Origin: Ligustrum vulgare
Taxonomy: Eukaryota > Streptophyta > Magnoliopsida > Lamiales > Oleaceae
Direction: 5' to 3'
DNA: 64,000 bases
NCBI GenBank assembly: GCA_963555705.1
Contig: OY743170.1
Span: 16,351,596-16,415,595 of the forward strand
In this document: piece after piece, positions 1 through 64,000 of the stretch
Position numbering within the stretch: the stretch's first letter is position 1
Layout of the letters: each line of letters opens with the position of its first letter
Translations under genes and position numbers: made by a program
The notes under the pieces: generated by a model
Databases searched by the model: none
What the model was told of the DNA's origin: nothing
What the model saw: the letters and a program-made list of their open reading frames with translations, nothing else

Positions 1-615
1 TATATGTCATGAAATTTGTTTTAAGGTGTTCTTGTAAGTTAACTTGGTGTCAATGTCAGGGTTAATCTTTGATCATGTTGCTAAAAAATTCCCCCTTTTA
101 TTTGTAATACTAGGTAATCTAACCTGATGCTAAACATAAATAGGTGTTAATGGGATTCCACCTTCCATTTACCGGATCGTGTAAAATTCACCCACATGCA
201 GTTTGTATATGAGTTTATTTGTTGGGTAAGTAAGCACGGCTGTTGACATTAGTTTGCTCAAGACAGTTGTGAATATTTTTATTTTTTCTTGTCTATGTCA
301 TGGAAATCTGTGAGGTTGAGTTGTTTTAAATTGTTGTTGTAAGTTAACTACAATCTCATGCCATTGCATAACAGTGTCAATATCAGTGTTAAAATTTCAT
401 CAGGTTGCTAAATAGTTTCCCTTTTGCTGTAATGCTTAGTGATCTAACCTAATGCTAATTATAAATAGGTGTTTCCATTAATCTATCTTCATTCCACCTT
501 CCATTTATCAGATCATGTAAAATTACACATCCTTTTTATATCACTTTAGTCTTGCAAATCTGCAATACATATTTGTTGGTAAGTAATCCTTGCTGTGGAA
601 TTTAGTTTGCGAAGA
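1..615. repeat. Diverged tandem duplication, about 300-bp unit
   Basis: Two successive units run through the same order of landmarks: TATGTCATG, GTAAGTTAAC, a GTCAAT-TCAG block, GTTGCTAAA, ATCTAACCT-ATGCTAA, ATAAATAGGTGTT, then CATTCCACCTTCCATTTA. The first spans about 1-260 and the second about 295-615, and each has its own small indels. No ORF of note is present. Positions 616-716 hold nothing recognisable up to the insertion site of the next element. The duplication may be part of a repeat or an intron cut off by the window edge. Confidence 0.6.
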
Positions 616-716
616 TATTCCAATCAAATCCAATCCAATCTAGTGATTTAGAATTAGCTCTGCTGGTTGCATTTTTCTGTGATCTGAAAGCTGCCTGAAT
701 GAAGTTGATTGCCTAC

Positions 717-1540
717 TGATACGAATCGTAGTGGGTTTGACGGAAAGAACTACAAATCAAGCCAAACAAAGCTTCCAGCATGTTCGAAGAGCTTCACAGA
801 TCAAGCATTGCGAGAGTGAACAAGGTTCGAGGCAAAACTAAGTGAGCAAGCCAAGAGACAAGCCGATAATCGAGTTGGAAACCAAGAAAATAAAAAATTA
901 TGCAGAAGCAAAGTTACGGCCGTAACCAAATATTCTCACGGCCGTAAGTCACTCTCGGATCAAAATGAAGAATTCCAGGTTTTCAAAGTTACGGCCGTAA
1001 TCCTTAAGCAAAAGTACAGTTACGGCCGTAAGTGATGCCGTCACGGCCGTAAATCCAGTTTAACGCAAATAATGCGGATTTTAATTCCATTTTCGTATAT
1101 TTTATTTCCTTTTTCCTATTTTAGTATTTTAGGTCAATTAGGAGTTTATTTTGAGCCCAATTAGCGGCTATATTTATTTCGCTTATTTATATTCATTCTC
1201 TTTCATTGTAACAAAAAAAGACTTTTGAATAATGCAAATTGTGTTGAGTTATTTCTCTCCCAAATATAGTTCTTGAATGAACTTTTGAACTTATCAAAGA
1301 TTATCATATCTTTGTAGCGTTCACCAATTGAACTTATCAAAGATGTGGACAACATTTGTGGCGTTCCCCCCATTATGGTTCTTGTTTGCACATCGTAATG
1401 GGTCTCATGTTTAATATACACTTGGTTCTTGCGTCGTGAGGCTCGGGTCGTAGTATTACCGTCCGTTCCAACTTGAATTCGGAACTTTCCCGGCGTTAAT
1501 TATGTGTGTTTTGTCGTGACCCCCTCCCGGGATCACATCA
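717..1540 (+). repeat. 5' LTR of the non-autonomous element
   Basis: The LTR is 824 bp, TG...CA, and closely matches 2964-3806. It contains five copies or near copies of the palindrome TTACGGCCGTAA (914-925, 936-947, 989-1000, 1020-1031, 1041-1052). Confidence 0.93.
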
Positions 1541-1542
1541 TC

Positions 1543-1553
1543 TGGTATCAGAG
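1543..1553 (+). other. Primer binding site, initiator tRNA-Met type
   Basis: TGGTATCAGAG begins two bases after the LTR terminus. This is the usual plant initiator-tRNA-Met primer site and it fixes the element's orientation as plus. Confidence 0.9.
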
Positions 1554-1963
1554 TTGGACTTTGGATTCAGGTTTTGTTTTTCTATTTTATCCAGTTTGAT
1601 TTTTGTGTTTTTATCATAGAGTCTGCACAAAAATCATTCATATCTTGTTATTGAGTCTTTTTTTTCTTCGTGTTATTCGTGCCAGTAAAAATTTTCATTA
1701 TTTGATCCATACAAAAATCCATCAAAAATTCAATCTTGTTTATTTTATTCGATTCTTGCCAAAATCCTGTCCCGTTTGTTTTATCGCGTTTGTTGTCGAA
1801 TTTCGGATTTATATAAAAAAAAATCTAATTTATTTATTTTTTTATTTAATCCGAAAATTCATCAATTATTCAAAAAAAAAGGAAGTATTCCATAATTCAA
1901 GATCCACTTTCTTGAATTTCTACAATATTCTTTCCTTTCGAGTCAAATTCAAGGACCACTTCC

Positions 1964-2833
1964 TTGAGTTTCATAGCTCATTGTTATCGAATCTTTCCAT
2001 TCCATTCCACATCCAACTCCGCAATATCTAAATTTAGGGAAAAACCTCAAACAGTTCCTAGAGTTAGGAGGGAGAATAAGATTGATCATAAACCTAGAGT
2101 TGGAATTGGGGATGAGCTGAAAGTATTGGAAGATGGTGCTTCAAAAATAGGAGATGGTGTCTCGGAAATGAGGGATGAATATGATGAGGTGAGAATGATA
2201 TTAAAGAAGTTAAAGGAGGAGATGATTGCAAAGAGAGTAAGGGAAAAATTAGCCAAGTTGCAACGGGAGAGTGAAAGGGAAGCTGGAGCTAAATTGCCAA
2301 AGGGGAATGAAAGTGAGATTGGAGGGGATTTGAAATTGGAGTCTCAGGATATGGATGTTGAAAAGAAGGAGGGAGACTTGAAACATGAATTAGAAAATAA
2401 AAATTTGTGTAGTGTTGAGGAGGTGCCTAATCATGTCGATAAAATTATTTATGAGGAGGTGCATGAACAAAAGCATGAGTTGGAAGTAGTTGAGCTAAAT
2501 CCAAAATTGGATGAGGAGAAGGAGTATTTGGGTAGTGATGATGGACTACATGAAAAGTTAGAAGAAGTGGTTGAGCTTAAGAGGAAAAAAATAGAAGAGG
2601 TCGAGCAAGAAGTTGAAAAAAAGGAAGGAGGTGAAGAGAAGAGCCTCGTGCTTCGAAAAGAAGAGTTGGAGGTGATACACCATGAGTACGAGGATCCATA
2701 CCTTGTATCTCATGAAACTAACATTTTCCTCCCCGTTATATTTCAATCTTTCTTGCAGGTTTCTTACACTTGGGAGCTTGAATCACACCAATCATGGCAA
2801 TTCAAGCTCGTGCTTCAATACCTTCATGTTTAA
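1964..2833 (+). CDS. Charged coiled-coil ORF of the non-autonomous LTR element, function unknown
   Basis: The frame is open for 289 codons. The first about 30 residues come from AT-rich leader and may not be translated; an in-frame Met near residue 70 or earlier could be the real start. Residues about 45-230 are very rich in Glu, Lys, Val and Leu with heptad-like spacing, typical of a long coiled coil. No zinc knuckle, protease, RT or integrase motif is present, so this is not an ordinary gag-pol. After the stop the sequence runs to a short tail and the polypurine tract. It could be a degenerate gag or a captured host coiled-coil fragment; I cannot tell which. Confidence 0.5.
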   Translation: MSFIAHCYRIFPFHSTSNSAISKFREKPQTVPRVRRENKIDHKPRVGIGDELKVLEDGASKIGDGVSEMRDEYDEVRMILKKLKEEMIAKRVREKLAKLQRESEREAGAKLPKGNESEIGGDLKLESQDMDVEKKEGDLKHELENKNLCSVEEVPNHVDKIIYEEVHEQKHELEVVELNPKLDEEKEYLGSDDGLHEKLEEVVELKRKKIEEVEQEVEKKEGGEEKSLVLRKEELEVIHHEYEDPYLVSHETNIFLPVIFQSFLQVSYTWELESHQSWQFKLVLQYLHV

Positions 2834-2949
2834 CCATTGAAGGAGTACTATTGGTTGATCATAAGGCATGGAGGAAAATTATTTCCATTTGATCCAGGTG
2901 GAGCAGTTGCGCAACATGAACAACACTATGATTCGGGACGAATCATCCT

Positions 2950-2963
2950 AAAGAAGGAGGGAA
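2950..2963 (+). other. Polypurine tract
   Basis: An uninterrupted 14-nt purine run (AAAGAAGGAGGGAA) directly abuts the TG of the 3' LTR, the expected place for plus-strand priming. Confidence 0.9.
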
Positions 2964-3806
2964 TGATACGAATCGTAGTGGGCTTGATGGAAAGAACTAC
3001 AAATCAAGCGAAACAAAACTTCCAGCATGTTCGAAGAGCTTCACAGATCAAGCATTGCGAGAGCGAACAAGGTTCGAGGCAAAATCAAGTGAGCAAGCCA
3101 AGAGACAAGCCGAGAATCGAGTTGGAAACCAAGAAAATAAAAAATTATGCAGAAGCAAAGTTACGGCCGTAACCAAATATTCTCACGACCGTAAGTCACT
3201 CTCGGATCAAAATGAAGAATTCCAGGTTTTCAAAGTCACGGCCGTAAGTATTATGTTCATGACCGTAATCCTTAAGCAGAAGTACAGTTACGGCCATAAG
3301 TGATTCCGTCACGGCCGTAAATCCAGTTTAACGCAAATAATGCGGATTTTAATTCCATTTTCGTATATTTTATTTCCTTTTCCTATTTTAGTATTTTAGG
3401 TCAATTAGGAATCTATTTTAAGCCCAATTAGCGGCTAGGTTTATTTCGTTTATTTATATTCATTCTCTTTCATTGTAACAAAAAAAGACTTTTGAATAAT
3501 GCAAATTGTGTTGAGTTATTTCTCTCCCAAATATTGTTCTTGAATGAATTTTCGAACTTATCAAAGATTATCATATCTTTGTGGCGTTCACCAATTGAAC
3601 TTATCAAAGGTGTGGAAAACCTTTGTGGTGTTCCCCCATTATGGTTCTTGTTTCAGCATCCTAACGGGTCTCGGGTTTAATATACCCCTGGTTCTTGCGT
3701 CGTGAGACTCGGGTCGTAGTGTTACCGTCCGTTCCAACCTGAATTCGGAACTTTCCCGGCGTTAATTCCGCTTGTTTCGTCGTGACCCCCTCCCGGGATC
3801 ACATCA
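2964..3806 (+). repeat. 3' LTR of the non-autonomous element
   Basis: The LTR is 843 bp and near-identical to 717-1540. Differences include point changes inside several TTACGGCCGTAA motifs (for example CACGACCGTAA and TTACGGCCATAA) and an extra about 20-bp segment near 3244-3268 that adds one more degenerate motif. Confidence 0.93.
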
Positions 3807-3811
3807 CCTAC

Positions 3812-4132
3812 TTTTGTGAACTGAAAATTCGATTACGAATGCATTAGGAGGATTCTGCCAAATAGGTTTGGATGTATGCAGTAAAGGACTCATTCGTAAG
3901 CAACGCCGCACTTCCATTTCAAAACATCCATCATGGTGTCCATAGATTAATGGAGGGCGTGATCTTGGGAAATAAATTCTTTCAGTTACAACTGTTTATC
4001 TTGGAAAGTTTTGGAGTCAGTAGTTTTGAGTATATTCCATAGAGAGTTTAGGAAATTTCACATTCTATTAGGCTATGTTTGATTCAACATGGAAAAGACA
4101 AATGAAAATATTTACCTTTTCCATGCAAATTT
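3812..4132. other. Gene-free spacer ending in a MITE-like terminus
   Basis: No coding signal is visible. The last 60 bp (from about 4070, TTAGGCTATGTTTGATT, followed by GGAAAAGACAAATGAAAATATTT) resemble the ends of the MITE-like copies at about 50715 and 55012. The outer gypsy element seems to have landed in such a sequence. Confidence 0.4.
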
Positions 4133-5012
4133 TGAGGCAAACCACGTAGCAATTGTAGCTAAGCAACCCACAAAATATTGAAATCGACCCAAGAACGCCA
4201 AGAAACCACGATTTATGGATCCAATTAAAATTAATTGAACCAAGCAACCAATACAATCACAGGGATATATTGACCTCTTGATCACAAGCAATATTAATTC
4301 TCACCGAGATTTGAACAAACAAGAATAACTCGCAAGTTCGAATTTTATTCGATGAAGAATAAGGTTCTTGAAAGCAAAATAGTCTTTCAATAATAATATC
4401 AAAGTTGTCTGCTTAATAATGAAAATTACATCCCTATAAATAGAGTCAAAACCTGGCTAAAGAGTTTTAATTATACTAGGAAATAAATTCCTAAAAATAA
4501 GGAAATAAATAAAAATATAAAATTACGCGTATTGACATTTACGGCCGTGACCTTATTCTTTATGGTCGTAACCTTGTTAGTGATTTACATTTAAGGCCGT
4601 GACAATATTACTTACGGCCGTAAGTCCAAAATGTCCAAATTTCAGTTTTGAGCAGTGCCTTCATTATGGCCGTGATCCTCAGCATTTACGGCCGTAATCC
4701 CTTATTTCTCGCAATATCAATTCCAGCAGCGAGCTCGTTACGACCGTAAGAAATATATGTTACGGCCGTAACTTGGAAACTTCAAAATTTCCCTCGGCGG
4801 CTTGAACGAGGTTGATCTACTCGTCGTTTTGTCTTGGTCCCAACATGGAACTTGCTTCTTTTGATGACACGAACATTTTTTTGGCCATTTCTTGTTGTAC
4901 TAGCTTGCCCATTGCTTCGTTGGCCCTCTTTGTTTGCAATCGAGTCATCGGTCCTCCTTTGATCATCAACGGATCTTTGTGCGGGCTTGTATTCGTGGTT
5001 TGGATCACATCA
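4133..5012 (-). repeat. 3' LTR of the outer gypsy element
   Basis: The LTR is 880 bp, TG...CA in plus reading. It is co-linear with 17026-17418 over its first 390 bp and contains a cluster of intact and degenerate TTACGGCCGTAA motifs at about 4540-4775. The 3' end of the pol frame reads through the polypurine tract about 65 codons into this LTR, a known habit of several plant gypsy lineages. Confidence 0.88.
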
Positions 5013-6316
5013 TCCCCTCCCTCTTCAAAATGATTCGACCTCAAATTTGTACCTGCATCAAACAGAGATAGATCAGAAACATTAAAAGTAGCCGAAACAT
5101 TATACTCACCTGGAAGATCTAGTTTATAGGCATTGTTGTTAATCCTTTCAATCACTTGGAATTGACCATCTCCTCACAGTTGTAACTTTGACTTGCGTTG
5201 TTCTGGAAACCGCTCCTTCCTCAAATGTACCCAAATCCAATCCCCGGGTTCAAAGATGACGCCCTTTCTTCCTTTGTTAGCTTGCGATGCATAGTGTTCA
5301 TTTTTCTTTTCAATTGCCAATCTCACCTTGTCTGGAGTGATTTAACGATCTCAGCCTTTTTTTTCCATCTAAACTACTACGTTCATTCACAGGTAAAGGA
5401 ATTAAATCCAATGGTGTTAGTGGATTAAAACCATAAAAAATTTCAAATGGTGAACAAGAAGTAGTAGAATGTATAGCCCTATTATATGCAAATTCAATAA
5501 ATGGTAAACACTCTTCCCAATTTTTCAGATTTTTATTGATTATGATGCGCAACAATTGAATCATGGTCCTATTTACTACCTCGGTTTGTCCATCGGTCTG
5601 TGGGTGACAAGTTGTAGAAAAAAGTAGTTTTGTTCCTAGTTTGTTCCACAAGACTCTCCAAAAATGACTAAGGAATTTAACATCCCTATCCGAGACTATA
5701 CTCTTAGGAACCCCATGTAAGTGCACGACTTCCCTAAAGAAAATATCAGCTATGTTGGTAGCATTATCAGTTTTGTGGCATGGTATGAAATGTGCCATTT
5801 TACTAAAGCGATCTACTACCAAAAAAATCGAATCTCTTCCCTTCTTAGTCCTAGGTAATCTCAAAACAAAATCCATAGAGATATCAACCCAAGGTTCACT
5901 AGGGACGGGTAAAGACATATATAATCCATGGGGTTTAATCCTAGATTTAGCATTCTTACAAGTAATGCATCAATTACAAACCCCAACCACATCAATCTTC
6001 ATCTTAGGCCAATAGAAATGTTCACTTAGGATTCCGATGGTCTTTTTAACCCCAAAATGACCCATTAAACCTCCACTATGGCCTCTCTCACAAGTAACTC
6101 TCTCATTGAACACCTAGGGACACACAATTTATTTTCTCGGAATAAATAATCATCATGTTTAAAGAACCTATCCACAGCCCCTTTACCACATGAATCATAA
6201 ATACTAGAAAAGTTCAGATCATTAGCATACATGTCCTTAATGTATTCAAATCCAAGCAATTTAGCATTCAAAGAAGTTAAAAGAACATACCTTCGAGACA
6301 ATGCATCTCCCACCAC
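4817..6316 (-). pseudogene. Integrase region of the outer gypsy element
   Basis: Integrase fragments lie in broken frames. The core at 5310-5918 has the acidic triad in context: Asp in SMDFVL, Asp in VSDRDV and Glu in GQTEVV. The C-terminal part at 4817-5155 carries the FNVSDLSLFDAG motif, then GPMTRLQTKRA, and runs into the LTR. The RNase H tail and linker up to 6316 include VVGDALSRR. At least one frameshift separates the core from the C-terminal part near 5310, and stops are present. No chromodomain follows the core. Confidence 0.88.
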
Positions 6317-7661
6317 ATTTTCCTTACCTTATTTGTATCGGATGACATAGGGAAATGTTTCGATAAACTCTACCCACCTTGCATGTCTCTTACTCAGCTT
6401 AGCTTGACCCCTAAAATGCTTCAATGATTCATGATCAGTGTGTATCACGAACTCCCGTGGCCACAAATAATGTTGCCATGTCTCCAAAGCGCGCACAAGT
6501 GAGTACAACTCCTTGTCATATGTGGGATAATTAAGTGCAACCCCCCTTTAGCTTTTCACTAAAATAGGCTATTGGCCTTCGATCCTGCATTAAAACAGCT
6601 CCAATGCCTAGCCCTGAGGCATCACATTCAATCTCAAAAGCCTTGTCAAAGTTAGGAAGTGATAAAATTGGTACTTTACACAACATATTTTTGATAGTCT
6701 CAAATGCATGCTCCTGTTCTACTCCCCATTTAAACCATATACTTTTTTTGACAATTTCTGTGAGTGGTGCGGCAATTGTGCTAAAATCTTTAACAAAGCG
6801 CTTATAAAAACTAGCCAAGCCATGAAAACTTCTAACCTCAGTTATGCTTTTAGGTGTTGGTCATTCTTTAATAGCTTTGACTTTCTCTTCATTTACTTTT
6901 ATCCCCTTACCACTAACCACATATCCAAGAAACACAACTTTTTCCATGCAAAAATTACACTTTTTAAAATTAGCAAAAAGTTGCTCTTGCCTCAAAACCA
7001 CAAGCACACACCTAACATGCTCCACATGCTCATTCAAAGTTAGACTATATATCAAGATATCATCAAAGTAAACTACAACGAATTTACCTATAAATGTACG
7101 TAAAACATGATTCATTAAACGCATAAATGTGCTAGGTGCATTAGTAAGTCCAAACGGCATAACTAATCATTCATATAAGCCATATTTAGTTTTAAAAGCA
7201 GTTTTCCACTCATCTCCTTCTTTCATTCGAATTTGATGATAACCACTCTTAAGATCAATTTTACTAAAGCCATGCAATTCATCCAACATATCATCTAACC
7301 TAGGAATAGGATGACGATACTTTACCGTTATGTTGTTGATGACTCTACAATCAACACACATTCTAAAAGTCCCGTCCTTCTTTGGTACTAGTAACACGGG
7401 TATGGCACATGGACTCATGCTCTCCCTTATGTACCCCTTGCTCATCAACTCCTCCACTTGCTTTTGAAGCTCCTTCGTCTCCTCGGGATTACTCCTATAA
7501 GCAGGACCATTTGGAATGACTGCTCCAGGTACAAAATCAATCTGATGCTCAATACCTCGAACGGGTGGCAACCTACTAGGTATATCCTCCGGAAATATAT
7601 CGTCAAATTCCTGCAAGAGAGACATAGCCAAATTAGGGAGGGGTTTTGTTAGTTTCCTCAA
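6317..7661 (-). pseudogene. Reverse transcriptase and RNase H of the outer gypsy element
   Basis: RT fragments at 6861-7160 and 7167-7661 carry [34 protein letters not shown] and the catalytic [11 protein letters not shown]. An in-frame TGA at about 7164 separates them, where the inner element has a Trp codon. The RT also lacks three residues before FSKIDLKSG compared with the inner copy. RNase H starts at 6531-6818 ([14 protein letters not shown]) and is broken by a frameshift near 6530. The element cannot make a complete polymerase. Confidence 0.9.
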
Positions 7662-8636
7662 GGGTAAGGAATGATTCCTTATACAATAAAAGGACCATTG
7701 GTCGATTTTCCACGAAAGCCTTCTTTATTTCACTACTTTTGGCATAGAAACTCGCTCTTGGTTTTTCTTTTCTTGCACTATTTTCTCCCTCTCCTTTTTC
7801 TGAGGTATGTACCCCAACACTCTTTTTTTCTCTCGCCTCTCCTTTTTCTGGAGTCGTGGCTCCAACCCTCTTTTCCTCTCCTTTTTCTGAGGTCGTGGCC
7901 TCAACTCTTTTTTTTTCAAGTTTCCTCACCTTTTGTTCTTCATCATTTTTCAATTTAACTTGATCTGCATAAACTTGTGATGGTGTCAATGGCGTAAGTG
8001 TAATATTTCTCCCATCCTTGGTAAAACTTATTTATTTTTATACCCGTCATGTGTCACCTTCCTATCATATTGCTAAGGCCTACCCAACAAAATGTGCCAA
8101 GCTTGCATAGGAATCACATCACACATCACTTCATCCATATAGCTACCAATCGAAAAATTCATTGACACCCTCCTATTCACCTTAATTTCACCACTATCAT
8201 TTAACCACTGAAGTCTATAAGGTGATGGATGCTTCAACAATGGTAATCATGACTTCTCAATTAGTGTGGTGCTAGCAACATTTGTACAACTACCACCGTC
8301 AATAATCATACTACATACCTTGTCTTGGATGCGACACTGTGTATGAAATATGTTCTCCCTCTGTTGCTCCACATCATCCACGTTGACTTGAGCACCAAGG
8401 GTTCACCTCGCTACTAATAACGGCCCATGCTCCCCGGATAACAATTCCTCATTATCACTAGCTTCCTCCAAAGCGGGCATGTCGCTGTAGTCTTCCTCAT
8501 CGCTTCCACTTTCCCAAGCCCCTTCTGCTCGCAAGGTAATGACACGCCTATTAGGGCATTGAGAAGCCACATGTCCTCTTCCCAAACATTTGAAGCATTG
8601 AATATCTCTACTCCCAGATGGTTGAGACTCCCCTTT
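7633..8636 (-). pseudogene. Gag C-terminus, protease and linker of the outer gypsy element
   Basis: Reading leftwards from the inner insertion site, a zinc knuckle (CFKCLGRGHVASQCP, about 8540-8600) is followed by an acidic stretch. A protease-like segment with the active-site-type sequence DGGSCTNVA lies at about 8270-8310 and a conserved HILLGRP block near 8080. The linker at 7633-7989 carries four repeats of a short EKGE(E/A)-type unit (TTSEKGEEKRVGATTPEKGE). Stops and shifts interrupt the protease. The first base of this gag half touches the TSD of the inner element. Confidence 0.8.
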
Positions 8637-9512
8637 TGATGTGATCTGATATGGGGATCACCAAGAACAAGCGGAAATAAACGCTGGAAAGCTCTAAAAT
8701 TCAATTAGTAGACGATAGCAATGTAACCCCGACCTCACGAAGCAAGAACTATGAGTATATTAAACTCAAAATCCATTACGATGCGGAGATAAGAACCACA
8801 GAGGGGGAACGCCACAAAGGTTGTCAAATCCTTTGATAAATTCGAGTTTGTTCAACGAGAACAAGAAGAAATATAAGGGAATATCTCACCTTCAATATCA
8901 TTAATCTCAAGAATAAAAGTTGTTTTACATAATGCTGAATGAAGCCTTTAAACAAGCTAACAAAATAAAGCAACAAAAAATAAACTAGAATTAAACCTAA
9001 ACTAAAATGCCCAAATTAGGTTAAAATTGCGGCACTAAGTTACGCCCGTAACTTTTATATTTATGGCCCTAAATGACTTACGGTTTAAAAATAAAAACAT
9101 AGGTTACGGTCATGACAATTTATTTTACGGCCATAAACGACTCTTTGAACAAAAAAATAAAAACTACTACACTTTATTTACGGTCGTGAGGAATTGGTTT
9201 ACGGCCGTAAGTCCTCTTCTGCTTAATTTTACCATAGTAGTTTACGACCGTAATTTTGGGCTTTACGGCCGTGAATCAGCTGCTGCATAATTTTCTTGTT
9301 ATTCCTTGATCCAAATGCATTGTAATAACTTTGGCTCCTCTTCCACTTTGTTATGCAACATAAATGAGGTCTTTGCACTCGAGCACTCGTCCATCCACGC
9401 TTGCATGAATCCTTGCATTGCCTGCTTGATTCTTTTGGCTCTTTGCCTCGTTATTGGTCCTACGGGCATGTGCAACAGGTCAACGCTTGTCGAGCCACTC
9501 CGGATCTCATCA
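8637..9512 (-). repeat. 3' LTR of the inner gypsy element
   Basis: The LTR is 876 bp, starting TGATGTGATC and ending ATCTCATCA in plus reading. The array of TTACGGCCGTAA-type motifs is at about 9040-9280. Several copies are decayed by single base changes (GCCCGT, GGCCCT, GGTCGT) compared with the other LTR. Confidence 0.93.
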
Positions 9513-10524
9513 TCCCCTCCCTGTTGAAAAGGATTCGTCCTCGAATCATCACCTGCATCAAATAGAGAAAGATCAGCAACATTAAAAGAAGCAGACACGT
9601 TATACTCACCTGGAAGATCGAGCTTATATGCATTCTCATTTATCTTTTCAATGATTTGAAAAGGTCCATCGCCCCTTGGCTGCAACTTTGACTTTCTTTG
9701 GGTTGGAAATCGCTCCTTTCGCAAGTGCACCCACACCCAATCACCCGGCTCGAACGTCACGTGCCTCCTACCTTTGTTGGCATGAGTCGCATAACGCTCA
9801 TTTTTCTTTTCAATTTGCCCTTTCACCTTCCCATGAAGTGTCTTCACAAGCTTAGCATTTTTCGCCCCGTCCAAACTGCTCCTTTCATCTACAGGTAAAG
9901 GAATTAAATCAAGAGGAGTTAGCGGGTTGAAACCATAAACAACTTCAAAAGGTGAACATGAAGTAGTAGAATGCACAGATCGATTGTAAGCAAATTCCAA
10001 AAATGGCAAACATTCTTCCCAACTTTTTAAATTCTTATTTATTATAATGTGCAAAAGTTGGATTAATGTCCTATTAACTACCTCCGTTTGATCATCAGTT
10101 TGCGGGTGACATGTAGTAGAAAATAACAATTTAGTACCCATCTTTCCCCACAATACTTTTCAAAAGTAGCTTAGGAACTTAACATCCCTATCAAACACAA
10201 TACTCCTAGGTACCCCATGGAGTCTGACAACTTCCCTAAAGAATATGTCAGCTATGTTTGTTGCGTCATCAGTTTTATTACAAGGAATAAAATGCGCCAT
10301 TTTGCTAAACCTGTCTACCACCACAAATATCGAGTTTCTACCCTTTTTGTCTTAGGCAGACCTAACACAAAATCCATAGATATATCTACCCAAGGTTCAT
10401 TAGCTATGGGAAAAGGTGTATACAAACCTTGTGGTAAGACCCTAGACTTAGATTGTTTACAAGTTATGCACTTATCACAAATATGGTGAACATCCCTTTT
10501 CGTTTTAGGCCAATAAAAGTGCTC
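9299..10524 (-). pseudogene. Integrase region of the inner gypsy element
   Basis: The open part at 9299-10153 holds the downstream half of the integrase core ([14 protein letters not shown], with the catalytic Glu) and [20 protein letters not shown]. It continues with a basic region and the C-terminal FNVADLSLFDAG...GPITRQRAKRIKQAM tail that extends into the LTR. The upstream half (10154-10524), including the two catalytic Asp positions, is broken by stops and at least one frameshift near 10350. Confidence 0.87.
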
Positions 10525-12191
10525 TTATAAAGTCTCTAACGTCTTAATAACACCAAAGTGTCCCATTAACCCCCCACCATGAGCCTCACGCATAGAACAA
10601 TTAGGCACACAAAGTTTATTTTCTCTAAATAAATAGCCATCATGCCTATAAAACTTATCAATTGCACCCTTTTCACATGAAGCGTATATAGTGGAAAAAT
10701 CAGGGTCATCAACATACATACCTTTTATATACTCGAACCCAAGAAACTTCGCATTTAAAGAGTTTAGAAGTACGTACCTGTGAGAAAGGGCATCTGCTAC
10801 CACATTCTCCTTACCTTGCTTATAGCGGATGACATAGGGAAAAGTCTCAATGAATTCCATCCAACAGGCGTGTCTTTTGTTTAGCTTACCTTGTCCCTTG
10901 AGGTGTTTCAGTGACTCGTGGTCAGTGTGTATGACGAATTCCTTTGGCCACAGATAGTGCTGCCATATTTCCAAGGCACGAACAAGAGCATAAAGCTCCT
11001 TGTCGTATGTAGGATAATTCAAAACTGCCCCACTCAACTTTTCACTGAAAAGTGCAATCGGCCTTTTTTCCTGCATAAGAACAGCTCTAATCCCTATTCC
11101 TGATGCATCACATTCAATCTCAAAGGTTTGGTTAAAGTTAGGTAAAGCCAAAACCGTTGCAAAACATAACCTATCCTTAAGCACTTTAAAAGCATTTTCT
11201 TGTGCTTCCCCCCAATGGAATCCTACACTTTCTTGACTATTTCTGTGAGTGGTGCTGCAAGTGTGCTAAAATCTTTAACAAATCTCCTATAAAACCCAGC
11301 CAACCCGTGGAAGCTTCTAACCTCCATAATACTTTTGGGAGTTGGCAATTCTTTAATAGCACGAATTTTCTCCTCATCTACCTCAACACCATTAGCACTA
11401 ACAACAAACCCAAGAAAAATTATCTTTTCCATGCAAAAAGTACACTTTTTAAAATTAGCATATAGTTTTTCAGTTTTCAACACTTCCAAAACAAATCTTA
11501 AACGTTTAACGTGATCGCCTAAGTTCTTACTATATACCAAAATGTCATCAAAGTATACCACAACGAATTTACCAATGTAAGCACCCAAAACATGGTTCAT
11601 AAGTCTCATAAAAGTGCTAGGTGCATTTGAGAGGCCAAATGGCATAACCATCCACTCATATAAATCATATTTGGTTTTGAAGGCGGTTTTCCATCCATCA
11701 CCTTCTTTCATACGAATTTGGCGATAACCACTCTTAAGGTCTATTTTGCTAAACATACTAGCACCATAAAGTTCATCAAGCATGTCATCAAGTCTAGGTA
11801 TGGGATGACGATACTTTACCATAATATTGTTGACTGCTCTACAATCAACGCACATCCTCCAAGTCCCATCCTTTTTGGGTACCAACAAAACTGGTACTGC
11901 ACATGGGCTCATGCTTTCCCGAACATAGCCCTTTTTCAACAGCTCTTCAACATGCCTTTGTAGCTCTTTGGTCTCTTCGGGATTGCTCCTATAAGCTGGC
12001 CTGTTTGGAATGACTGCTCTCGGCACGAAGTCAATCTGGTGCTCAATCTCACGAATGGGCGGCAGCCCACTAGGAATCTCCTCGAGAAATAAATCTGCAA
12101 ATTCCTGCAAAAGAGACACAGCTAAACTGGGGAGGGAGTGGTTAGCTTCATCAAGTACAAGGAGTGATTCCTTGTACATTAGTAAAATCAC
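10525..12191 (-). pseudogene. Reverse transcriptase and RNase H of the inner gypsy element
   Basis: RT at 11223-12191 is open for 322 codons and holds [40 protein letters not shown] and the catalytic YFDDILVYS, so the RT domain itself looks intact. RNase H at 10525-11184 keeps all four acidic positions in context ([34 protein letters not shown]). A frameshift near 11190-11220, at a run of pyrimidines, separates the two. The polyprotein is therefore broken although both domains look recently functional. Confidence 0.92.
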
Positions 12192-12609
12192 GGGTTTATT
12201 TGTGGAAATAACTTTGGTGATTTCACTCTATTTTGCGTAGAAGCTCACTTTTGTTTTCTCTCTTTTATTACTGGCACTCTTCACACCCTCTCCTTTTTTC
12301 TGGGACCGTGGTCCCAACTCTCTGTTTTTCACACAACTCTCCTTTTTCCGGGATCGTGGTCCCGACCCTCTTTCTCTCTTCCTCACTTTTTAATTTCAAT
12401 TGCTCTTTATAGACCTCTTGAGGTGACAACGACATTAGTTTGACATTTTTCCCATCCTTAGTGAAGGTATACCTATTTTTAAAGACATCAAGAATAACCT
12501 TCCTATCGAATTGCCATGGCCTGCCCAGCAAGATGTGCCCCGTATGCATGGGAACTACATCACAAACCACACTATCTTCATACTTCCCAATCGCCAAATC
12601 AACTACCAC
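12192..12609 (-). pseudogene. Protease C-terminus and linker of the inner gypsy element
   Basis: The region contains VVPMHTGHILLGRPWQFDRKV, the conserved block after the protease, then a linker with short repeats of EKGE/PEK type. An in-frame stop separates it from the upstream ORF at about 12610, and two or more stops or shifts near 12200-12270 separate it from RT. Confidence 0.8.
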
Positions 12610-13488
12610 CTATTTATTCATCTTAATCTCACCCAATTCATTTAACCATTGTAGTTTATATGGCCTAGGGTGTTTTAGCATAGGTAGGCATAATTTCTCC
12701 ACTAGTGTAGTGCTAGCAACGTTCGCACAACTGCCACCATCTATTATCAAACTACACACCTTGTTATTCACAAAGCACCTAGTATGAAATATATTTTCTC
12801 GCTGATCACCCAACTCTTCCACCTTAACTTGAGTACTAAGGGCTCTCCTAGTGACAAGTGATTTAGCTACTGCATAGTCTCCATCATCATTTTCACTAAC
12901 ATCCTCTAGAGCTGGCATATCCTTATACTCATCCCCCTCTTCTTCCTCTTTCTCATCCTCCGAACTTAATATCCCATTACGCACAACCAATATTCGTTCA
13001 TTTGGACATTGTGAAGAAATATGTCCTAATACAGAACATTTAAAACAACGAACATCTCTAGTTCTAGAAGTTTGAGAATCAGAAGCAATTTTACCTTTGT
13101 TGGGTGGCTCTACTTTTCCCTTCAGTGCCTCAAATTTATTTTTCTGCACAACCCCATCATTTTTAGAAGTCCCGCTCCATAAAGACTTACCAAAAGGATT
13201 AGAACTTGTAGAGAATTTTGAAGTTCCCTTCCTTTTTAGTTGTCGTTCCACCTTCATGGCCATGTGAAGCATTTCCTCCAAATCGATATAATGCTGCAAT
13301 TCAATAACATTAGCAATATCTCGATTTAACCCACTTAAAAACCTAGCCATGGTTGCTTCCGGGTCTTCCTCTATATTTGCCCTAATCATGGTAACCTCCA
13401 TCTCTCTATGGTAATCCTCCTCACTCTTACTACCTTGGGAAATGGTTTGTAGTTTTTGGTAGAGATCCCTATAGTAATGTCCAGGCAC
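12610..13488 (-). pseudogene. Gag C-terminal half with zinc knuckle and protease start, inner element
   Basis: The segment is open for 292 codons. It has the gag capsid-like part (HYYRDLYQKLQTISQGSKSE and LQHYIDLEEMLHMAMKVERQ), a CCHC knuckle (CFKCSVLGHISSQC), an acidic segment, and the protease active-site region DGGSCANVAS near the end. It is separated from gag N by a single in-frame TGA at 13489-13491, where the outer element has an Arg codon. That fits one C-to-T change at a CpG. Confidence 0.88.
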
Positions 13489-13491
13489 GAA

Positions 13492-14160
13492 TCATTTTCT
13501 CATAAGGGCCTTCAAGTCATCCCAAGTTTCAATAAGCCTCTCCCCATTCCTCTTTTTACTAGTAACCAATTGATCCCACCATACTATAGCATAATCAGTA
13601 AATTCTACGACTGCCAATTTAACCTTTTTAGGTTCGGAATAATTATGACAATCAAAAATCAACTCTACCCTCTTTTCCCATTCAAAATAAACTTCCGAAT
13701 TAATTTTACCTTGAAACGAGGGAATGGACATTTTTATATTACCAACATGTCCATCTACATCATCCCTACGATCACGCCTATATCCCCTATCACGTCTTTC
13801 TCCCCGATCTCGTCTCCTACCAACACTAGTAATAGACAATTCACCACTATCTTCATCACTATCAACAACCTCAACACGTTCATTCCTAGCTCTAAATTGT
13901 GGGTTGAAGTCATGCCTTAGTGGTCTCCGTAAATTAGGGAAATTGCGTGGTTGTTCCTGATATGGTTGAGTAATTCTCGCACCACGTGTCTCCCTCGGAT
14001 TATTTGCTCTTTCCACATTCAAACCGGATTGTGGACCAAATTTTGCTTCCCACTTGGCATCCAACCTCACCTCCAATTTTGCAAATTGTTCCTCCATCAT
14101 TGTAAGCATTTTAAAGTCTTGAAAATCCTTTTCCGTCGATGAAGCTTCCTTATGTGACAT
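13492..14160 (-). pseudogene. Gag N-terminal half, inner element
   Basis: The ORF is 222 codons and begins with Met at 14160, as in the outer copy's gag start. It contains an Arg/Asp-rich segment (RRRDRGERRDRGYRRDRRDD) and the conserved SIPSFQGKI...YFEWEKRVELIFDCHNYSE capsid start, then KVKLAVVEFTDYAIVWWDQL. It ends at the premature TGA that breaks gag into two. Confidence 0.88.
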
Positions 14161-14637
14161 CGTTAGTAATAAAGAAAAAAAGAAGAAAATTTAAATAGAG
14201 ATTCTCACGTATTTTATCGCTCGTGTATCACTCAATTTGGCTTTTTCCCTCTATTAATCTCACCACTCTGCCTTTTTCCTCTCTATTCCCTTTTTCTCAC
14301 GTTCTCAAAGAACCCACCAAACTAGTCACGGATTTGGTCCTTGTGGAATAAACCCCAAAGTGCAAATAAGGAAAGTTGATGGAAAAATTGGAATTATGAA
14401 GTTTAAGAAGGAAATTATGGAAACAAGAATAAGGAATTTAATAGAAATAAGGATTGTTGGAAAGATTTGCCACAGATTATTTTTCGAGAAAAGATTTCTT
14501 GAATTATCTTGGAAAATTTTTCTTGATTCTTGTATCAAATCAACAATTTTTTTTTTTTGAATGAATAAAATCTGGAAATAAAAGAAAAGAACTGGAATAC
14601 TAAATACTTAGATTTAGAGACAGGCTCTGATACTAGA
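14161..14637 (-). other. Leader and primer binding site of the inner element
   Basis: This is the untranslated leader between 5' LTR and gag. The complement of the initiator-Met primer site, with one mismatch (CTCTGATACTA), is at 14625-14635 immediately inside the LTR. Otherwise the stretch is AT-rich and has no ORF of interest. Confidence 0.85.
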
Positions 14638-15493
14638 TGATGTGATCCGATATGGGGATCACCAAGAACACGCGGAAATAAACATTGGAAAGCTCTAAAA
14701 TCCAATTAGTAGACGATAGCAATGTAACCCCGACCTCACGACGCAAGAACTATGAGTATATTAAACCCAAAACCCGTTACGATACGGAGATAAGAACCAC
14801 AGAGGGGGAACGCCACAAAGGTTGTCAAATCCTTTGATAAGTTCGAGTTTGTTCAAAGAGAACAAGAAGAAATATAAGGGAATATCTTACCTTCAATATC
14901 ATTAATCTCAAGAATAAAAGTTGTTTTACATAATGCTGAATGAAGCCTTCAAATAGGCTAACAAAATAAAGCAACCAAAAATAAAGTAGAATTAAACCTA
15001 AACTAAAACGCCCAAATTAGGTTAAAATTGCGGCACTAAGTTACGGCCGTAACTTTTATATTTATGGCCGTAAATGACTTACGGTTTAAAAATAAAAACA
15101 TAGGTTACGGCCATGACAATTTATTTTACGGCCGTAAACGATTCTCTGAACAAAAAAATAAAAACTACTAAACTTTATTTACGGCCGTGAGGATTTGGTT
15201 TACGGCCGTAAGTCCTCTTCTGCTTAATTTCGCCATAGTAGTGTTACGGCCGTGAATCAGCTGCTGCATAATTTTTTTGTTGTTCCTTGATCCAAATGCA
15301 TTGTAATAACTTTGGCTCCTCTTCCACTTTTTTATGCAACGTAAATGAGGTCTTTGCACTCGAGCATTCGTCCATCCACGCTTGCATGAATCCTTGCATT
15401 GCCTGCTTGATTCTTTTGGCTCTTTGCCTCGTTATTGGTCCTACGGGCACATGCAACGGGTCAACACTCGTCGAGCCACTCCAGAACTCATCA
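14638..15493 (-). repeat. 5' LTR of the inner gypsy element
   Basis: The LTR is 856 bp and 20 bp shorter than its partner. The difference is a gap near 15240, where the left LTR has two neighbouring palindrome copies and this one has a single merged copy. The motifs here are better preserved than in 8637-9512. Confidence 0.93.
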
Positions 15494-16452
15494 CCTTTGG
15501 GTGGAAATTTGTTAACGGACTCCTTATTTCCCTTGGGTGCCTCAATCTTCCCCTTCGAAACAGTCCCAGCTCCTTTGTTTTCCCACCTCGGCTTCCAAGA
15601 CGGATTAGATCCCGAAGAACCCGACTGATACTTAGCTGTCCCTTTTCTCTTCAATTGCTTCTCCACTTTCATGGCCGTATGTAGCATATCTTCTAACTCC
15701 ACATAATGTTGCAATTCGACCACATTTGCTATTTCTTTATTCATCCCATTCAAGAAACGGGCCATAGTGGCCTCCTCATCCTCCTCCACATTGGCTCTAA
15801 GCATTAACATTTCCATCTCCTTATGATAATCCTCGACACTCTCAGAACCTTGGTAAAGACTTTGCAGTTTTTGATGAAGTCCCCCATGGTAATGACTAGG
15901 GACAAATCTCTTCCTCACGACAGCCTTCAATTCACCCCACGTACTAATAGGTCTCTCACGATTTCGCCTCCTAGAAGTTGCTAATTTATCCCACCAAGTA
16001 AGTGCATAATCGGTGAATTCAAGAACCTCAACTTTAACCTTTTTCTCCTCCGTATAGCTGTAGCAATTGAATATCAACTCAATCCTTTTCTCCCACTCTA
16101 AATATTGTTCTGGATCACTCCGACCCTTAAAGGAAGGAATAGTTGTTTTGATATTACTCATACCACGATCCTGTCGATCCCCAACAACCTCTCTAACTCG
16201 TCGTTCATGCCTAACCTCTCTATCCATAAGTACCCCATCACCATCACCATACCCATCAAATTCATTTTCTTCCTCCGTCTCTATCCTATGACCTCGCCCC
16301 ACTTGTCTCCGCACATTGGGCGCTTCCCTAGGCCGCTCTAACCTTTCAATCCTGCCCGACATATCCCCAAGCATTTTCTCAAAGCGTCGTGCCAACTCTT
16401 CCACCATGTTGGCTTGATCGCCGTTCTTTGCTGTAGTAGAATTTTCTGACAT
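15494..16452 (-). pseudogene. Gag N-terminal half of the outer gypsy element, fused to LTR sequence
   Basis: The likely start is the Met at 16452 (MSENSTTAKNG), matching the start position of the inner gag. The frame is also open upstream to 16602. It contains RRFEKMLGDMSGRIERL (coiled coil), TTIPSFKGRSDPEQYLEWEK and LQHYVELEDMLHTAMKVEKQ. At 15493 the gag is cut by the inner element, and the open frame runs on for 83 codons inside its LTR, ending at 15244. That creates an uninterrupted gag-LTR fusion. The missing gag C-terminus and zinc knuckle continue at 8636. Confidence 0.88.
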
Positions 16453-17025
16453 CCTAAAACTAAGTAATATATGCCTCACGTGTATTTCGCTCGTGTATAA
16501 CTCAATTTTTTGGCTTTTACCCTCTATTGATCTCACCTCTCTACCATTTTTCCACTCAATGGCTTTCACCCCAATTGCTTCAAAGAACGAATCCGAACTC
16601 AAACAAGTTTAAGCCCGAATAATTCAAATCGAGTATGAGTGAGAATTTATTTACTTATTGGAAATCTCGAAGAAGACCTTGAGAGAATGGAAACTGACTC
16701 TTTAGAGGACTTGATACTTTTATGGGAACTAAGATTGATTCAAGAAGATAAATCTTGAAATCAAATAACAACTCTTTTTTCTTGGACTTGATGAAATTTT
16801 CGTTTTTTTTATCTTCTCGAAAATTCAACTACGAGAATAAGGAAAAAAACGAAATTTTATTTGAATACCAAACGAAGGAATAACGACTTTTGAATTTTTT
16901 TGGAACGATTTTCTGGATTAAAGACTCAAGAACTGAAAGAACACGAAGAACGAGATTTAAGAAAACTCAAGAAAACAAAATAAAGATATAACCTTGATTT
17001 TTGGAGCCTAAGCTCTGATACCAAA
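16453..17025 (-). other. Leader and primer binding site of the outer element
   Basis: This is AT-rich untranslated leader. The complement of the initiator-tRNA-Met primer site, CTCTGATACCA, is at 17013-17023, two bases inside the LTR. Confidence 0.85.
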
Positions 17026-17418
17026 TGATGCAAACCACATAGTAATTGTAGCTACGCAACCCACAAAATATTGAAATCGACCCAAGAACGCTAAGAAACC
17101 ACGATTTATGGATCCAATTAAAATTAATTGAACCAAGCAACCAACACAATCACAGGGATATATTGACCTCTTGATCACAAGCAATATTAATTCTCACCGA
17201 GATTTGAACAAATAAGAATAACTCGCAAGTTCGGATTTTATTCAATGAAGAATAAGGTTGTTGAAAGCAAAATAGCCTCTCAATAATAATATCAAAGTTG
17301 TTTGCTTAATAATGAAAATTACATCCCTATAAATAGGGTTAAAACCTGGCTAAAGAGTTTTAATTATACTAGGAAAGAAATTCCTAAAAATAAGGAAGGA
17401 AATAAAAATATAAAATTA
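17026..17418 (-). repeat. Truncated 5' LTR of the outer gypsy element
   Basis: The segment aligns with 4133-4520 through AAAATATAAAATTAC, then the sequence switches abruptly to copia gag. The missing part includes the palindrome array and the outer LTR terminus, so the element has no intact promoter LTR. Confidence 0.87.
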
Positions 17419-18172
17419 CTCGTCCACTTTCTCCCCTTCTCTCATTTGAAGAACTTCAGACTCTCTTCTCAATGCCTGCAACTGAGCCCTCTTCACTTGT
17501 GTAGTCCCTTTATACTTTTGCTTCATCGAGTCCTATATGCTCTTCGAACTCTCCTTGACCAGAATTGTTTCCATGATGGTACGGTCTATGGCCTGGAAAA
17601 GGTAATTTTTCACCTTTAGATCTTTCAATCGTTGATCTTCAATTGTTTTCCTCTGTGCCTCTGTTGTCTCAGCTCCATCCGATATTGTGAGGATCCCTGT
17701 CTCCACCAAGGGCCAATATTCTTTCGATCGAAGAAACGTTTCCATGAGCATAGCCCAATGGTCATAGTGACCATCGAACCTAGGTATTGCAGGCTGTACA
17801 AAGCTGCCTCCTTCAGTTGCCATCTCTCTTTCACTCGTTCTCACTTTCTATTTTTCTCTATCTCTATTGTTAGGAGACTGCAGTTCCAAACTACACTCGT
17901 TTAGGCCCCTTCTGAAGGAGCTCTGATACCACTTTGTTGAAAACTCAAAGCTCTACTTAAATATAGCAATCTCACAATTTGGGAGCTCAAAACAGGAATG
18001 AAATAAAACAACCACGTTCACATGACCTATAGAAGTGGTGAATCTATTGAGGAATAAGCCAAACATAATCTACACCTTAAAACCAGGGCTTTATTAACAA
18101 GACAGCAGCTAACAGATGTCAAATGTGATAAGCCTAGTTGACTTAGTCACCAAGAAGCCATTAGTTCTAACA
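17419..18172 (-). mobile_element. Truncated Ty1/copia element: gag start, primer site and 5' LTR
   Basis: The minus-strand ORF at 17533-17844 begins shortly after a primer site and matches the N-terminal part of copia gag (PRFDGHYDHWAMLMETFLRS, then LKVKNYLFQAIDRTIMETI). The primer site complement CTCTGATACCA lies at 17921-17931 and the LTR at 17935-18172 (238 bp, minus-strand TGTTAGAA...CAACA). Everything downstream of the gag start (rest of gag, pol, 3' LTR) is missing. The break coincides with the break in the neighbouring gypsy LTR. Confidence 0.85.
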
Positions 18173-18349
18173 TCGTTAATTCCGATTGCTTCATCTTTTT
18201 GAGGTATTTTTTCTTTTTTTAATTTCAATTTTGTTTCTCAAAGTAATTAAAAAAGTTGATCTAGTGACAAAAAGACTCTTTATTTTTTTCTTTGTTAATA
18301 TTAGTTTTTTTTATTAATATTTTATGATTTTACTTTTCAGTTCAAAGCT

Positions 18350-20524
18350 ATGATTTCACCAATTACTTCGATAGATGATGAAATATCTAAACCGCTGTGG
18401 AAATACGTAACAAAATATGATATAATTAATGAAGGAGGCAGTAATATTAGTTGGCAGTGCAATTTTTGTCATCAACAAAAAAAATCTTCATATACAAAAG
18501 TTAGGGCATATTTGTTGAAATTGTCTGGTTTTGGTATAGGAGTTTGTAAAAATGTAACTGCAAAAGAAATAAGTGAGATGCAAAAGTTAAATGATGAAAA
18601 ATAATGAACCAAAAGGAGAACCATTTCCTGGGGAAAGAATTTCTATTAGTACTGCTACTAAGAATGATAATGCTATTTTTCATATGATGGAGCAAAAGAA
18701 AAGAAAGACTGGTGCACTTGAAAAGGCTTTTAATATGACATCTCATGAACAATTAGATTCATAAATTTCTAGGTTATTTTATACAGGAGGTGTGTCATTT
18801 AATCTTGCCAAAATCCTTGTTATGTCAGTTCTTATAGTCTTGCTACTAATAGCCCCTTATCAGGATATGTGCCTCCGGTTATAATAAGTTGATAACCACT
18901 CTTCTCCAAAAAGAAAAGAGAAATGCGGAAATATTATTGCAACCTATAAAAAGCACTTGGGTAGAAAAAGGAGTAAGCACCGTGAGTGATGGATGGAGTG
19001 ATCCACAAAGAAGGCCATTAATTAATTTTGTAGCCGTGTCTGAGAGTGAACCAATGTTTTTGAAGGTTGTTGATTGTATGGGTGAAATAAAGGATAATTA
19101 TTTTATTTTCAACCTGATGCGAGAAGTTATTATAAATGAAATTGTACGTGAAAGGTTATTCAGGTAATTACAGATAATGCTGTAAATTGCAAGGCCGCAG
19201 GTCAAATAATTGAGGCAGAATTTCCTCATATTTTTTTGACACCATGTGTAGTCCATACTTTAAATCTTGCTTTGAAGAATATATGTGCAGTGAAAATGTT
19301 GATAATAACCAGATTACATATGAGGAATGCAATTGGATTACTGGTATTGGCAATGTTTTAGGAATTCGTATCATTGAAATTGATTTTTGTAGCAGAGACT
19401 TGATTTGCTTCAGTAATTGTCATGCTTAAAAGATTTAAGCCCATTAAAGGAGGGCCCCAGAATATGGTTATAAGTGAAAAGTTGACAACTTATTGACAAG
19501 ATGATGTGCAAAAGGCCAGTTTCGTGAAATAGAAAATACTTGATGATCTTTGGTGGGACTCCATAAGTTATGTTCTCTTTCACTGCACCAATTTATGATA
19601 TGCTTAGACTTTGTGATACAGATAAACCTTGTCTTCACTTAGTTTATGACTTATGGGATATTATGATAGAAAGAGTGAAATCAGTTATTCATAGGCATGA
19701 GGGAAAACATCATGATGAGGTGTTGTCATTTTATGACGTTATTTACAAGATTCTTATTGATTGTTGGACAAAGAATAACACTCCACTACATTATTTAGCT
19801 CATTCTTTAAATCAAAGGTAATTCTACATAATATTTTTTTTCTTTATTCATGTGTTTAGTATTTTTTTTTTTTTACTATTACTATTCCTCAGTTTGTTAC
19901 TTATCTTTTTATTATTTTATAATTTGCTTTTGTATATCAGATACTATAGTGAAGAATGGCTTAAAGAGGATCCTGCTCGAGTACCTTCTCATAAAGATTT
20001 AGTCACGAGAAAGAAAGAAATGCCTCAACAGATACTTGTCAAATGAAGGACGTGTAAAAGTGATTGCTGAGTATGCTAGTTTTTCAACTATGGACAACGA
20101 TTTTGGTGAATTTGATTAAATACATGATCGTTACCACTTGAATCCAAATACTTGGTGGGTCAATCATGGCGCTTATGTACCTATACTTCAATCATTGGCC
20201 TTTAAGTTATTGGTACAACCGTCTTCTTCATCGTGTTGTGAAAGAATCTGGAGTACCTATTCCTTTGTGCATTCGCTTAAAAGGAATATGATAACTCCAA
20301 AAGATTTTGTATTCGTTCATAGCAATCCTAGTCTATTATCGAGGAGTCTACAATACTTCAAAGGAGATACTAAGATGTGGGATATTGGTGATGATACATT
20401 TGATCCATTTGAAGATGTTGGAATACTCCAAATTGCTAATTTGTCACTAGATGAATCGACATTGGAGGCAGCAATATTTATTGATGATAGAGATGAAGCT
20501 ATTGTGGAAGCAGCTGAAGAGTGA
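18350..20524 (+). pseudogene. Degenerate hAT transposase (DUF659 / dimerisation type)
   Basis: A BED-type zinc finger is at 18350-18604 (WQCNFC, then VRAYLLKLSGFGIGVC; Tyr stands where a zinc-binding His is usual). A DUF659-like catalytic part is at 18889-19300 (VSDGWSDPQRRPLINFV, and after a frameshift [19 protein letters not shown]). The middle exon at 19570-19817 is followed by a credible GT-AG intron (19818-19940). The C-terminal hAT dimerisation region is at 20138-20524 (WWVNHGAYVPILQSLA, SSSCCERIWSTYSFVHS KRN). At least two frameshifts and several stops (for example TAA in frame at about 20117) make it non-functional. Terminal inverted repeats were not found. Confidence 0.85.
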
Positions 20525-22072
20525 AGATGAATGACAAATTTATATTTCATAGATTATTTTCTTTTATTTCTTGTTGAACTTTGTGTTATGACTACATACA
20601 GACGACTAAATTACAAATTTATTTTTATTTGATTTATATACTTGTTTTGATGCAAAATGTATATTAAACTAAAATATAAAATAAGTAAAAAAATTAAGAA
20701 AATTAATTTGCATGTCCTCAAACGTGTCGTATCCTATCTTTTTTGAAAAATCACATGTCAGCGAGTCAGTATCATGTCGTGTCGTGTCCGTGCAACTTAG
20801 TACGTGACGTTTTTTGATCATTTCGCATTTGTAACAAGCCATCTTCTCCATCTTTTCTGCTAGAGAAATATCAAAATTGTGTTGATATAGGATAACTAAG
20901 CACCTCACAGGGCTGTAAACCAAAATATTGATACCAGCAAATATTTCAACTCAAACTTGCATTAGCAATCAAAGCGTCTATCGGCTAAGAATAAACTCTG
21001 GCATCTTTCAACTACTACTATGCCCAGTGGCAATATAATCTAAACATCCTAGGGCAAATTGTTGACACTCATACAACATGTTGGTAAAACCTTGCACAAA
21101 ACTGCTACAGAACTAATTGAAACTAGAGTAGAAAATCAAATACCAAATCTAAGCACCAGAAAAAATATATGAAATGTTTTGATGACTGATACCTATGTCC
21201 CCGGGCAGTATAATCACTTTATTGACATCAAATGAGGAAATTACAACCTTTATGGAAATCGGAAAATTACCCATCAATTGAAGTTCTTGGAGAGGGATCT
21301 ATACAAATTTTAATCTGGCTGGGAAAATCTACACAGGTCAAAGGGAGTTTTAAATAGGGCAAGTAGATCATGTGTTCCAAATCACCCTTTGCAAAAAAGG
21401 CTAACATCTGGCTTGGCAACGCCAAAAGAAAAAGGGAAGCTTCACATGATATAATGCTACTTTCAATATGCAAGAAATATCCATGGCCTATGAGGAGACA
21501 ATGCAATAATAAAGACAAGTCTAATTTCTAAGTACTAGATTTCGACATGAGAGCATTTCTTGGAGAGATCCTAAAAACTCCACTGTATTTCCATGAATAG
21601 AAAGTTCAAGTCTCCCGTTCATATGAAAACAGATTAATGTAGACATCTAATGCAAAACAGAACCTGTTCCCTGATAGCAGAAAACCCTGAAATTGAATTC
21701 ATAAACAGAAGTTAACTTCACCCTACAAAACGAAGCCTTCACCATAAAATGAACCCACGAAATACAAGTATAAAGCCACCATAGACAAAACAAGGTTTCA
21801 CTTTTAAACAAGCATAACTGGTCATCATAACATATGGGACATTCCATTTTCTGCAAGAAAGTACTACCATTTATAACGAATTCTATCACCTAAATGCCAA
21901 TTTTTTTACTTTAAAACATCCAATAACCAACAGAACACAATATAGCATATAAACACAACTGTTCCATAGTTAATTCTTTTTCTTCCAACTCACATGTCAT
22001 TTTTGAATTAAAAGGTTCCTTACACTTTAAAAACCAAAAAAGAAAATTCTAAATAGAATCATAGAATGTGAC
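20525..22072. other. Gene-free spacer between hAT relic and OSTC
   Basis: No supported ORF is present. At 20715-20810 there is a cluster of GTGTCGT/CGTGTC-type repeats (ACGTGTCGTATCC, TCATGTCGTGTCGTGTCC), which often mark subterminal regions of plant hAT elements and may be the end of the hAT relic. The part nearest OSTC should hold its 3' UTR. Otherwise nothing is seen. Confidence 0.4.
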
Positions 22073-22606
22073 TCAGTGGAGATACCCCGGGATTTTAATC
22101 TGAACGAAGAGCATACTCATGACATACGAAATCACTACAAATGCAACCCCAGCAGATGCATACGACACCTTGACACTCTTGGCACGGTTCTTATCAAGGG
22201 CTAGATCCAACAGCACTATCCCAACACCACCGAGAACGAACATGAACCCAGAAGATAACCCCTCTATAATATACTGCCCGTTGACCCGACCTGGGAGGAA
22301 GACGACAGGTCGGACCGCTCCAGTAAACCGGTCCTGAGTGGAGCCGATGCCGGGGGGCTCTACGATGACATCGTACACGATCCCAGAGACGACCATGAAG
22401 TAGGTCAGGAGGATGAGGGAGTAGACAGTCATTGCGGAGGGGAGAGTGAAGGTGGGCAGCTTCAGCCGGAGACGAGGCGGGCGAAGGAAAGAGAAGGGTA
22501 ATACCTTGAGGATGTGGAAGATCGGATCGATGGAGTTGGATGATGGGTCGAATTGGGTGGCGCCGCCGGTGGCTGAAGCGGCATGTATTTCCGATTTGGG
22601 TGGCAT
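22073..22606 (-). CDS. OSTC-type subunit of the oligosaccharyltransferase complex
   Basis: The protein is 177 aa, encoded by one exon. The family (OSTC/DC2, related to OST3/OST6) is a small ER membrane subunit of the oligosaccharyltransferase that N-glycosylates proteins, linking the catalytic STT3 subunit to the translocon. The translation has the family core SAMTVYSLILLTYF and VSGIVYDVIVEPPGIGS, then GRVNGQYIIEGLSSGFMFVLGG and the C-terminal KIPGYLH. Three membrane segments are predicted at about residues 58-78, 114-135 and 148-170, with a cytosolic N-terminus rich in Pro, Ser and basic residues. Length matches plant family members. The start is the only Met upstream of the conserved part. 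The reading frame is intact and more GC-rich than its surroundings. The next host gene on this strand is PIRL at 47-50 kb. Confidence 0.95.
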   Translation of the reverse strand: MPPKSEIHAASATGGATQFDPSSNSIDPIFHILKVLPFSFLRPPRLRLKLPTFTLPSAMTVYSLILLTYFMVVSGIVYDVIVEPPGIGSTQDRFTGAVRPVVFLPGRVNGQYIIEGLSSGFMFVLGGVGIVLLDLALDKNRAKSVKVSYASAGVAFVVISYVMSMLFVQIKIPGYLH

Positions 22607-23016
22607 TTTCGGTGAAACGGGGATGAATCTTCGATGATGGATCTGGTGTGGGAAGAAAAGTTTGGGGAGGTCTTTTGTTAGGTATTACACTCAATGGTCC
22701 TCTAAATGTCGATTTTGTTTCAATTTAGGCATTCATCTTTAATTTATTGTAAAACTACCAATCAACTTTATTTTATCTTATTTAATTTTTCATTTTTGTC
22801 TTAGAGATGTTGCATTATCAAACCATATGGTTATTTCCAAGGTTTAGAAAAATGGATCGAACCAGTCAATTCAACCGAAATCAACAAAAAAATTGGTCCG
22901 AGCTCAAAATCGAGGATTAAAAACCCGGTTGGAGAACTCGATTTTTTCCCGATTAACTCAGGAACCGATCGACCCGGTTGGATTTTGATTTTTTTGTTTG
23001 TTTGTTTGTTTGTTTG

Positions 23017-23070
<54 letters not shown>

Positions 23071-23980
23071 GTGGTGTTGTTTTAAGCTACTTTTTGATGT
23101 TTTAAGCTACTTTTATATGCCCCTGTTTGGCCTCTATTTTCTTAAAATTAAGTTTTTAAAACACTAAATCTCAACTATCCATTTTAGTCAATCCCACAAT
23201 ATTAGACTTTCTAAGCATTTTTTAACCACTCACCAATTCTCCTAACAATATTATTCAAAACCACATTATTTCCCAAATAATGAGGGCTAAAATGGGCAAT
23301 ATAATTTTATTTTCTAAATTAATAAATATTTGTTTATTTGTAAAATAACTTGTTTTTTAGAAACTTTTGTGATTTTTGAAATAATTTTTAATTTTTTAAT
23401 TGAAAACGATACGACTCGATCGAACCTTTTAATCATTGACCCGTTCACTTTTTCGGTTCGACCCGATTTTCGATTTTCTAAAAATTTGTTATTTCACATT
23501 GAACAAGCCATTGACACTTGTTTTATTATATAATGCACCTAAAAAATGGCCACTTTAGCAAAGTCTTCCTCAACTAGTCACATTTCAGGTCCACCACTCA
23601 AATTTGACTTCAAATCAATATTGCCATATTTCTATTTAGTCAATTTGATTAGATGTTTTTCAAGATTCTTTATTTAACTCTCTTATTATAATTATGAAAA
23701 ACACTAAAATCATTCTTGCAGATCTTTGTGCTCCAAACAATAAAAGAATATTTGCTTATGAAAAAAAAGAATAAAATAGAATAAAAAATCGATACTATAA
23801 AGGTTTGAAGCTGGATCAATGTATTCGTGACTCAGTGAGTTTATACATAAGATTCAATCATTAATTCATAACTTAGTGAGTTCACATGTAGAATGAATTA
23901 GAAGAAATTTTCAAATTGTTATAATTTCAGATTCGAGATTATGATCGATTCCTTATCAATTCAAAAGATTATTTTGGATT
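22607..23980. repeat. Spacer with microsatellites and a candidate inverted-repeat element
   Basis: Positions 22607-22690 are the probable OSTC 5' UTR and proximal promoter. A (GTTT)n run at 22996-23019 is followed by (ATT)n at 23020-23070. These sit inside a stretch whose two ends are roughly inverted: 22839-22930 (TTTAGAAAAATGGATCGAACC...) and 23405-23489 (...GGTTCGACCCGATTTTCGATTTTCTAAAA). This looks like an about 650-bp non-autonomous DNA element. The rest is AT-rich with no coding signal. Confidence 0.45.
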
Positions 23981-23999
23981 GATAATGATTTAATCTTAT

Positions 24000-24690
24000 C
24001 AAAATTGTTATATCCTTAGGGACGTAGCCTCACCACATGGAGAAAAGTGTCAGCATGTTGCCAAAAATCCTTACACTCGCGCCTAAGAACCTTGAGTGCG
24101 CCAAACCATATCCTCAAGAAATGCGCCCTGGAATAGCTGGGTAGCTGGCATGTATAGGGAAATGTCTTAAGATGATTGATATGACACAACCTCCACCACA
24201 ATATGCAAACTTGTCAGAAATAGATAACTTGTGTCGGGAGTTGAAATCAGAGTAATGATGGTTAGTGAGGGACACCTATTGATTGATTGTCAAGGGCGTA
24301 AAAGATTATCAGATCTGCCTCTACGTGAAAAGATCTTAATCGTCCACTCCCCATGCTTGTACCCTATAAATACTCTCTTTTATCATTCTAAGAAGATAAA
24401 CAATCTTTAACTTCCGCTATTTACTACTCTCAATCCAACTTACATTTCTCTCTTTCACGTGTCTCTCCCGCATTCAATATTATACATTTTAACCACTTCG
24501 ACGAGGCTATGAAAATTGACTTGAGCATTGGAGAGCATGTGGCAACTGTTATGGTTGCCCTTATGTGTCCAAGTGCACATGTAACATACGGGTAAAGGAG
24601 AGAGGATATTAGAACTTCTAACTTGGATCCTACGAAATCCTGAGGTCAACAGTTTGACACTGTTTTTATGATCCTATACTTCTAACCACG
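24000..24690 (+). repeat. LTR end and leader of a Tat/Ogre-like gypsy relic
   Basis: A promoter-like CCTATAAATACTCTC at about 24363 is followed by a pyrimidine-rich stretch and then GAGGTCAACAGTTTGACACTG and TTCTAACCACGAAAATCAC. The latter two correspond to GTGGTCAATGTTTTGACG and TTCTAACCACGAAATCATG at about 44930-44985. I take it as the 3' part of an LTR plus the degenerate primer region. The 5' LTR boundary is not visible. Confidence 0.45.
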
Positions 24691-24699
24691 AAAATCACA

Positions 24700-25943
24700 T
24701 TGTTAAAGTCCCCAGAAATTACAAGAAGCTCTAAAAAGAGTAAGTTGCCAAGTGAAAATGAGGAATACCCTGAAAATGGAAGACATGATAGCCTAGCTTC
24801 ACCCTCTGAAGAAGCTAGAGAACATTCTCATGAGTTGAAATCCCTTGAAAAAGGAGTTGTTAGCCCAAAATTCGAAGAAAGGCACTTGAGTGGAATCAGC
24901 TTGAGAATTAGCAGGAACGAATCATGAATAACAACTAAAATGACAATGTTAACTCAAGACGTTCCAACAACCACCAAATAGGACAATGCTGAAGAAGCAC
25001 CCTTGCAGGAGTCCAAGTGAAGGCGCAACGAATGCGCAACCTTCTAAATATAGAACACATGGTTTCCCATATGAAGAACATGGAATGCCAAAATGCGGAG
25101 CAAACTGTACCACTAAGAGCCTACATTGAGGAATTAGTTATGCTAATTGTGCCACCTTATCCTAAGGTTACACCCTCATACCCCTAGAATCAGCAAGAGA
25201 CGTGGGTAAATCATCCCCGTAAAGAGGGGATTCAAATCCATTAATCTTATACCTCTTACACTCAGTGGATACCAATTCCCCCACAGAGAAATGTGGATGT
25301 CGATTCAACTTAGAATCAAGGCAGATGATCCCAAGCCATTGGACTCTTTGTTAAGCTAAACCTTCCACTAGAGTCCTCCAGGAACAATAGTCGTCTAGGT
25401 CAACTAGTGTCATTGAGAGAATGGGACGAAGGACTAGAAATAGGCAAGAAATGATGGCTGTCAAAGAACGTAACCACGTGCATAACGAGTTCTCATTCCA
25501 ACAAGACTACAAGCCCATGTTTGCACAAACACTCGAAACTCGGTTTATAGCTGAATCTCTTTTTTACCAAAGACGAGTTGTCGAAGAACTATCGCTCCTG
25601 CTACATTATTTTGAGTAGGATGATGAAGGTGAAACTTTCCCATTTTTCAAGGACATATATGCCTGCAGCATCCCTACGGACTTTAAAATGACAAATATAT
25701 GTAAATATGCAGACATTAGAGACCCTGAAAATTACTTTATGGTCTACTAAATCAGCATGAGCTTAAAAGGAGCCTTCCCATCCCTGAAGTGTAAAGATTT
25801 TCACTTGACATTAGAAAGATATGCTACCATGTGGTACAATAATTGTCCTCCAAGAAGCCTTCATAATTGAAAATACTTGAAAATGGCCTTTAAAAATGGG
25901 GTTGTGTCCTCCAGGTACGACAACTACCTTCGCTGCGCCTCCA
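24700..25943 (+). pseudogene. Gag fragment of a Tat/Ogre-like gypsy relic, left part
   Basis: Scattered frames keep gag-like blocks. 24700-24927 is a charged N-terminal stretch. 25090-25190 reads CQNAEQTVPLRAYIEELV. 25670-25870 reads TNICKYADIRDPENYFMVY...SLKGAFPSLKCKDFHLTLERYATMWYNN, the usual capsid core of Tat-type gag (a domain ending in ATMWYNNCPPRS). Many stops and shifts are present. The gag resumes at 29256 beyond an inserted element. Confidence 0.65.
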
Positions 25944-25971
25944 AGATATGAATTTCACACCAACAAGTTTT

Positions 25972-25989
25972 TGGCGCCGTTGCCGGGGA
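25972..25989 (+). other. Primer binding site, tRNA-Asp type
   Basis: TGGCGCCGTTGCCGGGGA is an 18-nt perfect complement to the 3' end expected of plant tRNA-Asp, used by Athila/Tat-type gypsy elements. Confidence 0.88.
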
Positions 25990-26135
25990 ACTATTTTAAT
26001 TTGTTATTTATTTATTTTGATTTTTATTATTCTTAGCTTTTAGATATTGTTTTCTTTTAGTTATTTAGTATTAGTATTGGTATTTTGTCATTTTTAATTC
26101 TTTTTCTTTTGAGGTATTGATACTCAATATTTGAG

Positions 26136-26801
26136 ATGGCCGATGTTGACTTCAACAAAATGCTTGTGCGAGACTTCATTATAAGGCAACAACAATTGAT
26201 AGCTCTAGGAGTTGAAGAGGATGATATGCTTATGGGAGCTTTAATCATAGGGGACCAATTAAAAGAAATAAGAGTTGAATATGAAATGAATGAAGCTGTC
26301 CTAGATGACTTTACAGCTGGATTTTTTATACGCTTCACAAAATTTGATGAGAGTGATTTACCCTTAAAATTATTTCTTCCGCCAAATTTAAATGAGTGTC
26401 AATTAAATGAATCAACTCCACCGAGCTTTCAACAAATGCAAGAGGAAGAAAATAATTGCCAAGAAGAGTTTATTGTCTCATTGTTAACAAATCAAGATCT
26501 GGACATCGAGTTTGAGGAAACTTCAAAAATAGAAGATGATCAGATGGAAAATGTGGAATTGTTAATAGTCGAGCAATCTAAAAAAGCAACATTTAATGAT
26601 GCTGACTTCACCAACCAATCATCTGACTTCAATGATCTCTTAATAATTGATTTCGTCATCAACGCCGAGGAGATAATTGAAGTTTACATATTGAAGTTTG
26701 AAGCGAATTGTGAAGATAACGCATATGACATGGGAAAAGTAAAGTTTTGGAGTATAAATGAAAACTGGAGTAAGTTCAACCGACACAAGCAAAGAAGGTA
26801 A
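26136..26801 (+). CDS. Acidic ORF of unknown function in the one-LTR element
   Basis: The ORF is an intact 221 codons, starting with Met at 26136 about 150 bp after the primer site. It is strongly acidic with many Glu, Asp and Asn, and a short basic tail (FNRHKQRR). No zinc knuckle, protease or other known domain is recognised. It is followed closely by TTGGGAGGCAACCCAA, a motif that in plant gypsy elements of this type usually follows the last coding frame. It may be a gag remnant or an unrelated accessory protein. The absence of stops in an otherwise decayed neighbourhood is notable. Confidence 0.5.
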   Translation: MADVDFNKMLVRDFIIRQQQLIALGVEEDDMLMGALIIGDQLKEIRVEYEMNEAVLDDFTAGFFIRFTKFDESDLPLKLFLPPNLNECQLNESTPPSFQQMQEEENNCQEEFIVSLLTNQDLDIEFEETSKIEDDQMENVELLIVEQSKKATFNDADFTNQSSDFNDLLIIDFVINAEEIIEVYILKFEANCEDNAYDMGKVKFWSINENWSKFNRHKQRR

Positions 26802-27485
26802 TCAAAAGCCTTATTTAGAGTTCCTTAAACGACTACTATCAAAAGTCGGGCTTAAGACTATAAACGGAGCGCTTGTTGGGAGGCAACCCAATTTTCTATC
26901 TCTTTTATTTATTCTTGCTTTATTTGTAATTTTAAATTTTTAGGTAATACTTGCATCTTATTTTATTTTTTTCTTCTTCCTGGAGTTTTTGTAGTTAGCA
27001 TCTCTAGCACCAACCTCTTTGATTTGATTTTCAAGTGCATTTTTAGTTCTAATTCATACATTATCCATGAGCTTACAGTTTTGCATCACATTGTGTCAAA
27101 GACATTACTCTTATCATATCAAAAATAAATCATATGCATGATTTTGCACACTTTGAGGAATTATGCATGATAATTGTAATGTTCTTAATGGTAGACCATG
27201 TTTTAAAATTCAAAATTTTCTATGTTTAAGTTGGGATTGTTGGTGTTGATCTATTTCAGTTTTTCAATGGTGTGTATGATTCTAATGTTGTTTATTTTTT
27301 TTTTACTTGCGAGGAACACACCACTTGTAACACTTCCAACCAAGTATGGAAACATAAGAAACGGGTCGAAATCGTCTAAGCAAGTTCAAAACCAAGCTTC
27401 ACGTTATCACACCGCTCCTCTAAACCTGGGAAGTACCTAACTCCTATTTTATATATTGTTATCAATTGATATATCTTTTCTTTTA

Positions 27486-27523
27486 CATTGAGGACAATGT
27501 CACTTTCTAGTTTGGGGGGGGGG
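27486..27523 (+). other. Conserved CATTGAGGACAATG motif and polypurine tract
   Basis: The inverted repeat CATTG-AGGA-CAATG is followed 14 bp later by TTTGGGGGGGGGG, the polypurine tract preceding the LTR start TGGTATC at 27524. Many plant Athila/Tat-type elements have the same arrangement. Confidence 0.7.
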
Positions 27524-28751
27524 TGGTATCTCATTTCTTCATTTTTTATTCATTCGATACCTTGTTTTTGGGATACACACAAAAAAAAGGTGGAGATTTT
27601 GAAAATTTTTGTTGATTTATTTATTACTTATGACATGATTTGAATTGACTTTTGTGCTTTAGTTAGAAAATTTGGGCAACATTTGAACTAAATTTTTTCT
27701 TAACATTCATCCATGTAAAACGTTAATAAAACTTGAGAACATAGCCACTTTTGAAAAATAACTTGTGTAGAGATATGCTTGATACTTGTGGGGTAAACTT
27801 GTGCACTTTGAACATAGAATTGACTGAAAAATTTCAAACCTTAAGAAATTAGATCCTGACCTGAAATGTAGAACCAAATTGCTCAAGAAGCAGTTTGGGG
27901 GTGGAAATGTTAAGTACAAGTAGGCATTGACAGATTGAGAGTCTGAAGTTTTTAATGATCCATCTTTAGTGTAAGGGATTTTAATCAACGGGTATAAACC
28001 ACGTCCAACATAAAAATAGAAAAATGCTAAAGATCTTATTCTGCTCTTCAAAAGCCTTTTTGACTCGAGTAATTAAGTCCGAGGGGTCTTTCAAACCTGG
28101 TGCCCTAAAGTTGTCTGGACTGGGAGTCACCGACCTAAAGCTTGCTACAGGGGTCAACTAGAAAGCAAGTACGGAGAATGGACTTACACATAAGACACTA
28201 AAACATCTTTAACTTTTCTGTTGAAGCCTTTATGACTCGGATAATTAAGTCTAAGGGGTTCTCTGAACATGGTACCCTAAGCTCAACTGAGTTGGGAGCT
28301 GCCGACCTAAAGCTCGCTGCAGGGGTCATATAGAAAGCCAGTATGAAAAGTTCTGTACAAAGATGGTAAAAGACAAGGACTTTAATAAAAAAAAAAGTGA
28401 ACATATATACACACAGCCGACTAGGAGAGAGGAGTGCCGACTGGGGGGAGAAAAAGAGTTGTGCGGCTGTGGTGATTAAAAAGAAAAAAAAGGTAGCTGC
28501 ATTACTTGGCTGCTTAGGTTTGTGCGGCTGTGATATAAAAACAAAGGAGGCAGAACTGGTCGGTAGGGGGCTGTGTATTGGAAGAATTATTGCTGGTTGG
28601 TGATTGCTTGGGAAGATAAAGAATATATATATATACATTGAAGGCTGCTTAATTGAATAAAAGACATCTTTTTATGAGATATACACAGCAAAAATAGAGG
28701 CTGACTTAGGGAAATAGTGGGGAACAAGAAGGAGACAAAAATCTGCTTAAT

Positions 28752-28810
<59 letters not shown>

Positions 28811-29255
28811 TACACACGGTAGAGAGGGAGAGACTTCTTGGCTGGAATTAATTGGTGGAATTGTGCACTTGCAAGGAAGAAGGTAGTCGGATACTGAAGC
28901 CAATTGGAAGAGCTGACTGGTTGATTAATTGGAGTTAACGGTTGTGTAATGTGGTGATGTTAATTTTTCAATTATTTAAACTCCAAGTTTTATTTTTATT
29001 ATTTATTGTTTTCTATTTCACAAATATGAGTAGCTAAATTTTATAATCGGGATTAACGATTTAGATTTAATGTTTCTTGTTTGATTTTAATTCTCAAGTT
29101 GGTGCTTTGATATTTATGTATTGATTTTATTATTGCGTTTAATGCTTGAGTTGCTTGATCACCAATTCATGAATTAATGGTTATTTTCATAATCCGAGAG
29201 GTGAGTTAACAATTAGATCACGTATTAAAATCCGACAATTTCAACAAAAAGATAG
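27524..29255 (+). repeat. LTR-like region of the one-LTR element
   Basis: The region begins TGGTATCTC right after the polypurine tract. It contains a tandem duplication of about 171 bp (28052-28222 and 28223-28345; shared landmarks GACTCG-AATTAAGTC, GGTGCCCTAA, GACCTAAAGC and GCTACAGGGGTCA) and an (AT)n run at 28754-28803. Near 29025 lies ATGAGTAGCTAAATTTTATAATCGGG, a block typical of the R/U5 part of such LTRs. The right end is set by the 12-bp direct repeat, not by a clear CA terminus. Confidence 0.55.
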
Positions 29256-31704
29256 AGATATGAATTTATGTCAAGACAAAGGCGAGAAGCTAACAATAAA
29301 CTTCGCATGATTTATTGAGGAAATGTATGTTTCCAAAAAAATCACAAAGGCAAAGATGTTTTCAGCCTTGAAAGATGGTTTGGACATGAACAACATTTTT
29401 TGGAGAGGTGTTAAAAACATAAACCCCGAAGTTACAATGCTTTCATTGATTTGATCAACGAATAAATCATTTTCAAAGAAATGGCCAGATCTGAGATAAA
29501 TGAGACCACATTGGGTCTCCTTCCTGAATCTAAAGCACCTGCAATAGACGAAGATGGCCCACACATACCCCTTTTCAGTGGAATGTATTGCATCTATCAT
29601 AGGCAATATGATCATAGCACCAAGGACTTTCATCAACTGCGAGTATTGGCATACCACCGAGTCCACAGAATATTTGATTCTCTGGATAGTATAAATAACA
29701 GGGGACAAGACCAAGCCTTATTAAGGGTTGACTAAACCCATCTGCGGAGGAATCAAAGTGATTTTCGAAAGAATAGCGATGCAAAAGAACTAAACCGCCA
29801 AAGAAGGTGAGAAAGGAGCAAGGACTTCTAGCCAGCTCCTTAGTAGGAGTAGAGATAACTAAGAGATATTCATCATCTTCCAGCTCAGAGTCCAATTTGT
29901 GAAATAGATACCATTCTTGGAGGTCCCCACCCTGATGGACAAACTAACAATTCTCAAAAGAGATACATTAGAGAGGAGAAAAATCCTCTAACTACCATTT
30001 ACCACATCAACACCCACTTTGCTGGAACAAGCAGAACCAACCCCATCACCATCATATTGAGAAATACTAGGGGACTTCACTTCCTGCACAATAATGTGTT
30101 AGTGGTCCTGTAGTGATATACCACCTGAAGAAGGTGAAGACGTGTGCATAGTAGAAGCTCTGGGTCCAAGTTATTTGGACCTTCAAATAATCGAGGCATA
30201 TTCCAAGATCGCTTTAATCGAAATATTGGATTGATTTCCTACAAACCCACATGCCCCTTACAACAAACTCTAAATAGGGAGATATTCCTTTGAAGATCTC
30301 AACGGACGCTTGAGGAAGTTCTTGGTAGACAACTTAGACATATTTGTATCCTGGTCCTAAAATCGAGTGGCAAAATCTGGGTGTGTCTTGACTTTACTAA
30401 TGTTAATAAAGATTTCCCCAAGGATAGTTTTACCTCTCTTGGATAGACAAGTTGGTAAATGCCATGCCAGGGCGTGAATTATTGAGCTTCATGGATGCAT
30501 ATAGATCATGCCCAGCATTTGCAAGAAGCATTTGATGTTCTCAAGAAGCACAATATAAAGCTCAACCGCTGCATCTGGGAAGTTCAAATGCTTTATGGTC
30601 AATCGCAGAGGGATAGAAACAAATTTAGAAAAATTAGATCTTTGACGTAAATGCGATCCCCAAAGATGTACAAAGCCTAATCGAAATAATTTTCGCACTT
30701 AATCATTTTGTTTTCAAGTCTACTGATAAATGCTTTCCATTTTTCTAAAGCTCTGAAGACCAAGAAAAGCTTTGAATGGACTGTAGAGTGCGAAGATGCA
30801 TTCCAATCAGTAAAATAACATCTTGGCCAAGAACTCCTCTTATCCAAACCTTTGGAAGGAGAGCTTATATGTTTTTACTTGGCCATATTAGCTGAGGCCA
30901 TAAGCTCCGTTCTAGTTAGAGAAGAGGAGGACCTACAACATTCGGTTTACTATGTGAGTAAAGCTTTAATTGATGTGGAGACATAAAATCCATAATTAGA
31001 GAAGCTAGCTTTGACACTTATAATAGCTTCTAGGAAGCTTCGGACTTATTTTCAATCTCACACCATGCATGTCCTCACTAGTTTTCCTCTAAAGACGAAT
31101 TTTGCAGAATCCAACCATCAAGGGACAGAATTTAGTGGACTTCTTGGTCGAGTCCATGCAAGTTCCCGAAGTAGAGATGGTTGATGGAGTCGTCAAAACA
31201 TAGCCTTAAGGCATATTTTTAGATGGTTCAAAGGGAGAATAAAGGCCTGAAATAGTATTTGTAATCCTCGAGGGACACAAACTCCATAGTGCAATCTGCT
31301 TTAGTTTTAAAGCTTCCAAAAATGTGGCAAAGTATGAAGCACTATTGACAAGGTTAAGGTTAGCTAAATCCATGCCATGTTAAGAACATGGTAGCTTATT
31401 TGAAGCAAGTCAGGAATGCCATACCAACATTCGACGATTTTGAGCTAACTCAAATCCCACAACAAGAGAATTTCAATGTAGACGTCCTCTCAAAACTGAC
31501 CAATAGCGTGGGTTTAGAACTCCTCAACATAGTACCAGTTTAGTTCCTTCCTAAGCATTCCACGGAGCCCTGGAGGAAGTTTTTTTGTTGAGAGACTTGG
31601 AAACTTCTAAGGCTTTCCGCACATTTTATCTTCAAAGATAACATTCTTCTACGGATTCTCATGGAGCATATCTTCCACTCAGCGTTAGAAGCTCTTGCTA
31701 GGAC
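29256..31704 (+). pseudogene. Gag-pol remnants of a Tat/Ogre-like gypsy relic, right part
   Basis: Gag continues at 29262-29450 (CQDKGEKLT, FIEEMYVSKKI, SALKDGLDMNN). RT remnants appear at about 30360-30430 (SSGKIWVCLDFTNVNKDFPK) and 30520-30600 (LQEAFDVLKKHNIKLN). RNase H remnants are at about 30760-31080 (SFEWTVECEDAFQSVK, AISSVLVREEEDLQHSVYYVSKAL, LALTLIIASRKLRTYFQSH). Stops and shifts occur every 30-80 codons and long parts of RT are missing. The relic is interrupted at 31704 by the next element, and I cannot follow it with confidence after 40165. Confidence 0.65.
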
Positions 31705-33475
31705 TATAGTGCCCCGAGTTCCGTATACCCGGTTCACCACTTAAATCGTCTGATCTAACTTTTCAATTTATATTTTTGCGGAAGAAATAATTGAAATTCA
31801 TTTTTTGGCAACATTGAATAAACTGTAATGGTCGATAAAATTGTAAACATTTATGAAACCATATGAAATAGTAAATCGAACCATTAATATTGTAAATAAA
31901 TTGACAATATCATAATTTCTCAAATTATTCAATGTTTGGAAAATACGAAAATCATTAAAATCAAACTTTCATCCATTTAACGTTTATTGCCACCATCATT
32001 CATCGCTTGCCACGGTCTCCGAAATCTGCAAAATTGTTAAAAATAGACATGAGCATTTCATAGAAATACTCAGTAGGCTCATCGCCAATTAATTAATTTA
32101 CAATATAATTGAACACATAAATGCATGCTCTTTAGAAACATAAAGTGTGGGTAGTCTCTTCTTTTCATAAATCATATACTCTTTAAAAAACATTGTATGG
32201 GGTAGCGGATTGGGCTCCCTCAAGGGGCCTTTTCCCAATCTTGCCCGCATACTCATTCTGTAACGACCCGGCTCCCTCGCTGGGACCTTCTCCGAGTCAT
32301 AATCATTCTCTTTCTTCTTTTGTAGCGTTCCCGGTCCTCAAGGGATACGGCCGTCTACTCATGATCTTTTCCACAAAGGGAATACATTCTCATTTAGCGG
32401 ATTGGGCTCCCTCAAATGGGCCTTTTCCCAATATTGTCCGCATACTCATAGTCTTTCCACTTTTGTAGCGTTCCCGTTCCTCAAGGGATACGGCCCTCTA
32501 CTCATGGTCTTTCCAAGTTTTCTTTTCATAAAAACGACTTTCGCATAAGTCACGTAACATTCTCATTTCTTTTCATCAAAATGACTTTCACATAAGTCAC
32601 ATAACATTCTCATGCAAATCATAATTTAAATCAATTAATAGGGGCGAGTCTACCCATTGTTCTTTCCACGAAAAATACATTTTCATTTCCTTTCATAAAC
32701 ATAACTTTTCACAAATCACATGACATTCACATGCAATTATAATTTAAATAAATTAATAGGTGCGAGTCTACACATTGGTCTTTCCACGAAAAATACATTT
32801 TCATTTCTTCTCATAAAATGACCTTCACAAGTAACATGATATTCACATGCAATTATAATTTAAATAAATTAATAAGGAGAGTCTACCTTAAATCCGACGA
32901 GTGCAAAGTTGAGCGGGAAATGATTTCATTCTTTAATTCTCCGTACACTTCGTCTAGCCCATAATTTAGCCTTAGTCTTTAGTAATTTATAGTTTAAAAA
33001 TAATAATTTATAATTTGAGGACTGAAAATGATGTTTTGTGTAAAGATGAAAAACGTGGGGGGTGCAGTTAGGTTTAGTTAAATAGGATTAATTTAAGATA
33101 ATTAACTAAAAATTTGACTAACTTCGATTTGGAAAAATGTATTTAAAACAGATATATTTTGGACTGAAAGTAAATTTGAGAATAAATAAATTTTGAGATA
33201 AAAATTGAATTTCGTATTTGGACTTGAAATAATTTAGATAAGGACAATTTGAATTCAAAATGATTTTGAAAATAATACTTTGAATAAATAATTAAAATAA
33301 CATAATTTTAGAAATTCGGACATTTAATTTAAAATCGAATGAATTTAACATTTCTCGACTTGGCTAGACGAATCCGTCGCGGCGTTAACTTCAAAATAAT
33401 GGGTGAGATAGTAGCAACATGATTTTCTAAATATTAAAATAATTATTAATTGCGTAAAAATTCTTGGTCGCTACA
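31705..33475 (-). repeat. 3' LTR of the Tekay-like element, internally deleted
   Basis: The LTR is 1771 bp and almost identical to the right LTR outside one gap. The first dinucleotide is TA where the right copy has TG. It contains hairpin-forming GC-rich modules at 32208-32240, 32265-32298 and 32400-32432. The 1030-bp gap lies at about 33010-33020, at an 11-bp ATGATGTTTTG that is present twice in the right LTR. Confidence 0.93.
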
Positions 33476-33630
33476 ACCTTACCCCCTTAAAATAATTTCG
33501 TCCTCGAAATTTAAATTTACTTGATCTTATGATATCTGGATATTTAACCAGAATCTCTTCTTCTTTCTTTCTCTCAGGTAGCATCATCGCTACCATGTCT
33601 AACCCACTGGACTTTGACTAAAGGCATTTC
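33476..33630 (-). pseudogene. Polypurine tract and integrase C-terminal tail of the Tekay-like element
   Basis: The polypurine complement (ACCTTACCCCCTTAAAA) touches the LTR. Upstream in the minus frame come KEEEILVKYPDII, the stretch encoding a degenerate FEDEI-like end, and MPLVKVQWVRH. These are the closing segments of Tekay/Del pol next to its chromodomain. Nothing of pol remains beyond about 33640. Confidence 0.75.
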
Positions 33631-33639
33631 TTTGTTTTC

Positions 33640-34320
33640 TTAAGACATGGACTTTTCTATCAATAATGAACATAAATGTCTTCTCATAAAAAAATAAATT
33701 CTTATGAATCGTAAGTGACTGAGATTCATCATTCTTTGAATTCCATTTTGAATCAAAAACAACATAACTTATTCATAGATGGTCAACTCATTTCATAATC
33801 TCAATACATTATATCACATATTCTCAATTTCTCATATAGTCTCTAAACTTTGTATAAAGAAATATTTGTTGACTACTAAAGTCATTATTCAATAATCCAA
33901 AAGATATCACGTCTCTTCATTAATCTCTGTAAACCCATGAAAAATTTTCTTCAAGTTTAAATAAATCTTTACTAACATATCCAACCATAATAATTTGTCA
34001 TCTTTAAAAACTTCTCATCATCAAATATCACAACATTTCCCGCAAGGTATTTCTTTTACTCGTATATACGTATGAACTCTAATTCGATACGGTCATCATT
34101 TCACTTTCACGTGTCATCTCACTATACCTTGCTTTCCATTATTATAACAAAATATCAATACCAAAATCCAAGAAAATATTCCATATCTCCAAATCTCATC
34201 ATCAAATCTTCCTTTATCGAGAGACGTTAACAGCGCATTAACTCTTGTCTCCTCTTTTTATTATTTTACTCCTGCGCTTTCTTGCTGGAATCAAAATCAC
34301 TTGGATTCACTCAGATCCTT
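33640..34320. other. AT-rich spacer inside the Tekay-like element
   Basis: No ORF or recognised retrotransposon domain on either strand. The base composition (C/T/A-rich, G-poor on the plus strand, with many CATAA/TCATC words) resembles that of 36130-37340 on the other side of the cargo, suggesting both are untranslated filler of one non-autonomous element. Confidence 0.5.
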
Positions 34321-34322
34321 TA

Positions 34323-34339
34323 CGATTTTAAATAGATCG
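34323..34339 (+). promoter_or_regulatory. TATA-like box in a short inverted repeat upstream of the RNA-binding-protein-like ORF
   Basis: CGATTTTAAATAGATCG: the box TTTAAATA is flanked by CGAT and ATCG. It lies 30 bp before the ATG at 34369, close for a TATA box unless the leader is very short. A similar arrangement precedes the LOG-like gene. Confidence 0.35.
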
Positions 34340-34368
34340 TGATGGGAAGAGGTTAGATCCATCAAAAC

Positions 34369-34914
34369 ATGGATATCATCCTTTCAAACATTCGCAAGTA
34401 TTATTCCAGTCTTCATATGAATGATCTGAGAAAAATTTATAGAATTAGGCTCGAAAGATTAAGGTTGCTGATGGCTCATGGCATCCCAGAAGATGTTCGC
34501 TGGTTGATCGAAGCAAAAGTTCGATTTGCTGGTGAATTGCCATCGACATTTCCTAAACACATGCCTGGTTTAGGTAAAAGCACTTTCGCAAAGAAACGAA
34601 AAGCAAAAAGGCTGAATGGTTGCTACAAATGTGCTCGTTGGAACTGTAATACTCGTTGCAAATCAGTAGGATATTCTTCTAACAATCGGGATGATAAAAT
34701 TGAATTCATAAAGGGTGGACTGAGTAAGGAGTCTTTGGATGATATTCGATTGACTCTTGAGACGCACCCAAGTGGGTATGTGCAACGTGAACTTCTCTCC
34801 TTATACGCTCAATTTAACAAAGATAAAGACCGTTTCAGTCTCGAAAATATAGTAGCAAAAGATCATGTTTGCCAGTCTGTTTTACAAAATGAGGTTCTGG
34901 CAAACCAGCAATGA
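34369..34914 (+). CDS. Virus-like nucleic-acid-binding protein ORF (flexivirus NABP type), endogenous
   Basis: The ORF is an intact 181 codons from ATG (context AAAACATGG) to TGA. Residues 1-35 are helical and basic. 36-60 holds MAHGIPEDVRWLIEAKV. 70-82 is a dense basic patch KSTFAKKRKAKRL. Four Cys follow at 85, 88, 93 and 97 (C-x2-C-x4-C-x3-C). Then comes DDKIEFIKGGL at 109-118. A basic patch followed at once by a small Cys cluster and a short FI-x-G motif is the pattern of the small RNA-binding proteins at the 3' end of carlavirus, vitivirus and trichovirus genomes, several of which suppress RNA silencing. The N- and C-terminal extensions are longer than usual. No viral coat protein frame lies upstream. 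The gene is antisense to the host retrotransposon. The family call is by pattern only. Confidence 0.6.
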   Translation: MDIILSNIRKYYSSLHMNDLRKIYRIRLERLRLLMAHGIPEDVRWLIEAKVRFAGELPSTFPKHMPGLGKSTFAKKRKAKRLNGCYKCARWNCNTRCKSVGYSSNNRDDKIEFIKGGLSKESLDDIRLTLETHPSGYVQRELLSLYAQFNKDKDRFSLENIVAKDHVCQSVLQNEVLANQQ

Positions 34915-35112
34915 TATAAGGTAAATCTCTTGTTACATATTTAAAATATTCTTCTGTTTCCTTTCACGCGTTTTGATAAAAGTTGGAAATAAAATATTGA
35001 ATCGCCGAAAGGTGACAGTCTCGATACGATAAAAATATTCAAAAGTAGGCTGATTTTGTCAAAAGCAAATCTTTACTTTTTCAAAAGCTAATCAGAAACA
35101 GTGTAGTTTTTC

Positions 35113-35126
35113 GGCTTTAAATAGCC
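35113..35126 (+). promoter_or_regulatory. TATA-like box in a short inverted repeat upstream of the LOG-like gene
   Basis: GGCTTTAAATAGCC: TTTAAATA is flanked by GGCT and AGCC and lies 72 bp before the ATG at 35198, a normal spacing for a plant TATA box with an about 40-nt leader. Two CAAAAGC words (about 35059 and 35083) lie just upstream. Confidence 0.45.
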
Positions 35127-35197
35127 AAACATTTTCATAGTTCAGGCATCCCAAAATCACATCTTCTTCGTAAGTTTTCCCTTCTTTACTATTAAAG

Positions 35198-35852
35198 ATG
35201 GAAGCACCAAAACTTCGACAGATCAAAACTATTTGTGTAATTTTGTGGATCAAAAGTGGGGAAAGGTTTTGGGTATCTAGAAACAGTTGTAGATCTTGGA
35301 AAGAAACTGGGAGAGAAAGGTATAAATCTTGTGTATGGGGGTGGTAGCAGTGGTCTGATGGGTTGTGTTTCCCAATCTGCTCTCACAGAGCAAGTAAAAG
35401 TGATCGGTGTTATACCTGTCCCTTTGGCAGATATAGCAGGCAAAACTCGAGTGCATGAAGTGCAAACCTTATCTATCCATGAACGCATAACTTGTATGCT
35501 ATATGGTTCTGATGCCTTTATAGCCCTACCCGGAGGTTTTGGTACTTTAGAAGAAATCTTCAATATTACCTCCTGGACTCAACTAGATCTCCATACTAAG
35601 CCTATTGGGCTCTTAAATGTTAACAATTTCTTTGATGGTTTGTTAACCTTTCTTGACTATGCCGTGGAACAGGGATTCATCTCTCCATTTTCCAGAAGGA
35701 TCCTTATTTCTGCTCCTACTATTGATGAACTACTGGATAAGCTGCAGTCATATATCCCAATACAAGATCCAGTAGGTTTTAAGGTAGATTGGTCGCAAGG
35801 AAGGGGAGTCAAGCGAAAATGGAGTCCGGTTAATGTAAACTTAACTCTGTGA
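35198..35852 (+). pseudogene. LOG-type cytokinin riboside 5'-monophosphate phosphoribohydrolase, intronless, one frameshift
   Basis: LOG enzymes release the active cytokinin base from its riboside monophosphate. The frame from ATG 35198 reads 14 codons of a normal LOG N-terminus (KTICV). A 1-nt insertion at 35239/35240 then shifts it, and the remaining 203 codons are open to TGA at 35850-35852. Conserved blocks are the glycine-rich NLVYGGGSSGLMG, VIGVIPVPLA, the phosphoribose-binding PGGFGTLEE (35529-35555) and KPIGLLNVN. The usual His-x-Arg-Lys block reads HERITCM, so the Arg is kept but the Lys is replaced. LOG genes normally have several introns; this copy has none, which points to a retrocopy. 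Translation could begin only downstream of the shift, losing the Rossmann start. Either it is a very young pseudogene or a sequence error mimics one. Confidence 0.85.
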
Positions 35853-37350
35853 ATCTTAGAATAGGTGGGGGTAGAGTACGGAGTATTCTTACCCTCGAGA
35901 CACCCCTCAAATTACTAGGATTTCCTTAATGTTTAAATCTTGTGTGTACCTCAAAGTTTCAAGGTGGTAGGATACGGCTACTCCGGAAACACATCTCTCA
36001 TTTTGAGGACTTTTCCATGTTTTTCTCATTTGCTTTTGTGTGTTTCATGTATTTCCTTTCTAGTGTGACTCTTGTATGTTCTCTTCATGAGAAATAATAA
36101 TATTTCTGTTATCGTCTACTAAATCTCGCTTGTGATGTAAATGAACTTGCATGTCTAACCTTAATTCCTTTAGTGGATGCTTATCATATTATGCTCTTAA
36201 TTCCAAATTATAAAATTCTGGACAGAGTCTCCCTTGTAATTTGGACTTATCCAACCCGTAGGTATACTTCATAACCAACAATAACAAATAACTCCACATT
36301 TATTCACAACGATTTAAAAATATTGACAACGATTCCAACGCTTCAATATCATCAAAAATATCCCATAATTCCTCATCATAAGAATTTCAAATCATATTCG
36401 TCAATATCATAATTTCACTTCTTTCAATACATTAATTGTCTCACAAGACTACTCATACTTATAAATATATGCCATAAATCATATTTCCAAAATTTATTCA
36501 CAAGGCCAATCTTCATAATAAATTTCTCTTCAACATAGAGGCATAATTCATTTACTCAACATAATATCCATCACTTAATTCTCAATAACCAAATCTTTAA
36601 ATCTCTAACTTCATAATTCTTCTCATAAAATATCAATAAAATCATATCACTTATAATCTCAACATCTCATAAAACTTCATAAAATTGACTTGCTATTTCT
36701 CGTTTAATCTAAACGATAGATAATCTGAACATATTGTCTAATCATTTCTGTTGACTTCTCATACTTAGTGTCATGTCTAAAATCAATTATGCAAAGTCCA
36801 GTTAGGGTTCATCATTTCTAAACTTGACGACAAAATTATTTTGAAATCATTCTTAAATCATATTATTCCCATTATGCTCAACACTCGTTCTCTTTCTTTT
36901 CTTTCTTATTCGGAAATCTCTTTCTCTTTAGTAACGACCCGGCTCCCTCGCTGGGGCCTTCTCCGAGTCGTACTCATAGTCTAAAACATATAAGTTATGA
37001 CAAGCATAACAACATCATTATTTCTGAAGAAAATACATTCTCATGAATATAAAATTTCAAGTCTCATGCATTGAAGCAAGTAAGTTTTGACAAGCATAAC
37101 AACATCATAAATCTTCTTTCTCATAAATCATTAAAATAAGTATCCGAAATACTCTTCATTCTTTCTCATAAATCCGTAAATAAGTATTCGAAATACTGAA
37201 ATAACTTTAAACATCATAAACTTCTTTACCTCGAAGTTGGTGGAACGAATGATGGCAGTGGCAATCTTTATCCATAACAATTTCATAATGGAAAATGTTT
37301 CTTGAAATTTTCTTTTTGAAAACTTACCAGTCTACAGAAACGCAGACTGG
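35853..37350. other. 3' flank of the LOG-like gene and leader of the Tekay-like element
   Basis: 35868-36020 holds two GC-richer hairpin-prone blocks (GGGTAGAGTACGGAGTATTC and GGTAGGATACGGCTACTCC). AATAATAATAT at about 36095 could act as a plant poly(A) signal for the plus-strand gene. From 36130 the sequence is AT-rich without ORFs. At 36932-36975 a segment (ACGACCCGGCTCCCTCGCTG) repeats a hairpin module otherwise found inside the LTRs (32263 and 37922). No gag is present. Confidence 0.45.
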
Positions 37351-37361
37351 CTCTGATACCA
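37351..37361 (-). other. Primer binding site of the Tekay-like element
   Basis: CTCTGATACCA is the complement of the initiator-tRNA-Met primer site, 3 bp inside the LTR at 37365. It sets the minus orientation. Confidence 0.9.
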
Positions 37362-37364
37362 ACT

Positions 37365-38973
37365 TGTAGCGCCCCGAGTTCCGTATACCCGGTTCACCAC
37401 TTAAATCGTCTGATCTAACTTTTCAATTTATATTTTTGCGGAAGAAATAATTGAAATTCATTTTTTGGCAACATTGAATAAACTGTAATGGTCGATAAAA
37501 TTGTAAACATTTATGAAACCATATGAAATAGTAAATCGAACCATTAATATTGTAAATAAATTGACAATATCATAATTTTTCAAATTATTCAATGTTTGGA
37601 AAATACGGAAATCATTAAAATCAAACTTTCATCCATTTAACGTTTATTGCCACCATCATTCATCGCTTGCCACGGTCTCCGAAATCTGCAAAATTGTTAA
37701 AAATAGACATGAGCATTTCATAGAAATACTCAGTAGGCTCATCGCCAATTAATTAATTTACAATATAATTGAACACATAAATGCATGCTCTTTAGAAACA
37801 TAAAGTGTGGGTAGTCTCTTCTTTTCATAAATCATATACTCTTTAAAAAACATTGTACGGGGTACCGGATTGGGCTCCCTCAAGGGGCCTTTTCCCAATC
37901 TTGCCCGCATACTCATTCTGTAACGACCCGGCTCCCTCGCTGGGGCCTTCTCCGAGTCATAATCATTCTCTTTCTTCTTTTGTAGCGTTCCCGGTCCTCA
38001 AGGGATACGGCCGTCTACTCATGATCTTTTCCACAAAGGGAATACATTCTCATTTAGCGGATTGGGCTCCCTCAAAGGGGCCTTTTCCCAATATTGTCCG
38101 CATACTCATAGTCTTTCCACTTTTGTAGCGTTCCCGTTCCTCAAGGGATACGGCCCTCTACTCATGGTCTTTCCAAGTTTTCTTTTCATAAAAACGACTT
38201 TCGCATAAGTCACGTAACATTCTCATTTCTTTTCATCAAAATGACTTTCACATAAGTCACATAACATTCTCATGCAAATCATAATTTAAATCAATTAATA
38301 GGGGCGAGTCTACCCATTGTTCTTTCCACGAAAAATACATTTTCATTTCCTTTCATAAACATAACTTTTCACAAATCACATGACATTCACATGCAATTAT
38401 AATTTAAATAAATTAATAGGTGTGAGTCTACACATTGGTCTTTCCACGAAAAATACATTTTCATTTCTTCTCATAAAATGACCTTCACAAGTAACATGAC
38501 ATTCACATGCAATTATAATTTAAATAAATTAATAAGGAGAGTCTACCTTAAATCCGACGAGTGCAAAGTTGAGCGGGAAATGATTTCATTCTTTAATTCT
38601 CCGTACGCTTCGTCTAGCCCATAATTTAGCCTTAGTCTTTAGTAATTTATAGTTTAAAAATAATAATTTATAATTTGAGGACTGAAAATGATGTTTTGAA
38701 AGTTTAGGGACTAAAATGAATCTTTTGAAAGTTCAGGGACTAAAATGTAAATCTTTTAAAACTTGTGCTTAAAATCAAATGAATTAAATCGGAAGGGACT
38801 GAAATAAAATGGGTTTTAAAAATGAAGGGCTAATTAAAACTCATTTAAAACTTGGGGACTGATTTGAAATAACTTTAAAACTTCAGGGAGCAAAACGCAA
38901 ATTCTGAAAATTAAAATATTAACATCAGATTTCTCTTTCATTTCACGATCTGAAGGCATAAGAGAGAAAATAC

Positions 38974-39017
<44 letters not shown>

Positions 39018-40165
39018 GAACTAGGGCGTAAATCCGTCCTTCGACGGGAGATTCTGCCGGCGTAACACCGGAGTAAGGTGGCGGTGAGCGACGGGGCGTT
39101 ATAGACTAAGTTTTTGTGTGGTTTAGGTGCAAGAAATGGGTGCGAAACATTGTATAAAACAGCGGCTTAGATCGCGATTCTGAAGGTCAAATCTTAGCTG
39201 CGAAATCCGGTGATGGTTGAGGTAATTAACTGGCTCCGTCTATTCTTGGGTTTGGTTGAGGATTTGAGTTTAATTTTTGGATGGGCAGTGGCGGTGAAGG
39301 GAAGTTTTGTGTTCAGTTTGAATTGAGTGTTCGATGATGGAGGCAGCGATGATGAAGATGGTGACTCTATGTGTGTTTGATGGGAGTTTGCAGTTTACAT
39401 TGCTGAATTGAGTTTGTTTTGGTGACTTGACAGTGGTAGCTCGATGGTTTGGATGCAGGGTATGAATATGGTGGTGATGATGATAATTTGTGACCTGCAT
39501 TGGATGGAAATTCTTGGTGGTGATGGTGGCAGATTGGTGGCTGGTTGAGTGAAAGGGAGTGAAAATGGATGAAGTTGAAATGGCTGCTTGAACTGGAGCT
39601 GGGTGGATGCTAAACTGAAATTGTACAGAGTGGTTTGGGTGGTGACTCCGGTTGATTGCAGCTGTTATGTATTGAATTTGTAACGCCTGGAATTTGCCGG
39701 GGGTTGGAATAATAATGATGATGTTTTGTGTAAAGATGAAAAACGTGGGGGGTGCAGTTAGGTTTAGTTAAATATGATTAATTTAAGATAATTAACTAAA
39801 AATTTGACTAACTTCGATTTGGAAAAATGTATTTAAAACAGATATATTTTGGACTGAAAGTAAATTTGAGAATAAATAAATTTTGAGATAGAAATTGAAT
39901 TTCGTATTTGGACTTGAAATAATTTAGATAAGGAAAATTTGAATTTAAAATGATTTTGAAAATAATACTTTGAATAAATAATTAAAATAACATAATTTTA
40001 GAAATTCGGACATTTAATTTAAAATCGAATGAATTTAACATTTCTCGACTTGGCTTGACGAATCCGTCGCGGCGTTAACTTCAAAATAATGGGTGAGATA
40101 GTAGCAACACGATTTTCTAAATATTAAAATAATTATTAATTGCGTAAAAATTCTTGGTCGCTACA
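37365..40165 (-). repeat. 5' LTR of the Tekay-like element, full length
   Basis: The LTR is 2801 bp, TGTAGCGCCCCGAG...GGTCGCTACA in plus reading. The 1030 bp absent from the left LTR (38688-39717) contain a series of GGGACTAAAATG-type repeats (38700-38900), a (GA)n run (38976-39014) and a GC-rich segment at about 39020-39110. A TGATGG-rich tail follows. Confidence 0.94.
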
Positions 40166-40170
40166 AGGAC

Positions 40171-41275
40171 TGCACTGCTCCAACGAATCTTATGCCTCCA
40201 GTTCAAATGTTTAAAAAAGCATGTATATTGAACTTCATTGTTTTATTTAACCTATATACTACAACGCCGATAGAAATTAGAGTTAAGTCTAGCGCCAAAG
40301 CAGTACATAATGGAAACAATTTTTAACATAAATAATATTTTATTTATGAATCATCGCGATTAGAGAGGAAGTTATTCCCTATAATCTCGCCACCTCAACA
40401 AGTTCAACACAAATAATAGCCACTACAAATTCTCTCCAAGGATACAGCCACGTATGGGTCGACCCTACATCTATAAATTCATCTACGAACTCCTTTGATT
40501 GCTGTTTCTATTCCTGCTCCTCAAATGATACAAAAATGCCAAAAAACTAGCTGAACAACGCATTTTCAAGGAGCAATTAAACATTCCCTTGCTGGAATAA
40601 CTTCCAAATACAAAAAGCGATCTGAAGGGTTGAAATTCTCCCTAAAACAAGACCCCAACTCTAATGCAATGGGTAAGGCAGAAAATAGATGTAATAAGGA
40701 ATGCACCATATTCATGACCCATGGAAGCGAAGCGGAGAGGAATATGATCTTGAATCCCAAGCTTGCTGGCCTAGAATTGCATCCATGCAAACTCATAGGG
40801 TCTAGGGTCAACCTTAAATTTTGGAGTCTCAGGAACCTTGGTAAGCAAGTGCATACTTCATTAGTCCTAGAGACCATCATTGGATCAACAAAAATGAGTC
40901 TTCAAACCGCGAACCAAGAGTCACAATGCTCTATCACCTATAAGAAATAGATATCATGATATTATTATTGGCTACATGATGGAATGTCCGAGGTGGAATT
41001 GAACCCTCATTGACTCACTCATTTTCATATCTCCCATACCAACTTATAGATCATGAAAGCTAGAGGAACAATTGAATCCAACATCAAAATGGTCCAAACA
41101 ATGGGAATATTGAACAATTTTCATGGCAATATAATGGGAAGAATGTTGTGTAGTGTCATGCAAAGTACCAAGAATTCTTCCCTAATTATAGGCTACAACA
41201 TCGAAAGCTAAAAAGACAAATGAAGAGGCACACATTTATGGCGTTGTGGAAACTCATCAGTCACCCTATAATTAG
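40171..41275. other. Unassigned spacer
   Basis: It may include more of the Tat-like relic, since it directly follows the TSD of the element inserted in it, but no domain can be named. Both strands are open at 40566-40950 (104 and 106 codons) without resemblance to any family I know. A plus-strand stretch near 40330-40530 looks like UTR-type sequence. No feature can be called. Confidence 0.3.
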
Positions 41276-44025
41276 TGTGTGTTTGGTAGGATTCTTGGAA
41301 GATCTAAAAGTACTTTTAGAAGGTCTAAAGTACTTTTAGTAAAAATATATATATAGATGTTTGACAATGATTGTCTAATTGAAAAAATATTTTTTCACTG
41401 AATAAACAATTTTTTAAGCTGTTTCAGAGAATCTCAAATTTGTGGTTTCTCAAAAAAACACTTTTACAAAAAGCTAAAATATATAATATTTTATTATCAA
41501 ATTTATTGAAAATATATTATATTTCATAATTCGTATTAAATTATTATATTTAATTGATTAATAAAAATTATATTTAATTGATTAATAAAATTTGAAATAT
41601 TTTGAAAATATATTATTTTTCATAACTCGTATTGAAATATTATATTTTATTGATTAATACAAAATCATAATTTATTAATTAATAAAATATGACATATGTT
41701 GAAAATATATTATTTTTCATAACTCGTATTGAAATATTATATTTTATTCATTAATATATTTTATTAATTACTAGAATATGAAATTTATTGAAAATATTTT
41801 TTTTATAACTCTTATGGAAAATCATTTGAAATATTATAATTCATTAATTAATAAAATATGAAATCTTTTGAAAAAAAAAATCAAGAATACATTTTTACAT
41901 AATTAATTAATAAAAATATGAAATATATTGAAAATAGTGAAATATTATAGTTTATGAATTAATTAAATACTTTTTTTTTTCTTTCAATTTATAGATTTCA
42001 ACATTGAGGTGAAAAAATTATTTAATTTTTTGTTAGTTGTGATATACAATTTAAGTTTTAGTTTATACAAAAGCACTTTTGTAGTTGTGTGTTGAGTGCA
42101 TTTTATATGCATATTTCATACTTTTTTTGGTAGTAAATTTGGAGTTGGGACAAATATCTACTTAATTGTACATATTTTGTGATTATATAGGCATAACATT
42201 CAACTTCATGAGAAAAAGTACAATGGAGAAGCTAAATGAAAGCTTAATTGAAGAAATTGAAGAGAAAATAGTCAAACCTGGCAAAGAGAAAAAGTTTGGA
42301 GACCAATTTGTCACTTTTTCGAAAGCTGTGGACCTGCTGTGCAATTGAACGAGGGATTAAATTGCATGTTTTCAAAAGTTGAAGGACCTCAAATGCAATT
42401 TTAGAAGGACTTGTTTGAAAGAAATCGAAAAATTTAGAGGTCAAATCGATCGACATTGAAAGATGAAGGACTTCGTTGCAATTAAAAGAAAGACCAAATT
42501 GCAAGACACTCACCCAGTTGAACCACGTGAATGCGTGGCTCGAACTAGGTAGCGCTTGCGACTCGTACCCAAAGATGGACCCGAGAGTTTTCAGGTTCAC
42601 CGCGTAATCGCACAGCTTTATATTTCAAAAAATTTGGGCCGACCTGGTTCTACCCAAATGCTGTCAAACACAGGTTTTTACGTTTTTTGGCGATTTTTGA
42701 GTTTTTTTTTGGTGGAAAAATATATATATCAAACCATGATTTGAGCTAGGGTTTATTCCTATTCTTGCCTCTTTCCATTTTCTCTTCATATTTCTTAGTT
42801 TCTTTTGTTAGTTTCTCTTGTAATTTTATATTTTGCTGATGAACGTTGATTGAAGAGAGAAAAACCTACAACATTGTGGAAGAACATTGATATTTTGAAG
42901 CTAAAGTTATTGTTGAAGGAAAGTTTCTATTATTTAATCTTCATATTTCTTCATATATTTTAATCTATTGTTAAAATGATGTATTTAATTCTTTAGTTTT
43001 TTTATTATTTTATCATGGGCTAATTTATTATGTGTTGGGATGATTGAGGAAACTTGACCTAGTTCAGTTGAAATTAATGCTTGCATTGAGAATTTAAGTT
43101 ATTTACTATCTTCGCATTTATTGTTGTATTTATTGTCTTGCATTTATTTTGACCAATTTAATGCGTGAATTTTGTGGAATGTACAATTATTGAGAAATTA
43201 TTGTATATTCTAGATCAATAAAATATATGTTCTAGGTTCTTGTTAAGGATAAAGATATACCTTAAACCCCATATGATCCATTGAGTTATTTTCACAAAGG
43301 TTTAATGTAATTGATGTGTCTTTAATCGACATAGAGATATAGTAGGTTAATTCCACTAATTAGGGTTGATTTCACTCGAGAAGTAATTAACTAAACTTGG
43401 AAAGCCGGATCTAACTTGATTAGTAAATCTCATTTCAATTTGCATGTTGAGAAATCAATTAGGTGAAGGTCAAGTGGAATCAAGAATCTCAACACTCTTT
43501 TATCATCAAATTATCACCATTTGCTATTTCATTATTTAATTTAAGTACTAGAATATTTTCAAGATCAAACTTTATTGTGTGTTTTTATTGTTGAAATTGA
43601 TTAAATTGAAGTGTAATTGGGATAAACAATCTAGGATCAATAAACCAGACTCATTAGTCCACTATTACTTGTATGCGACACGTGCACTTGCAGTGCATTT
43701 TGAGCGAACATTGTGCTGTCAAACAATCAATTTACCCCTTGTTTTATTTTCATCAATTTTGAAAAAAGTTGAGTTTTTGGAGAATATGGGGGTGTAGATT
43801 GAGTTGAAAAGTAAAAATTGTAAGCTAAAAGTAAGATGTGTGGTGCAAATTGAGTACTATAGAAAAATGAGATGGAAAAAAATGGATGTTAACAGTACTT
43901 TCTGGAGTGACAACCAAACTGTCAACTTTTTTTTAACAGTACTTTTAAAAAACATCTACTAATAAAAGCTCTACTAAAAAAGCTCTATTCACAGCAACTG
44001 TGCTAAATAGGCTCTTCATGCAAAA
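41276..44025. repeat. MITE-like ends enclosing AT-rich tandem repeats and an LTR-like stretch
   Basis: The left end (GTGTGTTTGGTAGGATTC...AAAAGTACTTTTAG) and the right end (AACAGTACTTTTAAAA...AACCAAACTGTC near 43900) are of the GTTTGGT...ACCAAAC type seen in plant hAT-like MITEs. 41480-41960 is an AT-rich tandem array of about 100-115-bp units (landmark TTTTTCATAACTCGTATTGAAATATTATA). 42700-43730 resembles a decayed Athila/Tat LTR, ending in TGCGACACGTGCACTTGCAGTGC. No coding frame is supported. Confidence 0.4.
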
Positions 44026-44125
44026 GGTTTTTCTGCAAAGTCTATGTCTTACATGAATGCTTACACTTGGGCTTTTTGGACTATTCATAGGCTGTTACCG
44101 CATAAGAAGAAAATGAATTGTACTT

Positions 44126-44985
44126 GTTACGACCTTGACTAATTGGACATGACACATCATCCATATGGGCCCACCATGAAATCCACAAAACATCCATTCA
44201 CCTAATCATGACCCACAAGCCAAACTGTTGATATCAAACTTGCTGGACTCTTACATGTAGAGGTGATGCTATACCGAGGTACCCCTATACCGAGGTGATG
44301 CTATGCTGAGGTACCCTTATACCTGGGTGATCTTATGCCGAGGTACCTCTATGTCGAAGGTGATGCTATGACGAGGTACCCTTATATCGGGGGTGATCCT
44401 ATGCCGAGGTGCCCTTATACCGGGGTGATGTTATACCGAGGTACCCTTGTGCCTAGGTACTCCTAAGCCGAAGTCAGTACCCTGGAAAGGTGACAAGATA
44501 GATTGATGTGACAACATCTTTAAAGGGATTTGATGGTTGCTTTAACCCTATGACATGTAGTAATGATTATAGCCAAATGAATGGTTTACCTCATAAATGG
44601 TTAGGATCTTGCCATGTGTAAAGCATAACACGTGTCACAATCTAAGAGAATTACTCATTCTATAAATAGAGCACACTTTCCTCCTAGGAAAATGTGGGTA
44701 ATTTAATACTTTAACTCAATATTTTACTCTTACTCCCTTTTCTCTCTTTTACACACTCATATTTTCGGCACCAAAATTATATTTGCTTCAAATGAGTACA
44801 GACTTAGGCATCGGAGTGCAAACGGGAGCCACCTCGGCCCCCTTTGCAAGCTGATCACATGAGATCCACGTGTTCAAGAGGGAGGAGTTGAGACGTGTTG
44901 ATCCAAGGTCCTACCAGATTTTGTGGTCAATGTTTTGACGTCGTCTGTGAGAAACCACACTTCTAACCACGAAATCATGTGGTAA
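44126..44985 (+). repeat. Decayed LTR plus primer region of a Tat-like gypsy element
   Basis: TGTTACGACCTTGACTAATT begins the region. A minisatellite lies at 44260-44487, a promoter-like TCTATAAATAGAGC at about 44660, and a terminal GTGGTCAATGTTTTGACGTCGTCTGTGAG that looks like a mutated TTTGGCGCCGTCTGTGGGAA primer region. The part after it matches 24660-24700. No complete partner LTR is seen in the window. Confidence 0.5.
44260..44487. repeat. Minisatellite with GCCGAGGTACCC units
   Basis: About six to seven degenerate units of 30-40 bp built on GGTGATGCTATGCCGAGGTACCCTTATACC. It lies inside the LTR-like region. Confidence 0.75.
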
Positions 44986-44999
44986 AAGGTACACAAAAC

Positions 45000-45240
45000 C
45001 TTGAAAAATGGCGGATAACCTCTTGGAAAAGAAGGAAAGAACCACAAAAATCTTGAAAAAATGTGAAGAACCCATTGAAAAAGAGTGGAGAAATACTACA
45101 AAAAATCTTGAAAAATGACGGATAACCTCTTGGAAAAGAGTGAAAGAACCACAAAAATCTTGAAAAAAGGTGAAGAACCTTCTGAAAAAGAGTGGAGAAA
45201 TACTAGAAAAAAACCTTGAAAATGAAGGAAACCTCTTGAG
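45000..45240. repeat. 109-bp tandem repeat, two and a bit copies
   Basis: Units start at 45000 and about 45109 with CTTGAAAAATG(G/A)CGGATAACC and share GGAAAAGA, GAACCACAAAAATC and GAGTGGAGAAATACTA. The array lies directly after the primer region of the Tat-like LTR. Confidence 0.75.
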
Positions 45241-45289
45241 AAAGATTAGTAATAAATGCCTTAAAGAAAGGCCTCCTCGAAAGAGGGAC

Positions 45290-45665
45290 TCTTCCTCATA
45301 TTGCCTAAGTGGTATGGCTCAAGAATTCCTTCTTATTGCTCCAAGTGGCTTCCTTCTTATTGCCCCCAAGTGACATGGTTCAAGAAGCCCTTCTTATTGC
45401 CCCAAGTAGCTTCCTTCTTATTGCCCCAAATGGCATGGCTCAAGAAGTCCCTCATATTGCCTAAGTGGCATGGCTCAAGAAACCCTTCTTATTGACCCAA
45501 GTGGCTTCCCTCTTATTGTCCCAAGTAGCATGACTCAAGAAGCTCCTCATATTGTCTAAGTAGCATGGCTCAAGAAGCCCTTCTTATTGACCCAAGTGGC
45601 TTCTTTCTTATTGCCCAAAATATCATGGCTCAAGAAGTCCCAATATTGCCTAAGTGGTTATTGTC
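45290..45665. repeat. Composite minisatellite with CTTATTGCCCCAAGTGGC units
   Basis: About eleven degenerate sub-units of 30-35 bp alternate between TCTTATTGCCCCAAGTGGCTTCC and CATATTGCCTAAGTGGCATGG-CTCAAGAAG(C/T)CC, giving a higher-order unit of about 120 bp. Confidence 0.75.
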
Positions 45666-46324
45666 CCCGTCAAAGTCAAGCACCTCCCTTCCACGCCACT
45701 CCATTACCATGATTGTCGAGCCCTTCTCGCCATAGCTCTCCATTGTCAAGCTAGAGCAATGTGAGTTTTGTTCTTCATACCATTTTAGTTCCATAAGTAT
45801 CTACTAATTAGAGTGTGATTACAGTTTTTCATATTTATGATTTCAGGCGTTTCCCTTTTTTCATTTGTTTTCCTCTTTGGGGCCTCTAATAGAGGAAGCT
45901 GGGATAGAGGGGGTGTTATTGAACTTATACTCAATTAGATGATTTTTTTTTTTTTCATTTGCTTTTTGCAGGAGCTGAAGTCAAAACGATCTCATTGTAA
46001 AAGTTTTAAGCCCAATAATGAAAGTAGGGACGAAGAGGAGCCTGGAAAGTTGAATTCTTGAAGGAAGGAAAACAAAGTCAATTCCAAGCAGCAATATATT
46101 CGTAAGCAGCCGCTATTCTCTGGAAACTTTGAGTTGGAAGAAGATGGAGTTGTGTGCACAGGAATTGAGTTGGAATAAGATGGTGGACAAGAGTTTGAAG
46201 ATGGAAGAAGATGAAGTTGTGTGCACAAAACACTTTTGGTTTTGTAGCTTTTCTTGGTGATGAACAGAAAGTTTGTGTTGGGTTCATTGCATTGTAAAAA
46301 CATACTTTTTTTTAATAAAAAAAT

Positions 46325-46560
46325 AGAGCTATAGGGGCGATATGTCAACCTAGGTAATTTTTTAAAAATACTCGAATATATCTACAGGGACGACATTATC
46401 ACCCTTATAGGTTCATACACTTTCAGGGACGATTATTGTCGTTCCTAAAGATCAATTGCAACGAGTCTATAGGAGCGACTGATTAAGGGCGACAAGGTTA
46501 ACCTGATAGAGTTTTAGAGGCGACGTTCGTAGCTATAGGGGCGACTTAGGGATTTTAAAG
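46325..46560. repeat. Subterminal-type repeat cluster, possibly CACTA
   Basis: Degenerate copies of (T/A)ATAGGGGCGAC recur in both orientations or with one-base changes (CTATAGGGGCGATAT, TACAGGGACGACATT, TCAGGGACGATTA, TATAGGAGCGACT, AGAGGCGACG, CTATAGGGGCGACTT). Such clusters are usual near the ends of CACTA/En-Spm elements, but no CACTACAAGAA terminus or transposase is visible. Confidence 0.4.
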
Positions 46561-47223
46561 ATTTCTATAAGCAAAAACAAAAATTAAAAGTAAATTATGT
46601 AAGTTTTAGAAATTTTGGTATCAAAACACAGGGATTTAAGCAATTGCTAGATCACTTTATACCACCCGAGCCAGCTCGAGTCATACAATTGGCATCAAAT
46701 TAGGCATTCCAAAAAAAGTGTGTTTGCCGCTCCCCACAAGAGGGTGGGGTTGCTCATTACGAGAACAGTCCCATACACTCACATGTGAAGGTATGATAAA
46801 AATTATTTGGTAAAGTAGCATTATTCTTGTTTTTGCTAGTTGAGTGTTTGTAACTTTTGCCCTCGCTTTAACAGTATTCACTATCATTGCTATAGTTACG
46901 AATTAAGGCAAGTGATTATTTGCAGATATGAAGAGATGTCAAAAGAACTTCTTACTTCCCAAGCAGATACTCCAACGTCTATATATAAATGCTGGTTTAT
47001 CAAGTTACTATCTCATGTACATAAAATTTCATTACTAAATGTTATAGAGGAACCATAAAATTTAAACTGAGAGAAAGCCACTACTAATTACAAATTACAA
47101 GCACACTAGAATATGCTACAAAAATCACCTTCTAATATCCAGATAATTTAAAAACTAAAATCCAACAAAGATAAAGAAAAGAAATATTAATTTAGACTTC
47201 ATTACAAGTGGAGGATTTTGTCC
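46561..47223. other. Spacer containing the PIRL 3' flank
   Basis: No ORF of note. The part next to 47224 should contain the 3' UTR of PIRL (minus strand). Confidence 0.4.
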
Positions 47224-49876
47224 TTATCTTGAAAAGTAGGCCTTAGGTGAAAATAGTCTTTTGGGAGAAAACATTCCCATGTATCTAGGTGAGGACATGC
47301 CATCAATGGTCCTATAAGTGGGCATTATGAACCCTTCTCTATCATCAAAGGGTATGTTTGCACCACTGAATGTATAGCATTTTGTCAACTTACCAAACCA
47401 TGAGTTTTTCTTGGGGGAGTTTTTCTGGGATCCGTTTATTTGATCACATAAGTACTCTTTCACCGTATGCAATCCCTGCTCGAAAAGCTCGAGCGGCGGT
47501 GACACCAACGGATTCCCTTCTACGCTAAGTTTTTGGAGTTTCTTAAGGCAACCGATCGACTCAGGCAAAACAGCGATTTTGTTGTAGCTAACATCCAACT
47601 CAAGAAGAGAGATAAGGAGACCTAGTGAGTATGGTAGAGATGAAAGGTACTGGAAATTTTGGCTTATGTTGAGGACTTGGAGGTTGATTAGGTTTTCGAG
47701 GTCTTCGGGGAGAGACCGGAGGCAGTTTAGGCGGGCATCTAATATTTGGAGATTGGTTAGGTGGGAGGTGGAGGAAGGGAGGATTATAAGCTTGTTCGAG
47801 TTTACAGAAAGTTTTTTGAGGTTGAGAAGTTCAAATCCAATAGTGTCTGGCAATTGTGTTAACTGGTTGAAGTTTGCATTCAACTCTTCCAATGATCTGC
47901 AGATTACACTACTAATTGTTAGTGCATGCAAGTTTGAATCATAGATATAAATTGCACCAGAATTGCATCTAGAAGATAATTATGGATATGCATATGTATG
48001 TTTGGAGTGCTGAGCTCAAATGAGATTAACACGATAAGTAGAGAATCATATTTAAGTCTCTGTAATGTCCATACTGCAACATTTCATTAGATCATATTTT
48101 TTAAAATTCAATAATTTCGAATGGTCAAAAATTTCAGCCCACTATTTTATACTTTTCAAAAAAATGGACCGACGAGATATTGCTACGCCACCATTTTTTA
48201 AACAAAATTTATAAACAAACTTTTACCAAGTAGAGGTTTAAAACAATGGAAATTTGAAGAATTATATCTTGAAGATAATGAATACGCATGTTTGGTACGT
48301 CAAAGTCAATGAGATTAACACGATAAGAAGAGAGTCATATTTAAGACAATGGAAATTTGAATAGTTAACTACGTCTATAAGATAATGAATATGCATGTTT
48401 GGTACGCTGAACTCAATGAGATCATAAGAAGAGAGTCATATTGCAGAGATAATGAATATGCATGTTTGGTTGAACTTAATGAGATTAACACGGTAAGAAA
48501 AATCAAGAGAGCATCATTTCTCAATACCTAAGATTGTAAAGTGAGAAACGAGGGAGTAAAGGATGCAAGACAAAACCTGCAATTTTCGACAGTCCTAGGA
48601 AGAGATTGAAGAAGATTGCCAGATACATTCAAAACCTTGAGTTTTGACAAACAACCTATTGAATTTGGGAGGGTTTTGAGTTGGTTTGAGTGTACATCCA
48701 ACACGATCACATTTAAAAGCCTTGCTATTAAAGACTCCGGTATACTCTGTCGAATGAAGAAGAGAACAAAAATTTAGTAATCAATGAAGGAAAAAAAAAT
48801 TAATATAAATAAAAATTTAGAAGCCTGGAGTCGACATGGCTGTAGGAATTAGGATATGATAGACTTATCTATCGTTTTTAACATCCACATATGTTTTGAA
48901 GAAATAATTCTATGTACCAATAATATTTCATTATTGTGGGTTCTCGGGCACAAGTCAATAAATAAATATTATGATATAGTTTTTGTCACAAAAAAATATA
49001 TACTCATGGATTTCCATCTTTTGCACTATGAGTCATCTTTGCAATGACAAGAATAGTTTCACACAGGGAACTACACCAATATTGGTAATTTTTCCAATAA
49101 CTTATTATCTTAGCACAATAAATAGCAAGACTATTCTATTTTACAAACATTGATGATTGTAAGAAGCTGTTAATCAATTCCACCCTCTATTCACCCCTCA
49201 TTTTTCAAAACTTATTTTTAATCACACATCGTCATAGTAAAACAATTTTGTACGGGAAACCTTTTCCTCCCAAAAAAAAAAAAAAAAAAAAAATCTATTG
49301 TCATGTCTCAAAAGAAGTTTGATAATTATAATATATCATAACACCAATAGCACCAAAAGGGTAGTTACATAAAACTTCAAAAGATTTTTATTGATCACAA
49401 CCATCTAATGATTTTCCAACAATTAAACGAAACTTTTCACGTAAAATTGTTGGAGGAAGTAATAAATTGTTGCGTCGGAAGTATCGACACTTCTTTAACA
49501 CCTTCATCATCTACCCATTTAAATATTTGTTAAATTATATAGACTACATCTAACAAAAAAGTAGAGTAATATATCAACATAACCTATGAAAAAAACCCGT
49601 GTTCAATTTCAGAAAACATCCATCGTTACATCTATCGAAATACATAATCATAAAAACGACATTTACTCAATGAAATAGTACCTGCAGATTATTGTTGGAA
49701 AGGTCTAATTTGCAGATGGTCCCTAAATTGAGAAGAGGGCTAGGTAGAGCCTCCAAAGACATCCCACTAAGATCAACAATTTCAAGCTTTTGTTCTTCAT
49801 TTGATAATGTTCTTCTCCTATCTTGGGGCCTCTTCTTCATGTCCATCCTCATCGGGTGTTGCTGCTCGTACATCAT
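47224..49876 (-). CDS. PIRL-type plant intracellular Ras-group-related LRR protein, three exons
   Basis: Exons (plus coordinates) are 49682-49876, 48577-48746 and 47224-47896. Introns are 48747-49681 and 47897-48576, all GT-AG, and phases join cleanly to 345 codons plus stop. The protein starts [12 protein letters not shown], has a basic N-terminus, then [15 protein letters not shown] and about ten LRRs of the Ras-group type (xLPxxIGxLxxLxxLxVxxNxL), such as [19 protein letters not shown] and [19 protein letters not shown]. The C-terminal tail is basic and Ser-rich ([19 protein letters not shown]). PIRLs are soluble cytosolic scaffold proteins; some are needed in gametophyte development. The sequence fits the PIRL6/7 group. 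No stop or shift is seen, so the gene looks functional. It shares strand with OSTC. Confidence 0.93.
47975..48515. repeat. Tandem repeat in PIRL intron 2
   Basis: Four imperfect units of about 80-130 bp share ATAATGAATATGCATGTTTGGTACG, AATGAGATTAACACGATAAG and AGAGAGTCATATTTAAG. They account for most of the intron. Confidence 0.7.
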
Positions 49877-50030
49877 CTTTCTTTACATACAATTACAAAC
49901 AGAGCCTGTGTACGTATCTACATGAATATAGATACAGAAAGGTGGGGTGGGGTGGGGATGAGATGGAGATAAGCAAGAGTTCTTATAGAGGATGGTGTAT
50001 TATAGAGTGTATATATATAATAGATGTACG
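49877..50030 (-). promoter_or_regulatory. PIRL 5' UTR and core promoter candidate
   Basis: In minus reading, CTATTATATATATACACTC (about 50005-50025) is a TATA-like box about 130 bp upstream of the start codon. It is followed by CT/CCA-rich leader (the C-rich stretch at about 49940-49960). No upstream ATG in good context is seen. Confidence 0.45.
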
Positions 50031-50714
50031 GATCAGAGAGGCCGTATATTGCGTACTGACATTACCTAATTGGTAAAAAAAGTCAACTCGAAAAATACAA
50101 AGGGCTGGCTGCCCGTGAAATACGGTCAACTTCCACATTATTATTTCTGCGATTATATCCATTTGCAGCGAGCATTAAATTGCAACGTTGAAAAAATCAA
50201 ATGTGCACTACAGCGCACTAGACGTGGACAAAATTGTGCTGTTACAAAATTTATCATTTAAGTTGAGTAAATATTTTGAAATATCCATTTATGACATCAT
50301 CCAATTTCTCAATTTTGACTTCAATTCTATTATTTTCTTGACTTTGACTTATTCCTGAAATATAAACAAAGTCTTCATTCCACGAATGTCCTTAATTCCA
50401 TCTGATCAAAGATTGCATTTTAAATTTCAAAGAAGACAGTTTCTTTTGATTGTGTCGTACACAATGACCATAAACAAAAGTCAAGGTTAATCCCTTTCTC
50501 AAGTTGGTACATTCCTCAAAAAATCAGTTTTTCGTCAAGGACAACTGTATGTTGCAATTTCTAGAGTTACGATTCTGGGCTAAAGATGCTGATATGTGAT
50601 GAAGATGAAAACCTTCAGATTACACGAGTAACATTGTGTTTAAAGAAGTTTTTCGCAATTTATAATTGTTTGTTTGATTTGAATTTATGATTTCTGTAAT
50701 TTTGTACCAAATAC
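50031..50714 (+). pseudogene. Helitron-type PIF1 helicase fragment in the spacer upstream of PIRL
   Basis: From about 50422 to 50590 the plus strand encodes the C-terminal helicase end: FQRRQFLLIVSYTMTINKSQ, SLSQVGTFLKKSVFRQGQLY and VAISRVTILG, interrupted by TAA and TGA codons. The motif TINKSQGQ(S/T)L followed by GQLYVA(I/L)SRV is diagnostic for the PIF1-like helicase of plant Helitrons. Only about 60 residues remain and no Rep domain or Helitron end is seen. The remainder of the spacer is featureless. Confidence 0.75.
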
Positions 50715-51265
50715 AGTAAGGCTGTGTTTGATGCGGGTTCATTTGCTTAGAAAATGTCAAATCATAAAAAATATTTTCCATCTTTTACATTTGTTTGGTG
50801 TTTGATTGGAAAAATTTGCATTGAAAAATATTTTCTTAGGTACAACCATTTAAAGTACAACTACCTCATATGCCTGAAAATATTTTCTTGCTTATTTGCT
50901 GAGAAAATATTTTCCACCTTAGGTGGAAAAATATTTTGCGTTACGTTTGATCATTTTTATTGTTATTAATTAACTTATTTTTTTTCTTCAGAAATTAACA
51001 TTATTATTATCAAGTACAAATGAGTGAAAAATTAAAAAATAATAATAATTTTTTTCTTTTTATAAATAGTTAAATTTTCGTTTATTTTCCACGGAAAATA
51101 ATGTCAATCAAAGAACAAAACTAGGAAAATCTCACTTTTTCACCTAAAAAATTAATCTAATTAAACACTTTCAATTGACATTTTCCAGAAAAATAATTTC
51201 CAGGCAAATCAATTCTTAGAAAATATTTTCTTATCATTTATTTTTCATCTTTTCAATCAAATACA
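50715..51265 (+). mobile_element. MITE-like non-autonomous element, copy A
   Basis: The left end GGCTGTGTTTGATGCG and the right end ATCTTTTCAATCAAATACATTG are roughly inverted. The centre (GTTTGATCATTTTTATTGTTATTAATTAACTTA... and TATTATTATCAAGTAC) is homologous, in inverse orientation, to 54566-54810. It is rich in GGAAAATATTTTCC-type words. No ORF is present. Confidence 0.55.
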
Positions 51266-52968
51266 TTGATTTTTGTCTCAATCCGTTTTTTTTTTTAATT
51301 TGCACATTTTAGTGCTCTAATTATATTTTATTATGTTCATATCATTTGTCCGTGCTTAGCGCACGAGTGAAAAATTAGTTGTTTGAAAATAATCAACTAG
51401 CTGGTCAGTTCATTATCAAGACCGACTAGTTCACCTTCAAAACCGAGGTGTCAAAATTGAAGGGCTCAACAATTGGCCGGTTCACTCTATAAAAAATTGT
51501 TTCATATTTTTTTTTTTTTTCACTAGTTCGAGCTAGCATGATCTAACTCATTAATTGTTTAGGTTTAACACATTGAATTTTACAACCTTTTTCGACAATA
51601 TTTTGAAATGTATGTTATTTAAAACTCTTTCACAAAAAACTATTGACTGATAATTTATGTGGTACTAGATAATATTAAATTGTTGTACTTACGTATAAAA
51701 ATGTCAAAATAGTATTCAAATTCCAATATTTTCAATCCTTATCGGTTAAATAGTGAATATTTAATAAATATATATGAGTTTTGACATATTTTTCTCTTAA
51801 TTATATTGATTATTTAAATTGTAAACCAATTGATCAAGACCCAATTATTTAAATCTTGTTCAATAAAAATTTCTTCCATAGAAATTGACCTGAATACTCG
51901 CACAATATATCGTTCTTATCCTTTCTTGATTTACACGTTATATTATTAAAAAAAAATAAAGAATAATTAGCCAGACTGTATTTACTTTGCATATGGCTGT
52001 AGAGCTAGAGATGAATTCTAGCCCCATTAAAAATGTTGAGAGTTGCATTTTTTAAAATTAAATTGTTTAGAGTTAGTTGAAATCCGCCCCATTAAAATAT
52101 CTGAGAGTTGCACTTTTTAAAGTTAAATTGTTGGAATAATCAGATATCATTTATATAAATATTGTTAAGAAATGATGATTAGCTGAATAAGGATAATAAT
52201 TATTCACGTATTTCTTCTTCATGATTATCGTATTTCTTCTTGAATTGAGATAGGATCGTCGGTTTCCGTACCAAATTAATATATAAGATAAAAATATTAT
52301 ATTTAACGTTTTTACGTGATCAAATAAATTTTAAATAGTTAAATATCAAATTCATTAAATGGCAATTCTATAAGTTATCAACTTGACTCATGCTCTGTTC
52401 TGCTAAGTAATCCGCCATTTTTTATTTTATTTTATATTTTTCAAGTAAAATATGTAGTTAAGTTAAAAAAATATGTGATTAAAAGATGTTTTGAGAAATT
52501 AAATTATTTGTAAATGATAATGATATTTGTCAGTCACATCACTCGTTTAAAACAACCAATTTCTAAATAGAGTTTGATGAATTTTATTATAGTATAGTTT
52601 TAATATAATTTTTTTTTTTTTTTACTTATTGACTTGTTTGATGTTCCTTTTTTTTCATAAAAATTCATATTTTTTTCCACAGTAATCAATCTCAAACATT
52701 CAAAAAAGTCAAACTCACAATTTTTTATTTTTCAAATCACTTTTTAACCACACGATTTTCCAATTTTTTTTTTTTTTTTTCAAAAAGTAGGAACTTCAAA
52801 AAGGGACTATATATAAAAATACAAAATATAATCTAACTAAATGCTATTTGGAAATGAAATTGATTAAAACTCTAAACTTTTAACGTTAGCTTAAAATTAG
52901 TGCTTGAACAATGTATAAAATATATAAGAATAATGCTATTGATAGTGCGTGACTAAAGTAGACCCTAT
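51266..52968. other. AT-rich spacer without genes
   Basis: 51400-51550 has a GGTC/GACC-rich segment (TAGCTGGTCAGTTCATTATC...GGCCGGTTCACTC) that resembles DNA-transposon ends like those at 22.9 and 23.4 kb. 52020-52140 contains a 70-bp tandem duplication (CCCCATTAAAA, TGAGAGTTGCA). Several T-tracts occur. No coding frame is supported. Confidence 0.45.
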
Positions 52969-53808
52969 TAGGGATGACAAGGGGGCGGGGTGGGATCGGG
53001 TTGGTGTGCCCCATGCCCCGTCCTGTATCGGATAATTTGCCCAGCATCCGTCTCGTGCCTCGCTTAACGACGGGGTGGGTCAAAGTGAGGTAGGAAGGGT
53101 CGACAAAGCGCCTCATTTAGTGAACCATTTATATTAGCGGGACGTGACGAGTTTCATAAAATTAAACTATTTTGAATGAAGATCAAATCATGAGCTTTAA
53201 ACACACAAGCGAAAATGTTCCTACTTAGTGGTAAAATTGATTGTTGCTATTATATACTGCATAAATAAAATTACTTGAAGAAAATAATTAGCCATCTACA
53301 TTGTAGTTTTTGTTACTGTAACTAACAATTTTGGATTGGAGATGTATATAGTAAACTAGATTGCATTACACTAGAGAAGACTGAATTATTTTCTTTAGGA
53401 GATTGACTTATTTTCTTTGATCTTTCTTGTCTGCCTTATGTTTCTATAATTTATTTTTATGTTCAAAGTCATTCCATTGAATGAACAATTTTGTCTTACC
53501 ATTCACTAAAAATGGAGGAAATGCAGAGTAAAATAAATATTGAGAATAAAAATAGTGAAAGATTCGTAAATTTTCACATGTCATTGATTTGTTAATTAGT
53601 CAAGCATACCTCATTTTTTAAAAAATTGGAGGACGAGGCGGGACGAAAGGGGACGGGGCAGGGGAACCGTCCACGCCCTGTTTAGATCGGGGCAGAGTTT
53701 TTTTGCTCAGAGTCCGCCCCACAGACTCATTTATGCGGGGCGGTTCTGCTTTTGATGGGGGCGGGGCTTCTCGGGTCACTACTTTCGCAACTCTTTTTTC
53801 CATCCCTA
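52969..53808. mobile_element. Non-autonomous hAT-like element, GC-rich ends
   Basis: The 840-bp element has terminal TAGGGATG (52969) and its inverse CATCCCTA (53801-53808). Both subterminal regions, of about 180 bp, are unusually rich in GGGGCGGG/CCCCGCC. Flanks GACCCTAT and ACCCCTAT agree at 6 of 8 positions, as expected for an aged 8-bp hAT duplication. The interior is AT-rich and non-coding. Confidence 0.65.
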
Positions 53809-54035
53809 ACCCCTATTTGATATATTGATTTTAATAATTAAAAAAAAAAATCAAATAGTTTTCCATATTAATAATAAACAATCACAAGTCGGATATGATG
53901 TCAAGTAAAATGACTACTGTAATCACTAACTTTGAATAACATTATTAAAAATGTAACCAAGATTATCTTGTGCGAAAAAAGACTAACCGAGGCCTAAGAA
54001 TTAGGATACAGGTGGTTCAAAAAAGAGTAATTCTA

Positions 54036-54192
54036 AGAAGACATTTTTAATTGACATTTTTAAGTGACATTGTAATATGACGAACATACATTAAATGGTG
54101 TAAATAACTACCTCACTACTTACTTTTTACCACTCAATGTATGTTCGTCATGCCACAATATCATTTAAAAATGTCAATTAAAAATGTCTCTC
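54036..54192. mobile_element. Foldback MITE of 157 bp
   Basis: Two arms of about 65 bp are near-perfect inverse copies. The left arm runs from 54036 with AGACATTTTTAATTGACATT and ends GACGAACATACATT; the right arm ends AATGTCAATTAAAAATGTCT at about 54188. A TA dinucleotide flanks both ends (54034-54035 and 54193-54194), consistent with a Stowaway/mariner-type or similar foldback element. The loop is only about 40 bp. Confidence 0.8.
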
Positions 54193-54445
54193 TAAAATAT
54201 CGTCATACAAAAAAATGTTGAAGTCAAAGATTAAAACCTTATTGATATTTTACTAATTAGGGAGTTAAGTGTAAACAAATTTGTTGAGTACATGTAACGT
54301 TTAAAATATTATTGAAGTTAATTGAAATTAAATAGGGTTATCAAAAGGTTTTAACAACAAACTTTTAACAACTTTTTTTAAGTGGGTGCCCTTTTTTATT
54401 TAATGACATTAATTAGGTGGTTACAACGGTATATTAACTTGGCAG

Positions 54446-54527
54446 GTTAAAACGGACATATGATGAATTTGAATAAGTCTTAAAAGGTTAAAACGGACAT
54501 ATGATGAATTTGAATAAGTCTTAAAAA
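54446..54527. repeat. Perfect 41-bp direct tandem duplication
   Basis: The unit starting GGTTAAAACGGACATATGAT occurs twice head to tail (54446-54486 and 54487-54527) without a mismatch, implying a recent duplication. Confidence 0.9.
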
Positions 54528-54565
54528 GCCTCCAAGGCTATAACGAGGGTGAAATTTGAATTAAA

Positions 54566-55012
54566 AGAAAATGAATTTTCGAAAAATTGATGTTTTATAT
54601 ATCTGATTAGTTTGATTTTCTAGGTGAAAAAAGAAAGAAATTTTCCAACTTTTGTTATTGAATTGACATTATTTTTCATGACAAATAAAGCAAAATTTAG
54701 TTATTTTAATCAAAAATTTTTTACACATTCGTACTTGATAATAATAATTGATTTTTGAAAAAAAATAAATTAATTAACAACAACAAAAATGATCAAACGT
54801 GACGAAAAATGAATAATAATTTTGCAAGGAATATAAATCCTACTAGTTGGGTGAGAAAACCAATTCAACGAAATCGTGGAATTCAATCGCGTGAATTAAG
54901 GCCATGGAAAATGGATTGTCTAGAAAGTGAAAGCTATCAAACACATTAAACCTGGAATTTGACATGAAAAATACCATGGAAAAGAAAAAGAATCAAACCC
55001 TGCCTAAATAAA
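54566..55012 (-). mobile_element. MITE-like non-autonomous element, copy B
   Basis: In minus reading it begins TTTAGGCAGGGTTTGATTC and contains the same core as copy A (GTTTGATCATTTTTGTTGTTG, ATTATTATCAAGTAC, CATGAAAAATAATGTCAATT). It is in the opposite orientation to 50715-51265. No ORF is present. Confidence 0.55.
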
Positions 55013-55116
55013 ACTCATGTTGGAAATATATGGAAAAAAATCTTTTGAAACGATAACAAAGTTTGACTAGTTTCCATTGGCGAAAGCATCCATGACCTAG
55101 GACACAACTTCATGCC

Positions 55117-55865
55117 TAGATGTGTCAATTTGGGTGGTTCGGGTCGAGTTGACCTGCCAACATACGAGTTCGATAACGGCCTACATGAAAAAAGCTCGCT
55201 CGCTTGCTGCAGATTTACATGTCGACTGTCGATCCAAAACGACTCACAAATTTTAAACTACAATACAAACTCGCCTATTGGCCTATCAGATCCAGCCCAT
55301 GCGGGTCATGGGTCGCGAATCGTTCCAATTTGACCATATGAATAAAAACATTATATCTATAGCAAAAAAAAAAAAAAAAATTAAATTGCTAAATAAATGA
55401 ATAAAATGATACATCCATATTAAAAAAAAAAAAATGATATGCTTACATAGAATTAAAACTTATATGTTTTGTTTCATAAATTACTTCTAACTTTGCAAAG
55501 TTAAATATAATATAAACAAATAACAACTAAATGCATTTCTAATGACTACTATCTAATATTTATAACACCATACAACACAACTATTTTGACACCTACTTTA
55601 CAATAATTTATAGTTTAAGCACATCTCAACTAGGTTGACACCTATTTAACTATAATCTAGCTGTTTAAATTTTTAAATCTTTTTTTAAATTTAATTTTTT
55701 TCTTTTCACGGATTAACAGGTTAATTGTGGCCCGTGAAGATGTGACTTGCGGTTCATACTGTCTTGATTGTGAAACTTCTGCTCTGGTCGTGGGTCGCCC
55801 ACACTTTCAGGTCGATCGAGCCGATTTTCACGAGTCTGATCAACTTGTTCTTCTTGACACATCTA
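55117..55865. mobile_element. Non-autonomous hAT-like element with perfect 12-bp TIRs
   Basis: TAGATGTGTCAA at 55117-55128 and its exact inverse at 55854-55865 bound the element. Flanks TTCATGCC and TCCATGCT agree at 6 of 8 positions, fitting an 8-bp duplication. The 749-bp interior has GGGTCG/CGACCC-rich ends and an AT-rich, non-coding centre. Confidence 0.75.
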
Positions 55866-56634
55866 TCCATGCTAGAGCTCGCACACGTAGTCATTGAGCG
55901 CTTTAGAGACGTACTTTACATTTTGAACGAACTCATTGTCTCGAGGTACTTAGAAATACAATAATAATGCAATGACATGGTAATTGGGTGGCACACGAGT
56001 GGATATGACTTAGCTATGTGATCGGTAGACAAGTGCAAGAAAAAATAATATGACTGATCAAATATTGCAAAGTACGATAACCAGGGGTGACAATTTCAGT
56101 CAACGGACGAGACGAAATATACCTTCAAAAGATTTGGAGTGGCATAATTTTTTCTTATACATCAATTTTTGTTTTCTTCTATTAAAATTTACAATTATAT
56201 CTAATACTCTGTTCAGTAACACTGTAACAATTATAAATTGATTTATTTATATTTTTGAGATAAATATTTGATTTAAAAATGAAGAGCAAAAATATGTGTA
56301 ATTATAAATTATTTTGAAAATTATTTTATTTATAAATTATAATGATTGCGTTGAAAAAAAGAAGGCTAATATATATAATATCAAAAGAATATTGACTTTA
56401 ATCTCTCCATTTGAAATGCGCAAGGATTGGGTAATTAGAGTAATGAAAGTCTTTTTCCAATGACATAACCAAAAACAAGACAAATTGTTTACAATTGTAC
56501 TTCTCTTTTGACTTTTATACATCTGTCCGTACATGGTTAATGAGGAATCTATTTGTTCATCATCATCTTATAATATTACATCTTATAATATTACTGAAAT
56601 CAAATAACTGCCGTGTCTGTGGGCGTAACCATTA
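55866..56634. other. Spacer without genes
   Basis: The sequence is AT-rich. At about 56080 CCAGGGGTGACAATTTCAG resembles the GGGATGGCAATT end of local hAT-like elements but has no partner. Nothing else is recognised. Confidence 0.35.
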
Positions 56635-56990
56635 GAACATCTTTAATGACATGTCAAACTCAAGATTCACTGGATGAGAAAAAAAGAGAGAGTTATATTA
56701 TTTTAAGATTAAATTGTCGAGAGGAGGTGGATGTTGAAAGTAGAAAAAAAAAATAGAGAAAAGTGAAAAAAAGAAAGAGAGATTGACAGAAATTCAAATA
56801 TATTAATGAAAAAAATAGAGGAAGATGTCAAGTACAAGGTCCAATTTGTGTAGGAATAAAGTGAAGAAAATATGGAGAAAGTGGAAGAGAGAGAGGAAAA
56901 ATGAGATATTAGAATGAGATTCACGAATTTTTGGTATCTCTCTCTCACACGTACTAAGCATCATGACCGACCCAACCATTAAAGATACTC
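56635..56990. mobile_element. Tourist-like MITE
   Basis: The 356-bp element has imperfect 15-bp terminal inverted repeats (GAACATCTTTAATGA, and GAGTATCTTTAATGG in inverse; 12 of 15 match) and a 3-bp TTA duplication on both sides (56632-56634 and 56991-56993), the PIF/Harbinger signature. The interior is purine-rich with GAGAGA stretches and non-coding. Confidence 0.65.
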
Positions 56991-58254
56991 TTAGGGATGG
57001 CAATTGAACCGTCTGAATCGAAAATCGTGGTGAACCAAATTGAATGGTGTGAAAAAAATCGAACCGATAGGGACAATGGAGCGAGTATGGTATGCAAATT
57101 TAATTATCCGATTTTTGGTGGGGCGAGTATGGTAATTGTGTCGGTGCCCCGCCCCGAACTGAATATCGGATTAAAAAAATGATTTTAAGCTATTTAAAAC
57201 TTAAAAAACCCAAAATTAGAGTTTCTATTTAAAAGTTAATTAATCCAGATCACATAACCAAAACCCAATCCAAATCCAAATTCATTAACCCTAAGTCTAT
57301 AGTTATCTGAGTATCTTATTCATTTATCTCTACTCCATCAGTCACTCTCCATTTCAACAGACTGCAGTTCTTCATAGGTGCCACATACACACCGACTGCA
57401 TTTAAGATTTTCTTTTCATTTTCCTTAGTTCCAAACTCATCACTTTCACTTATAGCCTCACAGACTATTTCTCTATTATGTGTAGAAAATTCTACTCATT
57501 CATCATACTTTGGAGCTTGTGCAAAGTTTAGTGAGGAGGATGTTGGCGACGAGGTACAATTTTTGTTTGAATATTTAGTCAGGACTGTTGTGAATTAAAG
57601 TGTAGCGCCCCGAGTTCCGTATACCCGATTCACTACGTCATTTTCTGTCTAAATTTTTCGAATAATATTTTTGCGGAAGAAATAATTGAAATTCATTTTT
57701 GGCAACATTAAATAAACTGTAATGGCCGATAAAATTGAAAACATTTATGAAACCATTTGAAATAGTAAATCGAACCATTAATATTGTAAAGAAATTGTCA
57801 ATGTCATAATTTCTCAAATAAATGAACTTCTCTAAATTATTCGATTGTTTGGAAAATACGGAAACCATTAACGTCAAACTTTCAACTGTTTAACGATTAT
57901 TGCCACCATCATTCATCGCTCGCCACCGTCTCCGAAATCTGCAAAACTGTTAAAAAGTAGGGTGAGTATTTCATGGGGGAAATACTCAGTAGACTCATCG
58001 CAAATTAATTTAATTTATAAGATGATTAAACACACAAATCCCGGCTCTTTATAAAACGGGCATTGATAGAGCTTCTTTATAAAACTGCTCTTGATAAAAC
58101 TCATATTGTGCATTACAGCACGGGACATATTTTGCAAATCATAGGCTCTTTGAAATTAGCTCTTTGAAAACCATATACTTATAAAAACATTTTAATTATG
58201 CCGAGCATAATTTCTTTTGAAAGCATAACATAAGATAGGATTGAAATCCTCATA

Positions 58255-58535
58255 AACATAAGAATTTTACCGAACTTAGGTGGCAAGAATTCTTATGTAG
58301 TAAGTATACCAAGCATAATTTTCTGAAATTCATAGGGATCAATTGCATCATAACATAAGATAGGATCGAAATCCTCATAAACATATGCGACAGGAATTTT
58401 ACCGAACTTAGGTGGCAAATCCTCATAAACATATGGAAACATAGGAATTTTACCGAACTTCGTGGCAAATCCTCATAAACATAGGAGACACAAGAATGTT
58501 ACCGAACTTAGGTGGCAAGAATTCTTATGTGTAGC
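58255..58535. repeat. Tandem hairpin-forming repeat inside the solo LTR
   Basis: Four units carry GGAATTTTACCGAACTTAGG-TGGCAA followed by TCCTCATAAACAT. AAGAATT...AATTCTT and AGGATT...AATCCT pairs allow stem-loops. It sits where the 31.7-kb element has its GGGCTCCC hairpin modules. Confidence 0.65.
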
Positions 58536-58975
58536 GCTACTAAAACTCCGGTCCCCTTAACATATCATAACTTATCATATGGGACCCAAAACAATCTTGG
58601 TAGATTGATTTCATAGCAATGATCCAAAAAAGCATTTTCGTGAAGCATAGGGTATACTTACTTTTCGTAAAAACATAAAGTATATTTTCTTTTCATAAAA
58701 ACATACTTACTTTTCATAACAACATAAGGTATATTTACCTTTCATAAAAACATACTTGTTTTTCTTAAAAATTGACTTTCACAAGTCACATGACATTCAT
58801 ATGAAATCATAATTTAAATCAATTAATAAGTGCGAGTCTACCTCAAATCCGACGAGTGCAAAGTTGAGCGGGAATGACTTCAATTTCTTTAAATTCTCCG
58901 TACGCTTCGTCTTAGCCAATAAGTCACTTTAGTCTATCGAATATATAGTTCAAAATGATAAATTATAATTTGAGG

Positions 58976-59095
58976 ACTAAAATTGATGTTTTGAAAGTTG
59001 AGGGACTAAAATGAATATTTTCAAAGTTCAGGGACTAAAATGAATATTTTGAAAGTTAAGGGACTAAAATGAATACTTTTAAAACTTGGGCTTAA
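58976..59095. repeat. GGGACTAAAATGAATA short tandem repeat in the solo LTR
   Basis: About four units of 30 bp (AAAGTTGAGGGACTAAAATG and close variants). The same kind of repeat occurs at 38695-38760 in the full-length LTR. Confidence 0.7.
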
Positions 59096-61662
59096 AATAA
59101 ATCAGCAGGTACTGAAATAAAAGAGTTTAAAGTTAAAGGGCTGAAATTGATAAGTTTAAAAGCTGAAAGGACTGAAATAAAACCTTTTTAAAACTTGAGG
59201 GGCTTAAGTGCAAATTTCCGAAATTAATTATATACTCAGATCTTTCCTCTCTCTCTCTTACCATTCTCTCACTCACCACTCTCTCTCTAACTCACGATCC
59301 AGTAAGAAAGAAAAACGGAGCTGCGACTTGTGCGAAGTTCCTCACTCAAATCCGGCATAAAAGCCGGTGATTGGCCGGTGAAACGCCGGGAAGGGTGGCG
59401 TAAAGTGATGGTTCAAGAGGGTCCTGGTTGTGTTAAAGTTTTGATGCGAGTACAGGTTTGAATCAGAGATTTATCGAGGTAGACTGAGGCTGAAGATTGA
59501 GGTTTTCCGGCGATAATCCGGCGATCGAGGTAGGTAGGTATTTTGGGTATTCTATTTCTTGGGTTTTGGTTTGATTTTGGGTTTGGGCGATTTTCCGGTG
59601 ATTGAGGTGGTTTGGCCGTCTATGGCTGTGGTGTTTGGTGATGATGAAGATGATTAAATTGATGTCTAAGTTTGATTAGAATAGGGCAGTGGTGGTGTTT
59701 GTTGGAATTTGCAGCTTGTTTCGATCGAGTTGGATCGGCAGTGATTCATTGGTGGTGGATTGATATTGGACGAAATGGCTGTTGGGTGGTTGATTAAAAT
59801 GGAAGTGAAGGTTGGTTGTAAATCTCGGTTTAGCTCTTGGCAGTGATGGAGCTGATTGCGATGGAGTTGAGCTGGTTGCAGTGGTTGGTCAGTGGCTGCG
59901 GATTGGTGGTTTAGAGTTCAAATTGAGTAGAGGTAGTTTGGGATTGAGTGATTGCAGTGCTATCATTCAAGTTGTGTGATGAAGGTGGAAATGGATAGTG
60001 GTGGTTTTGACATTGATGATAATGGGTAGATTGATGAAACAGTGGTGACTGATGATGGAGGCAGGGTTGTGGAGCTATTGCTGCAAATTGGTGCCAATGT
60101 GATGATGGTGTATCGACAGCTTTGGTGAATTGGGTGTTAACAGAGTGATGGTGAGTTTGTAGGGGTTCTTGGTTGATTGCAAAAATTGGGGATTGAAGTA
60201 TTGTTGCTTGACATTGAATGGATTGATGGTAATGGAATGGCTGCGTGAGATGGTAGTGAAAGGTGGGAATGGAGACTGAATTATTACTTGAATGTGATTT
60301 GTGATGAAAGGGATGTTATAATGATGAATTGGAATGGTGGTAGGTGTAGTTGGTGAGATGATGCTGGGTATTTGCTCTTGGCCGAGTTATGATTATGATG
60401 ATAATGATGATGTGTGCCCATGTTGAAGATACTTTGGTGATGGTGTAATGAAGTGGAAAGAGTGAAAAATAATAGAACATGTATATATCATCATTATGTT
60501 CTTGAACCATAATGATGGTTGTTTTTGGTGGACAAAGAAAAGGAAGGAGGAGAAAACGTGGGAGCTAAAAATGGAGTGTAAAGATGGAGTTTGCACATGG
60601 AAGGATGATGAAATTGTGTAGAGATTAGTTGGAAATGCTTTGGTGTTTGTATAATGATATGGAATATGAAAATAGAAAATAGATATAAAATTTTATATAT
60701 ATAATGATGATGTTTTTATGTAAACAATTGTACTAAAACTGATATATTTTGGACTGGAAATAAATTTGAGAATAAATTGAATTACGTATTTGGACTTGAA
60801 ATAATTTAAATAAGGAAAATTGAGATATTTTAATAAATTTGGAATTCAAAATGATTTTGAAAATAATACTTTGAATTAATAATTAAAATAACATAATTTT
60901 AGAAATTTGGATTTTAATTTAAAATCGAACAAATTCGATATTTCTTGACTTGGCTAGACGAATCCGTCGCGGCGTTAACTTCAAAATAATGGGTGAAATA
61001 GTAGCGACACAATTTTCTAAATATTAAAATAATTATTATTTATTGCATAAAAATTCTGGGTCGCTATATAAAGTATTGTTGTTATATTATTATTACTCTA
61101 CTCACATTCTTATTTATTGTATATGAATCAACAGTGACATATGCCGACAATATTTGTAGGGGGGAAGAATGAAGTATAAAGGTCCAAAAACAAAATATTT
61201 GTTGTTCTCAGGTATTGAGATTGGGAAAAATAATTTATTTTGTCTTTTTATAATCATACTGTAATATATTAATATTGTTATGCTCGTAATATTATTTTCT
61301 AAATTCGGATTTTGAATTGTAGAATTGGGATATTGTTTGCATTTCGCATTTGAATTCGAGATATTGTTTGCTTGTTTAGTATTGTTATTTTTATTTTTAT
61401 TTTTTAACAATCTGATTTTTTTAGGTGGACTTATAAAAATTAATTTATATTTAAGTGGTTATTAAACTCACTGAAATGAATCGAACAGAGATACGCACCG
61501 AAATTGCACCGACTCGACTTAGATAATTATGGGGCGGTTACGGTATGAGCAAAATTGATGGTTCGGTTATGGTTTTGAACGAACCGATCCCGAACCGAAC
61601 CGTTGTCAATTATTGAATAATAGAATTTTACTTCTTCCTAGTTCTATTAGGATTTGTCTAGT

Positions 61663-61757
61663 TGTACACCTTGAGTTTACTTCTAGGTGTACTTCTTCCC
61701 ACACTGTGTGTGAACCACTGCTTGTTGAGATGGACAACACACACGCCACACAGTGTG
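61663..61757. repeat. Nested short inverted repeats
   Basis: GTACACCT (61663-61670) pairs with AGGTGTAC (61685-61692), and CACACTGTGTG (61700-61710) with CACACAGTGTG (61747-61757). The double hairpin may be a small foldback element. Confidence 0.5.
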
Positions 61758-61799
61758 AGAGGAACTACCTAAGGGAGTAAATTTTCAAGTGTACATGTA

Positions 61800-64000
61800 G
61801 CAATGTCTATGTATATATGTATGTATGTATGCACCATGGTTCGAAGAAAGAACAATCAAAATCTGGGGAAAAAAAAGTCAAAATTCATGCACTTCAAATG
61901 AATATTTATTTAAATAAATAATTTAAATATTGTTGATTGAAAGACAACAATTAATCAAGATATACAAATTAATATTGAAATAATATAAATTGCACGATTT
62001 GACAGCGGACTGCAGGTTAACAAACAAATGCGTAGATATATTTAAAAAAATAAAAAATAAAAAAAAATAAAATCTTAACTTATGTGACGATAATGATTTT
62101 ATACAAAATTATGAATTGCAGTTATGGTTGTTTGTTTCGATAACGTCGACAAGTTGTGCCATGACTTGAAGATCCACAACGACTTTAGTATGTCCAGATA
62201 GTAAATCTATCGAACAAATTAGTGATTTCGATCGGGATATTTTGTCGGGGTAGATTATCAAGAAGTTGTGATCTCGGTTTGTTAAAGGCTTAAAGCTATC
62301 TTCACGATCTGAAGTACATTATATAGAACCAATGACTGTATGTGTAAACAACACGAAATGTGTGAATAAAAACTGGTTTGATTAAAAGTTTATTTATTTA
62401 GTTATTTATTTACAGTTTTTAAATGAGTTTAGAGATGAATAGAAAAATAATTTTTTACTGGCTCTATCTTACTTGTATTTTTCATGAATGAGATTGTGGT
62501 GGTTTAGAGACTGTAATTGGTGGCGATATGGTGGTGCAAATGATTGTGGGTGATGTAGATACGGTAGTTGGGAAGGTTGTGACGGAGATTACATCGATGG
62601 CTGTGTGGTGTACCAAGTTTCGGCTAACACAATGTAGCAAACCAAGTTTAACCAGTGTAAGTTTAAAAAAAATAAAAGAAGAAAAAAAGACTGGACCCTC
62701 ATAATATTATTAACCGAGCTAGTGTAAATTATAATTTTAAAGAAAATATATACACTTAACATAGTTAAGAGTGTAAGTTTAATTAAATGTAACTTATAAA
62801 ATGTAGGTTTTTCATATTTCATTGTAAGAAAGTTACATACAGGTAAAATAAAATAAAAAATAATAATAGAAAATTGGTAAGATACAGAGAATTATATACG
62901 TTAAAAAATTACACAAAGAATTACGACATTGTTCTTTTTTTAAAAATATATTGAAGGTACACTTGTTACGTTTTTTGGTTTCAAACAAATTTTAGGGACT
63001 GTGTTGTTACTCCGTTCGGATTACACTTCATATGCTTTTTGTAGCCGAGGATTGAAGATTATTTATTTAACTCGTCTCCTCGAATTGGTAGCCCAATTGT
63101 AATAATAAGTTAGAAACTTCAATAACTCGATTGAAGATAGAATTCAATGGACTTTGCCTAGTTACTCATTGAGTTATTTTAAGACTACTCACTTACCCTT
63201 TAGGTTAAGGGATAAATACATATGCAAGAAGTTTAAAAGATGAAATTTAAAATTTAAGAAACTTGTGGTTTTAATACAATATCGAATTTTTTTTATTAAA
63301 TAGGTTGAAGTCACAATTATACAATTTATGGTCACGAACATAAATCACAAATTTTATAGGTCAAGAATTATAATTTATTTGGTCAAGACTTAATTTTCAT
63401 TGACAAATAATAAATTTATAGGTCAAAACTTATTTTCGATCACAAATTATCAAAACTTGTAACTGAGTCATCTGGGACCTGGAATGTTGGGTGGTTACCT
63501 CGGCTCGGAGTTTATGTTTGGACGACCTGATTGGTATGCAATTCACTTCATTGCTGTGTACATTGGATCTAGAATTATGATATATATACAATCATTTTGT
63601 ACAATTTAACTTACAATTCATGATGTGGGATACTGTAGTGTATTGATTTTGAAAATGATATGATATTTGAATCAACAGGATTGTGTCAATCAGGATTGTA
63701 AGTTAAAAGTTATAAAAATGTGTTGAACATGTACCATAACTCTTAGATCTAACACCTCTTCCATGTTAGGCAAAGCCTTGACAACTCGTACCTGTGCACA
63801 TAATGAAACAAATTTAGAGACATGCTATCTTTTTAATAATGAGTGACATACAACAAATATTAATGATGACAGATAGGTACTCATGTTGGGTGACAGAAAA
63901 CATCATTGCCCAAATTAAGGGAAGGTACATCACCTTCTACATTGGAAGTCTAGTTACTATAGAAATGTTCTCATAAATCCAAACTCGGAATGATATGATG
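61800..64000. other. AT-rich spacer to window end
   Basis: A short (ATGT)n run lies at about 61815-61830. No ORF, retrotransposon domain or TIR pair can be supported on either strand. Confidence 0.4.

Follow-up and report, generated by a model that had tools for sequence, protein, structure and literature searches.

The genome of Ligustrum vulgare carries the same two-gene cassette, an NABP-like gene followed by a LOG-like gene, in two unrelated families of LTR retrotransposons. The element in the window (the whole 64,000-nucleotide stretch of contig OY743170.1 that was analysed) is one decaying copy of the first family, in which the cassette is conserved and antisense to the element. An earlier note on this DNA knew of no described element with this pair; for the pair this stands, as our literature search found no report of NABP and LOG together in a retrotransposon, whereas LOG alone was already known from Gypsy elements of Citrus and Populus (available part of PMC9289625, citing Steinbauerova 2011). 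What is new relative to those reports is the pairing of NABP with LOG, present as a single cassette in both of these families.

The window element lies on the minus strand at 31705–40165, with its interior at 33476–37364, and is flanked by the target-site duplication AGGAC (31700–31704, identical to 40166–40170). Its left LTR (1,771 bp, minus strand, 31705–33475; the 3′ LTR of the element) aligns with its right LTR (2,801 bp, minus strand, 37365–40165; the 5′ LTR) with 1,322 of 1,332 and 443 of 449 positions identical, and is without about 1.0 kb that is present in the right LTR. A minus-strand polypurine tract (AGGGGGTAAGG, 33477–33487) adjoins the left LTR, and a minus-strand primer binding site (37350–37361), whose complement is TGGTATCAGAGC, lies 3 bases from the right LTR; these positions place the element on the minus strand, so that NABP and LOG are both antisense to it. 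All of the parts by which the earlier note had delimited the element are present, with AGGAC on both outer sides, and so are the two plus-strand genes, each with its own TATA-like box. The sequence TTTAAATAG precedes the intact 181-amino-acid NABP-like gene (34369–34914) at 34327–34335 (unaltered in 13 of 14 copies) and likewise the LOG-like gene (35200–35852) at 35116–35124 (unaltered in all 14). Rfam gave no match at the gathering score over 31600–40300. The note's observation of an element with antisense NABP and LOG is confirmed, and its interpretation, a captured or spreading cassette that could blunt silencing and alter local cytokinin, is partly supported. The check that the note had proposed came out in its favour, with several duplication-flanked copies, both frames conserved and dN/dS below 1; and of the outcomes that it had named as refuting, two are contradicted, as the element is not single-copy and both frames match their profiles.

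The absence of gag–pol was also correctly read: no long gag–pol-like frame occurs in the interior (frames were judged by eye, and two interior pieces compared with Pfam gave no match), and the longest minus-strand frame there, of 128 codons, overlies LOG. Because of this, we regard the window element as non-autonomous. The interiors of the nine loci that we scanned contain no pol-like frame, and an LTR search (104 matches from 40 scored of 7,531 candidates, with a minority of the places inspected) found no autonomous partner. The ‘integrase tail’ reported earlier did not hold up: Pfam gave nothing at E ≤ 10 for the 47-amino-acid piece taken as this remnant, and we rejected the identification. 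An affinity with the Tat lineage is likewise unsupported, as no pol is left for placement, and the primer site, which we take to be of the iMet type, is not suggestive of Tat. Nor is it of the Ogre type, which corresponds to tRNA-Arg (available part of PMC9289625).

The identity of the NABP-like gene is borne out by two flexivirus-type profiles, PF05515 (E 2.9e-7, 31.1 bits; cut-off 23) and PF01623 (E 1.4e-4, 22.2 bits; cut-off 20.9), both of which match the reading frame above the curated cut-off. Among its relatives, Carla_C4 matches 25 of 29 and Viral_NABP 24 of 29. The cysteines of the Cx2Cx4Cx3C zinc finger are either invariant (C88 and C93) or conserved in at least 90% (C85 and C97) of the 29 sequences, as is each residue of the basic patch K75 K76 R77 R78 A79. 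This arrangement, in which a basic patch is followed by a cysteine zinc finger, is shared with flexivirus NABP and cysteine-rich proteins such as CVB p12 and SPCFV NaBp; the protein differs from them in its length of 181 amino acids, its long N-terminal helical part and conserved C-terminal part, and its place in an LTR retrotransposon with no other viral gene seen alongside. Two fold models are weak (pLDDT 68.5, pTM 0.38; pLDDT 68.6, pTM 0.39) and were not used as proof. The second gives flexivirus-type NABP or silencing-suppressor proteins as its five top viral fold matches, all of them weak (E 0.075–1.9); for the first, a flexivirus protein appears only as the top match of seven (E 0.92). 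Sequence searches gave no support for a viral origin: a scan of viral contigs with the NABP alignment found no relative, and the 120 matches listed, of 345, to 62-amino-acid pieces of NABP include none named for a virus; transfer could have run in either direction. No NABP was found in plasmid records. Nucleic-acid binding and silencing suppression are putative activities of the retrotransposon NABP. Among its viral relatives, CVB p12 is presented both as a hyperplasia-inducing transcription factor and as a weak silencing suppressor (available part of PMC12172455).

The second gene is indeed a member of the LOG family (PF03641, E 1.7e-33, for the frame at 35241–35852), but it is not intact in the window copy, where the start is broken: the ATG at 35200 is not in frame with 35241–35852, and homology runs from residue 15. 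Lysine_decarbox matches all 22 of the LOG relatives compared with it. Like the plant enzymes AtLOG3 (PDB 2a33) and AtLOG8 (1ydh), retro-LOG has the PF03641 domain, the PGGxGTxxE motif and a conserved Arg; unlike them, it falls on a separate side of the tree, is one uninterrupted frame, and mostly has another residue in place of the Lys that follows this Arg. The 120 nearest relatives are called retro-type by clade, a location inside elements being read for the copies of this genome, and among these 120 the PGGxGTxxE motif occurs in 107, with M, I or L after the conserved Arg in 98 and K in 6 (14 were unparsed). The window family has R-I instead of the Arg-Lys pair before the PGG motif. In LOG enzymes the residue after the conserved Arg contacts the substrate, and the Lys of the pair is required; because it is mostly replaced, the activity of retro-LOG may be altered, and cytokinin release is predicted from family membership. 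Host LOG genes have introns, and the 150 places listed in a LOG search of this genome look like uninterrupted element frames. Of the 116 full-length relatives of retro-LOG, 97 have a basic C terminus that finishes with an EAR-like LxLxL (0.7% of shuffled tails), whereas AtLOG3 ends in IGYSSEE. In the intact copies of this genome the tail reads VNVNLTL or VNVNLSL (PINVNLTL in L035), compared with LxLxL in EAR.

The window element is far from the only copy of its family. Among 28 copies read, NABP is intact in 19, LOG in 19 and both in 17, and target-site duplications are present in all four copies with readable outer ends (in one, four bases are visible). Nearly identical LTRs in some copies of this family point to recent activity: L023 has 0 mismatches in 3,107 positions, L018 has 2 in 2,852 along with 3 gap positions, and L016 has 2 in 2,647, the last two being truncated where the sequence read stops. 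Across nine copies, identity is 0.67–0.97 (mostly at least 0.85) over approximately 34.1–36.3 kb and 0.09–0.79 outside, and conservation of the boxes and flanks is highest on the cassette. By simple counts of synonymous and replacement changes rather than a formal test, nearly all pairs have an ω (dN/dS) far lower than 1: 0.06–0.35 for NABP in 62 of the 64 pairs listed and 0–0.27 for LOG in the 55 pairs listed. Both proteins have changed much less than the synonymous sites of their genes. The window copy is decaying, with its LOG start frame broken and a NABP ω of 0.78 against L010 and 0.70 against L019.

The counts of changes bear on the idea that what functions is the antisense transcript rather than either protein, as a source of dsRNA or siRNA that controls the element. 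Such a role has been discussed for plant LTR elements (available part of PMC7264820), but we consider it highly improbable here, given the large excess of synonymous over replacement changes per site in NABP and LOG and the conservation of motifs in both proteins between species. Both have homologues across several orders of eudicots, with roughly 50–60% identity; LOG matches include Populus, and a Citrus NABP–LOG protein, P0098, is among the homologues.

The second LTR family is structurally unrelated, with a length of 6.3 kb, 208-bp LTRs, target-site duplications and other primer-site and polypurine sequences, and it matches the window element only over the plus-strand cassette at 34054–36038 (about 81%), which is again antisense and in the same order. 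Its LTR pairs differ at 1 and 0 of 208 positions, and two copies differ at 15 of 6,328; their NABP genes show 2 replacement and 0 synonymous changes, too few to judge. A further 27 places are approximately 100% identical and end at, or at most 13 bases from, the element end, and a 43-base tag of the LOG gene of this family has 1,301 exact occurrences (control, 0). These dispersed tags, together with the 27 places that stop near the element end and the near-identical LTRs, indicate amplification of an element and not a host gene, and although LOG is a host enzyme family, we find it hardly credible that the cassette serves the host as domesticated LOG and NABP with its copies as by-products.

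Between the families (for each gene, 12 copies against one), ω is 0.06–0.12 for LOG at dS 0.45–0.52 and 0.15–0.23 for NABP at dS 0.50–0.81. Such values disfavour, by the present counts, a passive cargo in which a host LOG and a viral sequence were trapped once and merely copied without use to the element, as do the 17 of 28 copies with both frames intact, the promoter-like boxes, which are better conserved than the remaining interior, and the relatives found across several orders of eudicots. In favour of passive cargo, plant LTR elements are described as taking up genes by transduction (available part of PMC7264820), the window LOG is broken, NABP is no longer intact in 9 of 28 copies and LOG likewise in 9 of 28, and ω reaches 0.78 and 0.70 in the window subfamily; even so, we consider passive cargo quite improbable. 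Somewhat doubtful but possible is an exchangeable module, in which template switching or recombination carries an old NABP–LOG unit time and again into further, unrelated LTR families and the cassette is the unit of selection. The restriction of the match to 34054–36038, the shared order and antisense orientation, and the different LTRs, primer sites and polypurine tracts all speak for it; it draws on just two families in one genome, and a host locus resembling the cassette, captured independently by each family, would be an alternative source. It is compatible with the explanation that we favour.

That explanation, which holds about half of our confidence, is of a maintained accessory cassette that would make host cells permissive. 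The elements would be mobilised in trans, and the cassette, as an accessory module, would have promoters of its own that drive its transcription. The zinc-finger product of the NABP-like gene may act as a nuclear transcription factor, an RNA-silencing suppressor or both, as reported for its flexivirus relatives, while LOG would release active cytokinin. Together they could keep the expressing cell, above all in meristems, proliferating and weakly silenced, a state in which element RNA would be made and new copies could reach the germ line. The cassette would link transposon success with an enzyme of a plant hormone and with a gene family whose other known members belong to RNA viruses. Why selection should maintain the genes in non-autonomous copies is not easily explained, because the products of NABP and LOG act in trans; it would need to act per cell or in unseen autonomous relatives. 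Selection per cell on the carrier is what an unlikely, more selfish variant supposes: NABP would blunt silencing and reprogram transcription in the very cell whose cytokinin LOG raises, with the result that meristem lineages with active elements over-proliferate and become over-represented in the germ line. This would explain both the intact trans-acting genes in non-autonomous elements and the same cassette in two unrelated families. The LxLxL of EAR motifs recruits TOPLESS, and the basic EAR-like LOG tail of most relatives could do the same.

Whichever way the cassette works, it resembles the antisense aORF-3R of plant LTR retrotransposons (Grande gene23, RIRE2, Retand and PvRetro13) in adding genes antisense to the element in most copies (available part of PMC7264820). 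The Grande gene has its own promoter and a nuclear product. In the same text such antisense genes are without clear similarity to other proteins described and their function is unknown, whereas here two clear gene families are present, and no gag–pol-like frame occurs in the cassette copies scanned. As the functions of both gene families can be assayed, NABP and LOG appear constrained, and the LOG tag of the second family occurs at 1,301 places, the role of antisense retrotransposon genes becomes directly testable. The YgdH/LOG-domain consensuses of Citrus and Populus likewise place a LOG domain inside Ty3/Gypsy elements and possibly belong to the same lineage as the cassette; the available part of PMC9289625 makes no mention of a NABP partner, an antisense pair, the tail motif, non-autonomous carriers or a second LTR family. 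Orchid Gypsy elements with an AlkB m6A demethylase, described in the same part, also combine an LTR element with an RNA-related gene whose domain is known from flexiviruses, although the gene is different and gag and pol are kept there.

The window element is a minus-strand LTR retrotransposon at 31705-40165 (window, G000:C3:16351596-16415595; assembly searched, 1.38 Gb), delimited by LTRs, a target-site duplication (AGGAC on both flanks), a primer site (37350-37361, the complement of which is TGGTATCAGAGC) and a polypurine tract (33477-33487). Pairwise alignment places the LTRs at 31705-33475 and 37365-40165, with mismatches at 10 of 1332 and 6 of 449 aligned positions; assuming 1.3e-8 substitutions per site and year, this 0.9% divergence gives an insertion age of about 0.35 million years. 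The left LTR is approximately 1.0 kb shorter than the right (33028-33038 and 38690-39720), and the short repeat ATGATGTTTTG lies at the joint. The longest minus-strand frame of the interior (33476-37364) has 128 codons and runs across LOG; the remaining ones were inspected by eye. An integrase tail, which the earlier note took for the sole remnant of gag-pol, could not be substantiated: a 47-amino-acid minus-strand piece, possibly the one meant, has no Pfam match.

Two plus-strand genes occupy this interior, and profile searches bear out the identities first proposed for them. NABP (34369-34914, 181 amino acids) matches Viral_NABP (PF05515, 2.9e-7) and Carla_C4 (PF01623, 1.4e-4), both beyond the curated cut-offs; LOG (frame 35241-35852) matches Lysine_decarbox (PF03641, 1.7e-33) and the Arabidopsis protein AtLOG3 (PDB 2a33) at 1.5e-50. 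The LOG start codon of the window copy, an ATG at 35200, is not in frame; in other copies LOG is intact, with 217 amino acids in most. A TTTAAATAG box is common to NABP (13 of 14 copies) and LOG (14 of 14). Among nine copies, identity across approximately 34.1-36.3 kb is 0.67-0.97 (mostly at least 0.85, falling lower between the two genes and after them); outside that segment it is 0.09-0.79. Earlier work describes a YgdH/LOG domain in Gypsy consensus sequences from two species of Citrus and from P. trichocarpa (PMC9289625, citing Steinbauerova 2011), a Tekay 5' ORF without a known domain (PMC11728184) and antisense ORFs for which no clear protein similarity is described (PMC7264820). The literature searched, which gives partial coverage, yielded no report of NABP in a retrotransposon or of an NABP-LOG pair.

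A DNA search of the genome gave 156 matches (40 scored of 14197 candidates). From the places listed, we examined 28 copies: the window element, 19 at 10 kb (seven top-scoring and twelve lower) and eight at 4-5 kb. NABP is intact in 19 and LOG in 19 (counting that of L010, with 210 amino acids); 17 keep both, as had been anticipated for a real cargo. Target-site duplications were readable in four copies (window, AGGAC; L013, GTAGT; L025, TAAAT, from the flanks; L023, four of four visible bases), the outer end elsewhere being beyond the stretch or unpaired. The LTR pair of L023 is free of mismatches over 3107 positions; that of L018 has 2 mismatches plus 3 gapped positions over 2852, and that of L016 has 2 mismatches over 2647, both of these alignments being cut by the stretch end. 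Such near-identity indicates that the family was recently active. Frames of at least 140 codons, listed for nine loci, are NABP, LOG, low-complexity LTR frames and, in L009 and L026, element-like frames that lie outside the interior; in L024 (5302-6231) a gag-like zinc-knuckle insertion, judged by eye, splits LOG. Within the window, 57602-61066 is probably a solo LTR belonging to this family, with 84-86% identity over three main segments and a TAAAG target-site duplication on both flanks, and minus-strand frames at 4820-14190 resemble, by eye, Ty3/gypsy gag-pol remnants. One-strand matches 6.5-7.3 kb apart at G000:C4:5976598-5991602 and C16:38902167-38917842 are probably tandem LTR-interior-LTR-interior-LTR arrays.

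The same cassette is carried by a second LTR family, described from two places of an AtLOG3 search of the genome (8913 candidates, of which 150 were scored; 143 of these lack an internal stop and dozens share an identical score). The very young element at G000:C1:503543-509870 (6328 bp) has 208-bp LTRs with one mismatch, ends TGTTATAA...TTATAACA, a GTTTT duplication and its own polypurine tract; its primer-site sequence differs from that of the window element, and frames of at least 110 and at least 90 codons included none that was gag-pol-like. NABP and LOG are again antisense, the former 81% identical to the window NABP and the latter 93% to the LOG of another copy (L006), and similarity to the window element is confined to the cassette (34054-36038). 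Another copy on the same contig (L038) differs at 15 of 6328 positions and has identical LTRs and an ATCAT duplication. At least 27 further places match at approximately 100%, all ending at or no more than 13 bases from the element end (28 scored of 15315). A 43-base tag from the LOG end, which counts LOG alone, occurs 641 + 660 = 1301 times; its backward-read control occurs 0 times.

Nei-Gojobori counts on 12 intact copies per gene (pairs with dS above 0.02) agree with the earlier expectation of dN/dS below 1 for both ORFs. These simple counts come from pairs with branches in common, which are thus non-independent. Omega is 0.06-0.35 for NABP in 62 of 64 pairs and 0 to 0.27 for LOG (55 pairs); NABP of the window copy gives 0.78 against L010 and 0.70 against L019. 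Between families, omega is 0.06-0.12 for LOG (dS 0.45-0.52) and 0.15-0.23 for NABP (dS 0.50-0.81). Between the two copies of the second family, NABP shows two replacement changes and no synonymous one, and LOG shows neither kind.

For elements whose structure, copy number, conservation and recent spread are observed directly, we propose that mobilisation would occur in trans and that the cassette would be transcribed from its own promoters. A nuclear NABP might act as a transcription factor or silencing suppressor, by analogy with the roles reported for carlavirus relatives (PMC12172455), and LOG would release cytokinin. Trans-acting genes could persist in non-autonomous elements through per-cell selection in meristems or through unseen autonomous relatives.

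Relatives occur in other plants. Among 120 listed of 210 NABP protein matches are Populus, Acer, Xanthoceras, Citrus, Orobanche and Striga, and among 120 listed of 6229 LOG matches are Reevesia, Diplodiscus, Populus, Diospyros, Primulina, Xanthoceras, Orobanche and Parasponia. Contigs of equal size in both listings (8723; 4511; Xanthoceras 21981555) suggest that the genes are linked there too, and a Citrus protein (P0098) is NABP fused to LOG. NABP relatives match Carla_C4 in 25 of 29 cases and Viral_NABP in 24 of 29; for the first, weak predicted NABP structure, the top match alone of seven fold matches is a flexivirus protein (E 0.92). A partial NABP-like protein of 98 amino acids (P0279), on a 293-base contig labelled Clostridioides difficile, is probably plant contamination.

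In a tree with sparsely sampled host LOGs, 46 LOGs (L006 and 45 that we infer to be borne by retroelements, picked from the 120 nearest matches) are separated from AtLOG3, AtLOG8 and two bacterial LOGs (SH-aLRT 95). The Lys that follows the conserved Arg is replaced in most of the 120 relatives: M/I/L stands there in 98 and T/V in 2, K in 6, with 14 unparsed. LxLxL, an EAR-like form (EAR motifs recruit TOPLESS), is the C terminus of 97 of 116 full-length proteins among these nearest LOGs (P0121-P0240), accompanied by a basic run, and is absent from the AtLOG3 end. Below 85% identity, 36 of 46 end in LxLxL, all 36 with a preceding basic pair (shuffled tails, 0.7%); intact Ligustrum vulgare copies mostly end in the degenerate forms VNVNLTL or VNVNLSL.
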